DNA from: Strigamia acuminata
Lineage: Eukaryota > Arthropoda > Chilopoda > Geophilomorpha > Linotaeniidae
Assembly: GCA_949358305.1 (NCBI GenBank)
Contig: OX442321.1
Span: forward strand, 4,241,605 to 4,305,604
Reading direction: 5' to 3'
Length of the DNA: 64,000 nt
This document shows positions 1 through 64,000 of this stretch, piece after piece. The notes under the pieces are model-generated. The model saw nothing but the letters and a program-made list of their open reading frames with translations, did not search any database and was not told where the DNA came from. Position 1 is the first letter of the stretch, and every line of letters begins with the position of its first letter. The translations under genes and the position numbers were made by a program.

Positions 1-1800
1 TACTAAGTGTCAAACTTTTCGTATGTTGTTTAAATGCAAAAATGTCTTAAGAATGCATTTGTGCTTTTTATAGGCAGAAATGGTGCAGAACTTCACAGTG
101 TGGTCAGTCAGCTGGCAGTGATGCTTGTGCATTTTATGTATACATCTCTGGATTGTATAAACCTATTCTATTAATATTGACATTTCTCAACTTAACCCTC
201 TGGTGGCAAGTTGTGATGTTCTATATATAACCAAATGGCAATACCAGAAAGAATGATTGTCGCTATCTAAAGTTGGAAGCTTGCCAACAGAAAAATTCTT
301 TATTCCTCGAGAATTTATTTTTATTTTAACAAGGCTTAAAAGTTTAAAGATACCATATTCAAATTTTCTTTCCACTCAAATCATAATCACCCACTTCATT
401 CATGTATGAATACAATAACCACACATTATCTTAATTAGGGGTTTTTTTTCCAAATAAATGGAGTTGATATCACTTTTGAATTAAATTATTAGAGTTAGTT
501 ATTCAATAAAACAGTTTTTTTTTTTTACCTCTAAAAATTGCATGTTAAGCCCCAGTTGGACCTTCCTGTCAATTGAGTTTTCATCCTCATTCGCAAACCT
601 GGTGTCCAATTAGCTGATTCCCAGCAAAATAATATACACAATAATTTTCAGGCTAAAGTGGCCTGAACAGAGGTGGGAACAGGAACAGAAACTGAGACTG
701 AAACTCGGTCCAAAGCTGTACCTGAACCGAACTAACCGGTCATGATTGGTTCTAAAAATAGTCACAATTGGCGCTATTTTCGACCAGCGTCCTCCTGTGT
801 CAGAAAAGTGAAAATATTGAACTACTTTTTAATAGATTACTACATAATGGCTGCGAAAAGATCAGTAATCATTGGTTGTTTGTCTAAATAATAATATTGT
901 AGTTTGATTGTGCAAAATAAATGGATTACTGTATTTTTAAATTAATAATTAATAGTAAATAATAAAATAAATTAATCAAACATTTTTGTATTATCTGTCT
1001 TTGTATTCAGTATTCGCCTCCGTCTTGTGTACGACCGGTCACGATCGATCGCATTACCACAATTCTTTCTGGGTACTCAGAATTTGTTTGTGCACGGAAA
1101 CAATTGAATTTTTCCCTGCACCATCACTGCCGGAAAGAATAGAATTCCGGTCGCCAGAAAGTTTTCATGTGTGGTAAGCGGAACTATGTGTACCACGTCA
1201 GCCAAAATTTCTGACGCGGAAAGTGACCATTACGTGCACGCAATCAGGTCATCTTTATATCCGTGATGACACAAAGCACAAAATTAGAAAAATTTGTGAA
1301 ATTTTAAATTTTAATTTTTCAAAAAAAAAAATTGTTGCCCCCTCTATCTTGCCACAATTTCAAGTGCCGAAATCAATTTTTTTATACTATTACTGTATTG
1401 CGGTCATTCATGTACGATTACTGTCATTCTAATGATAAAAATGGGCGCACGCAGGTCTCACTGACATTAAACAAAGTGAAACTAATACGCCGTATTAAGA
1501 TGACAAGGTGAACGACTCGTGACGGTTTAATTTAAATAAATGCAACAAAGTGTTGGTTAACTGAAACAAACGATCCCTCATTGTCTTGGGCAGTTTAGTG
1601 CTGGTAATTGAGAAGCCACCCGACCCGCGCCAGCCTCCATTTATTCAACTTTAACACGTTGTGTAGTCACTTCTTCGCCTTTCTAAATCCAATTTACATC
1701 TATTTATTTTCCAATTCACAATTAAAAGTTCGATGATGCTTGATTAAACATTACCGCGCTTAATTTAATCGTACGTGGCGAGTTTGAAAAAATGTAAATA

Positions 1801-1831
<31 letters not shown>

Positions 1832-3468
1832 TGTTAATATAAATTTTTCGTTGCAAAGAATAAACTCGATAAATATTCAAATTAAGAGTTTGAAACGCAC
1901 GTTTGATTCAACAAAGCGTGAAATATTCAGATCAATTTATATGTAAATTGACGAAATGTGGTTAGAACGTGAAATTGGAATTTGGAGACGAATAGTCAAT
2001 TTTGTTGACGTTGGTCAGGCGGAACGGAAAGTAAAGGATCGCGCTGGTCGCTCCTCTTCGAGTCAAGCAGTCAATTTAGTTAAGGGTTGCTGCGTTTGGT
2101 TTTACTGCCCTCAAATTGGAAGCCGACGACACTTTATTTTAACTTCAAATCGCCAAATACTTGATGGGTGGTCAAACAACTGCCCACAAAAATCAAACCG
2201 TAAATAGACGATCAATAAAAATTATTATCAATGTGTTGTTATTTATTGTAATGAGATCTGAACAACATGTTTACATTTTCTTGGCGTGTTTAACAAATAT
2301 AGATGGGAAAATTGTAATATTACCTACATGTCAAGGATTTTTGGCTATTTTTGTAATGAAACGACTAATTAATTAATTAAGACTAATTAATCTGGATTTT
2401 CATCACAACATTGAGCTGTTTAATCACTTTTCAGCTCGTGGTGACCACAGCTTAGTGATGAGCATTGAAAAATTGTTTCTTCAAAAGATTTCAATGAAAA
2501 AGACATTGACATCTGGCTTTGCGGTCAAGTTTGGTATTTTTGTTTGATTGGCACACCCGAATGGGCATTTTCAATGAATTTGAAGAAGAAAAACGTTGTA
2601 ATCACCTTGAAAACTCGTTTTTAAAGATCAGAAATGTCTATTGCAATTTAAAAATTGATTGCGGAAAGATAGGAGACTTCATTATCATTAATTTCATCTC
2701 GATGACGACTATTTTCATGGATGAGTAAGATCAAATTGTTTGCAATGTCGGCAACTACGAGTTTAAATTTAATCACTGATTGCATTCGCGGATACATTTA
2801 AATAAACAAAACTGATTAGAAATAAAAAATGATAAACAAAACGGGAAATGTCAGTTTCTAAATTTGACTCAAATGTTATTTGACGTAAACGTGTATTAGC
2901 TTGGGCACGGAAACAAGCATACTCGAGTCGAATACGATTTTCTCATGTGTAATTACATGCCAAAAACGTAGACTTTCTGTCGTTAATTGCAGTGTCATTA
3001 TGAATGCATGTGCCATGTCAAGAAGTTAATTTTTTCGACGTTTAACTCGCCGAAATTGAGTGTTTTTTTTTAATTTTTGGCAATAAATTTATTTTATATA
3101 TAAAAACAATATTAAAAAATGTTATTATTGATTTAAAGAGAAAAAAAGGAAGTGAATACGCTGCGTGAAATCAAATTTCCAATTCAGTCCCAATTCTCAA
3201 AATGTGTGTAAAGCACCCCCTGAATAGTCGGTTTTGCTTCACTGCAGAACACTTATTTGTTTTGTACTTTTATTCAGTAAGAAAATGTTGCCAAACACGG
3301 ATTTCTTTTCTACCTTGTGCCTTTTTTTATTAACTAATATTAAAATAAATTTAAAAAAATGTTTTTATACAATTAAACAACAATAAAAGTTTAAAAATTA
3401 AAAAAAATAAAAAACCAAAAAATTTTTTTAAAAAAAAATTAAAAAAATTTTCATTTTTTTTTATACAG
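1..3468. other. Intergenic DNA upstream of the first gene
   Basis: No exon with convincing splice sites was found. The stretch is AT-rich with only short chance reading frames (about 60-80 codons). A run of about 28 A residues near 1803-1830 may be the tail of an old retroposon. Any promoter or 5' exon of the gene that begins near 3.47 kb should lie here, but I could not identify it. Confidence 0.5.
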
Positions 3469-3474
3469 GACAAA

Positions 3475-6400
3475 ATGATACGTCCTTACCTTACTTCGTA
3501 CGGAGATTTATTAGCGACACACGTACAGGAAGTTGTGAATCAATTGACAACTACGGACCCGCAATATTTCCAGTCAGTAGTGGCGCATCTCCAGTCGCCC
3601 AACTGCACCTTAGTCGACTTTAAGAAAGTAGAATTATTCTTTAAGGTAAGTGAAATTGACTGAAACACCTTCGGGTCACCGCATGTAGTGATGGTCTTTG
3701 AGCTTGCAACTGATCTGACTCCCCGTCAGCCAGTGTGGGCCTTTGCAGCATCCCCAACTTCCGTTGATGTCACGGAATCGTCCACACCACCAGGGGGTGT
3801 GCCAAACTGAGGGGTAGGTGTAAATCATCAAGTGCGCGCGCTTAAAAGAAATAAACATTTCTTAATACCAGAAATCTTCAACGGAAATATTTTTTTAAAT
3901 AAAGGTAAAGAAATTTAAAGAAAATAAATATATGGATTAAAAATAACAAAATATTTTTTTTTAAATTCTTTTTATGGGGGGGGGGGGGGAGGCGAGGAGG
4001 GGGAGGGGGAGTTTTTTTAAATTTAAAAAAAAAAGTAAATTAAAATTGATTTTTTTAATTTTTATTTTTTGTGATTCCGTAACCGGGAAATGAGTGTTTT
4101 AGTGAATAGTGAGATTTTTGTTAATGTGCTGGTTTTTTTTTTAAATTAAATTGGTAGTTTGGATGAGTTTGCCAAATGTGTCGTTTGCGCTTAACGCGGG
4201 GGCTTTGATGCATTTAGCATTCGACTTGTTGGATGACGTCGTTTATTTGCCGATAAGCGTGGGCAGGATGATGAAATTGAGTCGACTGTTGTTCAGGGGA
4301 AAACAAATGAATAAAAAACGAGTTTTCTATTTAAAGCATGAAAAATACATGGGCAGCAATGAAAACTTATCAGAACTCGAGGTTTTTTGTTTACAATGAA
4401 GAGAAAAAAGCAAATAGAATCATTATAATATTAAGCGTAATACAATCAAAATAAAATGGAAATATACATTACCAATTTTTTTGAATTGAAGGAAAATGTA
4501 ATAATACACACAAACGTCAACAAAAAAATTCATTACAAAGACAAAACTAAATGAAATTATAAGTAATAAAATTTTCAGAAGAATTTGTTGCGCCATTTAA
4601 AAGTTAGAAAGAAAAAATAATACGAACCTTTTAGCTTAATTAATTTAATTATTGAAAGATATAAGTAGAGAGGGAAAAGTTTTTAATGGAAGTTCGACTT
4701 TTTAAAGTCGTTGAAGAACTCCAGGCATCGGAAGTAATTGAAAGCGCTACTGGACCTTACATCAGTCACCCGGTAATTGTTGCTAAGCCCAATCGGACGA
4801 TTTATCGAGCAATTATAATCAGCGTCTGTTGTAGAGATTCTCATAATAATCTTGTTATTTTTAGAAATATTATTACCGTATAACTGTATTTTAGAAAAGT
4901 TTAAGTGTATTTTAAGTTTAAATTTTGATTTATTATGATAATTACATTAAATATATTATAAATTTATAATTTTAACTTAAAAAAATAATTTATATAGTTT
5001 AATTCAATAAATAGGACAGGAAATGATGTCATTTTTGTTTTAAAATTGAAGTAAAACACAAAATATTTTAGTTTTTGAATACAGCTACTGAAACTCGAGC
5101 AACCTAGACATTTAGCTCACTTCAACGAGCAATCAATGTTTCCTGAAGGTTGTAAATTAATATAGAAGTAAGCACTGAGGAATTACACCAGCGAGGCAAA
5201 CAACACGTGGTTTGAATTGGATTGACCTCCCACTTGGTCAAAAGCCACAGCTTACCTTAACCAGTAGATGAGAACAAGTATACGCCCCCCTCGCCAACCA
5301 AACCCCATTTTTCGTTTGCTAAAGTAAACCCTTTTTAAAGGCTTTTATTTAACTTGACTTGAATGTTTGTTTGTTTGTTTCAACTTCAGGCAACTTCGGG
5401 CGGCAGGCATTCGTTGGTTTCAGAATTTTTAAATCCTTTTTAAAGGCTTTTATTAAAGGCTTTTATTTAACTAAACAAAGTTTTCTGTATAGATTTTGTC
5501 GCTGAAAACGATGGTACTAATAACTTTTCGATTAGACTAACGGTTGACAATTAATTTGAAAAAAAACGATCTTATTTGTGTAATTTTATCAAAAAGAATG
5601 GAGAAAGTGGTAGGGATTCAGCAGGGATACAGCATAAAAGCCTTTTTCCAAAAACGTAGTTTTTTTGTATTATTTGTTATCAGTTACCTGGCCAACATTT
5701 CCCAGGGGAAACTATGGAAGCTCTGTGGTAACATTAATCATTCCATTATTGCCAGAATTCAATCCTGCTACAATGTATCTATGTCTGTCTGTTTCCTTGT
5801 GGTGTCAATACACCACACTTCGTCTTGATGCTAAATTTAGCTCAATTTTCACCAGCAGATGGATTGTACCATCAAGCTCAATTTTCACCAGCAGATAGAT
5901 TGTACCTAAGTGATGTTCAAATTGATTCCGAAGATGACAAAATATGATTTTTATTAAAATTTAAGCAAAAAAATAGATCAGACACCACATTGGCAAAATC
6001 ATTTGATACGGTTATAATTTAGGCCTCCTGTCGTAAAGGAAGGCTCACATACATGCGTTAACGCTTGCGTCATACACTAATTCTGCTTTGTTGCCGTGAA
6101 CTGTCACATTCTCAAAAGTAAGAGACGATGAACTGAACCGCCATAATAGTAACAATTTTTTACCTTAAAATAAAACACTCTTTAGTCTGCTTTCAACTCA
6201 CACAGTTGTCTATTTATTTCGTTGATGTATTAATCAGAGTTTAGTGTAAAAACACACTACTTGTAGTGAGCCAGAGTATAGTAAGTAGTAATTAAACACG
6301 ACAATCAATACTTCTAACCCACAAGTAACCCTACCGCCAACTCTAAATATTTTAATTATTAGAACAAACTAGCGCAATTTGTATTAACGACGAAATTTAA

Positions 6401-9345
6401 TTTAATGAGTGATTGCCATTCCGTTTTAACGATATTAACTCGCAAAATGTTCTCGTCAAACGGGCAAACTCCTTAACGAAAGATAAACATTATTAGTGAA
6501 GGCCAAAGCAAATAGAAGGACGGGCACAAGCAGTAATAAAGTGAATGACGAGGGTCAATGTTGGATGTCAATAAGATTCATCTCAAGAATTTGACAACGA
6601 TAAAATCATTTATCATCAGCTGTCTTTTGATATTCTCACCGTTATATTAACGGCAAATTTGTAAACACATATGGCACATCATCCATCAACCGCTCTGCTG
6701 TTGACACGCACAAACACTCACAAAACAGTTGAGTTTTTAATTTCAATCCTAAAAAACGCTTTGAATATTTCTGGTTTTACACTCTCGATGCGCCACCTCG
6801 CGTAATTTTGATTAATTGGTCCAAAAACTGACGTTTGGGGGCGTCTGAGAGGCCGAATTTCCGGGAAAAGAACAAACTGGATGTGTTTATGCTGAATTTG
6901 CGTGCGAGATGGGTTTATTTATTTAATTTATTTTTGGGAGCATCAATCACATTTGCTCAGTTTACATTCCGCGCAATCATAAATCAAGTTCACAGTTTTT
7001 GTCGGGAGAAGAATTGAGCCGAAATCGGAGCTTTATTCTCCTCGTCGTGCTGTGCGTGGAATTTGAATGAGTTTGCATGTCTTATAAGCTCAGTTTAGGT
7101 CCGAATTAAGCAAATCTCCGAGAAAAATGTGTATTTTCGTGTTTATTTATGTTAAAACCCGCATACGAAACATCAATCATGCGCGTGAGAAGTGTTTAAA
7201 TGCGACCGATGGTGATTTGAATTTCTTGGAAATTTTCTTTGAACTGAAGAATAAGCGAACATTTTATTACTTTGCCTAATTCTATTCAACGTGCAAGCGA
7301 TTTAATCAAGTTAGTTTTACTGCATTTCACAATAAAGCAATTTAAAATTAGATTAATCGAAGTGGCCCAAAAATGACGAAATTAAAGTAAATAAAAATAA
7401 AAATACCAAAATGACATAAAATGGTATAAAATGGTATAAAATAAAAAATTATTATCAAAAAGGATTTTTTTTCTCTAATTTTATCTGTTTTTTCTTTCAA
7501 GCGATGTAATTTCTTACAAATATTAATCCCAATTTTTTTTTAATTAATTAATTAATAATAATACGATAATACGCGGTTTCTTTCGAGTTACGTGTTGTTT
7601 CTGAGCACACTGTCCCCCATTTTTTAAGGCTTGGAAATACCCGGCAAAATAAAATTCGTGTTTTGTCAGTATCTGGAGTGTGTGCCACCAACTTCCGGTG
7701 CACATTCACGGCTGGGCAGGTACTAACGATCAGGCTCCCTGAGAATACTGTATCACGGTGTCTTTCAAACGCGTCCATTTTAAATTATTGGAAACGCGAT
7801 TCATTACATTATTTATTTTTTCATTATTTCTAGAGCCCAAAATAAAAAAAAATAAAAAAAATATTGGTATGATTAATTTTATTTTATTTTATTTTATTTA
7901 TTTATAGAGTTCCAGTTGTGAAATATCATTGCGAGAATTTTGGAAGGTTTGGGGTCAGGATCAAATTGCGTGTAAAGTATTTCCAGTGAATGGTGCAACA
8001 AGGTCTTGCCCCAAAGTGGGGCCACTTTATTACGCTTCGCCAGTTACAGGTGCATTGGGCGCAAGTGGTGCTAAATCATATCTTTCACATGTTCCAATTA
8101 AGGAAGGTTTGCAGAGTATCATCAAATGTCTCAAATCTCAGGATATTGGAATGTCAGGTTTAATTATTTATCTATTTATTTATTTATTTATTTATTTAAG
8201 CACAATTTAATTATATTTAAATTAATTAAATTTTTTAAATTTAATTAGATTCGATTGAAGATAAACAAGAAAAGCTTAAAAGTTGTTTCTGCAAAGTTTG
8301 TCGATTCCACAACTTAGCTAAAGGCAAAGGAAAAATCACAGAAGGTAAATTTGCATCTTAATGTAAGATCTTACGGTATGATGAATTTAAAAAGGATGGG
8401 GAAATTAAATTTTGGGATTAAAATAATGTTTTTTTAGTCAAATTCCTGTTTGGGCCCCCTATTTCTTATTTGGGCCCCTATTTTTTTTTTAATTGGGCAC
8501 CATATTTGTTATTTGGGCCCCCTATTTTGGATTTGGGTCTCCTATTTTGGATTTGGGCCCCTTATTTGTTATTTGGAGCCCCTATTTTTGGATTTGGGCC
8601 ACCTATTTATAATTTGGGGCCCTTATTTTTTATTTGGAGCCCCTATTTTGAATTTGGGGCTCCCTATTTTGAATTTGGGGCCCTCTATTTTGGATTTGGG
8701 CCCCCTATTTATAATTTGGGGCTCTTATTTTTTATTTGGACCCCTAGATTTTGCATAGGGCCCCACTATAAATCTGCTTGGCATCAATTCAGGTGCAGAA
8801 TATAAAGCAACAGTTACAAAATTTGAACTTTTGAATTTCAATTATGTGATACATTCACATAAATACATGCAACATAAACCGCAAATTTTGAATTTTACGA
8901 GCGGTGCACACCATTACACTGTATACACAGTACTATAAACGTCACACATTAATCTGTGGCGAACTGGAGATATAAATCCAAAATATGGAGCAGTCTTTTA
9001 TTTATTAAACACGTTGTATTTATTTATTATTCAGATTTCCTGAGCTCGGAATCGGCATTCAGAAGACCCCTTCCCGGATCTCGATTCCATCAAGCTGATT
9101 TATTGACCAATTTGAATAAAACAAATTACAGAGCAGCAACTTTTAAATCTCGTTCCAACATTTTTCCTTATCCGCCTGTAACTTTATCAGGTGTCAACTC
9201 AATCAAATCGGACCCTCCATACGAACCCACTGTAGTGCAACCGGTTCCCCAATATTTTAACACGAGATTTGGAATATCCGTTTCTTCGTATTATCGATCT
9301 GGAATTCTCTCTCCGCAAAACGTCTACTACGGAGACATCAAATGA
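3475..9345 (+). CDS. Unrecognised ~312-aa protein, five coding exons
   Basis: Exons: 3475-3645, 7908-8157, 8249-8344, 8793-8903 (3' end uncertain) and 9035-9345. Intron phases run 0, 1, 1, 1 and the coding total is 939 nt (313 codons with stop). The first coding exon follows a T-rich tract and acceptor at 3467-3468 and opens with the ATG of MIRPYLTSYGDLLATHVQEV. Exon 3 carries a small cysteine cluster (SCFCKVCRFH). The last exon ends with SSYYRSGILSPQNVYYGDIK and TGA, and AATAAA repeats begin about 10 nt later, giving a natural polyadenylation site. No signal peptide or membrane segment is visible, so it is probably cytoplasmic. The aromatic, Pro/Gly-rich tail loosely recalls ciliary microtubule inner proteins, but I recognise no family and assign no function. 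The exon 2 donor (GTTTAA) and exon 4 donor (GTGCAC) are weak. Confidence 0.6.
4151..4399 (+). other. Open frame in intron 1 of the first gene, status unknown
   Basis: An 82-codon open stretch that is more GC-rich than its surroundings. It reads like protein in its middle part (DDVVYLPISVGRMMKLSRLL), but no flanking splice sites of matching phase were found. It could be an alternative exon or chance. Confidence 0.15.
4686..4865 (+). mobile_element. Possible degraded retrotransposon pol fragment
   Basis: About 50 residues resemble the entry to the reverse transcriptase domain of Ty3/gypsy-type elements: a 'V.EL..S.VIE.....Y.SPV.VV.KP...YR..I' pattern, seen here as VVEELQASEVIESATGPYIS followed by HPVIVAKPNRT. 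The frame stops soon after and no other pol, gag or LTR sequence is visible nearby. It is a short remnant at best, inside intron 1 of the first gene. Confidence 0.3.
5015..5082. repeat. Dispersed repeat, copy 1
   Basis: About 68 bp (GGAAATGATGTCATTTTTG and following) recurs with few changes at 45172-45237. A second block just upstream (AAGTTTAAGTGTATTTTAAG near 4905) also recurs at 45148-45170. This marks two copies of one unidentified interspersed element. Confidence 0.75.
5850..5907. repeat. Short tandem duplication (~34 bp x 2)
   Basis: The words AGCTCAATTTTCACCAGCAG and AT(G/A)GATTGTACC occur twice in direct succession. Confidence 0.7.
8440..8765. repeat. GGGCCCC-rich minisatellite
   Basis: About eleven copies of a 25-32 bp unit built on TTTGGGCCCCCTATTTTGGA. 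It fills intron 3 of the first gene and creates two overlapping plus-strand open frames rich in Pro, Phe, Gly and Trp, which are artefacts of the repeat. Confidence 0.9.
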
Positions 9346-9420
9346 GCTGCGAAAAAATAAATAAATAAATAAATAAATTTCTGTTGTGTTAAAAAATATG
9401 GAAAATTTATCTTACCGGTA

Positions 9421-9890
9421 CGTATTTTGCGGACCGTAAGACACACTTCGACGTCCGGTATTGGTTATTTGTCCGAAAATGTCGGTAATTTGGAAAAAAA
9501 GAATTAAAAAATTAATTATGAGATTGGAAAGTAGACTTTTCTGGTGCAGTTTTTCGTCTACTTTCCAATGCGTATGTTAATTTAAAGATTAAATGTAGTT
9601 AAAAGGGAGAAAAGGCTAAATTACTAAATTACACTAATCGGATCCCGTGGAGGCCAAAATGGTCGCCCGATACGCTTTTTGATGTTTTCGGTATCAAAAA
9701 GGGTTCTGAAACCAAGCACTCTGGCGGCGATTTAAAGCAGCAAAATAAAATTTAAGAATTTTTATAATAATAAATTTTTTGTTATAAAAATTGTCTTTTG
9801 GTCCGATGCATCTTATTTTCCAAAAAAAAATTTTTTTTTCTAAAAATTGACTGATAAATTTTGAGTGCGTCTTATCGTCTGCAAAATACG
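9421..9890. mobile_element. MITE-like element with ~27-bp inverted ends
   Basis: The left end CGTATTTTGCGGACCGTAAG continues into ACACACT. The right end is its approximate inverse, AGTGCGTCTTATCGTCTGCA followed by AAATACG. No coding capacity. It looks like a non-autonomous DNA transposon of the widespread type whose ends read 'CGTATTTTCCGGACTATAAG'. Confidence 0.7.
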
Positions 9891-10984
9891 ATATTCGTTT
9901 ATTTTTTATTTATTTATTTTATTTTTTTCTATTTTTTCCGGCACGAAAGTTCAAATAGACGAATGCCGATCCAGAACCAATCAAACCAAATCAACAAAAC
10001 AAACATTATATTTTGATGTTTATTTTTAAAACGGAACTTTAAGCTCTTGATGATGAAGTTTTAAAGTTTGAAGTTTTGTTTAGCATAAGCCCCTGTGGTG
10101 CAAGAAGAGTTTTGAAATTTGATCAATTATTAGTAGAGGAAATGATGTTTTATTAACATTTTTACTTGGGGATGTTCTCGCTAAGTTCAGACAGGAATAA
10201 CATGCTAATTTATAACGAGAAAAAAAAAATTTTTTTTCAATTTAAATTATAATTTATTAAGTGTTTTGTATGTACTATTTTATCTGTGATCCTATGTAAG
10301 AATAAAGAATTGTGACTGTGCAATCACAATCTATTTTCAATTCAATTTTTATCAGTTTTTCCTGCGGTCTTTAAGTGAGCATTTGAAGTTTGGAAAATAG
10401 ATACAATTTGTGTCATTTCACGCGATAAATTCAACTTTATCTCCATTTATTGGATGATTTATCCCTACAAAAGACGTGTAAGTTCGATTGATGACATCAT
10501 TCTTTATTTAGATAATTTTCAAGGCACAATAGGTTACTTTTTTGTATTAAATTGTTGTTTTCATCTTAGTTAGCTTGAGAGAACACCGCAATTTGGCTGA
10601 TAATGATCAAAAGAGAAGTTGGTTTCACTCGTCATTTGTTCCATCTTTGTTGTCGGCAGTGAAGCCGACACGATTTCTTGCGGTTGCTATTCGGGGTAAT
10701 GTTGTTTACGTTGATTTTTAGGAAACCAAAGCTTTTCTATACATTAATTAGGATCCAAATAACAGTTTATTGATTTTTAAAGCTGGTCTTCGAGATGCAG
10801 TTGTGGGATTGGTTCGTCGTTGAATGAATGATCCATTCACCAAAAGCGCACGAGTCACGGGCGGATCCAGAAAACTTACAAGGGGTGGCCATTTTGGTTC
10901 GATCTTTCGTAAACAAAAGAAAAATGTTTTGGGCCACAAATTTCATGCTTATGACCACAAATTGCATGTATGGATTCAAAAAAT

Positions 10985-11200
10985 GAATTTTTAATTCAAA
11001 AAAATTATTTTTTGGACCTAAAAATGGATTTTTAGACCTAAAAATGAATTTTTAGACCTAAAAATGAATTTTTAGACCTAAAAATGAATTTTTAGACCTA
11101 AAAATGAATTTTTTGACCTAAAAATGAATTTTTTGACCTAAAAATGAATTTTTTGACCTAAAAATGAATTTTTAGACCTAAAAATGAATTTTAATGCACA
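10985..11200. repeat. 20-bp minisatellite, ~10 copies
   Basis: The unit GACCTAAAAATGAATTTTTA is repeated in tandem with few changes. Related 20-bp units occur near 36.6, 50.4, 51.1, 52.3 and 58.0 kb. Confidence 0.9.
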
Positions 11201-12654
11201 AAATGGAGTATTTCCTTTACTCAAAGAGGTAGTCATGGCCCCATGCCTCTTTATCTTCCCCTGACGAGAGTTGCTGTACACTCCAGATTCTTGATACGTT
11301 TTTCTCATGTGTAATGCATGTGAGCATTACTGTACTTAGAAATCAAATAATTGGACAAGCAACTGAGTTTCCTTCCTCCCTCTGGTATTATTGCACAATA
11401 TTACCATACGATAATGTCCTTCTGTGCGTTTCATTACACTGAATCTATTGACATTTCGTAAGATGTCGCTGGACGTCGAGGAAATGACCACTCGTTTCGA
11501 TAGTTGCTGCCATTTTAACGCCATCTGACGCCTTTTTATTTAAAGTAAAGTATCAAATATCCCATAAGTGCCTTCATTTATTTGTTCAAGTTAGACTATT
11601 ACTATTAAAATGTTATTTCTGCCCAACATTTTTACACTTCAAAGACCAAATTCAAGACTTTAAAGCTTCCTTTTAAAGCTGAATGTTAAAACACAGATAA
11701 AGCCTCCTCGTCTTATCAACATTTCTTGAAGGCAAAGTTCTAGCTGCACTTATTATCGTCTGGTAAATCTAGTAATGGTCTCTTTTACTCTGGAAAAAAT
11801 ACATTTAACTAGCATTTTAAAAAGCCCATTCCAAATAGCAATCAACTTCTTATTGGACAATAAATTTTGCAATCTCAAACGTTGATTAACTGGTCAACAC
11901 CAGCTCTAAATCATGCACAGATGCAAGCAGGAATAAAGCATTTAATTAATTTGCTCTCAATAATTTATTTTGTTGAGTTTCTTAATGCTTTGTATCCATT
12001 AGAGACCAACCACAATGCAAACTGCGCACAATTATTGGGATGTTTACACTTTACATACGAGTTAGTGGGTTTATAGCGCTAATGTTAAAGCTATATATCT
12101 TGGATCTGATTTTTTAAATGCAATTTTATGTCTAAAATTACATGTTAAAATGGAGGGAGATCGTTTCCTCTTTGGGCACTTGGCCAAAACTTTCTTTTAT
12201 GACGGTCATTAAGCTTTCTTGTAATATATGAGTTGAGTATTTTTTCTTCTTTTTCTTTGTTGGCATCGTTATGGTACTTGATTTTCGCTTGTTTATTGTC
12301 CTGTTGAGATTTCGTGTTATTTTACTTTTAAATTCTTGTTGGGATTAATGGTTTTGTTATTCATCTGAGTAAATAACAATGGTAACATCAGCATTAAAGC
12401 AATTAATATTCTTGTGTTGCAATTTACATGAGAGCAACAAGACGGCAATTAATGCGCCTACATCTGCATGCCAAGTGCATTAAAACGAAAAGGGAAATCC
12501 CCCAACTTGGTAACAACAGACGGAGTTCGTTGAAGCCTACAAGTCCACCGAAGAAGACCGAAAGGTTGGGACTACAAACTAAAGATATTTTAGTGGTTAA
12601 TTTATTTATTTTATTATTATTATTTTATACAGTGAGAACCAGATGGAAAAATAT

Positions 12655-13012
12655 CAGAGTAAATCAAAGGAAATCACAGTAAATCACAGTAAATCAAAGT
12701 AAATCACAGTAAATCACAATAAATCAAAGTAAATCACAGTAAATCAAATTAAATCACAGTGAATCAAAGTAAATCACAGTAAATCAAAATAAATCACAGT
12801 AAATCAAAGTAAATCACAGGAAATCAAAGTAAATCACAGGAAATCAAAGTAAATCACAGTAAATCGCTGTAAAGCACTGTAAATCATGGCAAATCACAGT
12901 AAATTAGAATAAATCGCTGTCAATAACAGTAAATCACAATAAATCACTGTAAATCACAGTAAATCACTGTAAATCACTGTAAATCACAGTAAATTACAGT
13001 AAATTACAGTGG
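12655..13012. repeat. 10-bp satellite (AAATCACAGT)n
   Basis: About 35 tandem units alternate AAATCACAGT and AAATCAAAGT with scattered variants, giving a 10-bp period and a weaker 20-bp period. Confidence 0.95.
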
Positions 13013-13393
13013 CAAAGTACAGTCGAGGAAATTACTGCGGAGGATGTTAATCTGGATATTGAAGTAGTGGGAGGTGCGGCACTCGAAGTTTTACAGTATA
13101 TTAGAATTGTTGATTTAAATGATATTTTTAGAGTTTATGTTTTGAGTAGCCGGAAACTTTGAATTATTGATGCTGATGTTTATTATTACAATTTGTCGCC
13201 CTAACCTCGTTATGTAAATTCTGAGTGTGGGTGAAACCCCGTGGTTGAACTGATATCCCAACTAAACTTACAATATTATATTATGCTGGATAATAATGAT
13301 ATGCATGACACTGTTATGATAAGGAATAAATGTTTTATTGACTTTGGCTTAAGGCCTTACAAATAGAAATAATCAAGCAGAAAAGTTGGGGTT

Positions 13394-13803
13394 CCAAGAT
13401 GACGTCTCATATGCTAACGTGGTCGCTCGCTCACAGAATAAAACATACAGAATGGCAACTCCCCGTCTGATAGTGAGGCCCATGCGCCATTAGTGGTCGC
13501 CTGTATATAAAAAATGCAGACGACATAAAATAATGAAACAACTCCTATATTATTAAAACTTAAAAGTTATCTCAAGTGTAACAAATGGTTTCTTTACTTG
13601 CGTTTAAAATGCATTGTTGTGTCCAAGTTTTTAACAAAACAAGGATTTTCCATGGTGGTCTACATGCCGGCTGTGCAGTGGTGCCAATGAAATATGGCGT
13701 TTTCATGACGTTCTTGAGCCTCAGCAACATCAAAGGAACCGACACCGAGTTGCCATTCTGTATGTTTTATTCCGTGGCTCGCTAAGCGATGGAGTCGTCT
13801 TGG
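13394..13803. mobile_element. Inverted-repeat element (~410 bp)
   Basis: Arms at 13394-13462 and 13747-13803 pair imperfectly; the best matched part is AACATACAGAATGGCAACTC on the left. Outer ends pair CCAAGATGACG with CGTCTTGG. No coding capacity, so probably a MITE. True ends are uncertain. Confidence 0.6.
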
Positions 13804-14499
13804 TTTATTTTTGGTCCAAGTTCCACTCGTTGGACCCGATGGAATGCTCCAGACGGAACCTTAAATCAGTTAGCGATTGGTGTCTAAGGGTTTGATAGAT
13901 ATCCAAGTCTAACCCATTACGGTACCATATACTACCCCACTTTAAACCATGTGGGATTACCAAGTTTCCCCTTTGGGAGCTCGAGGTTAGGTTAAGGTTT
14001 GCCAACAATTGGAGTTTGCACCAGTTGCTATTCCCGTTGCTGGCACTGCTTTACATTTCCGCCAAAATGGACAAAAAAGACGAAGTTCTACGTCAAAAGT
14101 CGTACTCACTTAAAACGACATGCCGGTAAAACATGCAAGTAAAACTCAAACTTTACCGACATGAGGCTTAAAGCGGGGAAATATATTGTGAGTTTCTATG
14201 ATATCGCTTATGTATTAGCGCCACCTCCATTAATACCGTAATAAAACTTTAACGGAAACCACTTCCGGTTTTACGCTGCCCGATTGGTTAATCTAAGGCC
14301 TGCAGCTCCACCTGGTTGTGGGGAACCGCAACAGGTTCGCGAGGACGTGAGAGCTGCACCAAGTGCCTTGCGCTGCAGGGTAGTGATCAGCATGCAGGGG
14401 CAAGTGGTCACAACGCTAAACACTGTTTAACAAACCAACAACACTAGTACATCGTTCTTTATTCTAACAATCCTTTAAATCCTTCGATATTCATCTTAA

Positions 14500-14772
14500 T
14501 ATACTCCGTCCCAGTACAAGGTGGTCTTAATTCACTGGTGTAGTGGCACAAAAAAGTAGCCCTTAACACATTGTTTAATTGATTAAAACGGAAAAAAGCT
14601 TATTTTTAGCAAATAAAATAAATATTTTATTACCAATTAAATAAAATCCATACTTCTAATCACTTTTTACACTTAAATTCATTGAAAATAAACAGAACTA
14701 CTTTTCCGCGTAGACGTAATCCACCAGTGATAAGGCTGGAATTAAGACCACCTTGTACCAGAACGGAGTATA
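14500..14772. mobile_element. MITE-like element (~273 bp)
   Basis: The left end TATACTCCGTCCCAGTACAA continues into GGTGGTCTTAATTC. The right end is its inverse, GAATTAAGACCACCTTGTAC followed by CAGAACGGAGTATA, with very few mismatches over about 34 bp. The core is AT-rich with no coding capacity. Confidence 0.8.
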
Positions 14773-16107
14773 CGTTAGGAATATCCTATTAGGCTTGGTC
14801 AGGATGCAGAGTAGAAATCTGACACTTCTGTTAGAGCTATTTGACATTTGATTGTAAACTATAGTTAAATCTCACAAGATCAAGATTTAGCACTACCATT
14901 AGTTCACGAAATACTACTTAATAAGCTGTTAGTATTATTACTGACATAAATTAGCTTGTAATCATCTGTCTGTATGGTTTAGATAAGACCTATGACTTGA
15001 GGTATGGTTTTACTGGTGGTTCTGTTTCGAATTTGAGCTCTGTTTTCGCTGTGTCCGCCTCAGGTCGTCCCCAGTGAATGCCAATAGAAGACGGAAGTAA
15101 TGAAAATGTCGTCATGTGATATAAATAGCTGCTGTTATCAGGTTTAGATCAGAGATTAGACTTCCTTTGTTGTTCTGAATGAAGATTAAGTTGATTTTTT
15201 TTTATTGCTTTCAAAAATTAATTGTTTTTTTTGTTTCGCTTCTTTCATTAGTTTTTAATTGGGAAAAAATTACCCGGAATTGAATGGAATTGGATTTTTT
15301 TTTATCCCAGATATGACTCATGTTTCACTTGTTTTAAGAGTGAAAGATTTTGTGCCGGATTTTTAATGAATCAAAAAATGACGCATTGGAAAAGAAAGGA
15401 AAAAATTGTTTGAAGTTCTTTGAGAGATTGAGGGGGAAAACAAATTAATCCGTGCGCTTCGATGGATTTTTAATTGCATACTGTGAAGAGAGAAAAAATT
15501 GCTCAGACAGATGCCAAAAACATTATAGCATTGTTGCATAGTTTTGTGGAAATTTCGCAATCGTTCACACGTTTATTGACATTCTAGGCATATTTTTCTG
15601 ATGTGTAATCCAGAAAACGTGCGCTCCGGTTATTTTTTAATTTCGTTTTTATTTTATGGTTTGATTAGTTGCTGCTAGGGCGTAATCATATAAAATTAGA
15701 AATTTTGTAAATGTAAATAACATAAGATTTGTCTTTGAATTTATTTTTTCTTCATTTTGTGGTCAGTTTAAATTTAAAATTATCAAAATGTCACTTGTCG
15801 CCATGTTTTAATGTGGCGCCATCGAACGAGATTTTCTAGAAACAGAAAAAAATAAGTTTTCTTTTTTTCAGAAATTAAAAATTAAAAATTGAATTTTTCC
15901 TCCACAAGTAACATTTTATCGTTTTTTTTTCTTGTTAAATAAACAAAAAATCTATGTATTATATCTTATCACTTTTTTACACTCGACAAACTGGACAAAG
16001 TTCATATTTTGCTTGCGATGCAGATAAGGATTTCTTGTTTTCTTAAATCAACTGGAAAAATAATATCAATCGCCGACAGATGTCACTCGTGATTTATCGT
16101 GCTTCGA

Positions 16108-19100
16108 ATGGCTGCCAATTCCTCTCGCGATTTACCTCGTTCTGACAAGGAAATACCGAACGGGAGATCCGGACGAAGAGAAAGTATCGTGTGGTCGGAT
16201 GGACAGGTAACTTATCTTTACCGTATATCTGAAACAAAGCGAAATTGACGTGCAAATTTCGTGTTAAGATATTAAGCCTATTTATTGTTAACGGCGCGAC
16301 GTCAATATTTTCACTTGTTAAAAAATGGTCTAAATACTCAAAGTTATGCGTAAATTTGAGTTTTATGAGTGAAACTTTAGTTTTAATTTGTTTTTCCGTG
16401 TTTTAGTTATCGTATTTGAATGAGGATTGTGTCGGGATACCAGAAAAACTGGCGAATTCGTACGGCGGGACGACGAGACGATTGGATTTGAGTTACAATT
16501 TCATCAGGTATTGAAAACAAATTGCGTACAGATAAATGGGAAATCAGTTGAATGGCACCTGAAAATAGATCAAGCTATCTGTTTAAGATTGGGTGCACCC
16601 GGTTTACATTACAAAAAAAAATAAAAAATAATTTTAATGTAAAATATCTGAATTTTTAAAAATTAATTTGAAAAAAATTGAAGGGATATGGTAAAAAATC
16701 AATTTACAGTGGAAATTATTAGTTTTTTTTACTTAAAAGGCAAAATTTTCATTGAAAAATGCCAAATTATTCTAATTTTATTATTATTATCTATTTGGCC
16801 GAAAAACTACATTTTTTTTCTTTCAAAAAATAATTTTTTTGTCTGAAAATGCATTTTTTTCCTACTTGAAAATGCATTCCATTTATCTCGAATTTTTTTG
16901 CCCAAAAAACCATTTTTATACCAAAAATTAATCATTTTCAACTGAAAATGCAATTTCTTCACTTCAAAACATATTTTTCTTCCAAAAATGCATTTTTTTG
17001 TTGTAAAAAATAATGTAATTTCTAAATATTTAATACTTTTTGTTAAAAAAAATAATAATAACGATTGTTTTTGTTTCTAGAAAAACTCTATTGTAAACAA
17101 AAACATTATTTAAATTAAAACTGGGGTCGAAAAATTGAAGTTTTGCCAATGTGGCTCTGTATCGGGTGTTCCATTAATGTAATCTTTTTCTGCGAATAAA
17201 ATTGAAAAGAAAGAAAGAAAGAATAGAAATTCTCAGGATTCTCATTTAGTTCGTTTCTCACGCACGCCTGAAAAGTAAAAACGAGCTTGTTTGTCGGTAA
17301 TCTGGACCAAATTGACTGGAAAATTAAGTCATTTGGGGGTAATTTGCCAGCTATCAACTTTCCTTAGTTTTTAAGTTGTTTGTGCAATCAAGTGGAACGA
17401 TTTGAGAGAAAGGCCGAGTAGAGGTTTCTGATTAAATTGCATCTGAATTAGTGCTGTTAATTATTATATTAAGCAAATTGTCGCCTGGGAAATTGTAATG
17501 TTTTCATGTTTTTTTTGAATTATAAATTAATTGTCCGCTGTATTTATTTTTGAAATATTTATTTACAGCAGTTTGGCTGGATTAGAGAAATTTGTTCACT
17601 TGGAAGATTTAATCTTAGACAATAATCAGTTGGACGATTCTGTTACTTTCTCACCTAATCCATTTCTGTATACATTGTCACTCAACAAGAACAAAGTAAG
17701 TTCATTCATAATAAACGAGTTATTTCAACTTTGTAATCAGGGGTCGACAAAACTAAAAATAATTCAGGTCTTTTTTGTCTATTTAATTTGAGAATTTATC
17801 ACTAGCTTGGGCTATAAATAACTACGAATGCGATTAGGCCTAACAAAACAACAATCGTTCTCCAGACCAATCCCGAGGCGCGTAACAAACCGCTTTTGAC
17901 GTCTGATTGGTTCTTACCGGGAAGAAATTCCTGGAGCCATGGATAATTCCTGAAAATTTTTCTCGTGCTAGCGCCCCCAGTTGCGGCCTTTACAAACCAA
18001 GCACTAAACGTCAAATGCGGTTTGTTACACGCATCGGAATTGGTCGCAAAACGATTGTTGTTGCTTTACAAACCAAGCATCATGGCGGCCACCTCTTTAC
18101 GATGGGGCGAGGCCAGTTTGGATACGATTGACTATCCACGTTATTTTCTATCGGTAAATTTTTGTATTAAATACACCTCGCACTTGAGTAATTGTCGGGT
18201 TTAGGTCAGCACTCATCTTCTTGTCAAACAAGATGATTTGTTCTGACCTAATTATCCCGACAATTACACGTCGCGCTTGGAAAATTTTGGAAATTTAGGC
18301 GCCAGGCAAGAAGTTTTAGGCATAGCGACTTGGTGCTTGGTATTTGTCGACTTCTGTTTGTAATTGAGGGATGGCCAATACCGCAAATCCATTACTCGAG
18401 ATTTGGGATTGAAAATTTAGGAAATTGCATTAAATCCACGAAAACAATTACCATGTTTACGTGATTTGTTGTTCCAGATAATTAAAATGCATTATCGGTA
18501 ATTCACATTTGGCATCATGATTACCAGAAAACTATAGGAACATGTAAACGCACATGGTTTATCTGGACAAATAAAATTCGAATTTTAACTTATGTGGAAA
18601 ACTGAGTACATGTAAACATGGTAAATGATCGCAATCATGGAATCCTAAAATAATTCCAAAAAAATGTTGCAAAATTAAATCTAAAGAAAAAAATCGTTAA
18701 AATCCGTAGTAAATCTTATGCTAAATGATAAAAAAAATCATTGACCCTTTAAATAAAGTATTCATTCATTTGTTTTAAACAGATAACTGATTTGGATGCT
18801 CTACTCAATAAAATATCAATTTCTTTTCCTAATTTACGGTATTTGAGTATGTTAGGAAACCAGGCTTGTCCTCATCAACTATCAGGTGGTGATAAAGATG
18901 ATGATGATTATCAACGATATAGGTGATTGTAGTTTTATTTGTTTTATTTATTTATTTATTTATCTATTTATTTATTTGATTCATAGATATTATGTACTTT
19001 ACAAGTTGCAGAAATTAAAGTTTTTAGACTTTATGCCGGTGAAATCGAGAGAAACACGAGAAGCAAACCGTGTTGGGAAATACATGAAAGTTGTTAGACC

Positions 19101-19952
19101 GTCCTCATCTCAAATGGTGGCTATACGTCTTGAATTGTTGCTATTTATTACAATTGAGATATCATTTTTAGGATGAAAATATTGAACTACCATTTTCACT
19201 ACGCAGTGCTTATTCTCCGTTACCGAAAGTGGCAACATCACTTGGCTCACATTCTGGTAAAGGCAGTTGATTGTAAGGATGGGTGCCGGGATTAAATTAG
19301 GCCAATGGAAAATATTAGAAAATTTTGTGGATATTCAACTATCAGTTTTCTAAAATTTCTCAAAATTTCTTAAAACTTTCTCAAAAATTTCTCAAAAATT
19401 TCTCAAAAATTCTCAAAAATTTATCAAAAATTTATCAAAAATTCTCAAAAATTTTCAAAAATTTCTCAAAAATTTCTCAAAAATTTCTCAAAAATTTCTC
19501 AAAAATTTCTCATCTCAAAAATTTCTCAAAAATTTCTCAAAAATTTCTCACAATTTCTCAAAAATTTCACAAAAATTTCTCAAAAATTTCTGAAAATTTC
19601 TCAAAAATTTCTCAAAAATTTCTCAAAAATTTCTCAAAAATTTCTCAAAAATTTCTCAAAATTTCTCAAAAATTTCTCAAAAATTCTCAAAAATTTGGAG
19701 AAATTTTTAATAACATCATCTTAAAAAAAACTGGATGCTCTTATAATTGATGGTGCTTTAGAATCGAAGAAATACGTTACCGTCATTAAAATCACTTTAT
19801 TATCACACAGAAAGTGCGCACCAAGATAAATTTTTTCTATGGAATAAGACGATTTTTTTTTTCTGTTTCAAGGAGCGTATGGAAAATGTCGCTATCATTA
19901 CTCCGGTAAACATTCAGAGGGAAATAGATTCATACGAAATTCCGACTTGTGA
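16108..19952 (+). CDS. LRMDA: LRMDA-like leucine-rich-repeat protein (seven exons)
   Basis: Exons: 16108-16206, 16407-16507, 17572-17695 (or from 17569 at the alternative CAG), 18783-18922, 18987-19116, 19172-19256 and 19873-19952; phases 0, 2, 0, 2, 0, 1. The coding total is 759 nt (252 aa). LRR units read LDLSYNFI, LEDLILDNNQL, LYTLSLNKNK, LRYLSMLGNQACP and LKFLDFMPV, a compact solenoid with an LRR C-cap. The DDDDYQRYR-YYVLYKLQKLKFLD stretch and the extreme C-terminus (YGKCRYHYSGKHSEGNRFIR) match what I recall of human LRMDA (C10orf11). That gene acts in melanocyte differentiation and is mutated in oculocutaneous albinism type 7; the biochemical role is unclear. The protein is longer at the N-terminus than the human one (~198 aa). 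No signal peptide is visible. It converges on the proline-rich gene. Confidence 0.92.
16820..17010. repeat. Imperfect AT-rich repeat (TGAAAATGCATTTTTT-like)
   Basis: Several loose copies of a unit CTGAAAATGCATTTTTTT alternate with CAAAAAA runs inside LRMDA intron 2. Confidence 0.5.
17841..18070. mobile_element. Inverted-repeat element in LRMDA intron 3
   Basis: Arms 17841-17902 and 18008-18070 pair over about 60 bp (for example GTAACAAACCGC with GCGGTTTGTTAC, and ACAACAATCGTT with AACGATTGTTGT). No coding capacity; likely a MITE. Confidence 0.7.
18189..18266. repeat. Near-perfect hairpin (~36-bp arms)
   Basis: TAATTGTCGGGTTTAGGTCA on the left pairs with TGACCTAATTATCCCGACAATTA on the right around a few-base loop, with small bulges. 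It could be a tiny fold-back element. Confidence 0.75.
18447..18626. mobile_element. Inverted-repeat element (~180 bp)
   Basis: ATTACCATGTTTACGTG at the left end pairs with TACATGTAAACATGGTAAAT at the right. It is the third palindromic insertion within one LRMDA intron. Confidence 0.6.
19350..19700. repeat. 11-bp satellite (TTTCTCAAAAA)n
   Basis: About 30 tandem units of TTTCTCAAAAA with single-base slips, inside the last LRMDA intron. The open frame across it (Asn/Phe/Ser/Lys-rich) is an artefact. Confidence 0.95.
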
Positions 19953-20284
19953 CCGATGTCATCCATCACAACCAGCAACAGGCTACAAAGTAGGGAAAAA
20001 AACCCACATTTTGTTTAAACATTTATTTTATTTGCTTTAAACAAATTCTTTACACATACTACAGATGGGAGAAGGGGGGAACATTGTACCTTTTCATATT
20101 TACAAAAAGAAACCTTCCGTCACCATGAGAAGTAAAACTCAATTAAGGGATTGGACAATTTAATTTTCCTCCTCTTTTTAATTCCACATTTTATTTTATT
20201 AATTATAAAAATATAAAATCTTTATTAACAACCGTCACCAATGTTGAATCAAACTCTCAACTTTATCTTTCCAAACTTTGTGCA

Positions 20285-20609
20285 TACCGTACTGCCTCGA
20301 TTTAACGCCGGGGCGTTTATTCATTTTTTCTAGTTGACCCCCCCGGCGTTCATTCAAAGCCCGGCGATTATTCGCGCCGGGCGTCTAACCGAAAAAAAAA
20401 ATTGGAAAGCCACTCATTGCTAGCTATTCTTCGATGTTTCGACCAAAAGACCTCTCAAAACGTTTAAAAAACGTTTCAACCCGGCGTTTAAACAAACCCG
20501 GCGTTCATTTAAGGCCGGCGTTTATTGCCATTTCGTCCTCAGTTTGCCCGGCGCTTAATCAGGAGCCGGCGCTTAGATACGACCGGCGTTAAATCGAGGC
20601 AGTACGGTA
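20285..20609. mobile_element. MITE with perfect 27-bp terminal inverted repeats
   Basis: The left end TACCGTACTGCCTCGATTTA plus ACGCCGG is exactly inverted at 20583-20609. The ends begin and finish in TA, as for Tc1/mariner-like insertions. The 325-bp core is unusually GC-rich for this window and repeats CCGGCGTTTATT-like words about ten times. No open frame; non-autonomous. Confidence 0.9.
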
Positions 20610-20829
20610 AGTAATTCTATTAAACAAAAAATAAAATTTTGAGTGAAGAAACCAGTGGTTCATTAAACTAACAGGGTCAAGTCTGAAAACAGACTTCCAG
20701 TAGGAAAAAACACGTTAAAAATGAGACAAACAAATATTTCTACACACTCAAAAACAACACACACTCAGTGTATTCATCGTAGATGGAATGGAAAAAACCA
20801 CATTGCACCTGAATCGTTTTTGTCAGTTC

Positions 20830-20835
20830 TTTATT
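20830..20835 (-). terminator. Polyadenylation signal of the proline-rich gene
   Basis: AATAAA on the minus strand lies 12 nt downstream of the TGA stop at 20848-20850, so the 3' UTR should be very short. Confidence 0.75.
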
Positions 20836-20847
20836 CAGTCTTTATAT

Positions 20848-21295
20848 TCATCTTTCTCTTGGGTAAGCTGGACCTGTGGCAGAAGGTGGCGGTGGTCTTG
20901 GTCTCCTTCCACCGCCTCCGAGTTGATTGGTAAATTCGATGTCACCCGGTCTAACCGGCGGCCGATTTCGCGGTTCAAAATGGAACTGATGGAACGCATG
21001 GTACCTCGAGTCACCTTCCCATACTTTGTCTCCTCCTGCCGAGTCTGGCGGTGGTCTCACCGGTGGAGGCGCGATTGGCGGTGGCCTTACTGGCGGAGGT
21101 GCAATCGGCGGTGGTCTCACCGGTGGAGGCGCAATTGGCGGTGGCCTTACTGGCGGTGGCCTTACTGGCGGTGGCCTTACTGGCGGAGGCCCTACTGGTG
21201 GGGGTGCAATTGGAGGTGGTCTGACTGGTGGTTGTGTCACAGGTCTTCGTCCAGATTCACCACTACTTTGGTCTTCATCAATAGGATAAATGGGT
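20848..21295 (-). CDS. Proline-rich gene, exon 15 (C-terminal)
   Basis: It opens with PPIYPIDEDQSSGESGRRP, then about ten RPPPV/APPPI/GPPPV pentads. It ends in a non-repeat tail with a GDSRYHAFHQFHFEPRNRPP core, a Gly-Gly-Gly-Gly-Arg-Arg stretch and PAYPRER before TGA. This tail is a diverged copy of the N-terminal module in exon 2. Confidence 0.85.
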
Positions 21296-24200
21296 CTGCA
21301 AAGATGAAAGATAGATGGATTTAGGTAGATAAGAGGAATTTATTTTTTGATTATCAAAAATTGTGCTGGATTTTGAAATGTTTGTTTTATTTTGGGCCAC
21401 CAGCGGGGTTGGACACGTATGTTTTGGAACATAATGTATTGAAGGATATGACCAGGTGGCATAAAAATTCAGGGGGCGCGCATCTAGCGCGGCACAATCT
21501 ACCGCGACACGTACAATACGTTCCATAAAAATTGGTTTTTTATCAAAAAACCAGTAAGGTTAGCACTTCTTAGGAATTAAATCTAAAATAAACGTAGTCG
21601 CAGTTTCAACAGCCCCGGTAGATACGTGTCGCGGTAGATTGTGTCGCGCTGGATGACACGCTCCAAAAATTCAAGTTTTCTTGTGGACAAAACTTTATCC
21701 AGTCGTGGATCGTCCCATTTCAGCTTGAAGCTCACATGCAGGATGAGCGTTTTTGGCTGTATCCACCAGTTAGTGCAAAAATTTACTGATATGTTTTGAC
21801 AAATTGACATTTAAATGACGTCACTCAATCATCTAAACCCATCAAGCTGGACTGGGACGATTTTTATGACCAAGGCTACTGCAGGAAATTTTTTGTCCAT
21901 GGCTGTACATTTTTTTAGAATTTTAATACTTAATAAATTGAAAATAAATATGCATACGGGCTGATTGGTGGTGGCCTAATGGGTGGAGGTGCAATTGGTG
22001 GCGGCCTAATTGGTGGCGGCCTAATGGGTGGAGGTGCAATTGGCGGCGGCCTAATTGGTGGCGGTCTAATCGGTGGAGGTGCAATTGGTGGCGGCCTAAT
22101 GGGTGGTGGCCTTATGGGTGGAGGTGCAATTGGTGGTGGTCTAATTGGTGGTGGCCTTATGGGTGGAGGTGCAATTGGTGGTGGCCTAATTGGTGGTGGC
22201 CTGATAGGTGGAGGTGCAATAGGAGGTGGTCTAATTGGCGGTGGCCTCACTGGTGTTGGTGTGGTTCTTCGGCTAGCTTCACCACTATTTTCGTCGTCTT
22301 CGTCGTCAGTTGGATAAGCCGGAGCAGGCCTGAAAGATGAATAAGACTTGTCAACACCATCATATATGATTATTTAAACAACACAAGAAAATTTTCTCAG
22401 GAGCGGCTAGACTAGATACATTGCACTTTTTGCACACAGGAATGAATTGTGAAAGGAAGTTTGAAACTGAATAACTCTAAAACTGAAATACTACGAGTAG
22501 ATGCATTCGAAAAATCAGTTATAAATTGAAGTTAAACATGTTTGCTGTTTAAATGTTGTGGGTGATCTGTGACCAAAGGCAGTTTTAGTCACAAGCCGTT
22601 TCTTAAGTTTGTCGAGGCAACCCGCCATGCCGATAACTCCTCTTTATACTGGCATGCTGGTGTAAGTGAGAAGGAATTGTTTTCAATCAGAATTGAGCCA
22701 AAACAAGCATAAAAAGCATTTTTAGATGTCCAAAGTGTAGGAAATTGGCCTAAATTGCTATAAATTTTCCAAAATTTTAGAAATAATCTTCAGAATATCA
22801 AGAAAACTCAAATTTCAGGCCCAAATTCAAACATAATTATTCATCCCTGCTCTTTTATATACAGGGTGTTTCGTTTAAGATGCCCAGTCAATTTCCAGAA
22901 TAAATATATGCTTTTTTAAAAAAACCAAGCAGACTATCCTATAGCAAAGTAGGAATGACAAATCCAATGCTGTAATCAAATTTTATGCCAGACATGCAAC
23001 AATGCACTTTTCATTTGCTAACTCGTTAACTGGTTGAGATAGAGCAAAATTTCCAATTACAAAGTTGTAGAGCACCATCAAATTAGTACTATCAAAGTTA
23101 TCTTAGTCATCTTAAGTTAATTCTTTTCACTTTAAAATGAAAACAAATCAGCTAAAATAAAGTAAGCCATTGCGGCAAAAATTAAATTTCTACTGCAAAA
23201 GTACTGAATTTCTTCAATAAATGTATTCAAATTTGCATTATTATGCAAGTAAACAAGAAAAACCACTGTATTTTTTTCTGCCTAAATTATTTTATTTTCT
23301 AAGAATAAAAATTTTCAATATGCTGATTTGTTTTCCTTTTTTTTAAAACAAAAACAGTTAACTTAAGGTGACTAAGATCAGGTGGATAGTACTAATTTTA
23401 TGATTCTCTACAACTTTGTAATTGGAAATTTTGCTCTATCTCAACCAGTTAACGAGTTAGCAAATGGAAAGTGCATTGTTGCATGTCTGGCAAAAAATTT
23501 GATTACACCATTGAATTCTTCATCCCTACTTTGCTATAGGATAGTCTGCTTGGTTTTTAAAAAAAGCATATACTTATTCTGGAAATTGACTGGGCATCTT
23601 AAACGAAACACCCTGTATATAAAAAAAACAAAAAAATAGCTTTTTCACTTATACTGACACGTTTCACTTTATATCGGCATGCCGCTACAAACTGTTTGAC
23701 TGTAATTCCAAAATCCTGGTAAACGCATGTCCAACGGCATGCGGCTTAACGCAGGTTAATATGGTACCAGTATTGTGAAAAATCTGATAACAAGAAGCAA
23801 TTTTCCGCACTTATACAACACTTACAATCTGTTAGTTCAGGTTAGTAGTTTGTGACTTTAAAAATAGAAATAGTATACGTACGGTCTGACGGGTGGAGGT
23901 CTAACTGGTGGTGGCCTTATAGGTGGAGGTGCGATAGGTGGTGGTCTAATTGGTGGTGGCGCAATAGGCGGTGGTCTAATTGGTGGTGGCCTGATAGGTG
24001 GTGGCGCAATAGGCGGTGGTCTAATTGGTGGTGGCCTGATAGGTGGTGGCGCAATAGGCGGTGGTCTAATTGGTGGTGGCCTGATAGGTGGTGGCGCAAT
24101 AGGCGGTGGTCTAATTGGTGGTGGCCTTATAGGTGGAGGTGCGATTGGCGGTGGCCTCACCGGTGTTGGTGTGGTTCTTCGGCTAGCTTCACCACTATTT

Positions 24201-27200
24201 TCGTCTATTTCAATAGGATAAATAGGCCTGCAGAGATGAGTAAAATAAAAAGGTAGTTATTGGACTGTGGAGTATTATATTTTCAAGAAAGAGAAGAACA
24301 TCAAGCCGTTATAAATTCTGGGCTGCTGGACTCAATAAGGAACGAATTTGCAATTGTTTAACGATTATAGCGGTAATAAGCGAAGAGTTGCACCAGAGAC
24401 GAAAAAGGAGTTTTTCTGCGATGATTTTTTAGAGCAACAAGTGCTTGTGAATATGTCTAATCCAAGAATCGAGTATCACAATTTGTGCAAAATTAAATGG
24501 CAAAACAAAACGCTCACTCGAGTGTTTTTGTGCGATTTATGAAAAGTTGCAAAATCATTCGATTAATGAAGTCCCTCATTGCTGGGAATACCAGGGACTG
24601 AGTACACCATTTCAGTGATATTTTAATAATATACATACGGAGGTCCAACAGGTGGTGGTCTCACAGGTGGAGGCCTAACTGGTGGTGGAGCAATTGGTGG
24701 TGGTCTCACAGGTGGAGGCCTGACCGGTGGTGGAGCAATTGGTGGTGGTCTCACAGGTGGAGGTCTTACTGGTGGTGGAGCAATTGGTGGTGGTCTCACA
24801 GGTGGAGGCCTGACCGGTGGTGGAGCAATTGGTGGTGGTCTCACAGGTGGAGGTCTTACTGGTGGTGGTCTTACAGGTGGAGGCCTGACCGGTGGTGGTC
24901 TCACAGGTGGCGGCCTGACAGGTGGTGGAGCAATTGGTGGCGGCCTGACCGGTGGTGGAGCAATTGGTGGCGGTCTCACAGGTGGAGGCCTGACCGGTGG
25001 TGGAGCAATTGGTGGCGGCCTGACCGGTGGTGGAGCAATTGGTGGTGGTCTCACAGGTGGAGGCCTAACCGGTGGTGGAGCAATTGGTGGTGGTCTCACT
25101 GGTGGAGGCCTAACCGGTGGTGGAGCAATTGGTGGTGGTCTCACTGGTGGAGGCCTTACTGGTGGTGGGACAATTGGTGGCGGCCTAACTGGTGGTGGTC
25201 TCACAGGTGGGGGCCTTACTGGTGGAGGTCTAATTGGTGGACCTGGCACAGGTGGTTCCTCATCTGTGGGGTAAGTTGGTGGTCTAAAGTATAAAAATTT
25301 GATTTCGATCAACATAATTGTCACGGTTTTTATTTCAGGTGCTATAGTTATTTTCTTACTGAATTTAGATATTGAAATATGTGCAAAAGACAATTACTTA
25401 TTATTGATTACGCAATAAATGGAACAAAATATACTTACGGTCTTACAGGTGGTGGCCTCACAGGTGGAGGAGCTATTGGAGGGGGCCTCACAGGTGGAGG
25501 TGCAATTGGTGGTGGCCGTACAGGTGGAGGTCTCACAGGTGGAGGTGCAATTGGTGGTGGCCGTACAGGTGGTGGTCTCACAGGTGGTGGTCTCACAGGT
25601 GGTGGTCTCACAGGTGGTGGTCTCACAGGTGGTGGTCTCACAGGTGGTGGTCTCACAGGTGGAGGTGCAATTGGCGGTGGCCTCACAGGTGGGGGTCTTA
25701 TTGGTGGAGGTGCAATTGGTGGTGGCCTCACGGATGGTGGTCTTATAGGTGGAGGTGCAATTGGTGGTGGCCTCACAGGTGGAGGTCGTATTGGTGGAGG
25801 TGCAATTGGTGGTGGCCTGACAGGTGGTGGTCTTATAGATGGAGGTGCAATTGGCGGTGGCCGAACAGGTGGTGGTCTCACAGGTGGAGGTGCAATTGGT
25901 GGTGGCCTGACAGGTGGTGGTCTTACAGGCGGAGGAGCAATTGGCGGTGGCCTCACAGGTGGGGGTCGTATAGGTGGAGGTGCAATTGGTGGTGGCCTTA
26001 CAGGCGGTGGCCTCACTGGTGGAGGAGCAATTGGCGGTGGCCTTACTGGCGGGGGTCTGATGGGTGGTGGTGGTGGTTCCGTCTCTTCTTCTGTAGGATA
26101 ACTTGGTGGTCTATAAATAGAATTAGAACAAAATAAAATACATTTTTGGTTCAAAATTGACATGTCACTTCTTATTAGTCATACTTGTGTCCACTGAGCA
26201 TGACTAACACTACAATGTACAGAAGCTTTAGTGGAGAAATAAATATTATTTTAATGTTAAATTGGTGAGTAGCTTATTAGTGCTTTCCCCTTGTGAGTTG
26301 TCCTGGATCAAATAAGTTTTAATGATTTAAATGTGCTGTAAGTAGTTTGGTTGAGGGTGTAAAAACTTTACTTTGTACTGAAGATACTTACGGTCTTGGT
26401 ACTGGTGGCGGAGGTGGTCTCGGCACAGGTGGTGGAGGTGGCCTGGGCACCGGTGGAGGTGGGGGTCTGGGCACAGGTGGTGGAGGTGGTCTCGGCACAG
26501 GTGGTGGAGGTGGTCTCGGCACAGGTGGAGGAGGTGGTCTCGGCACAGGTGGTGGAGGTGGTCTCGGCACAGGTGGTGGAGGTGGTCTTGGTACTGGTGG
26601 AGGAGGTGGTCTCGGCACCGGCGGTGGAGGTGGTCTGGGCACTGGTGGTGGAGGTGGCCTTGGTACTGGTGGAGGTGGTGGTCTCGGCACTGGCGGTGGA
26701 GGTGGTCTGGGTACTGGTGGTGGAGGTGGCCTTGGTACTGGTGGAGGCGGTGGTCTCGGCACCGGCGGTGGCGGTGGTCTTGGCACCGGCGGTGGTGGTG
26801 GCCTGGGAATGGGTGGAGGTGGCGGTCTTGGAACAGGAGGTGGAGGGGGTTCTTCTGTATCAGGAGGATAAACAGGTGGTCTGAAAGAACAAACAATTTT
26901 TTAAATAAACTAGAAAGGGAGCTGGATGTAGAATAAGCAGCACCATAATCAGATTACCAATTTTAAACAAGTTAGAAGAGGTAATGTTCTTCTGCTAGAT
27001 GAAAAGTTTACTTACTAATTTGTAAGTGTTTTACTTTTTACATGTTGTTCACAAAATTCTATTTATTACTTGCACATTTTAAGTAAAAGATTATTAGTAA
27101 TCACACCAAACTGTTAATGGATTTGCTCAGATATAAATTGTTTAATAACTAGCAACGATACATACGGTCTTGGCACAGGTGGCGGAGGTGGCCTTGGCAC

Positions 27201-30200
27201 TGGTGGTGGTGGAGGTCTAGGTACTGGGGGTGGAGGTGGTCTGGGTACTGGTGGAGGTGGTGGTCTGGGCACTGGTGGTGGAGGTGGCCTTGGTACTGGT
27301 GGAGGTGGTGGTCTCGGCACTGGCGGTGGAGGTGGTCTTGGCACCGGCGGTGGAGGTGGTCTGGGTACTGGTGGAGGTGGTGGTCTGGGCACTGGTGGTG
27401 GAGGTGGCCTTGGTACTGGTGGAGGTGGTGGTCTCGGCACTGGCGGTGGAGGTGGTCTTGGCACCGGCGGTGGAGGTGGTCTGGGTACTGGTGGAGGTGG
27501 TGGTCTGGGCACTGGTGGTGGAGGTGGCCTTGGTACTGGTGGAGGTGGTGGTCTCGGCACTGGCGGTGGAGGTGGCCTCGGCACCGGCGGTGGCGGTGGT
27601 CTTGGCACCGGCGGTGGTGGTGGCCTGGGAATGGGTGGAGGTGGTGGTCTTGGAACAGGAGGTGGAGGGGGTTCTTCTGTATCAGGAGGATAAACAGGTG
27701 GTCTGAAAGAACAAACAATTTTTTAAATAAACTAGAAAGGGAGCTGGATGTAGAATAAGCAGCATCATAATCAGATTACCAATTTTAAACAAGTTAGAAG
27801 AGGTAATGTTCTACTGCTAGATGAAAAGTTTACTTACTAATTTGTAAGTGTTTTACTTTTTGCATGTTGTTCACAAAATTCTATTCATTACTTGCACATT
27901 TTAAGTAAAAGATTATTAGTAATCACACCAAACTGTTAATGGATTTGCTCAGATATAAATTGTTTAATAATTAGCAACGATACATACGGTCTTGGCACAG
28001 GTGGCGGAGGTGGCCTTGGCACTGGTGGTGGTGGAGGTCTAGGTACTGGTGGTGGAGGTGGTCTGGGCACCGGTGGTGGAGGTGGCCTGGGGACCGGTGG
28101 TGGAGGTGGCCTGGGGACTGGTGGTGGAGGTGGCCTTGGCACAGGTGGGGGTGGTGGTTCTTCTGTATCAGGAGGATAAACTGGTGGTCTGTGAAATTAA
28201 AAACAACTTTTAAAAAAATCAGAAAAAGTAAGGCTAAACACAGACTAATTTTAAAACTTCTATTTTCTTAAGTATATCAGTTTTAGCAGCATAATAAAAT
28301 CGTCAGTGGATTAAAGTTGGTAAATGTAATGTTTTGCTACCAGATGAAAATTGTGAAAGTGTGAAATTGTGGTAGTTTTACTTTGAGCATGTGATTCATT
28401 AAGTGTGCTCCTAAACTTTCATTTTTGTTGTTTCTTCATTGTTGTTTCAGTGGTTGTCTAGAACTTGTTTCGCATTTTTGATTAAGTGATACATGTGTGA
28501 GGTTAGACTCAACTGGTGGTCTATTGGTCCCATTGTTTGCCACATTTCAAATTTTCTGTGCTGATAAACCGGTAATTCTGATCTAAGTTTGGTTAGGATA
28601 ATTCTTTATTATGTCACATTAATCTATTATTTGTTACGTAGAATGTATCTATTAGATCAAACTATTTTTACAAATTAAAACCTGATGGATACTAAGAAAA
28701 GAAAAACACACACCTGAATGTGTGATAGTTTTTAATGAAACGTAGCTTGGTAAAACCTATGCTTTACTAAAGATCAATAAGGTGCTCACAAAAATATTAT
28801 CACAGTGTTAAAATTCCTCATTTTTTTTGTAAAAAACACAATAAAAGGTATATATTTGTAATTACCATTAAAGAAATGAAGTTTTTGCACTAAATAAACT
28901 AGACATTAAGGATGCCAACACAACAATTGGGAAAATTTTAACATCGTGATAATATTTTTGTGACCATCTCAACTTGCGAGCAGAAAGAAAATTCTTTCCT
29001 TTTTTACTTTCGCATAAGGAAGAAAAGGCACTTTTGAATAAACGCACTTGTTGTTTTTTTTATTTTTATTTGTGCTTGCGCAAATCCAAGGTTTTTGTAT
29101 GCTTTAATTTATGTTTTAGTACACAAAAGTCTGGTTTTTAGGGTTAAAACAGACGTTTTACCCTTTATTTACTCATTAAAATGAATGTTTTATCTTTAAA
29201 ACGAATGGAAGTGATTAGATTCATTCAAATTTATTTCCAGTGTCGAAGTTTGAAATGAAGAAAAGTAAAGAATTTTCTTTCCTTTTGCAAATTGAATGCA
29301 CCTAAAGTTTAGGAATAGAATTACTTCATTCCTTCTAAAACCTGCACACTTAATTCCTTCTAAACATTGCACATTTAATTCCTTCTTAAACTTGCATATT
29401 TAATTCTTGCTAAAATTTGCAAATTATAAGTGAAAATTTTATATTAACTAGTATACATACGGTCTTGGCACAGGGGGTGGCGGTGGCCTGGGTACAGGTG
29501 GTGGAGGCGGTCTAGGCACCGGTGGTGGGGGTGGCCTTGGCACAGGTGGTGGAGGCGGTCTTGGCACCGGTGGTGGAGGGGGTCTCGGCACCGGTGGTGG
29601 AGGCGGTCTCGGCACTGGTGGTGGGGGCGGTCTCGGCACTGGTGGTGGGGGTGGCCTTGGCACAGGTGGTGGAGGCGGTCTCGGCACTGGTGGTGGAGGC
29701 GGTCTCGGCACTGGTGGTGGGGGCGGTCTCGGCACAGGTGGTGGAGGCGGTCTCGGCACTGGTGGTGGAGGCGGTCTCGGCACTGGTGGTGGGGGCGGTC
29801 TCGGCACCGGTGGTGGGGGTGGCCTTGGCACTGGTGGTGGAGGCGGTCTTGGCACTGGTGGTGGAGGTGGTCTAGGCACTGGTGGTGGTGGTGGTCTTGG
29901 TACGGGTGGTGGTGGTGGTCTTGGTACGGGTGGTGGAGGCGGCCTGGGCACTGGTGGCGGAGGCACCTCTTCTTCATCAGGAGGATAAGCTGGTGGCCTG
30001 CAAAATTAAAAACAACATTTTTTACTTCTAATCAACTACAAAATTAGGTGCATATAAAACCAACAAATATGTCATCAAGTCATAATTCTATGCTACTTTT
30101 TGGTATTCTTTTGATGCATAGGTTTGATTTGGAATCTCTCAAATGTTCGAGTCAACCTCTAAATATTTTTGAAATATAATTTCAGTAATATTTTTGTAAT

Positions 30201-33200
30201 TATTTGATTGTTTTGAGTAATAATTGTGATGTAAGTGTAAATAATATACATTTGAGTGTGGATGCATGGATTGGAATTGGAATTCCACAACTTATTACTA
30301 GGCGCATTCGAAAAGTAATTTGCACTAAACGACCAGTGCAACTGGTAGTGTAAATTTCAAGTTAAACGACCCAATTTTCGAGTTTCAAAATAAATTTCTG
30401 TGTAAAATTCAGTCGTGTAAATTCAAGTGTAAATATTAAATTAGTCCAAATAATAACCATAGTCATTATTGTTATTGTTGTTTACTCTAAAAAAAAAAAC
30501 AGGAGATTATAAAAACATGATTATAAAATGTAAATTTATTTTAATTATTTGTATTATTAATATTTATTTCGGGAATCGGCTGAACATCCGCCTCAATCGC
30601 ACAAATGCGGCCGAACACCAGCCGCATTAGATCGCACAAACGCGGCCGAACGTCGGCCGAAAGTCGGCCGCATTCGATTGTACAAATGCGGCCGAACGTC
30701 GGTCGAACGTCGGCCGTATTCGATCGTACAAATGCGGTCGAACATCGGTCGCATTCGATCGCAAGAATGCGGCTAATACCTGCTAAAAAATTGTTCTTGC
30801 GATCGACATCGTTCCAACCGATCTAACGAAAATCCAAGATGGCTGCCAGCAAGACCCGATTTCAACGAGAAAACTCGTTGCACGGAGATTTTAAACGGAA
30901 ACGTGGCGTACAGGCCGTTTCCGTTTAACCAGTTTACACGACATTTACACGAATTAATTCGTGTAAATGTCGTGTGAAAACGAGTGTAAACACATTTACA
31001 CTCGTTTTAATGACTTTTCGAATGCGCCTACTGTATATTCAACTCTTGTAACGAAGAATTTATAGACCTAAATTAGAATTGGAGGTAATAAATGCTATTG
31101 GTGTTATTCCACTTTACTGCATGGAAAGGCATTATGTTAAAACATGTAGACTGCTCATTATCTATTCTTAAGCAATTTAAAAATAAGTAGTCTAAATTTA
31201 AAATTTACATGCAAATTATGTTGACTAGAAAGTATTTTTTTTTTTTTGAGTTGGGATAGATTAAATAGGTAAGTAGTATTTATTTTGTACTAAAGATACT
31301 TACGGTCTTGGTACAGGAGGCGGAGGTGGTCTTGGCACAGGTGGTGGAGGTGGCCTGGGTACTGGTGGAGGTGGTGGTCTGGGCACTGGTGGAGGTGGGG
31401 GTCTGGGCACAGGTGGTGGAGGTGGGGGTCTGGGCACAGGTGGTGGAGGTGGTCTAGGAACTGGTGGTGGAGGTGGTCTCGGCACGGGTGGTGGAGGCGG
31501 TCTCGGCACTGGTGGAGGTGGCGGTCTCGGCACTGGTGGAGGTGGCGGTCTCGGCACTGGTGGAGGTGGCGGTCTCGGCACTGGTGGAGGTGGCGGTCTC
31601 GGCACTGGTGGAGGTGGCGGTCTCGGCACTGGTGGAGGTGGCGGTCTCGGCACTGGCGGTGGAGGTGGCCTGGGGACCGGCGGAGGTGGTGGTCTTGGCA
31701 CCGGCGGTGGAGGCGGTCTAGGTACCGGCGGCGGTGGTGGTCTCGGTACCGGCGGCGGTGGTGGTCTCGGCACTGGCGGTGGAGGTGGCCTTGGTACTGG
31801 CGGTGGCGGTGGTCTGGGAATCGGTGGAGGTGGTGGTCTTGGAACCGGAGGTGGAGGCGGTTCTTCTGTATCAGGAGGATAAACTGGAGGTCTGTAAGAA
31901 CAAAACAATTTTAAATAAACTAGAAAGAGAGCTGGTTGCAGAATAAGCAGCAGAATAATCAGATCACTAGTTTTAATAAATAAGTTAGAAGAGGGAATGT
32001 TCTACTGCTAGATGAAAAGCTTACTTCCTTATTTGTGAGTGTTTACTTTTTACATGTTATTCACTAAATTCCACATTTTAAATTCCACATTTTAAGTAAA
32101 AGATTATTAGTATTCAAAACCAACTGTTAATGGATTTTCTTAGATTTAAATTGTCTAATAACTAGCAACGATACATACGGTCTTGGCACAGGTGGCGGAG
32201 GCGGCCTGGGTACTGGTGGTGGTGGTGGTCTGGGCACCGGCGGTGGAGGTGGTCTGGGGACTGGCGGTGGAGGTGGTCTCGGCACCGGTGGAGGAGGTGG
32301 TCTGGGTACTGGTGGTGGTGGAGGTCTAGGCACTGGCGGTGGAGGTGGTCTCGGCACCGGTGGTGGAGGTGGTCTCGGCACCGGTGGTGGAGGTGGTCTC
32401 GGCACCGGTGGTGGAGGTGGTCTCGGCACCGGTGGTGGAGGTGGTCTCGGCACCGGTGGTGGAGGTGGTCTCGGCACCGGTGGTGGAGGTGGTCTCGGCA
32501 CCGGTGGTGGAGGTGGTCTCGGCACCGGTGGTGGAGGTGGTCTCGGCACCGGTGGTGGAGGTGGCCTGGGCACCGGTGGTGGAGGTGGCCTGGGCACGGG
32601 TGGTGGAGGCCGTTCATCTATGTCTGGAGGGTAAACAGGTGGTCTGCAATATGAAAATGTATTTTTTTTTACAAATTATATTGAGTTTAATGCAGATAGA
32701 ACAACTAGTTTGACAAAAATGGGCTTGTTTCTTTGGTTGATTTTATTCCTTAATTATGTATTAGACATTTTAGTACAACCAATATATAGAGGCTGCTATA
32801 TTTTATGTGACTAGAAAAATCATTTACAGACTTTTTAACAGATTAAGTGAGATTTGAATTAAGATGACATTAAAAGGTCAATCAGGTTATTTAAGTTTCA
32901 TCATTAAAAAAAGTTCATATTTCTAATGGTATGGTACACTTGCAATTTTACTTCTAACACTATAAAATACATGTTAGAAAAAAGAGCAACATTTGAGAGT
33001 TATGACTTGTTTGTGTTGTACTTGTAAAGATTTTTTATTTGAGTTAATTAAAAGCATTTATATTTGATGTCATTTGTTATAATAAAACATACTATTGTGC
33101 AATTTTTATATTTGATTTTAGCGATTCTCTGCTGAAATGCTGTATTTTAGCGACTGCCACGTTAGCAATTCTAAGATCTAAGGTCTCTAATTTAGCGATA

Positions 33201-36200
33201 CGTCTTAGTGATTTATCACTTTAGCGACAGATATGTTTTAGCGGTGTATCACTTTAGGAATAGGTATGTTTCAGCGAAGTACTTATGTAGTTGAATAATT
33301 TTGAGACCTGAATCAATTCAATTCCGAACAACTGCAGCAACAGCTCAACGCAAACCACAAATCTCCACAAATGGAAATACAATTCTGTAATGGTAATCGA
33401 AATGCTTAAAGCAATTCGAAGTAGACCCAAGGTTTATTCCGGGGCTATTGTTACATTGTTGAGTAAACGAGCCCCGATAAGATCTACTGGAACGCAATGA
33501 GGAACAGGCAACATATGCCTAGACTGAGATTTTTACGCGGTGTTGCGCGCAGCTACGAGTCCACTAAAACATTTTTAATAATAGTGCTTGCCTCAATTAA
33601 AAAACAAAAACAATAGCGACGGTACAATTTATTATACCACCATTGATTTTAAAAATTTTAATCAATTTAAAATGTAAAAGAAGTACCTTCTTATTTGCCA
33701 TTTGGGAAAGAAACAAATTTACACACAATTTAACCTCCGTGGCACAAGGAGCATTCATGTAGAATTTCACTTGTTAATGTTTTTTTTCCTACTTTTCAAA
33801 ATTAAGATAATTTTTAACAAACTTACGGTCTAGGTACAGGGGGTGGCGGCCTCGGTGGCGGTGGTGGTCTGGGCACTGGTGGTGGAGGAGGTCTAGGAAC
33901 CGGTGGTGGTGGAGGCCTTGGCACCGGTGGTGGCGGAGGCCTTGGCACCGGTGGTGGCGGAGGCCTTGGCACCGGGGGTGGCGGAGGCCTTGGAACCGGG
34001 GGTGGCGGAGGCCTTGGCACCGGGGGTGGCGGAGGCCTTGGCACCGGGGGTGGTGGAGGCCTTGGCACCGGTGGTGGTGGAGGCCTTGGCACCGGTGGTG
34101 GTGGAGGCCTTGGCACCGGTGGTGGTGTAGGCCTTGGCACCGGTGGTGGTGGAGGCCTTGGCACCGGTGGTGGTGGAGGTCTAGGCACCGGTGGTGGTGG
34201 AGGTCTAGGTACAGGTGGTGGTGGTGGTTCTTCTTCATCTATAGGATAACTTGGAGGTCTATAAAAAAAATTGTTATTCTAATAAAATTAATTAAATCAA
34301 AGTTTGATATTGCATGGAATTTTTGCTAGTATACATTTCAATTGATTTATTTAATTAGAGCAAAATTATAAACCTTTCCTTACATATAATTTAGGCATGC
34401 TAGAGTATACTGAATGTCAAAATTTTAGGTAGTTTTCAATGCCAGTTTGTCAACCTCCAAATCCGTTCAGACATTGAAAGTTGGAAAAGAATTGAGAGGA
34501 AATAGACTATACATTGTAAATAAAAGATGCTTGAATTGATTTAAAAAAAATATTTGCCACATTTTTTCAGAACTATCAGTCAATCACGACATAATTATAA
34601 GTTCAGTGCATGCTAACAAATTGAAAACATTTAATAGATCTTTGGAAAAAGGCAGTCATAACAATGGTCCCCCTCTCTATGAGAAAAACCAATGAAAAAT
34701 AACATTGTTAATTTATACGGAGTAGTTTTTATGGATGGGGCTCTAACTGTATTATGTCAATTTTCCAATGGTCTATTGTGTGTGATCAAACTTTAGTCTT
34801 AAAGAAGAATACATAAATGTTTCTAAAATCTAAAATCTAAAATGAGAGATGTCATTAATTATTCAGTTATCTTTGCTACGGATATGTAAAGGCAACTTAC
34901 GGTCTTGGAGCAGGCCTAGGTGGTGGTGGAGGCCTTGGTACTGGTGGTGGAGGCGGTCTTGGTGCTGGTCTTGGCGGTGGTGGTGGAGGGGGCCTTGGTA
35001 CTGGTGGAGGAGGTGGTCTTGGTGGTGGTGGTGGAGGCCTTGGTACTGGTGGTGGAGGGGGCCTTGGTACTGGTGGAGGAGGCGGTCTTGGTGCTGGTCT
35101 TGGTGGTGGTGGTGGAGGCCTTGGTACTGGTGGTGGAGGGGGCCTTGGTATTGGTGGTGGAGGGGGCCTTGGCACCGGTGGTGGAGGGGGCCTTGGCACT
35201 GGTGGTGGAGGGGGCCTTGGCACTGGTGGTGGAGGGGGCCTTGGCACCGGTGGTGGAGGGGGCCTTGGCACCGGTGGTGGAGGGGGCCTTGGCACCGGTG
35301 GTGGAGGGGGCCTTGGCACCGGTGGTGGAGGGGGCCTTGGCACCGGTGGTGGAGGGGGCCTTGGCACTGGTGGTGGAGGCGGTCTTGGAGCTGGTCTTGG
35401 TGGTGGTGGTGGAGGCGGTCTTGGTGCTGGTCGTGGTGGTGGTGGTGGTGGTGGTGGTGGTCTTGGTGGAGGACCAGGCACAAATGGTTCCTCATCGGGT
35501 GGGTAAACAGGTGGTCTGTAAAAGATAATTGTACTTTGTCATTTAAACAATAACAATTTTTTATATTATTTTATTATGACAGAAGTGGATTTATAGGTTT
35601 TCAGTTTTCAGGAGTCCCTCCCTCTTCTTGAATTCCAAAGTAAATTTTTTTCTAATTTGGGTCCCAAAAACGCAGCAAGAAAGGGCGCACAAACCATAAT
35701 TAAGCTAATGGTGAAAAGGAAAGTAGGCTTTTTCGTGCTACTGTTTTCCTTGTGACCTCAACATTGAAAACAATTCTACTGCTGCGTATAATATTGAAGC
35801 CTAGAGTGACTTAAATTGCTTTTTTATAAAGTGTTTTATGATTTGTACAAGGCGTTTGGTGACCTTAGCTAAATTGTGTAGCAAAATGCATCATAAAAGA
35901 AACAAAAGTCAGTCATTTTCGAGTTCAATGTTGAACGCTGTTAAAATTATTAAAATTCAGATTTAATTGTATAACATCATTTTATTTATGGCTTATCCAA
36001 GTTAATTCAGTACCTTTAAAGAAAGTTTCGCCAGGGGGCGCCCCTTAATATGGGCATCCGGTCTCTGGCAAACCAGTCCAATTTTTACTGACCACAGGTC
36101 AGCACGTAAGTTTTAGTGATCCCGATTTTCGAAGTTTTTTTTAGTTAATTTCTTTAAAAATTTGATTGCTTTTTCTGTTGTTTTCTTGAATTTAGTATTT

Positions 36201-39200
36201 TAGAATCATGACTCAAGCTTCTTTAACCAAAAAGAGTTGCAAGAGCCGATTTTCCGCTAGCAGCGCTTAAGTTAGTTCACATTTCTGGCACTAGGGAGGG
36301 TGCAAAACCAACGCTCTTATTTTTATTTGATATGTACCTTTAAAATTTTTTTTTAAAAAAAGAGTGCGTGCTTAAGACCGCATGGCAGAAGCTAAGCTTC
36401 TTGCCATGTTCATCGTTAAAAGAATAAAGAGTTGCTGTTAATTATAGGTTTAATAGTGTCAATAACAATTTTTTTAGAAACTGAAATGTATTCCGTATCT
36501 GTTTTGACTAAATCACATTAGTCATTGGCTGATCGAGGGGGTGACCAAAAATTCAATTCTTTCAATAAAAAATTAAAATTTAGGCCTAAAAATTTATTTT
36601 GAGACTAAAATGATTCTACTTTTGGCCAGAATCATTACATTTTTGACCAAAACAGTTAATTTTTGGCCTAACACAGCTAGTCTTTGGCCCAATACAACTA
36701 ATTTTTGGCCCAAAACAGCTAATTTTTGGCCCCAAAACTACGGTAGGCACTTTAGTGATTCCGAATGAGATGTCACAAGAGAGATAAAACGAGATATGTC
36801 GCGAAAAATAATTAAAACGTTGATAAGTCTTAACATTACGTTGCGACAATGTTATCATTGATGCCAGTTTCCCAATAGACGGCAGTGCTTTTTGTGACAC
36901 TACTGGTAAAAGCCAAAAGCTGTTCTGAAGCGCTGTTTTCTTCTGAACCCAGCTTAATAGTTTTGCTGGTGTTTTAAGGGGCAGAAAATTTCTATTTAGT
37001 ATAATTAATTAAATTTCACCTGAGATATAGTTCAGTATAATATAAATAAAATGACAAATTTTCAGAAGAAAAAAAAACTGAACAGAAAGTGGTTGTCTGT
37101 AAACGCATATAGCCTTACGCCTCCGAGATTTAACGGAGAGCAGGCACCTTTGCATTGACAACTAATTTACCTTGTCGATTTTTTTTTCTTAACACGAAGA
37201 TTTGCAAATTATTTATAAACCTGAATTGGATGGGAAAAAATGTGCTAATCTGTCATGATTTATTTTTCACTTTCTTTTTGTGATTGTAGATAACAAAATT
37301 TACATACGCTGCACACAGGTGGCAATGTTTTGATCATAAAACCACATGGTCAATGAAGCCATCAAATTGTAATAAATAATTTAAATTTACAAGTTGATGG
37401 CCTTAAAATATTTTGGTCAGACTTGATTTATGTAGTAATTCCCACCAGATACAATTAACTGAAGGTAATTAGTGAACTTTTAACCATCTACATGTTGCCT
37501 CCTGCTGTTTGAAATTGTTATTACACAACAAACAATTGCTGAAGCCTTTCTACATTCTACTTAATTAGCTGTGACATAAAAAGCAATTTCAATGGTCTTG
37601 AGAATACATTATTATCTTTGACCAAGTTAAATCTGAATTTGATGTTTTGTCAGAGGATGCTTCACTGCAAGCTGAAAGCGGAAGGGACTTGAGTGATTTA
37701 TGTAAAAGTTTATTTCAACCTGTCAACATTTGTTTTCTAACGTAATGTAATACACAGGTTGGTTTTTTTTTAATTTTAATTCCCATAAGGGGCCGTCGAT
37801 AAATTACGTAACGCAAAATTTGGGATTTTTAAATCCCTTTCTCCCTCTGTAACATGGTCGTAACAAATTTCCGAACCCCCCCACCCCCTAATTAAGTAAC
37901 AAAACTGAAATCCCCCTCCCAAATTTTCCAAAAATCATATAAAAATGATTATATTTTGATTTAAAATTTAATTTTTTTTTTTTTACATGGAACATAACAA
38001 AATTTGAAACCCCCCCCCCCCCACCCTTGGTGCGTTACGTAATTCCTTAACTGTCTGTTTTAGTTGAAAAATTAGATAATATTATTACACAAATTATTTG
38101 TGGTTTTAAACTGAAATTTTCAGATAAAATTCTAAAATATAAACGAACAGCGAATTATTGATAATTCTATCACAGTAGAAACTGCATTCAAAAAGTTGTG
38201 TTTTAGGTGTTTTTGTTTTTCTATCTTTTAACACCACAAAACAAACAACGAAAGTGAATTGATTCACGGCTTTTTGAGTGCACACCTAGTCTTATTAAAT
38301 TTAAAAAAAAATTGAGATTGAACTCGTCAATGACTATCCTGAACTCTCAATTGGTCTTTGAACTGAAGCAATAACAAACCAACGGGACATTGCCGTAACA
38401 ATTTTAAAATAGACTTCAATCCAAACAGGTTTACTGCAGATTGAAAAATTCCGCGTTTTCACCAAACTAAATCTAACAACAGAACTAAATATTTTTAAAC
38501 AACACTTACGGCGGCCTTGGTGCAGGTCTTGGAGGTGGTGGAGGAAGCGGTCTCGGAGGTGGTGGCGGAAGCGGTCTCGGAGGTGGTGGCGGAAGCGGTC
38601 TCGGAGGTGGTGGCGGAAGCGGTCTAGGAGGTGGTGGCGGCAGTGGTCTAGGAGGTGGTGGAGGAAGTGGTCTAGGAGGTGGTGGAGGAAGCGGCCTAGG
38701 AGGTGGTGGAGGAAGTGGTCTAGGAGGAGGTGAAGGTGGTAGCGGAGGTGGTGGCCTCGGCACTGGTCTAGGAGGTGGTGGAGGTGGATATACTGGTGGT
38801 GGTGGTCTAGGAGGTGGTGGAGGTGGATATACCGGTGGTGGTGGTCTAGGAGGTGGTGGAGGTGGATACACTGGTGGTGGTGGTCTTGGCACTGGTCTAG
38901 GAGGTGGTGGAGGTGGGTATACTGGTGGTGGTGGTGGTCTTGGCACTGGTCTAGGAGGTGGTGGAGGTGGGTATACTGGTGGTGGTGGTGGTCTTGGCAC
39001 TGGTCTAGGAGGTGGTGGAGGCTGTGGTCTTGGAGGTGGTGGTCTTGGGGGTGGCAAAGGTGGATATACTGGAGGTGGAGATGGAAGAGGTCTTGGAGGT
39101 GGAGGTGGAAGAGGTCTTGGTGGTGGAGGTGGAAGAGGCCTTGGAGGTGGAGGTGGAAGAGGTCTTGGAGGAGGTGGTCTTGGCGGTGGAGGTGGAAGTG

Positions 39201-40132
39201 GCCTTGGAGGAGGTGGTCTTGGAGGTGGTGGCGGTTCTTCATCCTCATCAGTTGGGTACAATTGGGATGGTTTCGGCCGGGTTTGAAATCCTCCAATTAA
39301 ACTGTTATCAGTCACTACAGGATCAACAGGCCTGACAGGAGGCCTCGGTTGGCGGGGCTGCGAATGGAACTGGTGAAAGGCATGTTGCGAAGAATCACCG
39401 GTCCACTCGGACCCACCCAGCTGATTGTGCTGGCGAACTGTCCTTAAGTTTGAATCACTGTTTTGGAACTGTTGACTCTGTTCGTGCAGCCACTCGTCGC
39501 TGCCCGCTTCGTGCAGCACTTGGGGGACGTCATTGGGATCGTCGTCAACATTTTGCACTTGAAACTGTTTGGTTTGTTGAGGACTTAGTTTGCCGAATTC
39601 AAAATCCGAAAACTGTGTGATTTCCGGATTGTTGAATAATTCCTGTTGCTCTTCGGTGGATCTCTTCTTTGGCTGGAGTCCTGCTACTGGCAGTGCCACC
39701 AGTAGGGACAATATTAACAGCCGCAATATTTTCTAGGTTTTAAAGAAGAAAAACAAGTTATTCGAAGGAATTTTAATTGCCATTTACTTGTGCAACTCAT
39801 AAACTAAGCTAGAAATAGACATGAAACGCAGTTATCTCACGAATTAACGCTAGTTTCTTTTTTTTTTAAACAAAGTTTACTCATTGTTATGCTATAGCAC
39901 TTCATTGTGGCATTTTCAGTTTAAGGTAGTCATGATTCCAAACTTTTGATCAATTTAGACCCGCGTTGTAATGGAATCCCGCGTTCTATTAGAGTATTAC
40001 GGTATAGCGCCATTTATGTCATTAATCCAAACTTTAAAGTCAGTTTTCATATAGAAACACCAAAAATCGTACAAAGACCCATCAACAGGTCATTGCTTTG
40101 GGAATTGTGATATTCCATAACAACGATTAATG

Positions 40133-40168
<36 letters not shown>

Positions 40169-40399
40169 GTAATAAATAAAACAAATGAAATGAAGTTTCA
40201 GTGAGTATGTGAACGACCTCGTTCGAAGCTTATCTTTTGTAATGCTAAGTGAGAATTGACGCTTGTTTTGTTAGTCAATTTTAACCCTAATGAAGGCTAA
40301 GTGGGTTACTTCTAATTTGCTTAAATATTTTTTTTGGTGCTGTAAGTAGCAGGAAGTAGAAATTTAAAAAAATGAAATTTAAAAAAATAACCTTACCAT
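20848..40399 (-). CDS. Secreted giant proline/arginine-rich repeat protein, 15 exons, ~2,523 aa
   Basis: Exons in transcript order: 40399-40397, 39732-38510, 35515-34901, 34258-33827, 32643-32179, 31891-31304, 29997-29461, 28188-27988, 27702-27166, 26880-26392, 26110-25439, 25283-24639, 24227-23883, 22329-21958 and 21295-20848. The sum is 7,572 nt, exactly 2,524 codons. The first exon gives only the ATG; exon 2 continues KILRLLILSLLVALPVAG, a clear signal peptide. Residues ~25-150 are acidic/Gln-rich and hold HAFHQFH (118-124). Three repeat blocks follow: PPPPRPL heptads (exon 2), VPRPPPPP octads (exons 3-10) and RPPPV/APPPI pentads (exons 11-15). The C-terminus repeats the HAFHQFH module (2474-2480). 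After exon 1 every intron is phase 2. The repeats should form polyproline-II helices outside the cell. Candidate roles are matrix, cuticle or adhesive protein, or a proline-rich antimicrobial precursor; I recognise no named family. Confidence 0.85.
21488..21642. repeat. Inverted repeat with GCGCGACA ends in intron 14
   Basis: GCGCGGCACAATCTACCGCG (from 21488) pairs with CGCGGTAGATTGTGTCGCGC (to 21642). A related pair (GCGCGACATTGTCTACCGCG) sits at 55549-55715, so this is probably one MITE family. Confidence 0.65.
21958..22329 (-). CDS. Proline-rich gene, exon 14
   Basis: The cap PPAYPTDDEDDENSGEASRR is nearly the same as that of exon 13. It is followed by a regular 15-residue higher-order repeat (IRPPPIRPPPIAPPP) about seven times. 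It ends ISP at a GTATGC donor. Confidence 0.85.
22854..23623. mobile_element. Long fold-back element (~770 bp, ~300-bp arms)
   Basis: TTTATATACAGGGTGTTTCG at 22854 is inverted at the right end (CGAAACACCCTGTATATAAA). The two arms pair nearly throughout, to about 23156 and from about 23322, leaving a loop of about 165 bp. It lies in intron 13 of the proline-rich gene. 'ACAGGGTGTYYC' ends are common on arthropod non-autonomous elements. No coding capacity. Confidence 0.88.
23883..24227 (-). CDS. Proline-rich gene, exon 13
   Basis: The cap is PPIYPIEIDENSGEASRRTT, then pentads in which a 45-bp unit (RPPPIRPPPIAPPPI) is repeated about four times almost exactly. The donor is GTACGT. Confidence 0.85.
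24639..25283 (-). CDS. Proline-rich gene, exon 12
   Basis: The cap PPTYPTDEEPPVPGPPIRPP resembles that of exon 3 (YPPDEEPFVPGPP). About 39 pentads of RPPPV/APPPI follow. Confidence 0.85.
25439..26110 (-). CDS. Proline-rich gene, exon 11
   Basis: The cap is PPSYPTEEETEPPPPP and about 41 pentads follow, including six successive identical RPPPV units (25568-25657). It is the first exon of the pentad block; exon 10 upstream uses octads, so the repeat type switches exactly at an intron. Confidence 0.85.
26392..26880 (-). CDS. Proline-rich gene, exon 10
   Basis: The cap PPVYPPDTEEPPPPPVPRP matches exons 6, 8 and 9. About 18 octads VPRPPPPP follow. The intron after exon 9 and the intron after exon 8 are near copies (see the intronic repeat entries). 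Confidence 0.85.
26881..27165. repeat. Duplicated intron, copy A (intron 9)
   Basis: About 285 bp almost identical to 27703-27987 and clearly related to 31892-32178. Together with the adjoining exons this marks tandem duplication of exon-plus-intron units. Confidence 0.95.
27166..27702 (-). CDS. Proline-rich gene, exon 9
   Basis: It has the same cap as exon 10 and about 20 octads. Inside it a 120-bp block (five octads) is repeated three times almost without change, starting at 27241, 27361 and 27481, which indicates very recent expansion. Confidence 0.87.
27703..27987. repeat. Duplicated intron, copy B (intron 8)
   Basis: It differs from copy A at only a handful of positions over its whole length, including the donor and acceptor flanks. 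Confidence 0.95.
27988..28188 (-). CDS. Proline-rich gene, exon 8 (short)
   Basis: Only 67 codons: cap PPVYPPDTEE and about seven octads. It is the shortest repeat exon and shows how freely the repeat number varies between otherwise matching exons. Confidence 0.85.
28781..28968. mobile_element. Small MITE (~190 bp) in intron 7
   Basis: GGTGCTCACAAAAATATTAT with CACAGTGTTAAAATT pairs with AATTTTAACATCGTGATAAT followed by ATTTTTGTGACC. Confidence 0.8.
29461..29997 (-). CDS. Proline-rich gene, exon 7
   Basis: The cap is PPAYPPDEEEVPPPPVPRP, with about 21 octads VPRPPPPP. The acceptor is TTTTGCAG followed by GCC rather than ACC. Confidence 0.85.
30299..31030. mobile_element. Inverted-repeat element (~730 bp) in intron 6
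   Basis: TAGGCGCATTCGAAAAGT at the left is exactly inverted at the right (ACTTTTCGAATGCGCCTA). The interior has a second palindrome (ACACGAATTAATTCGTGT) and a GC-rich tandem repeat of GCGGCCGAACRTCGGCCG (30570-30790). No coding capacity. Confidence 0.85.
31304..31891 (-). CDS. Proline-rich gene, exon 6
   Basis: The cap is PPVYPPDTEEPPPPPVPRP, with about 23 octads. A 24-bp unit is repeated seven or eight times without change (31502-31650). One unit carries an extra proline (PPPPPP near 31425), an in-frame slip. Confidence 0.86.
31892..32178. repeat. Duplicated intron, copy C (intron 5)
   Basis: It can be aligned end to end with the introns at 26881-27165 and 27703-27987 but is more diverged, so it reflects an older duplication of the same unit. 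Confidence 0.88.
32179..32643 (-). CDS. Proline-rich gene, exon 5
   Basis: The cap is PPVYPPDIDERPPPPVPRP, with about 18 octads. An identical 24-bp unit is repeated about nine times (32350-32570). Confidence 0.85.
33827..34258 (-). CDS. Proline-rich gene, exon 4
   Basis: The cap is PPSYPIDEEEPPPPPVPRP, with about 15 octads, including one variant unit with Thr. Its last part changes to PPPPPRPPPPVPRP. Confidence 0.85.
34901..35515 (-). CDS. Proline-rich gene, exon 3
   Basis: The cap is PPVYPPDEEPFVPGPPPRPP. It has a mixture of octads with irregular PPPPPPRPAPRP units at both ends and a regular octad core (35150-35370). It is transitional between the exon 2 style and the octad block. Confidence 0.85.
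35962..36047. repeat. Dispersed repeat, family with TTGTATAACATCA, copy 1
   Basis: It shares TTGTATAACATCA, TTTATTTATGGCTTRTCC and AGTACYTTTAAAGAAA words, then CGCCAGGGGGCGCC, with copies at 51505-51602 and 55411-55550. Class unknown. Confidence 0.75.
36550..36745. repeat. Short minisatellite (GGCCCAAAACAGCTAATTTTT)n
   Basis: About six units of a roughly 21-bp word, related to the 20-bp satellite at 11.0 kb. It lies in intron 2 of the proline-rich gene. Confidence 0.8.
37790..38050. mobile_element. MITE-like element with TTACGTAACGC ends
   Basis: CGATAAATTACGTAACGC at the left and GTGCGTTACGTAATT at the right are inverse. The leading GGGGCCGTCGATAAATTACG is very like a repeat seen in many arthropod genomes (GGGGCCGTCCATAAATTACG). 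C-rich runs lie in the core. Confidence 0.75.
38510..39732 (-). CDS. Proline-rich gene, exon 2 (N-terminal)
   Basis: Begins AAA ATA TTG at acceptor CCTAG, directly after the ATG exon. It encodes the rest of the signal peptide, a KKRS basic site (residues 23-26), a non-repetitive Gln/Asp-rich region, the GDSSQHAFHQFHSQPRQPRP module, an acidic YPTDEDEE cap and then PPPPRPL heptads with PPVYPPPPPPRP blocks. The donor is GTAAGT; its TAA is in frame with the exon. Confidence 0.87.
40140..40168. repeat. (AAT)n microsatellite
   Basis: About ten perfect trinucleotide copies in intron 1 of the proline-rich gene. Confidence 0.95.
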
Positions 40400-40417
40400 T
40401 GCATTATAATAGCGGTA

Positions 40418-40444
40418 CTATCCAGTGGATGATGATGTAGCCAT
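40418..40444 (-). promoter_or_regulatory. Upstream ORF in the proline-rich gene leader
   Basis: An eight-codon frame (MATSSSTG and TAG) lies between the likely start site and the main ATG. A second upstream ATG at 40404 reads ATG CAA TGA across the first splice junction and overlaps the main ATG. Both would lower translation by scanning ribosomes. Confidence 0.55.
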
Positions 40445-40488
40445 AGTGAGATTGAGCAGAATAATCAAGCTGCCTGTTTGCCTCTTAG

Positions 40489-40496
40489 CTTATATA
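40489..40496 (-). promoter_or_regulatory. TATA box of the proline-rich gene
   Basis: TATATAAG on the minus strand, about 90 nt upstream of the ATG exon end. An initiator-like CTCAATCTCA follows about 35-45 nt downstream. Confidence 0.6.
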
Positions 40497-40969
40497 GTTC
40501 ACGGGGCCAGGTATATGAAACGAACATCTTCTGCCTTGGGCTATGTGAAGCTGAACGGGCAGTGCAGGCAAGTGGTCACTCGGGGGTCGGATTTGATTTT
40601 TCTGATGAGGGTAAACAAAAATCGTGAGTAGATGATTTTTTGGTTTGGCAATTTGTTTTTTCGGCTAATTGTTTGAAAATTCTGGAAATTACTTTAAAAT
40701 TTTGAAAATTTCTTGAAATTTCTTGAAATTTCTTGAAATTACTTGAAATTACTTAAAATTTCTTAAAAAAAATTTAAAATTTTGATTTTTTTTAGCTTTT
40801 TTGGTATTTTTAAGTTAAATAGAAAATTGTCGTTGATATTTATAACGGCAGCGAAATTCAAAACGCGTTCTTTTTTCATCCAAGAAATTGCGATTTCATG
40901 ATAATATTTTTATGTAATTTTTTTTATTTTTGTAAAATTATTAACAAGTTAGGAATTAAGTGGGAAACA

Positions 40970-43900
40970 ATGGGAAAAGCTGCCAAACTGCAATATCCAA
41001 ACAATGGAGGGACGAACAAACGTTTCAAGGTGGACAACATGCTGGAACGGTTATTGCAAACATGCAGTAATCGTGATTAATTCTCGTGTTTATTTGCTGA
41101 ATATTTATAGGAAAAAAGTTGAAGTAGTGAAAGGATTATTTCTGTGAAATGAGCCTGGATTTTTTTTTTTTTTTGTTATTTAAAATTATACGAATGATCC
41201 ACATAATTTTTGCGGTTTTCGTGAATTTCTCATTTGGCCTAATTTTTTTTTAATTTTAATTTTATTTATTTATTTTTCTGTTTTTTCCTACTAGCAGTTT
41301 TTAACGATGTATGTTTAAACCCTTTTTTCAGTCAACTTTATGAGTTTACAAAGGTCATTACCCTCATTTCAGTGTTTTCTTCTTTTTAACTTTCATTCGC
41401 AGTTGAACTTTGAACCCTTTCCCACTATTCAATGAAACTGGTGCTCATCCTGAACGCACCAAAGTGTGTCAAACTGCATAATCTTCATATCTAGAAAAAA
41501 ATAAAAAAAAAATTATCTTAATTTCGATCACTTTGAATTGTAGTGGAAAATCCAAACAAAAATAATTATTTTCAATTTTTTTTTAAATTTAAAAAAAAAA
41601 TTATTTTTTAGACAAATATTTACAAATATTTGTGTCAAGTAAAAAATTAAATTAGTAAACTCACTTTCCTTTCCTCTGTAAAAAAAAATAGATGAATTTA
41701 TAATGAGAATTAGTTATGCTGATGTGAAAGTGAATGAGGATGGCCATATTCACATGTAAGATTTATTTACACCTGAAATAATTCCGGAAGATGGAGAAAA
41801 TTTTTTGTGTTATTTTTTTTTTTGTAATTATGTGAAAAAGAAATGCCAACTTACTCACCTACATTCATCTTTACTTCCTCAAAAGTAAAAGGACGATTCT
41901 CAAATGGTTTGTTGGTTATTTTGCAATTAACTTGGTTTCTTTGGAAAACATGCACAAATTCTTTAACCTGATTTTCTTCTTTTTTCTTTTTTTGAAAGAA
42001 ATTTTTGCAGTTTTTAACAAAAATGGTGAGAAAATTATTCATCAAAAACTGTTATTTGCTTTTAATGCAAATTTTAAATTGGAATAATTGAGAAATTTAA
42101 AAGTGGTTTTATGTTTTCTCACTTCCCACTTCACATTTTACATCTTTATGTAAGTGTTTTGTATAATCTAAACCTCTTACCTAAGGTTATTTCACCAAAC
42201 AAGCAGAATATTAAAGTTTTCACATGACATGAGAACAACTGCCTTCCTTATAAAGTTATTAAAGAAATTGCATTAATTGGTTCTTGTTTTTCATTTCCTA
42301 TACTTTAAGCATTAATTTTCTCATTGTAAATCTCATTGTTGAAAAATTATAGCCAGAAGTTATTGTTGTAGTAGTCAGAAGTAATTGTTGTGAAATTGTA
42401 GCAAGAAGTCTTTGTTGTAGCATTATACCAGTAGTCTCATTATTTTAGCACAGTCTTTAAGTGTTTTTTTCGTTTTCTTAGGTTTTTAAGTTTTTTTCTG
42501 GACCTCGATAAAAATTTTCAATAGTACCCGGACCCCACTTAAAATTACTTGCCGACCCCTGGTCTAAAGGCTAGTTTACAATGCTGCTAATGGTTTGCAA
42601 TCATGCGAAGCACCGTTTGCGCGTAAACTGTTAGCAAAAAATTTACAGTGGAGTATAACTACGTTGCAACATAGAACTACATCCCGGCCAGTGGCGCTAG
42701 GAGTAGTTGTTGTAGTTTGTTGGTGTGTTTGCTATTAGTATTGGTCTGTGGTGCGAGAAGTAAGAAATGTGTCTGTGCTGTGTCTGTGCGCATTGGGTTG
42801 TTGTTGTTGATACACTGTTGATTCCCAGTGTCGTTTAAGCGCCAAAAAGATTGTTCTCTACGTTTAAAAGTCAATTGAAAATTTTCAATTCTGAATTCGC
42901 TTCACTGCATTGTGAACAGAAACTTTGCGCAACAATTAAATTTTTACAGCATTGTAAACTAGCATTTACACTACTAGATTTTTTGTTACAGCACTAGTTC
43001 ATTGTTGTAACACTATTTACAGAAGTCTGCATTGTTGCATTATTGCTAGTACAGAGGTGTTATTGCCAGTAGTTTCAGAATTCACATATGCTGTGTCATT
43101 ATTGCCAGTAGTTGCAGTGTTTTAGCTGTTATTGCCATTTGTTGCACATTGTTGTAGGAGTGGCAACAAACTTGTTATTTTTGAATAGAGAAGCAGGTGA
43201 AGGTAATTCTTTGTCTATTTTTTTTATTTTTATTTTTACAATTTTATTCAAAATTAATTCAAAATTAATTTAAAATTAATTCATCCAATCTGATTTGATC
43301 TTGGAAAGTTGTCTGTTAGCAACATTAATATGAGGTTGAATTGGATTCTTCAAAGTTGAATGTTATACTGCAAAATCAAAATTCAACATTGCACTGGTGA
43401 AATAAAAGGGGATTAAGATGAAGTTCACCTTGCAATGACACTGAGGAACCAAAATCTTTTAAGCAATTAGTAGACTATTATTAATTCAATTAACTCACAT
43501 AAATCTCTAGCTAATAAATTCATAATTTGGCCGAAGAGGAATATTTAAAAAACACTAAAGAATTATTTTTTAGTTTCAAAATTCTAAATAAAAAAATAAA
43601 TAAAAAATAAAAATAAAAATACAGAGACTGAATTCATCTTAATCCTTTAGTTCCATCACGACTGACCTAAATGCAGACTTGTTTTCATTAGAAATAAAAA
43701 ATTTAAAAAAAAAAAACTACACATTTTTCCTCTGGCGGCAGATGCACCTACAACTGAGATTCAACCTTTAACTGTTTTTTTTTTAAATATTTCCACGTGG
43801 GCAAGAGATGCGAGCCCTAATTATAAGAATGGAGAGAAAAAAACAAAAGATTTGATCAGTTTTGGATTTGTTTTCATTTTTTTTTTGTGACCTGGGAATA

Positions 43901-45829
43901 GAGAAAGTTGAGACTTAAATAAATTCAGAAATAAGTGGATTTTGATGTCAAGCAATGAGTTTGAAGAATTTTTTGACTTTTTATTACGATTAAGATGTGT
44001 GGAAATGGGTACCTTGACTGCAGATAAAATGAAATAAATATTTTCAAAAAATTTAAAAAATTATTTTTTGGTACAAAATGCAAGGAAATGTTGAACTGGA
44101 TTTGTGCAGGGGATCAAAGATCAAATCTTCTCCTTTTTTCTGATCTGGATTTTCTTGTTTCCAAATGGAGCAAAGAACTTTCTTCAGGTGACAGAACAAG
44201 GAAAGAAGTGTGCGACTAATTTGATAAAATAAATAGTGTGTTAAGGAATTGGTTTTCCTAAGGCAGAAATAATAGAGGTAAGGTTTGTTTTAAAAATTAA
44301 AAATGCCATCTCGATGCATTTGTGTCATATTTTTATGGTGTGACTTGTGGGAATAACTCTGTTAAGATATGTAATTAGTTCACACGATGCAATCATCAAA
44401 TGTAACATTTTGTTTTTGTGAATTCGGATTTTGCTATTTTGTGACGCAAAATCTTGATTATACTAAGTAAAATAAATGTTGCTAATTTAGGAATTGTCTA
44501 ATTTCTAAATTAGCAACATTTATTTTGGCTGTAGTATAATTCTTTTTTTTTGTGAATGAAGCGTGAGATCAAAAAAATGCGAACAGCTAAAAATAAACTT
44601 CAGATTTTAAATTAATTTAAATTAATTAATTAATTAATTTTAACGAAAGTGTAAATATAAATTGTTTTATTTTTTGTTTTAGTGTGCCCACAGTGAAAGC
44701 GCATAAATCTGTTGCGTAATATTTTGCTTGTAAATTTTTAAGAAAAAAGTGATTTAAAAATTTTTTATTTTTAAAACAGTTTTAAAACAGTAAATACATT
44801 CTTTACATCATACGTACTTGACTTTCCGGTAAAGTAAATATGAAAATTTCAAGCAGTGATTGTGAAGAGAAACTTTGCGCAACGATTAAATTTCGCTAGT
44901 CGCTTTGTGTTCTAGCCTTTAGAGTTGAATAATAACGCATTAATGGTTAGGCTCGTTTTTGCATATTATTTTGGCCGTTTATATAAACGGTCAAAACAAA
45001 CGTTGAACGCATTCAAAATCTTTAGAATTGACGAAATACGGTATTAAAAACTTACGCATTCATGGTTAGGCTTGTTTTTGCATTTTATTTTGGCCTTTTC
45101 GATATGAACAAACGTTGAGCGCATTCAAAAATAAAAATAACAATTTTAGTTTAAGTGTATCTTAAGTTTTAAACAGGAAACGATGTCATTTTTGGTTTAA
45201 AATTGAAGTAAAACACAAAATATTTTAGTTTTTGAATGCTACTAGTGTGTGTTTAACTTCGAAACAGTGTGTCGATAAATGGAACCGCGAAGAATCGTAT
45301 TGACCTGACGCATTTTAACGTGGGCAAATCCCAACTAATTAAAACAATTTAAATTTAAGCCTAATTCTAAGCTAAAATTATGTTTTAACCTTATTCTCAC
45401 ATTCCATAATTTCCTTTTGACCCGCATTTTTTCTTAATACTTTCAATTACATTCCTCCAGACACACTTGAAACCAAAAAAGTGTATAAAAAAGTGCTTTC
45501 TAAACCACTTGCAGCGAATATCAAGGTTTTAACCTTGCACTAAGGTCCTACTACTAATTTTAATCAAATAAATTTACACATTTTAAAAAATTTTAAATAA
45601 AAAATAAAAAACAAATTTTTTTTTTTTTTATTATTATGAATCAATTGCTGATATTTCACTGAGCGATGTCTATGGGAATTTAGCGTGGAAACCTTTTAGC
45701 CCTCAATTACACAGTGATAGTACGTCAACTCGTTTCCAATTATCTCACAAGAAATATCCAGTGAGTGCCCCAAGGTCGATCCGTACACTTGACCCTTCAC
45801 CTAGTGTCGTCATTGAACAACCTTGTTAA
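40970..45829 (+). CDS. Putative 108-aa orphan protein, three exons
   Basis: Exons: 40970-41066, 41692-41755 and 45664-45829; phases 1 and 2; total 327 nt. The ATG has a good context (AAACAATGG). Exon 2 has a strong pyrimidine tract (CTTTCCTTTCCTCTG) before its acceptor and a GTAAGA donor. Exon 3 stays open for 166 nt to TAA and reads like ordered coding sequence (DVYGNLAWKPFSPQLHSDST). Weak points are the exon 1 donor (GTAATC), the GAG acceptor of exon 3 and the 3.9-kb last intron. No signal peptide or known domain is seen. It is transcribed away from the proline-rich gene, with about 480 bp between the TATA box there and this ATG. Confidence 0.45.
42500..42566. mobile_element. hAT-like transposon end, copy 1
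   Basis: GACCTCGATAAAAATTTTCA through ACTTGCCGACCCCTGGTCTA recurs at 48289-48350. Read in reverse the terminus is CAGGGGTCGGCAAGT, which resembles the ends of many hAT elements (CAGGGGTCGGCAA). Homology extends left to about 42460. Confidence 0.65.
42571..42962. mobile_element. MITE with 16-bp inverted ends
   Basis: CTAGTTTACAATGCTG is perfectly inverted at 42947-42962. The right part (AGAAACTTTGCGCAAC and following) recurs near 44870-44900, a partial second copy. Confidence 0.75.
44457..44542. repeat. Palindrome with ~36-bp arms
   Basis: ATAAATGTTGCTAATTTAG and CTAAATTAGCAACATTTAT pair around a 12-bp spacer, with further pairing of TATACTA and TAGTATA outside. Confidence 0.85.
44935..45132. 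repeat. Tandem duplication (~120-bp period, 2 copies)
   Basis: ACGCATTMATGGTTAGGCTY with GTTTTTGCAT, TATTTTGGCC and CAAACGTTGARCGCATTCAA occurs twice, at 44935 and 45055. Confidence 0.8.
45172..45237. repeat. Dispersed repeat, copy 2 (see 5015)
   Basis: Partner of the element near 5 kb, in the same orientation, inside the last intron of the putative 108-aa gene. Confidence 0.75.
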
Positions 45830-46228
45830 AATTCATAAATTCAGTAGCATTTTTTATTTATTTTTTAAGCTTTTTAAGTACCGTTGACTTGGAAATGTCA
45901 GGTAGATACAGATTACTTGAAGGCCAAGTAGCCGTAACTCGTGACCTTCGAACCAAAAACGCGTTGTGTGTCAATGTGTTTGTGTTTACGCTTAGATTAC
46001 ACTTTTGTGTTGGATAAGACGAAAAATAATTTGGAAATTTCAAGTCAAGGGCACAGGTTTGTCGTTATTTTATTCCGTACCATATTAAGGGTTGTGTTGA
46101 GAGCAGGCGCTATTTCCTTGTGACATATTTCTCAATTAATTTGCATTCAGGAACGCCATTTTTGTGCGTTTGAGAATTTTAATTCGAGTTTTGTGGTGTG
46201 ATAACGGGGGAAGTTTTCACTGAGCACA

Positions 46229-46640
46229 TCAGTGTGGGGCCCTTCCCGGAACCTCTTTAGGGGCCCTTGTTGAAAAAAATCTTTGTAAAATTTTTTTTTA
46301 AATATATTTTACAAGAAAATTTTTTTTTTTTAATTTAGGGCCCCAGCAGCAGTATGGGGCCCTTCGCTCAGCTTTTATAGGGGCCCTTGTTCAAAATTTA
46401 ATTTAATTTTTTTTTAGAGTTTTTAGGAAAATATATCAATTTTGGAATTTGGGGGCCCCTGCAGCCGTATGGGCCCCCTTGCAACAGCGTGGGGCCCTTC
46501 TCGCAGCTTTTTTTGGTGCCCTTGTTGAAAAAAATAATTGAAATTATTTTTTTTTTAAACATATTTAAAATTATTTTTTTTTTTTGTAATTTGGGGGGTC
46601 CCGCAGCCGAATGGGGCCTTTTTCCTGCGAGAATGTATAA
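46229..46640. repeat. ~115-bp repeat with GGGGCCCTT blocks, ~4 copies
   Basis: Each unit has a GC-rich pair (TGGGGCCCTTC, a CAGCTTTT-like stretch, then GGGGCCCTTGTTGAAAAAAA) followed by AT-rich filler. The GGGCCC words recall the minisatellite at 8.4 kb. Confidence 0.8.
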
Positions 46641-47565
46641 AGTTGTTTCTGGGGCACTTGCAACATGAATTCGGACTGAAATACGTTGTGGTTTGGGTTG
46701 TTAGGGCCAAAGGTGGGCTTCACCCGCTTGCATGGCACATGCGGATCTCTTCAGTTATATGTTTGGTGTAGATTCGGTGGGATTTTGGAATTGGACATTC
46801 AAGATGTGTCACGTTTTGGATGTGGACGTGAATGGGACATTTGGAGCTGAGATACGGGCGTCCTTGGGATGTGGCAGCGGGGCTTTATTGAGGTCGTTTA
46901 GTGCTCGGTGCGAAAACATAATTGGCTTGTTCCCTACGCAGCACTTTTACTCTCACCAAAAGAGAAATAAAGTCCGAAAATCGTTTACTTTAGACAGCCA
47001 ATGAGAACGAAATCATTTCCAAAACTTTTATTTTTTATGTAATTCAAGAAAAAAAATTATTTTGGTTATTTTTTGGTTTTTTTTTTGGTTTTTTGGGTTT
47101 TTTGGGTTTTTTTTTTTGCGGTTTTTCAGAGGAAAAATTTTTTTATTTTGTGTGATGTCACTACTTGTTTAATGGAAACCGGAATGTAGAATTACATTTA
47201 TTTATTTTTCTACTCAATGTCATTGAACATGAATATCAACAACACTTGTAATCCTTCTAATACTCTGTAGACTGGTTGATCACCTCCATCTCTGCTTTCT
47301 AATAAGTCTGTCTGATAATTATCCTCATGGCAACATCGAAAAACTTAAATTTAAAAAAATAAAAATTAAACACGTCTTGTTAACACTCCACGTGAGTTAT
47401 TTGAACTAATTGCAATTAGAACGGGAAAAACATTACAGAGAGAAAAAGGCAAAAATAAGAAAAGAATTGGGACGTTTTTCTAGCTTCAAGGGAGCTCACC
47501 TGGTTGGGGTCACGAACAGAAGATTGCACGGGGAAGATGACGACGTGCGAGACTGGTTTTATTTA

Positions 47566-47600
<35 letters not shown>

Positions 47601-48288
47601 GAGGGGGAAATTTTTCAAAGGGTTGGCGGAAAGAGAAGTGGATCGAGGTTAGCGCTGTCCTAAGTGCTCGATGGCCTCATCATTAATAACCGACTTGAGA
47701 CATGTTTATGGATACTTAGGATACTCGACACTCGTGAGGAACATCGGAGAATTGCAAATTTTACGAAGATATGACGTAAAATACTAATTGTATGAATTTG
47801 CGATACACATTTTGGATTTATTTGTGTAATTTGAATGGCCGTGAATAAATGAAGATGTTCCGAATGTAATTAGTGGACATGTTTGGGTTGTTTTATATAA
47901 TTGTAGGACATTTAATGAAGTCATTGCTAACAGGTCGCAAAATGGCGTCTTTGTTTATTTATTTCTGCAGGTGGGTTGTAGGTTAACAAGGTGTTTTGAG
48001 TTGTGAGGTTTTTTTGTTGGGAAAATTGTGAAATTGTGTGGTCCGGATACGGACCGCGGAAGGTCGAAACTTGGACTGCGGTGACGTTTTAGCGCCGTTA
48101 TTCCCTCGGTTTCTTTTGTTTTTCGGTGTTTTTTTTTCTTGTTTTTCCTGTTTTTTTTTCGTGTTTTTTAGGTTTTATTGGTATTTTTTTGAGTTGTGTG
48201 TGTTTATTGGGGGGTTTATTTGGTTTTTAAGTGTTTTTTCCGTTTTCTTAGGTTTTTAGTAAGGTTTTAGTAAGGTTTTTTTTCTGTA

Positions 48289-48350
48289 CCTCGATAAAAA
48301 TTTTCAATAGTATCTGGACCCCACTTAAAATTACTTGCCGACCCCTGGTG
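48289..48350. mobile_element. hAT-like transposon end, copy 2
   Basis: Matches the end at 42500-42566 in the same orientation with few changes. Confidence 0.65.
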
Positions 48351-49274
48351 TAGAAATTCGCAGGAATTGAGTGAAATGCAGGTGGCGCCTTGCTGCGGTG
48401 GATTGTGGAAGTTTTGAGACGTGAATTGAAATGTAAACTGGGAGTTATTTTTATGTGTGGCTTTTGTTTATTTGTATGTATGTTTTGTTTTTTTTAGAGG
48501 TTAAACTTGAGTGGTTTGTGGAGTAGTTTTGGTTTATCAGCAGTGTCCTTCAATGACAGGCTGAATCTAACACGACCTTCATGTAATACGTGGAAATCAG
48601 GATATTACAAATAATTTTTTTTTTTTTATTTTAAGTAAAAATTTCTAACTGTTTTTGAACTTGTTCAAATTTTAGGATTTTTTTTTGCTGTGAGAATTTG
48701 CGAGATTTTTGATCCAGCAAGTAATGATGATTTATTTTACGACCGGTGTCGAATGAGGCTCTTTAGCTTCACACAAGAAAAGAAGAAAGCCTTTATTTTC
48801 AATAAATTAAAAGAGAAATCTGATGTTAGAACTTAGAACAATAGCCAAATGTTATCAATGTAAAATGGTTAAATGGATTTCTTTGATTTTTGCTGATTTA
48901 TTTTGATTTTCTTGATTTTTGGAGGCCGGAAATGATGGCTTTTAGTAATTATACTCTCCACAAACTGCTCTGGCGCTGCGGAGCCGGTCGGGTTACGGTT
49001 AGGCTTAGACGCGATGCAATATAGCGCACAATGATTTGCAGGATTGCCGACCTCCTCGCTTTAATCTTTTCCTGCACGAATCAATAATTCATCATTTTAG
49101 TAAATGAAAAAATGAAATAATAATTATAATGATGAAAATTCTTGTTGTTCATGGACTTAATTGCTTTTAAAACATTTTACGAACGAAACATTCACCAAAA
49201 ATGGAGTGTTTTGTACTCCATCCTCTTAACTTATGTTTATTTGTGACGCTGCCCGCGCGCAATGTAAATTCAGT

Positions 49275-49684
49275 ATTAAAGTGGAAACACAAGAGAGCGG
49301 GTAAAATTTAAAAGCTTTCTTTTACTTGAAAAAGCGGCTAAAAACTCGCCCGCTTGAGCAAACACAAGCTTGCGCTTTTATTCAAAGCTTTGTTTTGAAG
49401 CGAGCTTGTACTCACCCGCTCCGATCAAACTGAGTTTGATTTACCAGCTTCAAGCTTGCCGGTGTTTTGGTCATGTGACTTTGACAGCCAATCAGAATCG
49501 TGAGGAAATTCTTGGAGGAGATTTTGGCGGTAATTTCTGGCTAGCTACCTAGCTAGCTTGAGTTTGCTAGTTAAGCTGGTAAGCCAAAAGCGGGTGAAGT
49601 GAGCTCGTGAAATGACTCCCTCTTTAAACTTGTACTAGCAAGCTTGGGATTTTACCCGCTCCCTTCTGTTTCTACCGTGACAGT
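49275..49684. mobile_element. Inverted-repeat element (~410 bp)
   Basis: GTGGAAACACAAGAGAGCGG with GTAAAAT pairs with ATTTTACCCGCTCCCTTCTG followed by TTTCTACC. AAGCTTGC/GCAAGCTT words recur inside. No coding capacity. Confidence 0.75.
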
Positions 49685-49747
49685 TTGTGTCTAACTTCTT
49701 TCATCTAGATCGACATTCATCAAGCAGATACATACCAAAAAACATCT

Positions 49748-49753
49748 TTTATT
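49748..49753 (-). terminator. Polyadenylation signal of the GY-rich peptide gene
   Basis: AATAAA on the minus strand, about 140 nt after the stop codon. Confidence 0.6.
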
Positions 49754-49889
49754 TAATCATTATCAATACAATAATAATAAAACCACAAAAGATGCATCAG
49801 TTTCAAATCTTCAATCCCTCTAACTGAAATCCACACAAATTAAACAAAAATCAATAAAAATAAATTTAAAAAAAAAAAAATTTAACTTA

Positions 49890-50570
49890 CTAATAATGTC
49901 CCTTTCCGTATCCATACCCGTATCCACCATATCCACCATATCCGAAATCTCCGTAACCGTGACCATACCCATGACCATATCCATGACCGTAACCGTGTCC
50001 GTAACCGAAGGGTCCGTAACCATAGCCTCCATATCCACCGTATCCTCCATATCCTCCGTATCCACCGTATCCACCGTATCCTCCATAGCCCCCATAGTAA
50101 CCTTTACCATAGTATGGATAATAGGAACCATGGTAACCAGAACTTTCCGCTTGCAATTCTTTTGTCTCGGCGGTTTCTTCTTTGGATTCTGCGGCTTCGG
50201 AAACGACCATTTCGGCTTCTTTGTCTTCTGCGGCCAATGAGATGGCGAAGAGAGCGGCAAGGAAGAGAAGTGCTACTACCTGAAAGAAGATGCATATATT
50301 AATACCTAGATTTTAAGCCTGTTTGAGGCCATTTTGAGGCCCAAAAATGAAGTTTTAGGCCAGTTTTAGGCCCAAAAATGAAATTTTAGGCTCCAAAATA
50401 AAGTTTTAGGTTAGTTTTAGGCACAAAAGTAAAGTTTTAAGCGAGTTTTAAGCCCAGAAACAAAGTTTTTAGCCACTTTTAGGCCCGAACATGGGAGTTT
50501 TAGCATAAAACTTAACTTTTTTTGCCGTAAAAGTGTAAATTGTTGTTTGACTTGCCTTTTGGTTGGCCAT
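49890..50570 (-). CDS. Secreted Gly/Tyr/His-rich peptide, 134 aa, split by a GC-AG intron
   Basis: Exons: 50570-50556 and 50279-49890. The first five codons (MANQK) end at AAG followed by GCAAGT, the classic minor GC donor, and exon 2 begins VVALLFLAALFAISLAAEDK. The join makes a textbook signal peptide. An acidic linker (about 22-50) leads to SSGYHGSYYPYYGKGYYGG, eight GGY-type triplets, a GHGY run and a final KGHY. Such peptides include cuticle and shell-matrix proteins and the GY-rich antimicrobial peptides of nematodes; this one is not assigned. Tyr and His suit cross-linking or metal binding. The stop lies in TAT TAG TAAGTT, a possible donor (TTA/GTAAGT); splicing to an acceptor near 49826 would add one Tyr and a new stop. 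It lies upstream-adjacent to neither Spatzle gene's promoter but shares their strand. Confidence 0.75.
50330..50470. repeat. Minisatellite (TTTTAGGCCCAAAAATGAAG)n in the GY gene intron
   Basis: About six units of a 20-24 bp word of the same family as at 11.0 kb and 51.0 kb. It fills much of the 276-bp intron. Confidence 0.8.
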
Positions 50571-50623
50571 TTTAGTGGTTTGGTTGGATGTGAATGTTGG
50601 TGTGGTCGTAGATTGAGTTGGAG

Positions 50624-50631
50624 TATTTATA
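50624..50631 (-). promoter_or_regulatory. TATA box of the GY-rich peptide gene
   Basis: TATAAATA on the minus strand, about 55 nt upstream of the ATG. A CTCAATCTA initiator-like word follows, resembling the CTCAATCTCA at the proline-rich gene promoter. Confidence 0.6.
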
Positions 50632-50979
50632 CGGCGTTGAAGGAAAGTGACATTGATTTTGGTGACAGGTGGTTCACAGTACTGTGCAGTCACGGGTCGA
50701 GAAAAGTTGGTGAAGGACTGGAGACGGTTGTAATTTGCTTGGGAGTTGGTACACACCCTTCCCTTGGCAGTTGGGAGTTTGGTCGGTAATTTTGGTGGTT
50801 TTTTTTTGCTCTGTTGGTTTTGCGGTGGAAATTTGCACTTGGTTTTTAAGGTCGTCAATAATGAATTTGCAATATCTGAGGCGCAGTTGTAAATTTTTGC
50901 CAGTATGAAAAGTACATAAAACGGCCGAAAATGGCATTTTTGTACGTGTAATTTTATTTTCGAACCAAAAAAGTAAAAT

Positions 50980-51215
50980 TTTATGTATAAAACTCCATTT
51001 TTGGGCCTAAAACTGGCCTAAAACTTTATTTTTGGGCCTAAAACTGGCCTAAAGCTCCATTTTTGGGTTTAAAACTGGCCTAAAGCTCCATTTTTGGGCC
51101 TAAAACTCTATTTTTAGGCCTAAAAAGTAAAAATTTGTGCTTAAAACTTCATTTTTAGATGTAAAAACTAAGTTTCGTGCATAAAACTCAATTTTTGGGT
51201 CTAAATATTCATGAA
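50980..51215. repeat. Minisatellite (TTTTTGGGCCTAAAACTGGCCTAAA-type)
   Basis: About eight loose units of TTTTTGGGCCTAAAACT alternate with GGCCTAAAGCTCCA. It belongs to the window-wide GRCCnAAAAA family. Confidence 0.85.
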
Positions 51216-51504
51216 CAATTGGTTTATTTCATTTCTAATTAATTTAATTAACTGCCTGGCTCAAATAATCGCCTAGGTTCCAAAAAATATTCAATGTCAG
51301 GGCATTTATTTGTTGCTTTCGACCCTAGTTTTGGCCTCCTGATGTCACAGGACCATGGAACCGTCTACCCCGCCTCGTAGAAGTTATGCCTCTGTCACAT
51401 TTTTTCATTGAATTTAGAAAAATGGAAAAATAACTTCACAAACTTAAACGAATGGAGAAATGCCCCTAATTTACTAGAAAAAAGTTCAAAAAAAATTGTG
51501 GAAA

Positions 51505-51602
51505 TTTAATTGTATAACATCAACAAATAAATGATGTTATTTATGGCTTGTCCTGGAAAATTCAGTACTTTAAAGAAATTTCCGCCAGGTGGAGCCCCCT
51601 TA
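51505..51602. repeat. Dispersed repeat, TTGTATAACATCA family, copy 2
   Basis: The most complete copy; it contains the small palindrome ATAACATCAACAAATAAATG ATGTTAT and ends CCGCCAGGTGGAGCCCC. Confidence 0.75.
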
Positions 51603-51706
51603 TCTTCGTAAAATTTGCAATTTATATCGCTCGTATCGTTTCGTTTTGTTTCATTGTGTGTAGTGCGTAAATAATAAAACATCCATTAATAAAATCCATA
51701 AAAAAG

Positions 51707-51712
51707 TTTATT
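51707..51712 (-). terminator. Polyadenylation signal of Spatzle-like gene B
   Basis: AATAAA on the minus strand about 65 nt after the TAG stop. Confidence 0.7.
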
Positions 51713-51776
51713 GAAATTTAATTACAAGGTATATAAAAAGATGGAAGTATTCAATAGGCAAGTGCCCGCATATAAA

Positions 51777-54613
51777 CTACAGCCCCGTGAAAGGTCGGCA
51801 ATTGCAAGCAAATGGCATGGCAAACCAATCAATGTGCAATTGTTGACTGCTCGTTAGGTCAAGGGCCACGAAAGGCAGTCGGCCGTATTGTTCGCTGCAG
51901 GTTAAATTGTTACTCGTGGCACAGTCCAGTGTCTGATTGCTAAACACAAACAAATAAAAATTAATATAATAAACATAATTTGCCGTATTTCCTCTCATTG
52001 TGCACCCGCGCACTATTGGAAAAATCAAGTTTCCCGCGGATTAACTGCTGAAATTCGCAGAAATTCCAATTTTCAAGCCAAAAATTCAATTTTTCAGCCA
52101 AAAATCCAATTTTAAGCCAAAAATTTAATTTTTAAGGCAATAATTCAATTTTCAAGCCAAAATTCAATTTTCAAGCCAAAAATCTAATTTTCAAGCCAAA
52201 AACTCAATTTTTCAGCCAAAAATCTAATTTTCAAGCCAAAAACTCAATTTTCAGCCAAAAATCAAATTTGTCAACCAAAAATCAAATTTTTCAGCCAAAA
52301 ATCAAATTTTCAATCCAAAAATCTAATTTTCAAGCCAAAAATCTAATTTTTCAGCCAAAAATCCAATTTTTCAGTCAAAAATCCAATTTTCAGCCAAAAA
52401 TCCAATTTTTCAGCCAAAAATCCAATTTTCAATCCAAAAATCTAATTTTCAAGCCAAAAATCTAATTTTTCAGCCAAAAATCCAATTTTTCAGCCAAAAA
52501 TCCAATTTTTCAAGCCAAAAATCTAATTTTTCAGCTAAAAATCTAATTTTTCAGCCAAAAATCCAATTTTTCAATCCAAAAATCTAATTTTTCAGCCAAA
52601 AATTCAAATATAATTTTTTCCTAGGGTTTCTATTACAACATCCCGCGTTATAACAGAACCCCGACAACTTTAAACCTTTCCCGTATTCAAACAGAGACCC
52701 GCAGCCCTACGTGGGCCACGCACAACGACAGTAAACACAGTATCCAACCACATAATTACGTGCAAACTTGAATGAGGTATCTCTGCTTGAATTTCTTGGT
52801 GTTGGCGATCAGTTTCCACTTCCCGTCGTTATTTGGCGCCCAAAGAGGCACGGCTTCGCGAACATCACCCACGCACACGGGTGAATGTCCTACGCTAGAA
52901 CTGACAGAAAAAACAAATTGAAAGGACAACACGTGTTTGTTGTGGGTGGTTTAATTGGGTCACAAACGATGAGCACGTCTGTTTTTAAGAGTAAAAGTTG
53001 AAGGAAATGAAAATGCGTTTAGTCGTACAAGGAAGAGCAATGGATGGATTGTTTTTCTGTGCTCGTTTTGGAGCGTGACCCGTGATTTGTGGGAGTTTAA
53101 TGCATTTTGTGCAGTCAAAAGCGAAATAGTGATGCATCAGTTTGGTAAAATGTTGCGAATCCAGTGTTACCAGTGAAATTGACTACCGGCAATAACTGAC
53201 CTGTTGGCCTCCTTGGGTGGCCTCGATCCACTTGACTCCCACTGCGCCTGCGCAGAATAAATCAACTCCCGGAAGCGAGTAACGTTAGCATTGATGAGCT
53301 GCGACACTATGTCTCTTTCAAATAAAATAAAACAATTAATAAATGAGGTAATTAGTTGATTTAAATACAGTAATTCCTCGATATAAATTTAATATTGTAA
53401 ATGTACCGGTAAAAACGATGAAAAACAGTTTTTGAAAGCTATTTTAGAATTGAACGCAGCTATAACACAAAAATATATTACAAGGCGCATTCTCGCGAAA
53501 CATTAGGCGCGTTCAATTTCAAATCGAAAAATCGATTCTCTCGATTATCTCGATTTTTCCTGGCGGAAGTGATGCAAAACGCGTCATATTTTTGAGAATC
53601 GGATTCTCATAATCCGCGTGTGGAGTGGATTCTTTGGATTTCGGCCAGATTTCAACAAGTTTTTCTGGCGGCCATTTTGAAATCAAATAGATCGTCGGTG
53701 GAAGCATGTTGCAAAAACTCGTTCATAGTTAAAAACCGATTCTATAATCAAGTTTTTATAATCAGATTTTGCTAATTTGGAATTGAACGTAATTTTAATG
53801 GGTGCGCGGTGTTTTACCGGAACAAAACAAATCAAGGAATTACTGTATTTGATCAGCAATATCTTCCTACTCCGGGTAATACGGATCCACCTGGCAAAAC
53901 TCGTCATGACCACGTGCACAAAACGGCCTCTGATCCAAAATCTGAGTCTGCGCCGCACCGTGCAGCCTTCTTTTCTTCTTCAGGGGTCTCTTCGCTTTCT
54001 TGACGTAAACCAGCACCGGATTCGTCGCGCGGCCTTTGCCCCCGCCTTTGCCCCTGCGTTTTCCATAACTCAGCTTCCCCGCACGTCCTTTCCCTTTCCC
54101 CGCGTACTTCTTTCCCTTTCGCTGTTTGTGTTTCTCGTCCGCGTGGTCGTGTTTGTCCCACCAATACCTGTTCCACTTCTCGTTGTTCCACCACTCCTCG
54201 ATGAGTATGTCGATCTTCTTCTTCCTGTAGCTCTCGCGGCCCCTCTCGTGCTCCACGTTGGACTTACCTCTGTCGTAAGTCCGCTCTTTGTGTCCGCTCT
54301 CCTCCCCGTTTTGTTCGCGGTTCCTGCGGTCCCACGCTTGACCCATCCGCTTGTGGATCAACTGGACACGCCACTCGAAGGGAATGTTTCCATCTTCGTG
54401 ATCGATTCGACCGGTTTTCCCCCCTGGATTGGCGTTTTCCATCTGCTCCGTCTCGATTTCCGACGCGGCTCTTTCGATCGCGCTCGCCGCCGTTGCGAGA
54501 TCCCGAGCGGAGCCTCGCTTGGACAGCGTGCCGGGCGTGTTGTCGGTGTGGATTACGTCACACTTGGAATAGATTGGCAAGATGTAGAGGACTGCGAAGA
54601 GGCGGATTAACAT
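51777..54613 (-). CDS. Spatzle-like cystine-knot ligand B, 386 aa, four exons
   Basis: Exons: 54613-53871, 53314-53201, 52900-52760 and 51939-51777; all introns phase 2; 1,161 nt. A signal peptide (MLIRLFAVLYILPIYSKC) starts at the ATG at 54613. The prodomain is strongly basic (GKGKGRAGKLSYGKRRGKGG) with a Trp-rich patch (EEWWNNEKWNRYWW), then FCQVDPYYPEDIVSQLI, the short conserved C-x-V-x-x-YP segment found before the knot in Spatzle proteins. The knot has Cys at 295, 332, 339, 347, 378 and 380, with GKWKLIANTKKFKQRYLIQV and FAMPFACNCRP, closest in feel to classical Spatzle. Family members are cleaved and bind Toll receptors in immunity, patterning or as neurotrophins. The protein ends six residues after the last Cys. 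It is a tandem paralogue of the next gene. Confidence 0.9.
52070..52612. repeat. 20-bp minisatellite (GCCAAAAATCTAATTTTTCA)n in Spatzle-like gene B intron 3
   Basis: About 27 tandem copies with single-base slips. It is the largest array of the GRCCnAAAAA family in the window and takes up most of the 820-bp intron. Confidence 0.95.
53505..53790. mobile_element. Possible MITE in Spatzle-like gene B intron 1
   Basis: GGCGCGTTCAATTTCAAAT pairs loosely with TTTGGAATTGAACGT, and TCGATT/GATTCT words are repeated inside. The ends are weaker than for the other elements. Confidence 0.4.
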
Positions 54614-54659
54614 GATTGGCGATTGAGTTGGAAGCGAGCGTCTTCGTATGACTGTCCAT
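54558..54659 (-). promoter_or_regulatory. Overlapping upstream ORF before Spatzle-like gene B start
   Basis: An ATG at 54659 opens a 33-codon frame that overlaps the main start in another frame. With transcription predicted near 54671, it would lie only about 12 nt from the cap, so many ribosomes may pass it. Confidence 0.45.
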
Positions 54660-54694
54660 CCGTGCACTTGTGTCAGTCTACTGCCCTTTGTTGG

Positions 54695-54702
54695 TTATAT
54701 AG
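54695..54702 (-). promoter_or_regulatory. TATA box of Spatzle-like gene B
   Basis: CTATATAA on the minus strand, about 85 nt upstream of the signal-peptide ATG. The likely start site is around 54671 (AGACTGACAC). Confidence 0.6.
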
Positions 54703-55947
54703 GTGGGTTTGCTCCACTGATTTTTGTCCAAATTTTTCACGGGGGTGACCACGTGTTGGATTCGAATGCTCACTGATGCGTCGAATTGATGTAATCAGGA
54801 TTTTTTGGTATTAGGAAGTGGAGATTGTTGTTGTAATTGTAGTTATTGCGGTGACAAGAAGTGACGATGATTGAGGAATTTTTATTAATCAGGAAGTCAG
54901 TTTAGGGAAACGCTGTAATTTTTTTTTTTTTTTTTTTTATTTTAAACTAAAAATTGTTAGTTAATTATTTTTTGGCAGGTTAATTGGTTGGAAATGATAA
55001 GTGGTAATCAAATTGAGTGTAAAATTGTAATTGTAGGTGATTAATTCGGTTGTGTGTGGAAGAAACGGTTGTTAATTGGATTGTTTTCAGCATGGGAATG
55101 ACCTTTGAAGTTTTGTACTAGTTTCAATATCAATCAAATGTTAAGGTTGTAATAAAACCCGTGGTCCGTCAGCCGGATAAATAATTGATAGTGAACGGTG
55201 TGTTTTTTTTTTCTTTTTCTTTAGCCTACATGAAGAATTTATTTTATGAGGGGGAAAAAAGGGTTTTTGATGGCTGAAGACCTATTTACCCGTTTTGTCT
55301 TTTGACCCAGTTGAAGCGAAATATTTGATTTTTTTTTATTTTTTATTGAATTTCACGCTCGAATAAACGAATAAAGTGGTCAAATAAATCACCGAGCTAA
55401 ACGACTACGTCAATTGTATAACACCAACAAATAAATGATGTTATTTATGGCTTGTCTAGTTTACAGTCTGTTTCAAAAGTATAAACACACCAGTTTTTTG
55501 GGGTATTTTCAAGTTTAATTAACAAATATTTCAGTACTTTAAAGAAAGCGCGACATTGTCTACCGCGACATCGGTGTACTGCGACTATGTGTGTTTTTGG
55601 TATTAATTTTTCTTTTTCCTAACAAAGGGGGAGGGCTGCGTCCCCCCTTGACCCTCCGCAGACCACCAGTACCATTTGTCGCGGTACATTGATGTCTCGA
55701 TAAATAATGTCGCGGCGAGTATAAATAAATAAATAATTGGGACAAAATGCATTTTATTTTTGAGGGATTTCAATTCGAATTAAATTAAATAAAAAATAAT
55801 TTTTAGAAAATTTGTTTTTATTTTTAATTTTTTCCAGTACAATCCAAACAACTTCAAAGAAAAACAGTTGGTAAAATAAGTTATATAATATTTAATTATA
55901 TATATGTATAAATAAATAAAAAGGAACAATTAATAAGGTGGTGCGGT
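54703..55947. other. Interval between the two Spatzle-like genes
   Basis: No exon seen. It contains poly-T tracts, a third copy of the TTGTATAACATCA repeat (55411-55550) and a GCGCGACA inverted repeat (55549-55715). The 3' end of Spatzle-like gene A lies here; no canonical AATAAA stands just after its stop, but an ATTAAA variant on the minus strand is near 55890. Confidence 0.5.
55411..55550. repeat. Dispersed repeat, TTGTATAACATCA family, copy 3
   Basis: Matches copies 1 and 2 at both ends but is interrupted by about 50 bp of other sequence before AGTACTTTAAAGAAAGCG. Confidence 0.65.
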
Positions 55948-58900
55948 TTAATTCCAGGGTTTGATGTAGTCGGACGTCGAGTGTTGGTTGTAGTTGATTT
56001 TTGTTTCATTGTCGTCTAGGTAACTCTTTTCTGACACTAGAGGGCGTCCAAAGTTGGTGTGTCGGCGTTGATCTTTGTCCACTAAATCATCTCGAGTGTA
56101 TTTATGTAATGTGCGCGTGTACGGGCCGAGCAGATTGGGTGTTGTCGTGAATTTACGTCTCCTCGTGCCTGTGTGATCATCTTTTCCGTTAATTACATCC
56201 GAGTTGATGGTTTCATCCATCATCATGCTGTCTTCATCCCAATTAAGTGGAATACCGTTTGAATCGTTATTCAGTGGGTTGTGTGTGGGAAACAGGTAAC
56301 AGGAACAAGCACTTGGGAACTAAGAAAAGGAAAGATTTAGAGGATAAAAGTAGAATTAAAGTGGCCCGCTAGGGACCTTTTTACGGCTTCTAAGATATTT
56401 TTTGGGGTATTTGAGCCTCGAAAGAGCGTGATTGTATAATCTATAAATAGGCTTCGGTAGGGTCTGATTGGTTGCGCAAGCTCATGATTCTGGGAATCTT
56501 AGAAATCTTGGAAATCTATGAAATTGAATTGAGCAAGGTCTTAAAGAAATTTGCCTGAATTTTGAAATCTATAAATCCTTAGCAAATTTCTGAAATCCAG
56601 GAAATCTTATGAAATCAGAGAAATCTTGTGAAATTCTGGAAATTCACGAAATCTCATGAAATCCAGGAAATCTCATGAAATTCACGAAATCTCATGAAAT
56701 TCACGAAATCTCATGAAATTTTGTAAATCTCATGAAATTTTGTAAATCTCATGAAATTTTGTAAATCTCATGAAATTTTGTAAATCTCATGAAATTTTGT
56801 AAATCTCATGAAATTTTGTAAATCCATTAAATCTCACAAAATTCACGAAATCTCATGAAATTTTGTAAATCCATTAAATTTCATGAAATTCACGAAATCT
56901 CATGAAATTTTGTAAATCCATTAAATTTCATGAAATCCTGGAAATCCATAAATTCTCATGAAATTTTGGAAATCCATAAAATCTCATGAAATCCTAGAAT
57001 TCCATTAATTCTTAGGAAATCCATAAAATTTTTATGAAATTCTGGAAATCCATAAAATCTTAGGAAATCCATAAAATCTTAGGAAATCCATAAAATCTTA
57101 GGAAATCCATAAAATCTTAGGAAATCCATAAAATCTTAGAAAATCCATAAAATCTCATTAAATCCTGGAAATCTATAAAATCTTAGGAAATCCATAAATT
57201 CTCAGAAAATCTTAGAAATCCATAAAATCTTACAAATTATCTCGCATACTATAGCTAAATCGAGCCAAATCTTTAAAAAAATTCTGCAAAATCCTCTTAA
57301 AATCCTGAATTCGTCAAGATTTAACAGGATTTCAATAACTCAAATATGTATTTTCTCATTTTTGCCATTGGCTTCTCTCTCCTTTAATTATCAACCGCAG
57401 CCATTTATGATAACGCCAGTTGTCGGAATTACCATTAACACATCAATATGAAGTCCTCTCTCGACATTCCAAACAAGAGTTCTTTGCAACGTGTGAAGTT
57501 GGCTGCATTGCGACTGCACCGAAGGATCCACGTAACTACATCGCGATTTCGGTTTTCTAAAACATAAAAATAAAACTCTCTATCGACAGAAATGTGACAA
57601 TCGGCTCTCAGTGCTTACAGACAACGTTCTAGGCGCACAGTTTGTGGAAACTGAGGCACATTGATGACATATTTCCATTCGCCTTTAATGTTTCTGCCTC
57701 GTCTTGGTTTCGCATACACCACTTCAGATGGACACACGTTTCCTCCCTCTTGACCATAATTTCGATGGGAATGAGCATTGCTGTAGCGAAAAACCATTGC
57801 AAAATAACATTATAACATTGTTAATATAGAGTTTGCGGGATGCATTTTTCCCTTACAGTTAAAGACTATACGGTATAAAAATAGTGTAAGGGAAAAATGA
57901 TAAATTAAGTTTTTGCGGGTTGCACTTTTCCCTTATGACTACACAATTTCAGCCAACTACTGACAGTTAGTAATTTTGGGCCTAAAAATTCAATTTGGGG
58001 ACGTAAATGTGCAAATTTCTGCATAAAATTCCATTATTATGCCTATAAAGTATGGTTTTGGGCCTAAAATTCAATTTTGGGCCTCACTTATCATTCAATC
58101 TACGTACCTATGACTGATGTGTTTGATCGGGACAACAAAATAATTACCATTTGCAATGGGCAGAGCTAACAATATAGTGTTCTCAATTCTGATTGGCTGC
58201 GCTATATTTTAATTTAGTGTTGAAAACGATACACTAAAGATTTTTCCCTTACGGTATGGCACTAAAATAGTGTATCGTAGAGCAAAATAAGGGAAAAATT
58301 TATCCCGCAAACTCTCTAATTTGTAGTTGGGCCGAGTTAAACTGCATTATGTCATAATTTTCCAATGGAACTTACTCGTTGCCGAAGTAATGCTTGGAGT
58401 CGTGCGACAACTCGGTCTTTGAAGACACTCCATCCATCAATTCTAACCGGTCTTGATTGGGCACATCGGCATACATGGCATTAACACGCTTCGTGTTACG
58501 CATCAACTCGTTCATTATGATTTCACTGGAAAAATTAAAATTAAAATAACGAGGCCGGGTTACTATTTAAAATTTAAATTATTTCGTGTCAAAATGGCGA
58601 AATTTTGGCTCTTTCTGATTTTATTCTGTCACTTACAATGGATAATCGTTCACCTCCAAACAAACATCACTGGTAAACAACGTGCAAGTGATTTTGTCTT
58701 GTTGCCTCCTGCTCGCCATCATTTGCAGTTTGTTTGCCATGGGCTGCCATCTTGCGTCTGGATGCGACGGATTGAGGTGATTATTCGGGTGCCTCGGTGG
58801 TGGTTTTCGACGGAACTCGTTAACCACTTCCGGTGGTCCTTTGCGTCCAAATAAAATGCCGTAAATTCCTCGTTTGAAGCTTTCTAGTTTACTCGGCGGC

Positions 58901-61489
58901 TTTTCCATGTCTCCTCTACCGCCGTATGCACCCGGCATTAAATGAGGATGTGGTCCAACCTGAAAAAGAGATTTTTTTTAAATGTTTTTAAGTTACGAAT
59001 TAAGCATTTGTGTTAATTTTCAACTCCATATATGCTTAAAAAATATATTACTTGTATACAATGTACCCACACAAAAAAGTAATGTATTTACCACATACGT
59101 TTAAAATGTATTTATAATAAAAGTTTTTATCAACATCTAAAACAGTTTGGGAATTATTTACTGTGAACCATACTTTTTGTCCACCCAGCGTACGTTTATC
59201 GTTCGTGAGAAACAATACCGTACGTTTGCAAGAAAACGGTATTCTTGTTGTCCCAGACGAGGCTACTATTCGAGGGCAACTCTTAATTGGTAAAATACGG
59301 TATATATTCGCACAATGTATACACAATACTTCAGGAATATATTCTTCCAATATATGTATATACTTACCAACGATTGATTGTCGGGTAACGGTTCTAGTTG
59401 TTCTTCGGAAGTCGAATTCGAGGGACTCATCACAAAATGAACGTGTCCGCCGTCAAGTTTATCGCCCATGATTGGTCGCCAATGATCATCGACGAAGAAG
59501 TTATCATCATGGGAGAAAATAAGACTCGTCTCGTTAGAAACGTCCACGTCATCTGTCGCGCGAGTTTCCGTTTCATTCGAAATGGGAACTTCCACGGCTT
59601 CCGTCGCAACAACCACCAACGAGTCGGTCGCATTGTCAAGAGGTAAAACCGGAACGAGACTGACATTTTCCGGCGTATTTGTCGTTGACGCAAGCAGGAC
59701 CATCGGCTGTGAAGTTGCCATCACTGGCTGAAGACTTTGCATGTCTCTGTTGTCCATACCAGGCGGAATTACCGCGTTTGGATAAACCACATCTCTGTTC
59801 ATTCCGGTCCATTGGCCCATCTGTGGGGCTTGGGTCATCCCAGGAGGTGGAAGCATCATGAGGCCCTGGTGGGGCGCCATGGTCGGGGTGCCAATTTTCT
59901 GGCCGTGGATTGAGTTTGTGGGGGGTGGCATTGCCATTTGGGGCTTGGGTGCGGAAGCCATTGGTATGGGTCCTTTGTTGGGAGGTTGTGGGTGTTGTGG
60001 GTGTTGTTGGTTGCCAAACCTGGACGGGGTTGGGTGTGGGAGAGGTTGGGGTTGGGGCTGTTGAGTTTGGGGGAAGAATTGGGGTGAAGGGGGCAATGTT
60101 TGGGGTTGGGCTGTTGGAAGGTGTTGTGGTGGTGTTGGTTGGAGATTTTGAGGTTGGTGATGTGGGAATGGTTGGCCATTTAGGGGGATGTGGTAAGGTT
60201 GTAATGGGCGCCCGTTTTGGGGGAGTTGATGAAGATGTTGTTGGCCGTTTTGTGGGATTTGGTTCGGGAATATTTGGTGTGGGTGACCAGTTTGAGGGTG
60301 TTGTGCTACTTGTTGACCACTTTGGGGAGGTTGTGATAGTGGATGACCATTTTGGGGCATTGGATGTCCATTTTGTAGTATTGGTTGACCATTTTGAGGG
60401 TGTTGTGGTAATGGTTGACCATTTTGAGGGTGTTGTGGTAATGGTTGACCATTTAGTGGTATTGGTTGACCATGTGGTATTGGTTGACCATGTGGTATTG
60501 GTTGACCATGTGGTATTTGTTGACCATTTTGTGGTTTTGGATGACCATTTTGGGCCATTGGATGACCCTTTTGAAGCATTGGATGACTATTTTTGGGCAT
60601 TGGATGACCCTTTTGAAGCATTGGATGACTATTTTTGGGCATTGGATGACCCTTTTGAAGCATTGGATTACCATTTAGGGGCATTGGCTGACCATTTTGG
60701 GGCATTGGCTGACCATTTTGGGGCATTGGATGACCATTTAAGGGCATTGGCTGACCATTTTGGGGCATTGGTTGACCATTTTGGGGCATTGGATGACCAT
60801 TTAAGGGCATTGGCTGACCATTTTGGGGCATTGGTTGACCAGTTTGGGGCATTGGTTGACCATTTAGGGGCATTGGATGACCATTTTGGGGCATTAGATG
60901 ACCATTTTGGGGCATTGGATGACCATTTTGGGGCATTGGATGACCATTTAGAGGCATTGGCTGACCATTTTGGGGCATTGGATGACCATTTTGGGGGTGT
61001 TGGGGTAGTGGTTGACCATTTTGGGGCATTGGATGACCATTTAGGGGCATTGGCTGACCATTTTGGGGCATTGGATGACCATTTTGGGGGTGTTGGGGTA
61101 GTGGTTGACCATTTTGGGGGTGTGGGGGTAGTGGTTGACCATTTTGGGGGTGTGGGGGTAGTGGTTGACCATTTTGGGGGTGTGGGGGTAGTGGTTGACC
61201 ATTTTTAGGGATGAGTTGGGAATTGATGGATGTTCCCTGTCCTTGATTGTTGGATAAATAAATTGGTTGTGGTACGGGAGTTTGTCTCGGTGGTAACATG
61301 ATGGGTTTGTTTAATGCATAGAAGTTTTGGCGTTTACTGCTTTGGAAGAAGGTCTGGTGCGTGTTTAGGGGTAGGAAAATTGATATCTAAAAATAAGTGA
61401 AGTTTTTTCTTTTAGAAAGAAAGAAAGTTTTAAAAGTGTTAGAATAAAAGACTTACCAGGAAGTAGAACAATCGGTAGAAATTCTTCAT
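55948..61489 (-). CDS. Spatzle-like cystine-knot ligand A with giant repeat prodomain, 1,060 aa, seven exons
   Basis: Exons: 61489-61457, 61386-59368, 58959-58637, 58525-58376, 57780-57619, 57556-57433 and 56319-55948; phases 0, 0, 2, 2, 2, 0; 3,183 nt. Signal peptide MKNFYRLFYFL joins ISIFLPLNTHQ across the first intron. Residues ~40-330 are N-G-(H/Q)-P-(M/L)-P-(Q/L) heptads, then a Gln/Pro-rich stretch and a Glu/Asp-rich part; GRGDMEK lies near residue 697. SDVCLEVNDYPFEIIMNELM is the pre-knot segment. The knot (858-944) has Cys at 858, 895, 902, 913, 942 and 944, with GEWKYVINVPQFPQTVRLER and FPSACSCYL. It resembles Spatzle paralogues such as Spz3 or Spz4. It should act as a secreted, processed Toll-receptor ligand. 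A 116-residue tail after the knot is unusual. Confidence 0.9.
56485..57240. repeat. Minisatellite (GAAATCTCATGAAATTTTGT)n in Spatzle-like gene A intron 6
   Basis: About 45 short AAATCYAT/TCATGAAAT words, with blocks of exact 19-20 bp repeats (56700-56820 and 57050-57140). It fills two thirds of the intron just before the exon that completes the cystine knot. Confidence 0.92.
57827..58316. mobile_element. MITE-like element nearly filling Spatzle-like gene A intron 4
   Basis: TAGAGTTTGCGGGATGCATT with TTTCCCTTA pairs with TAAGGGAAAAATTTATCCCG followed by CAAACTCT. Inner copies of GCGGGTTGCACTTTTCCCTT and TTTTTCCCTTACGGTATGGC make a nested structure. About 490 of the 595 intron bases belong to it. 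Confidence 0.75.
57980..58085. repeat. Short GGGCCTAAAATTCAATTTT repeat
   Basis: About four loose units of the GRCCnAAAAA family within the MITE-like element. Confidence 0.6.
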
Positions 61490-63999
61490 AATACGTCCAA
61501 ATCGCGATTTGTGTGGATGTGTAGAATGTGTGCACACTTTCACTAGCCTTTACTCGTGGCCGAATGACAAGCTACAATTTATCTTGCACTCACCTGACTT
61601 TTACCGTGTGAGGGTCAGTGAGTTTGCACAAGTGACCAAACACAGACTAAAAATCCCCACTTGTCCATAGCAGGGTCATTGCCACGTTGGAAATCAGCCA
61701 AGCTTCAAATCTTGCATTTTTGACTCGTGAAAATGAAAGGAGTTGAGCCAAACTCGAATTGTGTATTGACGTTTTAATTTTGGTTTTAAATAAATCGAAT
61801 TGAATAAAAATGGCGATTTTATTCAACTTGGTTCATTCAACATCAAAATTGTACACACATGTAATCAAGTGGAATTTTTAATGTAAAAATTTATAAAAAT
61901 TAATAAAAATTAATTAAAATTGGGAAATTAAATGCTAAAAACGTAATTTTTTGTATAATTCTTTCTTTTTTTGGGTTATTACTTATTATAGGAAGTAAAT
62001 GGCAAAAGGTCATTGTGTAAATTGGAGTCATATTATGTGCATTTTTTGATGAATAAGTTGATATTTAAGCATTTAAACATTTAAAAACGTTATTTGTGAT
62101 TGAAAGAAATAATTTCCCGGTATATTTGCATAATTTAACAATGTTGAATGACCAATGCAACAAGCTGACCGACTTCAATATTGAAATTTAGTAACAATTT
62201 TTGGAATTTTGTTGTGTCATCATTTTAAGGAAATTATACAGGTTTTAGTTTAATTATACATTTTCAACATCATAACAGAAGCGTGTATCGTATTTGCTCG
62301 TGCATTGAGTTAAATATAACGTGAAAAAACGTGACCGCTAAAGGGCCACCGAAAATAAAAGAAGAAAAATTGTGCAAGATTAGAAAATAAAAAAGGAATA
62401 ATACAAATAACTTTCTTTAAGGATGTTTAAGTTTGATTTTTTTGTGGAATACTGAAGTGATGAATTGTTTTGGTACAATTGATGCGTTGTAGGAGGGATT
62501 TTTAGTGTTAAATAGAAAATGTCGGAAGTTGAGTTGAAGCTATAACTCGCTTGGTTTCTCATGAATTCTGCTGCATTTTTTTAAAACCTTCTGGTCTCTG
62601 TGCTAATCCACTTAAACAAGGTCGCATTGCGGATTGAAAAAATGCAGAAATTACATTTTCTAAAGAAAAATTTGAAGGGGAAAAAATGAGTTTACTAAAA
62701 CATATTTTCCAATTTGTATTTTTTTCAGTTTCTTCTGCAATCTTGGTCAAGATCAAATGAAATGACGACAGATGCGATTCCAATCCAAAGGTTTTTTTTT
62801 TTGTACTATTTGAAAAGATTTACTTTCTACCTTCCATAATAATTAATAATTTAAAAATAAATTTAATAAAAAAAAAAACAATTTATTTTAAATTTTAAAT
62901 TGGACTCTATAGATAACTACAATTTATTGCATCTTTATATAATTTATATTTTGCGTCATAACTTAGCAAAATATTCAATTTTTAAATATAGTAGCTGCGG
63001 CTGAGACACCAAGATTAACGTATTTTTGCAAAAGTATTGTTTTCGTATTTAACCTCACGAACGATTCATTTGTGACGTTAAACAAATGTAAGAAACGAAA
63101 AACCGAAATTGTAATTGCTGACAAAAATGGCAGTTTTGAATAAGAGCCGCGGCTCTTAATCGATAAAATACGGTATTTTGCATCAAAATTGAAAATAATG
63201 CCATCTAGTGGTTTAGATTTGAATTACATTTTATTAGTTCCAAATGAGAACACTAGGAAGCTTCACAACCAATCGATATGGATAATTTTCAAGCGCTCAT
63301 CTTGAGAAATGATAACAAAATTTTGATGTAATTAATATTGTAGTCTATTTTTTCTGGCTGCTATTTTTGGCCAAAATAAGAGGAAGTGACGTCATAACAG
63401 AATATAAACTGGGCAGAAAACAGGACTTTCTGCTCTGTTTCAGTCTAGTGGTAACCCTGGCACTTGTACAGATAAATATACAGGTCTTTCCAGTGCATTT
63501 TTATTTTTGTATCTATCATTTACCACTCCAAAGTTATTGGGTGGAGAATAAAATTTTGTGTTGATTTGCTGGTGTGGTCTAATACTTTTGGTCATGGGTA
63601 GTAAATTGTCAAGTTTGTCACCAAAGGTCTTTCGATCTTTCAATCATCGTTTGTGATTCCATTGTGTATACACTTATTTATTGTAAAATTAAAGGAGTTC
63701 ACATAAAACATATAAACGAGTTTAAGTGACTTTATGAAGTCATTTAATGTTTATAGTGTCAAATAAAATTTTGCCACCGACGATGATCGAAAGATCGATA
63801 GACCTTTTGTGACAACCTTAACCCTTGTAGTTGTTATTTGTATTAGCGCCATTAATGTCATTCATTGAAACTTTATAGTCGAACAGATGTACTCGGTTGG
63901 ATTCTATGTCTCGTTATATCAGAAAATACATTTTTTATAACCCCAAAAATTGGCTGTTATGTTCTCAAATCGTTTGTCACGCATAATTGACCGGACGAC
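61490..63999. other. Upstream region of Spatzle-like gene A and window end
   Basis: No further exon recognised on either strand. The promoter of the Spatzle-like gene A should lie within a few hundred bases of 61490, but there is no clear TATA box. The only structure seen is the inverted repeat near 63.6-63.8 kb. Confidence 0.5.
63611..63819. mobile_element. Inverted-repeat element (~210 bp)
   Basis: AAGTTTGTCACCAAAGGTCT with TTCGATC pairs over 40 bp with GATCGATAGACCTTTTGTGA followed by CAACCTT, with about five mismatches. Confidence 0.75.
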
Positions 64000-64000
64000 A

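Follow-up and report, generated by a model that had tools for sequence, protein, structure and literature searches.

A window of 64,000 nucleotides on chromosome 8 of the centipede Strigamia acuminata contains a gene whose predicted product we read, with a probability of about 0.6, as a secreted block copolymer of cationic polyproline rods, the bulk polymer of a gland glue, a silk-like thread or another matrix. The gene, a single autosomal one, is itself close to certain; all of its features described here lie on the minus strand. An insect origin of the DNA, for instance from a beetle, was rejected: the telomerase gene of the genome was matched best by the human PDB chains 7qxa, 7trd and 7bg9 (209 bits against 91 for the next), with no Tribolium enzyme among the entries listed. 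Four features of the gene go beyond the initial annotation of the locus: the two ends of the chain are homologous to each other, every exon from 2 to 15 carries one acidic tyrosine node, some of the introns are homogenised, and nearly all arginines stand directly before proline in a chain free of cysteine.

Gene structure

Joined from the open frames, the 15 coding exons (40399 to 20848) give 7,572 nt, that is 2,524 codons: 2,523 residues and one stop, which stands at the final codon only. This rebuilds exactly the single 15-exon gene of 2,524 codons called in the initial annotation, and the accompanying statement that every splice site is present and the phases agree holds as well (14/14 donors are GT, 14/14 acceptors AG, and 13 of the 14 introns are of phase 2). 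A TATATAA box is found at 40490 to 40496, its first base 97 nt before the start codon, and the coding part of exon 1 (40397 to 40399) is the ATG alone (M|gtaagg). Exon 2 (38510 to 39732; 407 whole residues) holds the remainder of a signal-like leader, a KKR site, the non-repeat N-terminal region with one of two caps, the first tyrosine/acid node, and repeats of the forms RPLPPPPP and PVYPPPPPP. Exon 3 (34901 to 35515) combines the node PPVYPPDEE with a mixed Pro/Arg rod. In the seven exons that follow, the rod is (PRPPPPPV)n, preceded by the node PPSYPIDEEE in exon 4 (33827 to 34258), PPVYPPDIDE in exon 5 (32179 to 32643), PPAYPPDEEE in exon 7 (29461 to 29997) and PPVYPPDTEE in exons 6 (31304 to 31891), 8 (27988 to 28188, with a short rod), 9 (27166 to 27702) and 10 (26392 to 26880). 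The rods then change their rhythm: exon 11 (25439 to 26110; node PPSYPTEEETE) has an RPPP[V/I]/APPP[V/I] rod that keeps for the most part to an R-R-A order, exon 12 (24639 to 25283; node PPTYPTDEE) an RPPPV/APPPV rod, exon 13 (23883 to 24227; node PIYPIEIDENSGEASRR) an RPPPI/APPPI rod and exon 14 (21958 to 22329; node PAPAYPTDDEDDENSGEASRR) a strict RPPPI-RPPPI-APPPI rod. Exon 15 (20848 to 21295) ends the chain with the node PIYPIDEDQSSGESGRR, a short rod, the second cap and the stop TGA (20848); an AATAAA lies 12 nt past the stop codon (20830 to 20835). A scan of the 14 introns in 12-residue windows with at least 6 Pro found no overlooked proline-rich exons. Two more secreted-looking low-complexity genes, one of them GY-rich, lie nearby on the same strand.

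The repetitive core between non-repeat ends that had been proposed for this gene is borne out, and the signal and the stop are confined to the first coding exons and the last exon, respectively, as claimed; the AATAAA, which had also been assigned to the last exon only, is not, since the introns contain 24 on the minus strand. This is somewhat over the shuffle mean of 18.1, and the hexamers leave room for early transcript ends. Together with TATA-like words, which the introns contain too, they would suit an array that is partly dead or split into several units of transcription. Such a reading is very improbable: the sole methionine of the whole chain is residue 1, followed by the sole signal-like leader found, every junction is phase-matched, no stop precedes the final codon and the synonymous bias is strong. 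Where copies in exons 3-15 differ in a codon by one base, the change is synonymous in 599 cases and nonsynonymous in 37 when read in the called frame (ratio 0.06, neutral count 2.2), while the other two minus frames give nonsynonymous/synonymous ratios of 6.5 to 99.5. Counted over all differing bases, the contrast between codon positions 1, 2 and 3 (244, 205 and 761, each of about 1,920) is weaker, as this count takes in comparisons that are out of register.

The strand does not follow from codon conservation alone, since the mirrored Gly-rich frame of the plus strand is nearly as silent: it shows 415 synonymous and 13 nonsynonymous changes (13/428) in exons 3-10, where the minus frame shows 421 and 15, and 169 and 32 (32/201) in exons 11-15, where the minus frame shows 178 and 22. 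CCN and GGN share their wobble positions, which accounts for this closeness. It would suit a plus-strand gene whose product is a silk- or cuticle-like protein rich in glycine, (GGGGGLGTG)n, as would a GT within 6 nt at 3 of 13 mirrored donors. We find such a gene scarcely credible, given that its GG-frame is interrupted by one stop in each of 13/13 exons, at a distance of 8-14 nt from the end of the node, and that an AG occurs within 6 nt at 0 of 13 mirrored acceptors. On the minus strand, the splice sites are better than chance would give: the donors used fall within the best 0.7-11.9% (median 3.0%) among 2,895 GT sites (Fisher p 1e-11) and the acceptors within the best 0.2-27.9% (median 5.8%) among 2,935 AG sites (Fisher p 3e-9), scored with consensus weights and on sites that are not independent, as the exons are copies.

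Composition of the predicted chain

A putative N-terminal signal peptide, MKILRLLILSLLVALPVAG, is recognised by hydropathy and by eye, with an 11-residue hydropathy maximum of 2.85; in exons 3-15 this maximum stays at or below 0.43 within the opening 40 residues. Without its first 20 residues the chain has 266 kDa and a net charge of +224. It consists of about 62% Pro and 12% Arg, with 282 of the 297 arginines directly before a proline, whereas Cys is lacking altogether and Lys is found only 7 times in 2,523 residues, never between residues 156 and 2464. Fourteen of the 22 tyrosines belong to the nodes, one per exon in exons 2-15, and in each of these exons the acidic node is followed by a cationic proline rod. 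Arginine recurs about every 8 residues in the rods of exons 4-10 and every 5 residues in exons 11-15, where alanine takes part of the places; the resulting R-R-A rhythm, which does not reach significance in exons 12 and 15, could have originated by copying of a 45-bp unit. Dibasic positions are restricted to six: two in the KKR near the N-terminus, three in the nodes of exons 13-15 and one near the C-terminus.

Related caps and cassette copying

The two non-repeat ends of the chain are homologous to each other, as demonstrated by aligning the N-cap (39265 to 39417; W..GDSSQHAFHQFHSQPRQPRPPVRP...) with the C-cap (20887 to 21033; W.GDSRYHAFHQFHFEPRNRPPVRP...): they agree at 55-56% over about 50 residues and have the motif GDS-x2-HAFHQFH in common. 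A search of the genome for further caps gave no convincing copy; one weak match on C4 (E 1.44, one stop) was taken as chance. Structure prediction from the alignment of the two sequences returned no confident fold (mean pLDDT 58).

Clear intron homology is confined to 3 of the 14 introns. Introns 8 (27703 to 27987) and 9 (26881 to 27165), both of 285 bp, are 98.2% identical, and intron 5 (31892 to 32178; 287 bp) is about 86% identical to both; the exons flanking introns 8 and 9 are 85-89% identical. The gene may have grown by copying exon-plus-intron cassettes, a process that these introns establish for part of it. At either end of a cassette a proline codon is divided after its second base, so that a cassette can be copied, lost or skipped without disturbing the frame. 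A node-plus-rod query of the genome gave 7 matches at E<=0.001, all of them exons 4-10 of the same gene; as it missed exons 2, 3 and 11-15 of its own gene, this query is blind to diverged paralogues too.

Relatives and comparable proteins

No relative of the protein was found within the length limits of our searches, in agreement with the earlier statement that no named family is known: Pfam, protein clusters and the PDB gave no convincing match. Residues 20-166 of exon 2 yielded 75 candidates and the N-terminal 149 aa 7, none at E<=10 in either case, and exon 6 had no match at E<=0.001 among the at least 8,000 candidates listed. These three protein searches (queries of 407, 149 and 195 aa) admit only candidates of 0.55-1.75x the query length, so that none of them could return a relative of full length (about 2,500 aa), and the result is further limited to collections whose animal content is unstated. 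The PDB offered one chance-like match (E 1.1), ten stretches of viral contigs fitted a pattern with none confirmed, and Pfam found no domain above cut-off in exons 2, 6, 11, 14 and 15, its sole listing being SIP1 in exon 2 (E 0.86). Among the matches listed from the open-licence literature, no paper describes this protein.

Plant extensins are built of polyproline rods with VY tyrosines open to oxidative cross-linking and of SP(3-5) motifs with glycosylated hydroxyproline. The centipede chain shares the rods and such VY tyrosines, likewise candidates for oxidative cross-links, but SPPP occurs only twice in it, which does not make up the SP(3-5) pattern of extensins; common descent is not suggested.

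Repeated exons with homogenised introns, as in flagelliform and MaSp2-type genes, are not defining for all spidroins. In the flagelliform and Argiope MaSp2 spidroins, repeat exons are described as bounded by repeated, homogenised introns (PMC9779670), and the present gene likewise encodes a very long secreted repeat protein with non-repeat ends and repeat-coding exons. It has cassette exons throughout and homogenised introns in 3/14. Unlike the spidroins, whose core is reported to consist of A, G, P and Q (PMC9779670), it has a core of Pro/Arg rods, the cap at one end is homologous to that at the other, its clear intron homology is restricted to introns 5, 8 and 9, and a Pfam scan of exons 2 and 15 at E<=1 lists no spidroin N- or C-terminal domain. 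The velvet worm slime proteins ES_P1 and ES_P2 are similar in being large, Pro-rich and basic: they are given as secreted, mostly disordered chains of 231 and 188 kDa with 16-17% Pro and 9-10% Lys, in which some cysteines occur, the Lys-rich repeats carry basic dipeptides and the N-termini are rich in Gly/Ser (PMC9218773). The centipede protein differs from them in its extreme share of Pro and Arg, in its want of Cys and near want of Lys, and in an N-terminus that by eye is not Gly/Ser-rich. Of centipede origin are the 'Glue1-18' sequences of the Lithobius telopodal gland, a defensive secretion, which are described as without known family and mostly with signal peptides (PMC11170834); by description only, they share with our protein the centipede source, the signal-like leader and the lack of a known family, but Lithobius belongs to a different centipede order.

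Proposed function and alternatives

The protein probably has a material role, structural or sticky. The chain would be exported, its rods would adopt an extended polyproline-II form, and the order of Arg before Pro may confer resistance to trypsin-like proteases. The acidic nodes may bind the arginine rods of adjacent chains; within the core, cross-links would most likely form at the tyrosines, given that Cys is absent and the core is free of Lys, and the His/Phe-containing caps may link chains together.

Sequence features fit the cuticle matrix of body or gut, or a lining of mucin type, in which the cationic rods would bind acidic matrix or chitin-associated proteins, as well as they fit a gland polymer: the protein is of secreted type and proline-rich, its tyrosine nodes would suit sclerotisation, and the secreted-looking GY-rich gene lies nearby. 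We nevertheless regard this as rather unlikely, as neither the Rebers-Riddiford (CPR) chitin-binding domain nor any other Pfam domain exceeded the cut-off in the five exons scanned. It is improbable that the protein serves in defence or is a precursor from which many antimicrobial peptides of the proline-arginine type are released. The Arg-Pro-Pro motifs and the strong positive charge do resemble bactenecins (bactenecin 5 in particular) and apidaecins, yet precursors of the apidaecin type carry a spacer and a cutting site at every unit, whereas here a single chain of full length is predicted, with rods devoid of dibasic processing sites.

For the block copolymer that we favour, candidate materials would be the glue of defensive sternal glands, a silk-like thread made by males or some other secreted matrix; expression in a gland is a guess. 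Defensive sternal glands are present in geophilomorphs, and in sticky secretions proteins rich in Pro and Gly figure prominently (PMC11170834). Males of one geophilomorph make silky threads, although the source itself calls it speculative to connect the male spinneret with silk production (PMC8056527). Tentatively, and with considerable doubt, the protein might even provide the principal structural component of a centipede silk or glue and so be the animal equivalent of extensin, a block copolymer of arginine-studded polyproline with acidic tyrosine nodes for cross-linking and homologous, self-associating caps; its chemistry would then differ both from silks rich in Gly and Ala and from velvet worm slime, which is lysine-rich and linked through cysteine. 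Since nearly all arginines precede proline and lysines are so few, such a protein would be barely visible to trypsin-based proteomics and easily overlooked. If confirmed, it would represent a material protein with a core of almost pure charged polyproline, encoded by a gene whose architecture is in part convergent with that of spider silk genes, and would provide a concrete candidate for the substance of geophilomorph centipede glue or silk.

Gene model and coding constraint

When its open frames rich in proline are joined, the raw window sequence yields one gene on the minus strand, with coding exons at 40399-40397 (exon 1), 39732-38510 (2), 35515-34901 (3), 34258-33827 (4), 32643-32179 (5), 31891-31304 (6), 29997-29461 (7), 28188-27988 (8), 27702-27166 (9), 26880-26392 (10), 26110-25439 (11), 25283-24639 (12), 24227-23883 (13), 22329-21958 (14) and 21295-20848 (15). 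They total 7,572 nt (2,523 codons plus TGA), so the single 15-exon gene of 2,524 codons including the stop, as proposed in the initial annotation, could be rebuilt. Its statement that all acceptors and donors are present in agreeing phases also holds: all 14 introns begin with GT and end with AG, intron 1 being in phase 0 and introns 2-14 in phase 2, so that a proline codon is split CC/N in 13 of the 14. Among the 2,895 GT sites on the minus strand of the window, the donors used fall within the best-scoring 0.7-11.9% (median 3.0%); for the acceptors, the corresponding range is 0.2-27.9% (median 5.8%) of the 2,935 AG sites on that strand. This ranking is based on general consensus weights, and the sites of copied exons are not independent. 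We consider it near certain that the model is correct. The assembly is described as built from HiFi reads with a QV of 59.6 (PMC10556566), which makes an assembly artefact an unlikely source of the gene.

Coding constraint was assessed over exons 3-15 (exon 2 excluded, exon 15 represented by its first 300 nt alone) by pairing each codon with another one further on, at a distance of 24 nt in exons 3-10 and of 45 nt in exons 11-15, and counting codons that differ at a single base. The called frame contains 599 synonymous versus 37 nonsynonymous differences, where 2.2 nonsynonymous per synonymous would be expected under neutrality in the same comparison; the remaining two minus frames have nonsynonymous/synonymous ratios of 6.5 to 99.5. 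When all differing bases are counted, out-of-register places included, the contrast is weaker (244, 205 and 761 at codon positions 1, 2 and 3, with about 1,920 of each). Could the plus strand be the coding one? Its mirrored Gly frame is slightly better than the minus frame in exons 3-10 (415 synonymous/13 nonsynonymous versus 421/15) and worse in exons 11-15 (169/32 versus 178/22). It is nearly as silent since the wobble positions of CCN fall on those of GGN; this near-equality gives the minus-strand reading no support, and the strand call therefore depends on other features. The Gly frame is interrupted by one stop at the node (a short acidic, tyrosine-bearing stretch) in 13 of 13 exons, mirrored acceptors are present in 0 of 13 cases and mirrored donors in 3 of 13, and the minus strand carries an ATG, a signal-like leader and a terminal stop.

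Composition of the chain

The chain is of the secreted type, cationic, cysteine-free and extremely proline-rich; its ends match, and each exon from 2 to 15 holds one acidic tyrosine node. It starts with MKILRLLILSLLVALPVAG and bears a KKR site (residues 23-25). Once the first 20 residues are removed, its mass is 266 kDa and its computed pI 12.00, perhaps the upper limit of the program. Proline accounts for 1,560 residues of the whole chain (61.8%), besides 297 arginines (282 directly followed by proline), 9 histidines, 22 tyrosines and 7 lysines, none of the latter between residues 156 and 2464. Fourteen tyrosine-acid nodes occur, one apiece in exons 2-15; of the tyrosines outside them, 6 belong to PVYPP motifs in exon 2 and 2 to the C-terminal region. 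Acidic SGE motifs occur in the nodes of exons 13-15 (24227-20848), twice as DENSGEASRR and once as EDQSSGESGRR; by consensus these are possible glycosaminoglycan attachment sites, which is a lead only.

Each node is followed by a rod, a long proline-rich repeat whose type depends on the exon. Exon 2 has RPLPPPPP and PVYPPPPPP, and exon 3 a mixture; exons 4-10 use PRPPPPPV, and exons 11-15 combine RPPP[VI] with APPP[VI] (whole-chain counts: PRPPPPPV 128, RPPP[VI] 92, APPP[VI] 37). Were it entirely polyproline-II, with a rise of 0.31 nm per residue, the chain of 2,503 residues would measure about 0.78 micrometre. Alanine is frequent at each third place in exons 11-14 (R-R-A rhythm; shuffle p = 0.002, 0.13, 0.014 and 0.0002, respectively), and the shuffle test gave no signal in exon 15. 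With three residues per helical turn, this would set a neutral stripe on one face, which is a lead only since copying of a 45-bp unit gives the same rhythm.

Related ends, copy number and growth

The non-repeat caps near the two ends (N-cap, 39417-39265 in exon 2; C-cap, 21033-20887 in exon 15) are 55-56% identical over about 50 residues and have the motif W-x-GDS-x2-HAFHQFH-x2-PR-x(1,2)-RPPVRP in common; judged by this similarity, the N- and C-terminal regions are related to each other. When the whole genome was searched in six frames, the N-terminal query hit two places at E<=10, itself and the C-cap (E 5e-7). The C-terminal query hit three: besides its own locus, these were the N-cap (E 0.0013) and a place at E 1.44 that we rated chance-like. 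A cap structure predicted from the two sequences was not confident (pLDDT 58). A node-plus-rod query (E<=0.001; 42 of 42 candidates scored) found seven places, all being exons 4-10 of the gene; it returned none of the gene's own exons 2, 3 and 11-15 and would therefore miss diverged paralogues. Within this sensitivity, the gene appears to be single-copy.

Across their entire 285 bp, introns 8 and 9 share 98.2% identity; each of the two is about 86% identical to intron 5. The best ungapped exon matches are 85% over 201 nt (8 versus 9) and 89% over 489 nt (9 versus 10), these repeats matching in other registers too, and exon 5-intron 5-exon 6 matches exon 9-intron 9-exon 10 at 86% over 1.2 kb. 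Intron likeness and block match together indicate that cassettes (exon-plus-intron units) were duplicated around exons 5-6 and 8-10. As the adjoining exons are less alike than the introns, turnover was apparently faster in the exon repeats. Clear intron homology is limited to 3 of the 14 introns; additionally, a 25-bp stretch is common to introns 6 and 10.

Other loci

Two further secreted-looking genes and an open frame lie on the minus strand of the window. One comprises exon 1 (61489-61457), encoding MKNFYRLFYFL before gtaagt, and a large exon from 61385 to ~59330 with many HPMPQNG and QPLPQHPQNG repeats. A small GY-rich protein (50570-50556 and 50279-49890) contains YGGYGGYGG and GYGHGYGH stretches, its first intron being apparently GC-AG (AAG/gcaagt). 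A 275-aa open frame (54694-53870) has an inner MLIRLFAVLYILPIYSKC leader and a strongly basic, Lys/Arg-rich middle. No Pfam family is listed for any of the three. Short-period tandem arrays outside the studied gene are found at 19352-19696 (11 bp), 52061-52607 and 10979-11192 (both 20 bp), and 56563-57232 (19 bp). Elsewhere in the genome, on contig C12 (the putative X chromosome), telomerase reverse transcriptase is encoded without interruption over at least 1,013 residues, a stretch that thus apparently has no intron.

Relation to known families and putative function

A Pfam scan covering exons 2, 6, 11, 14 and 15 as well as the N-terminal piece revealed no family at E 0.01; a SIP1 match in exon 2 (E 0.86) did not reach its cut-off. 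Searches of a large protein collection found no relative, under length limits that excluded full-length ones. Flagelliform spidroins and Argiope MaSp2 are described as having repeat-coding exons separated by repeated, homogenised introns (PMC9779670), a likeness that is partial here, given clear homology in just three introns. The composition differs from that of velvet worm slime proteins (PMC9218773); unlike in extensins, SPPP is all but absent from the chain (2 occurrences), and unlike antimicrobial peptide precursors its rods lack dibasic sites. The chain would work like an extensin or a silk, but by any test applied it belongs to neither.

The rods would be stiff and protease-resistant, the acid nodes could pair ionically with the arginine rods, the tyrosines may provide cross-links and the caps may link chains together. 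Composition and these putative properties lead us to read the chain as likely being a polymer of a secreted material, be it a defensive sternal-gland secretion, a silky thread or cuticle. Defensive sternal glands are described in geophilomorphs (PMC11170834; PMC8056527), and silky threads for a spermatophore net have been reported for Geophilus flavus males, the part of spinnerets in silk production being called speculative by the same source (PMC8056527). In the main text of the S. maritima genome paper (PMC4244043), the words proline-rich, silk, glue and secretion do not occur. The kind of gene, a cassette-built repetitive secreted polymer, is known; what is new is the composition.
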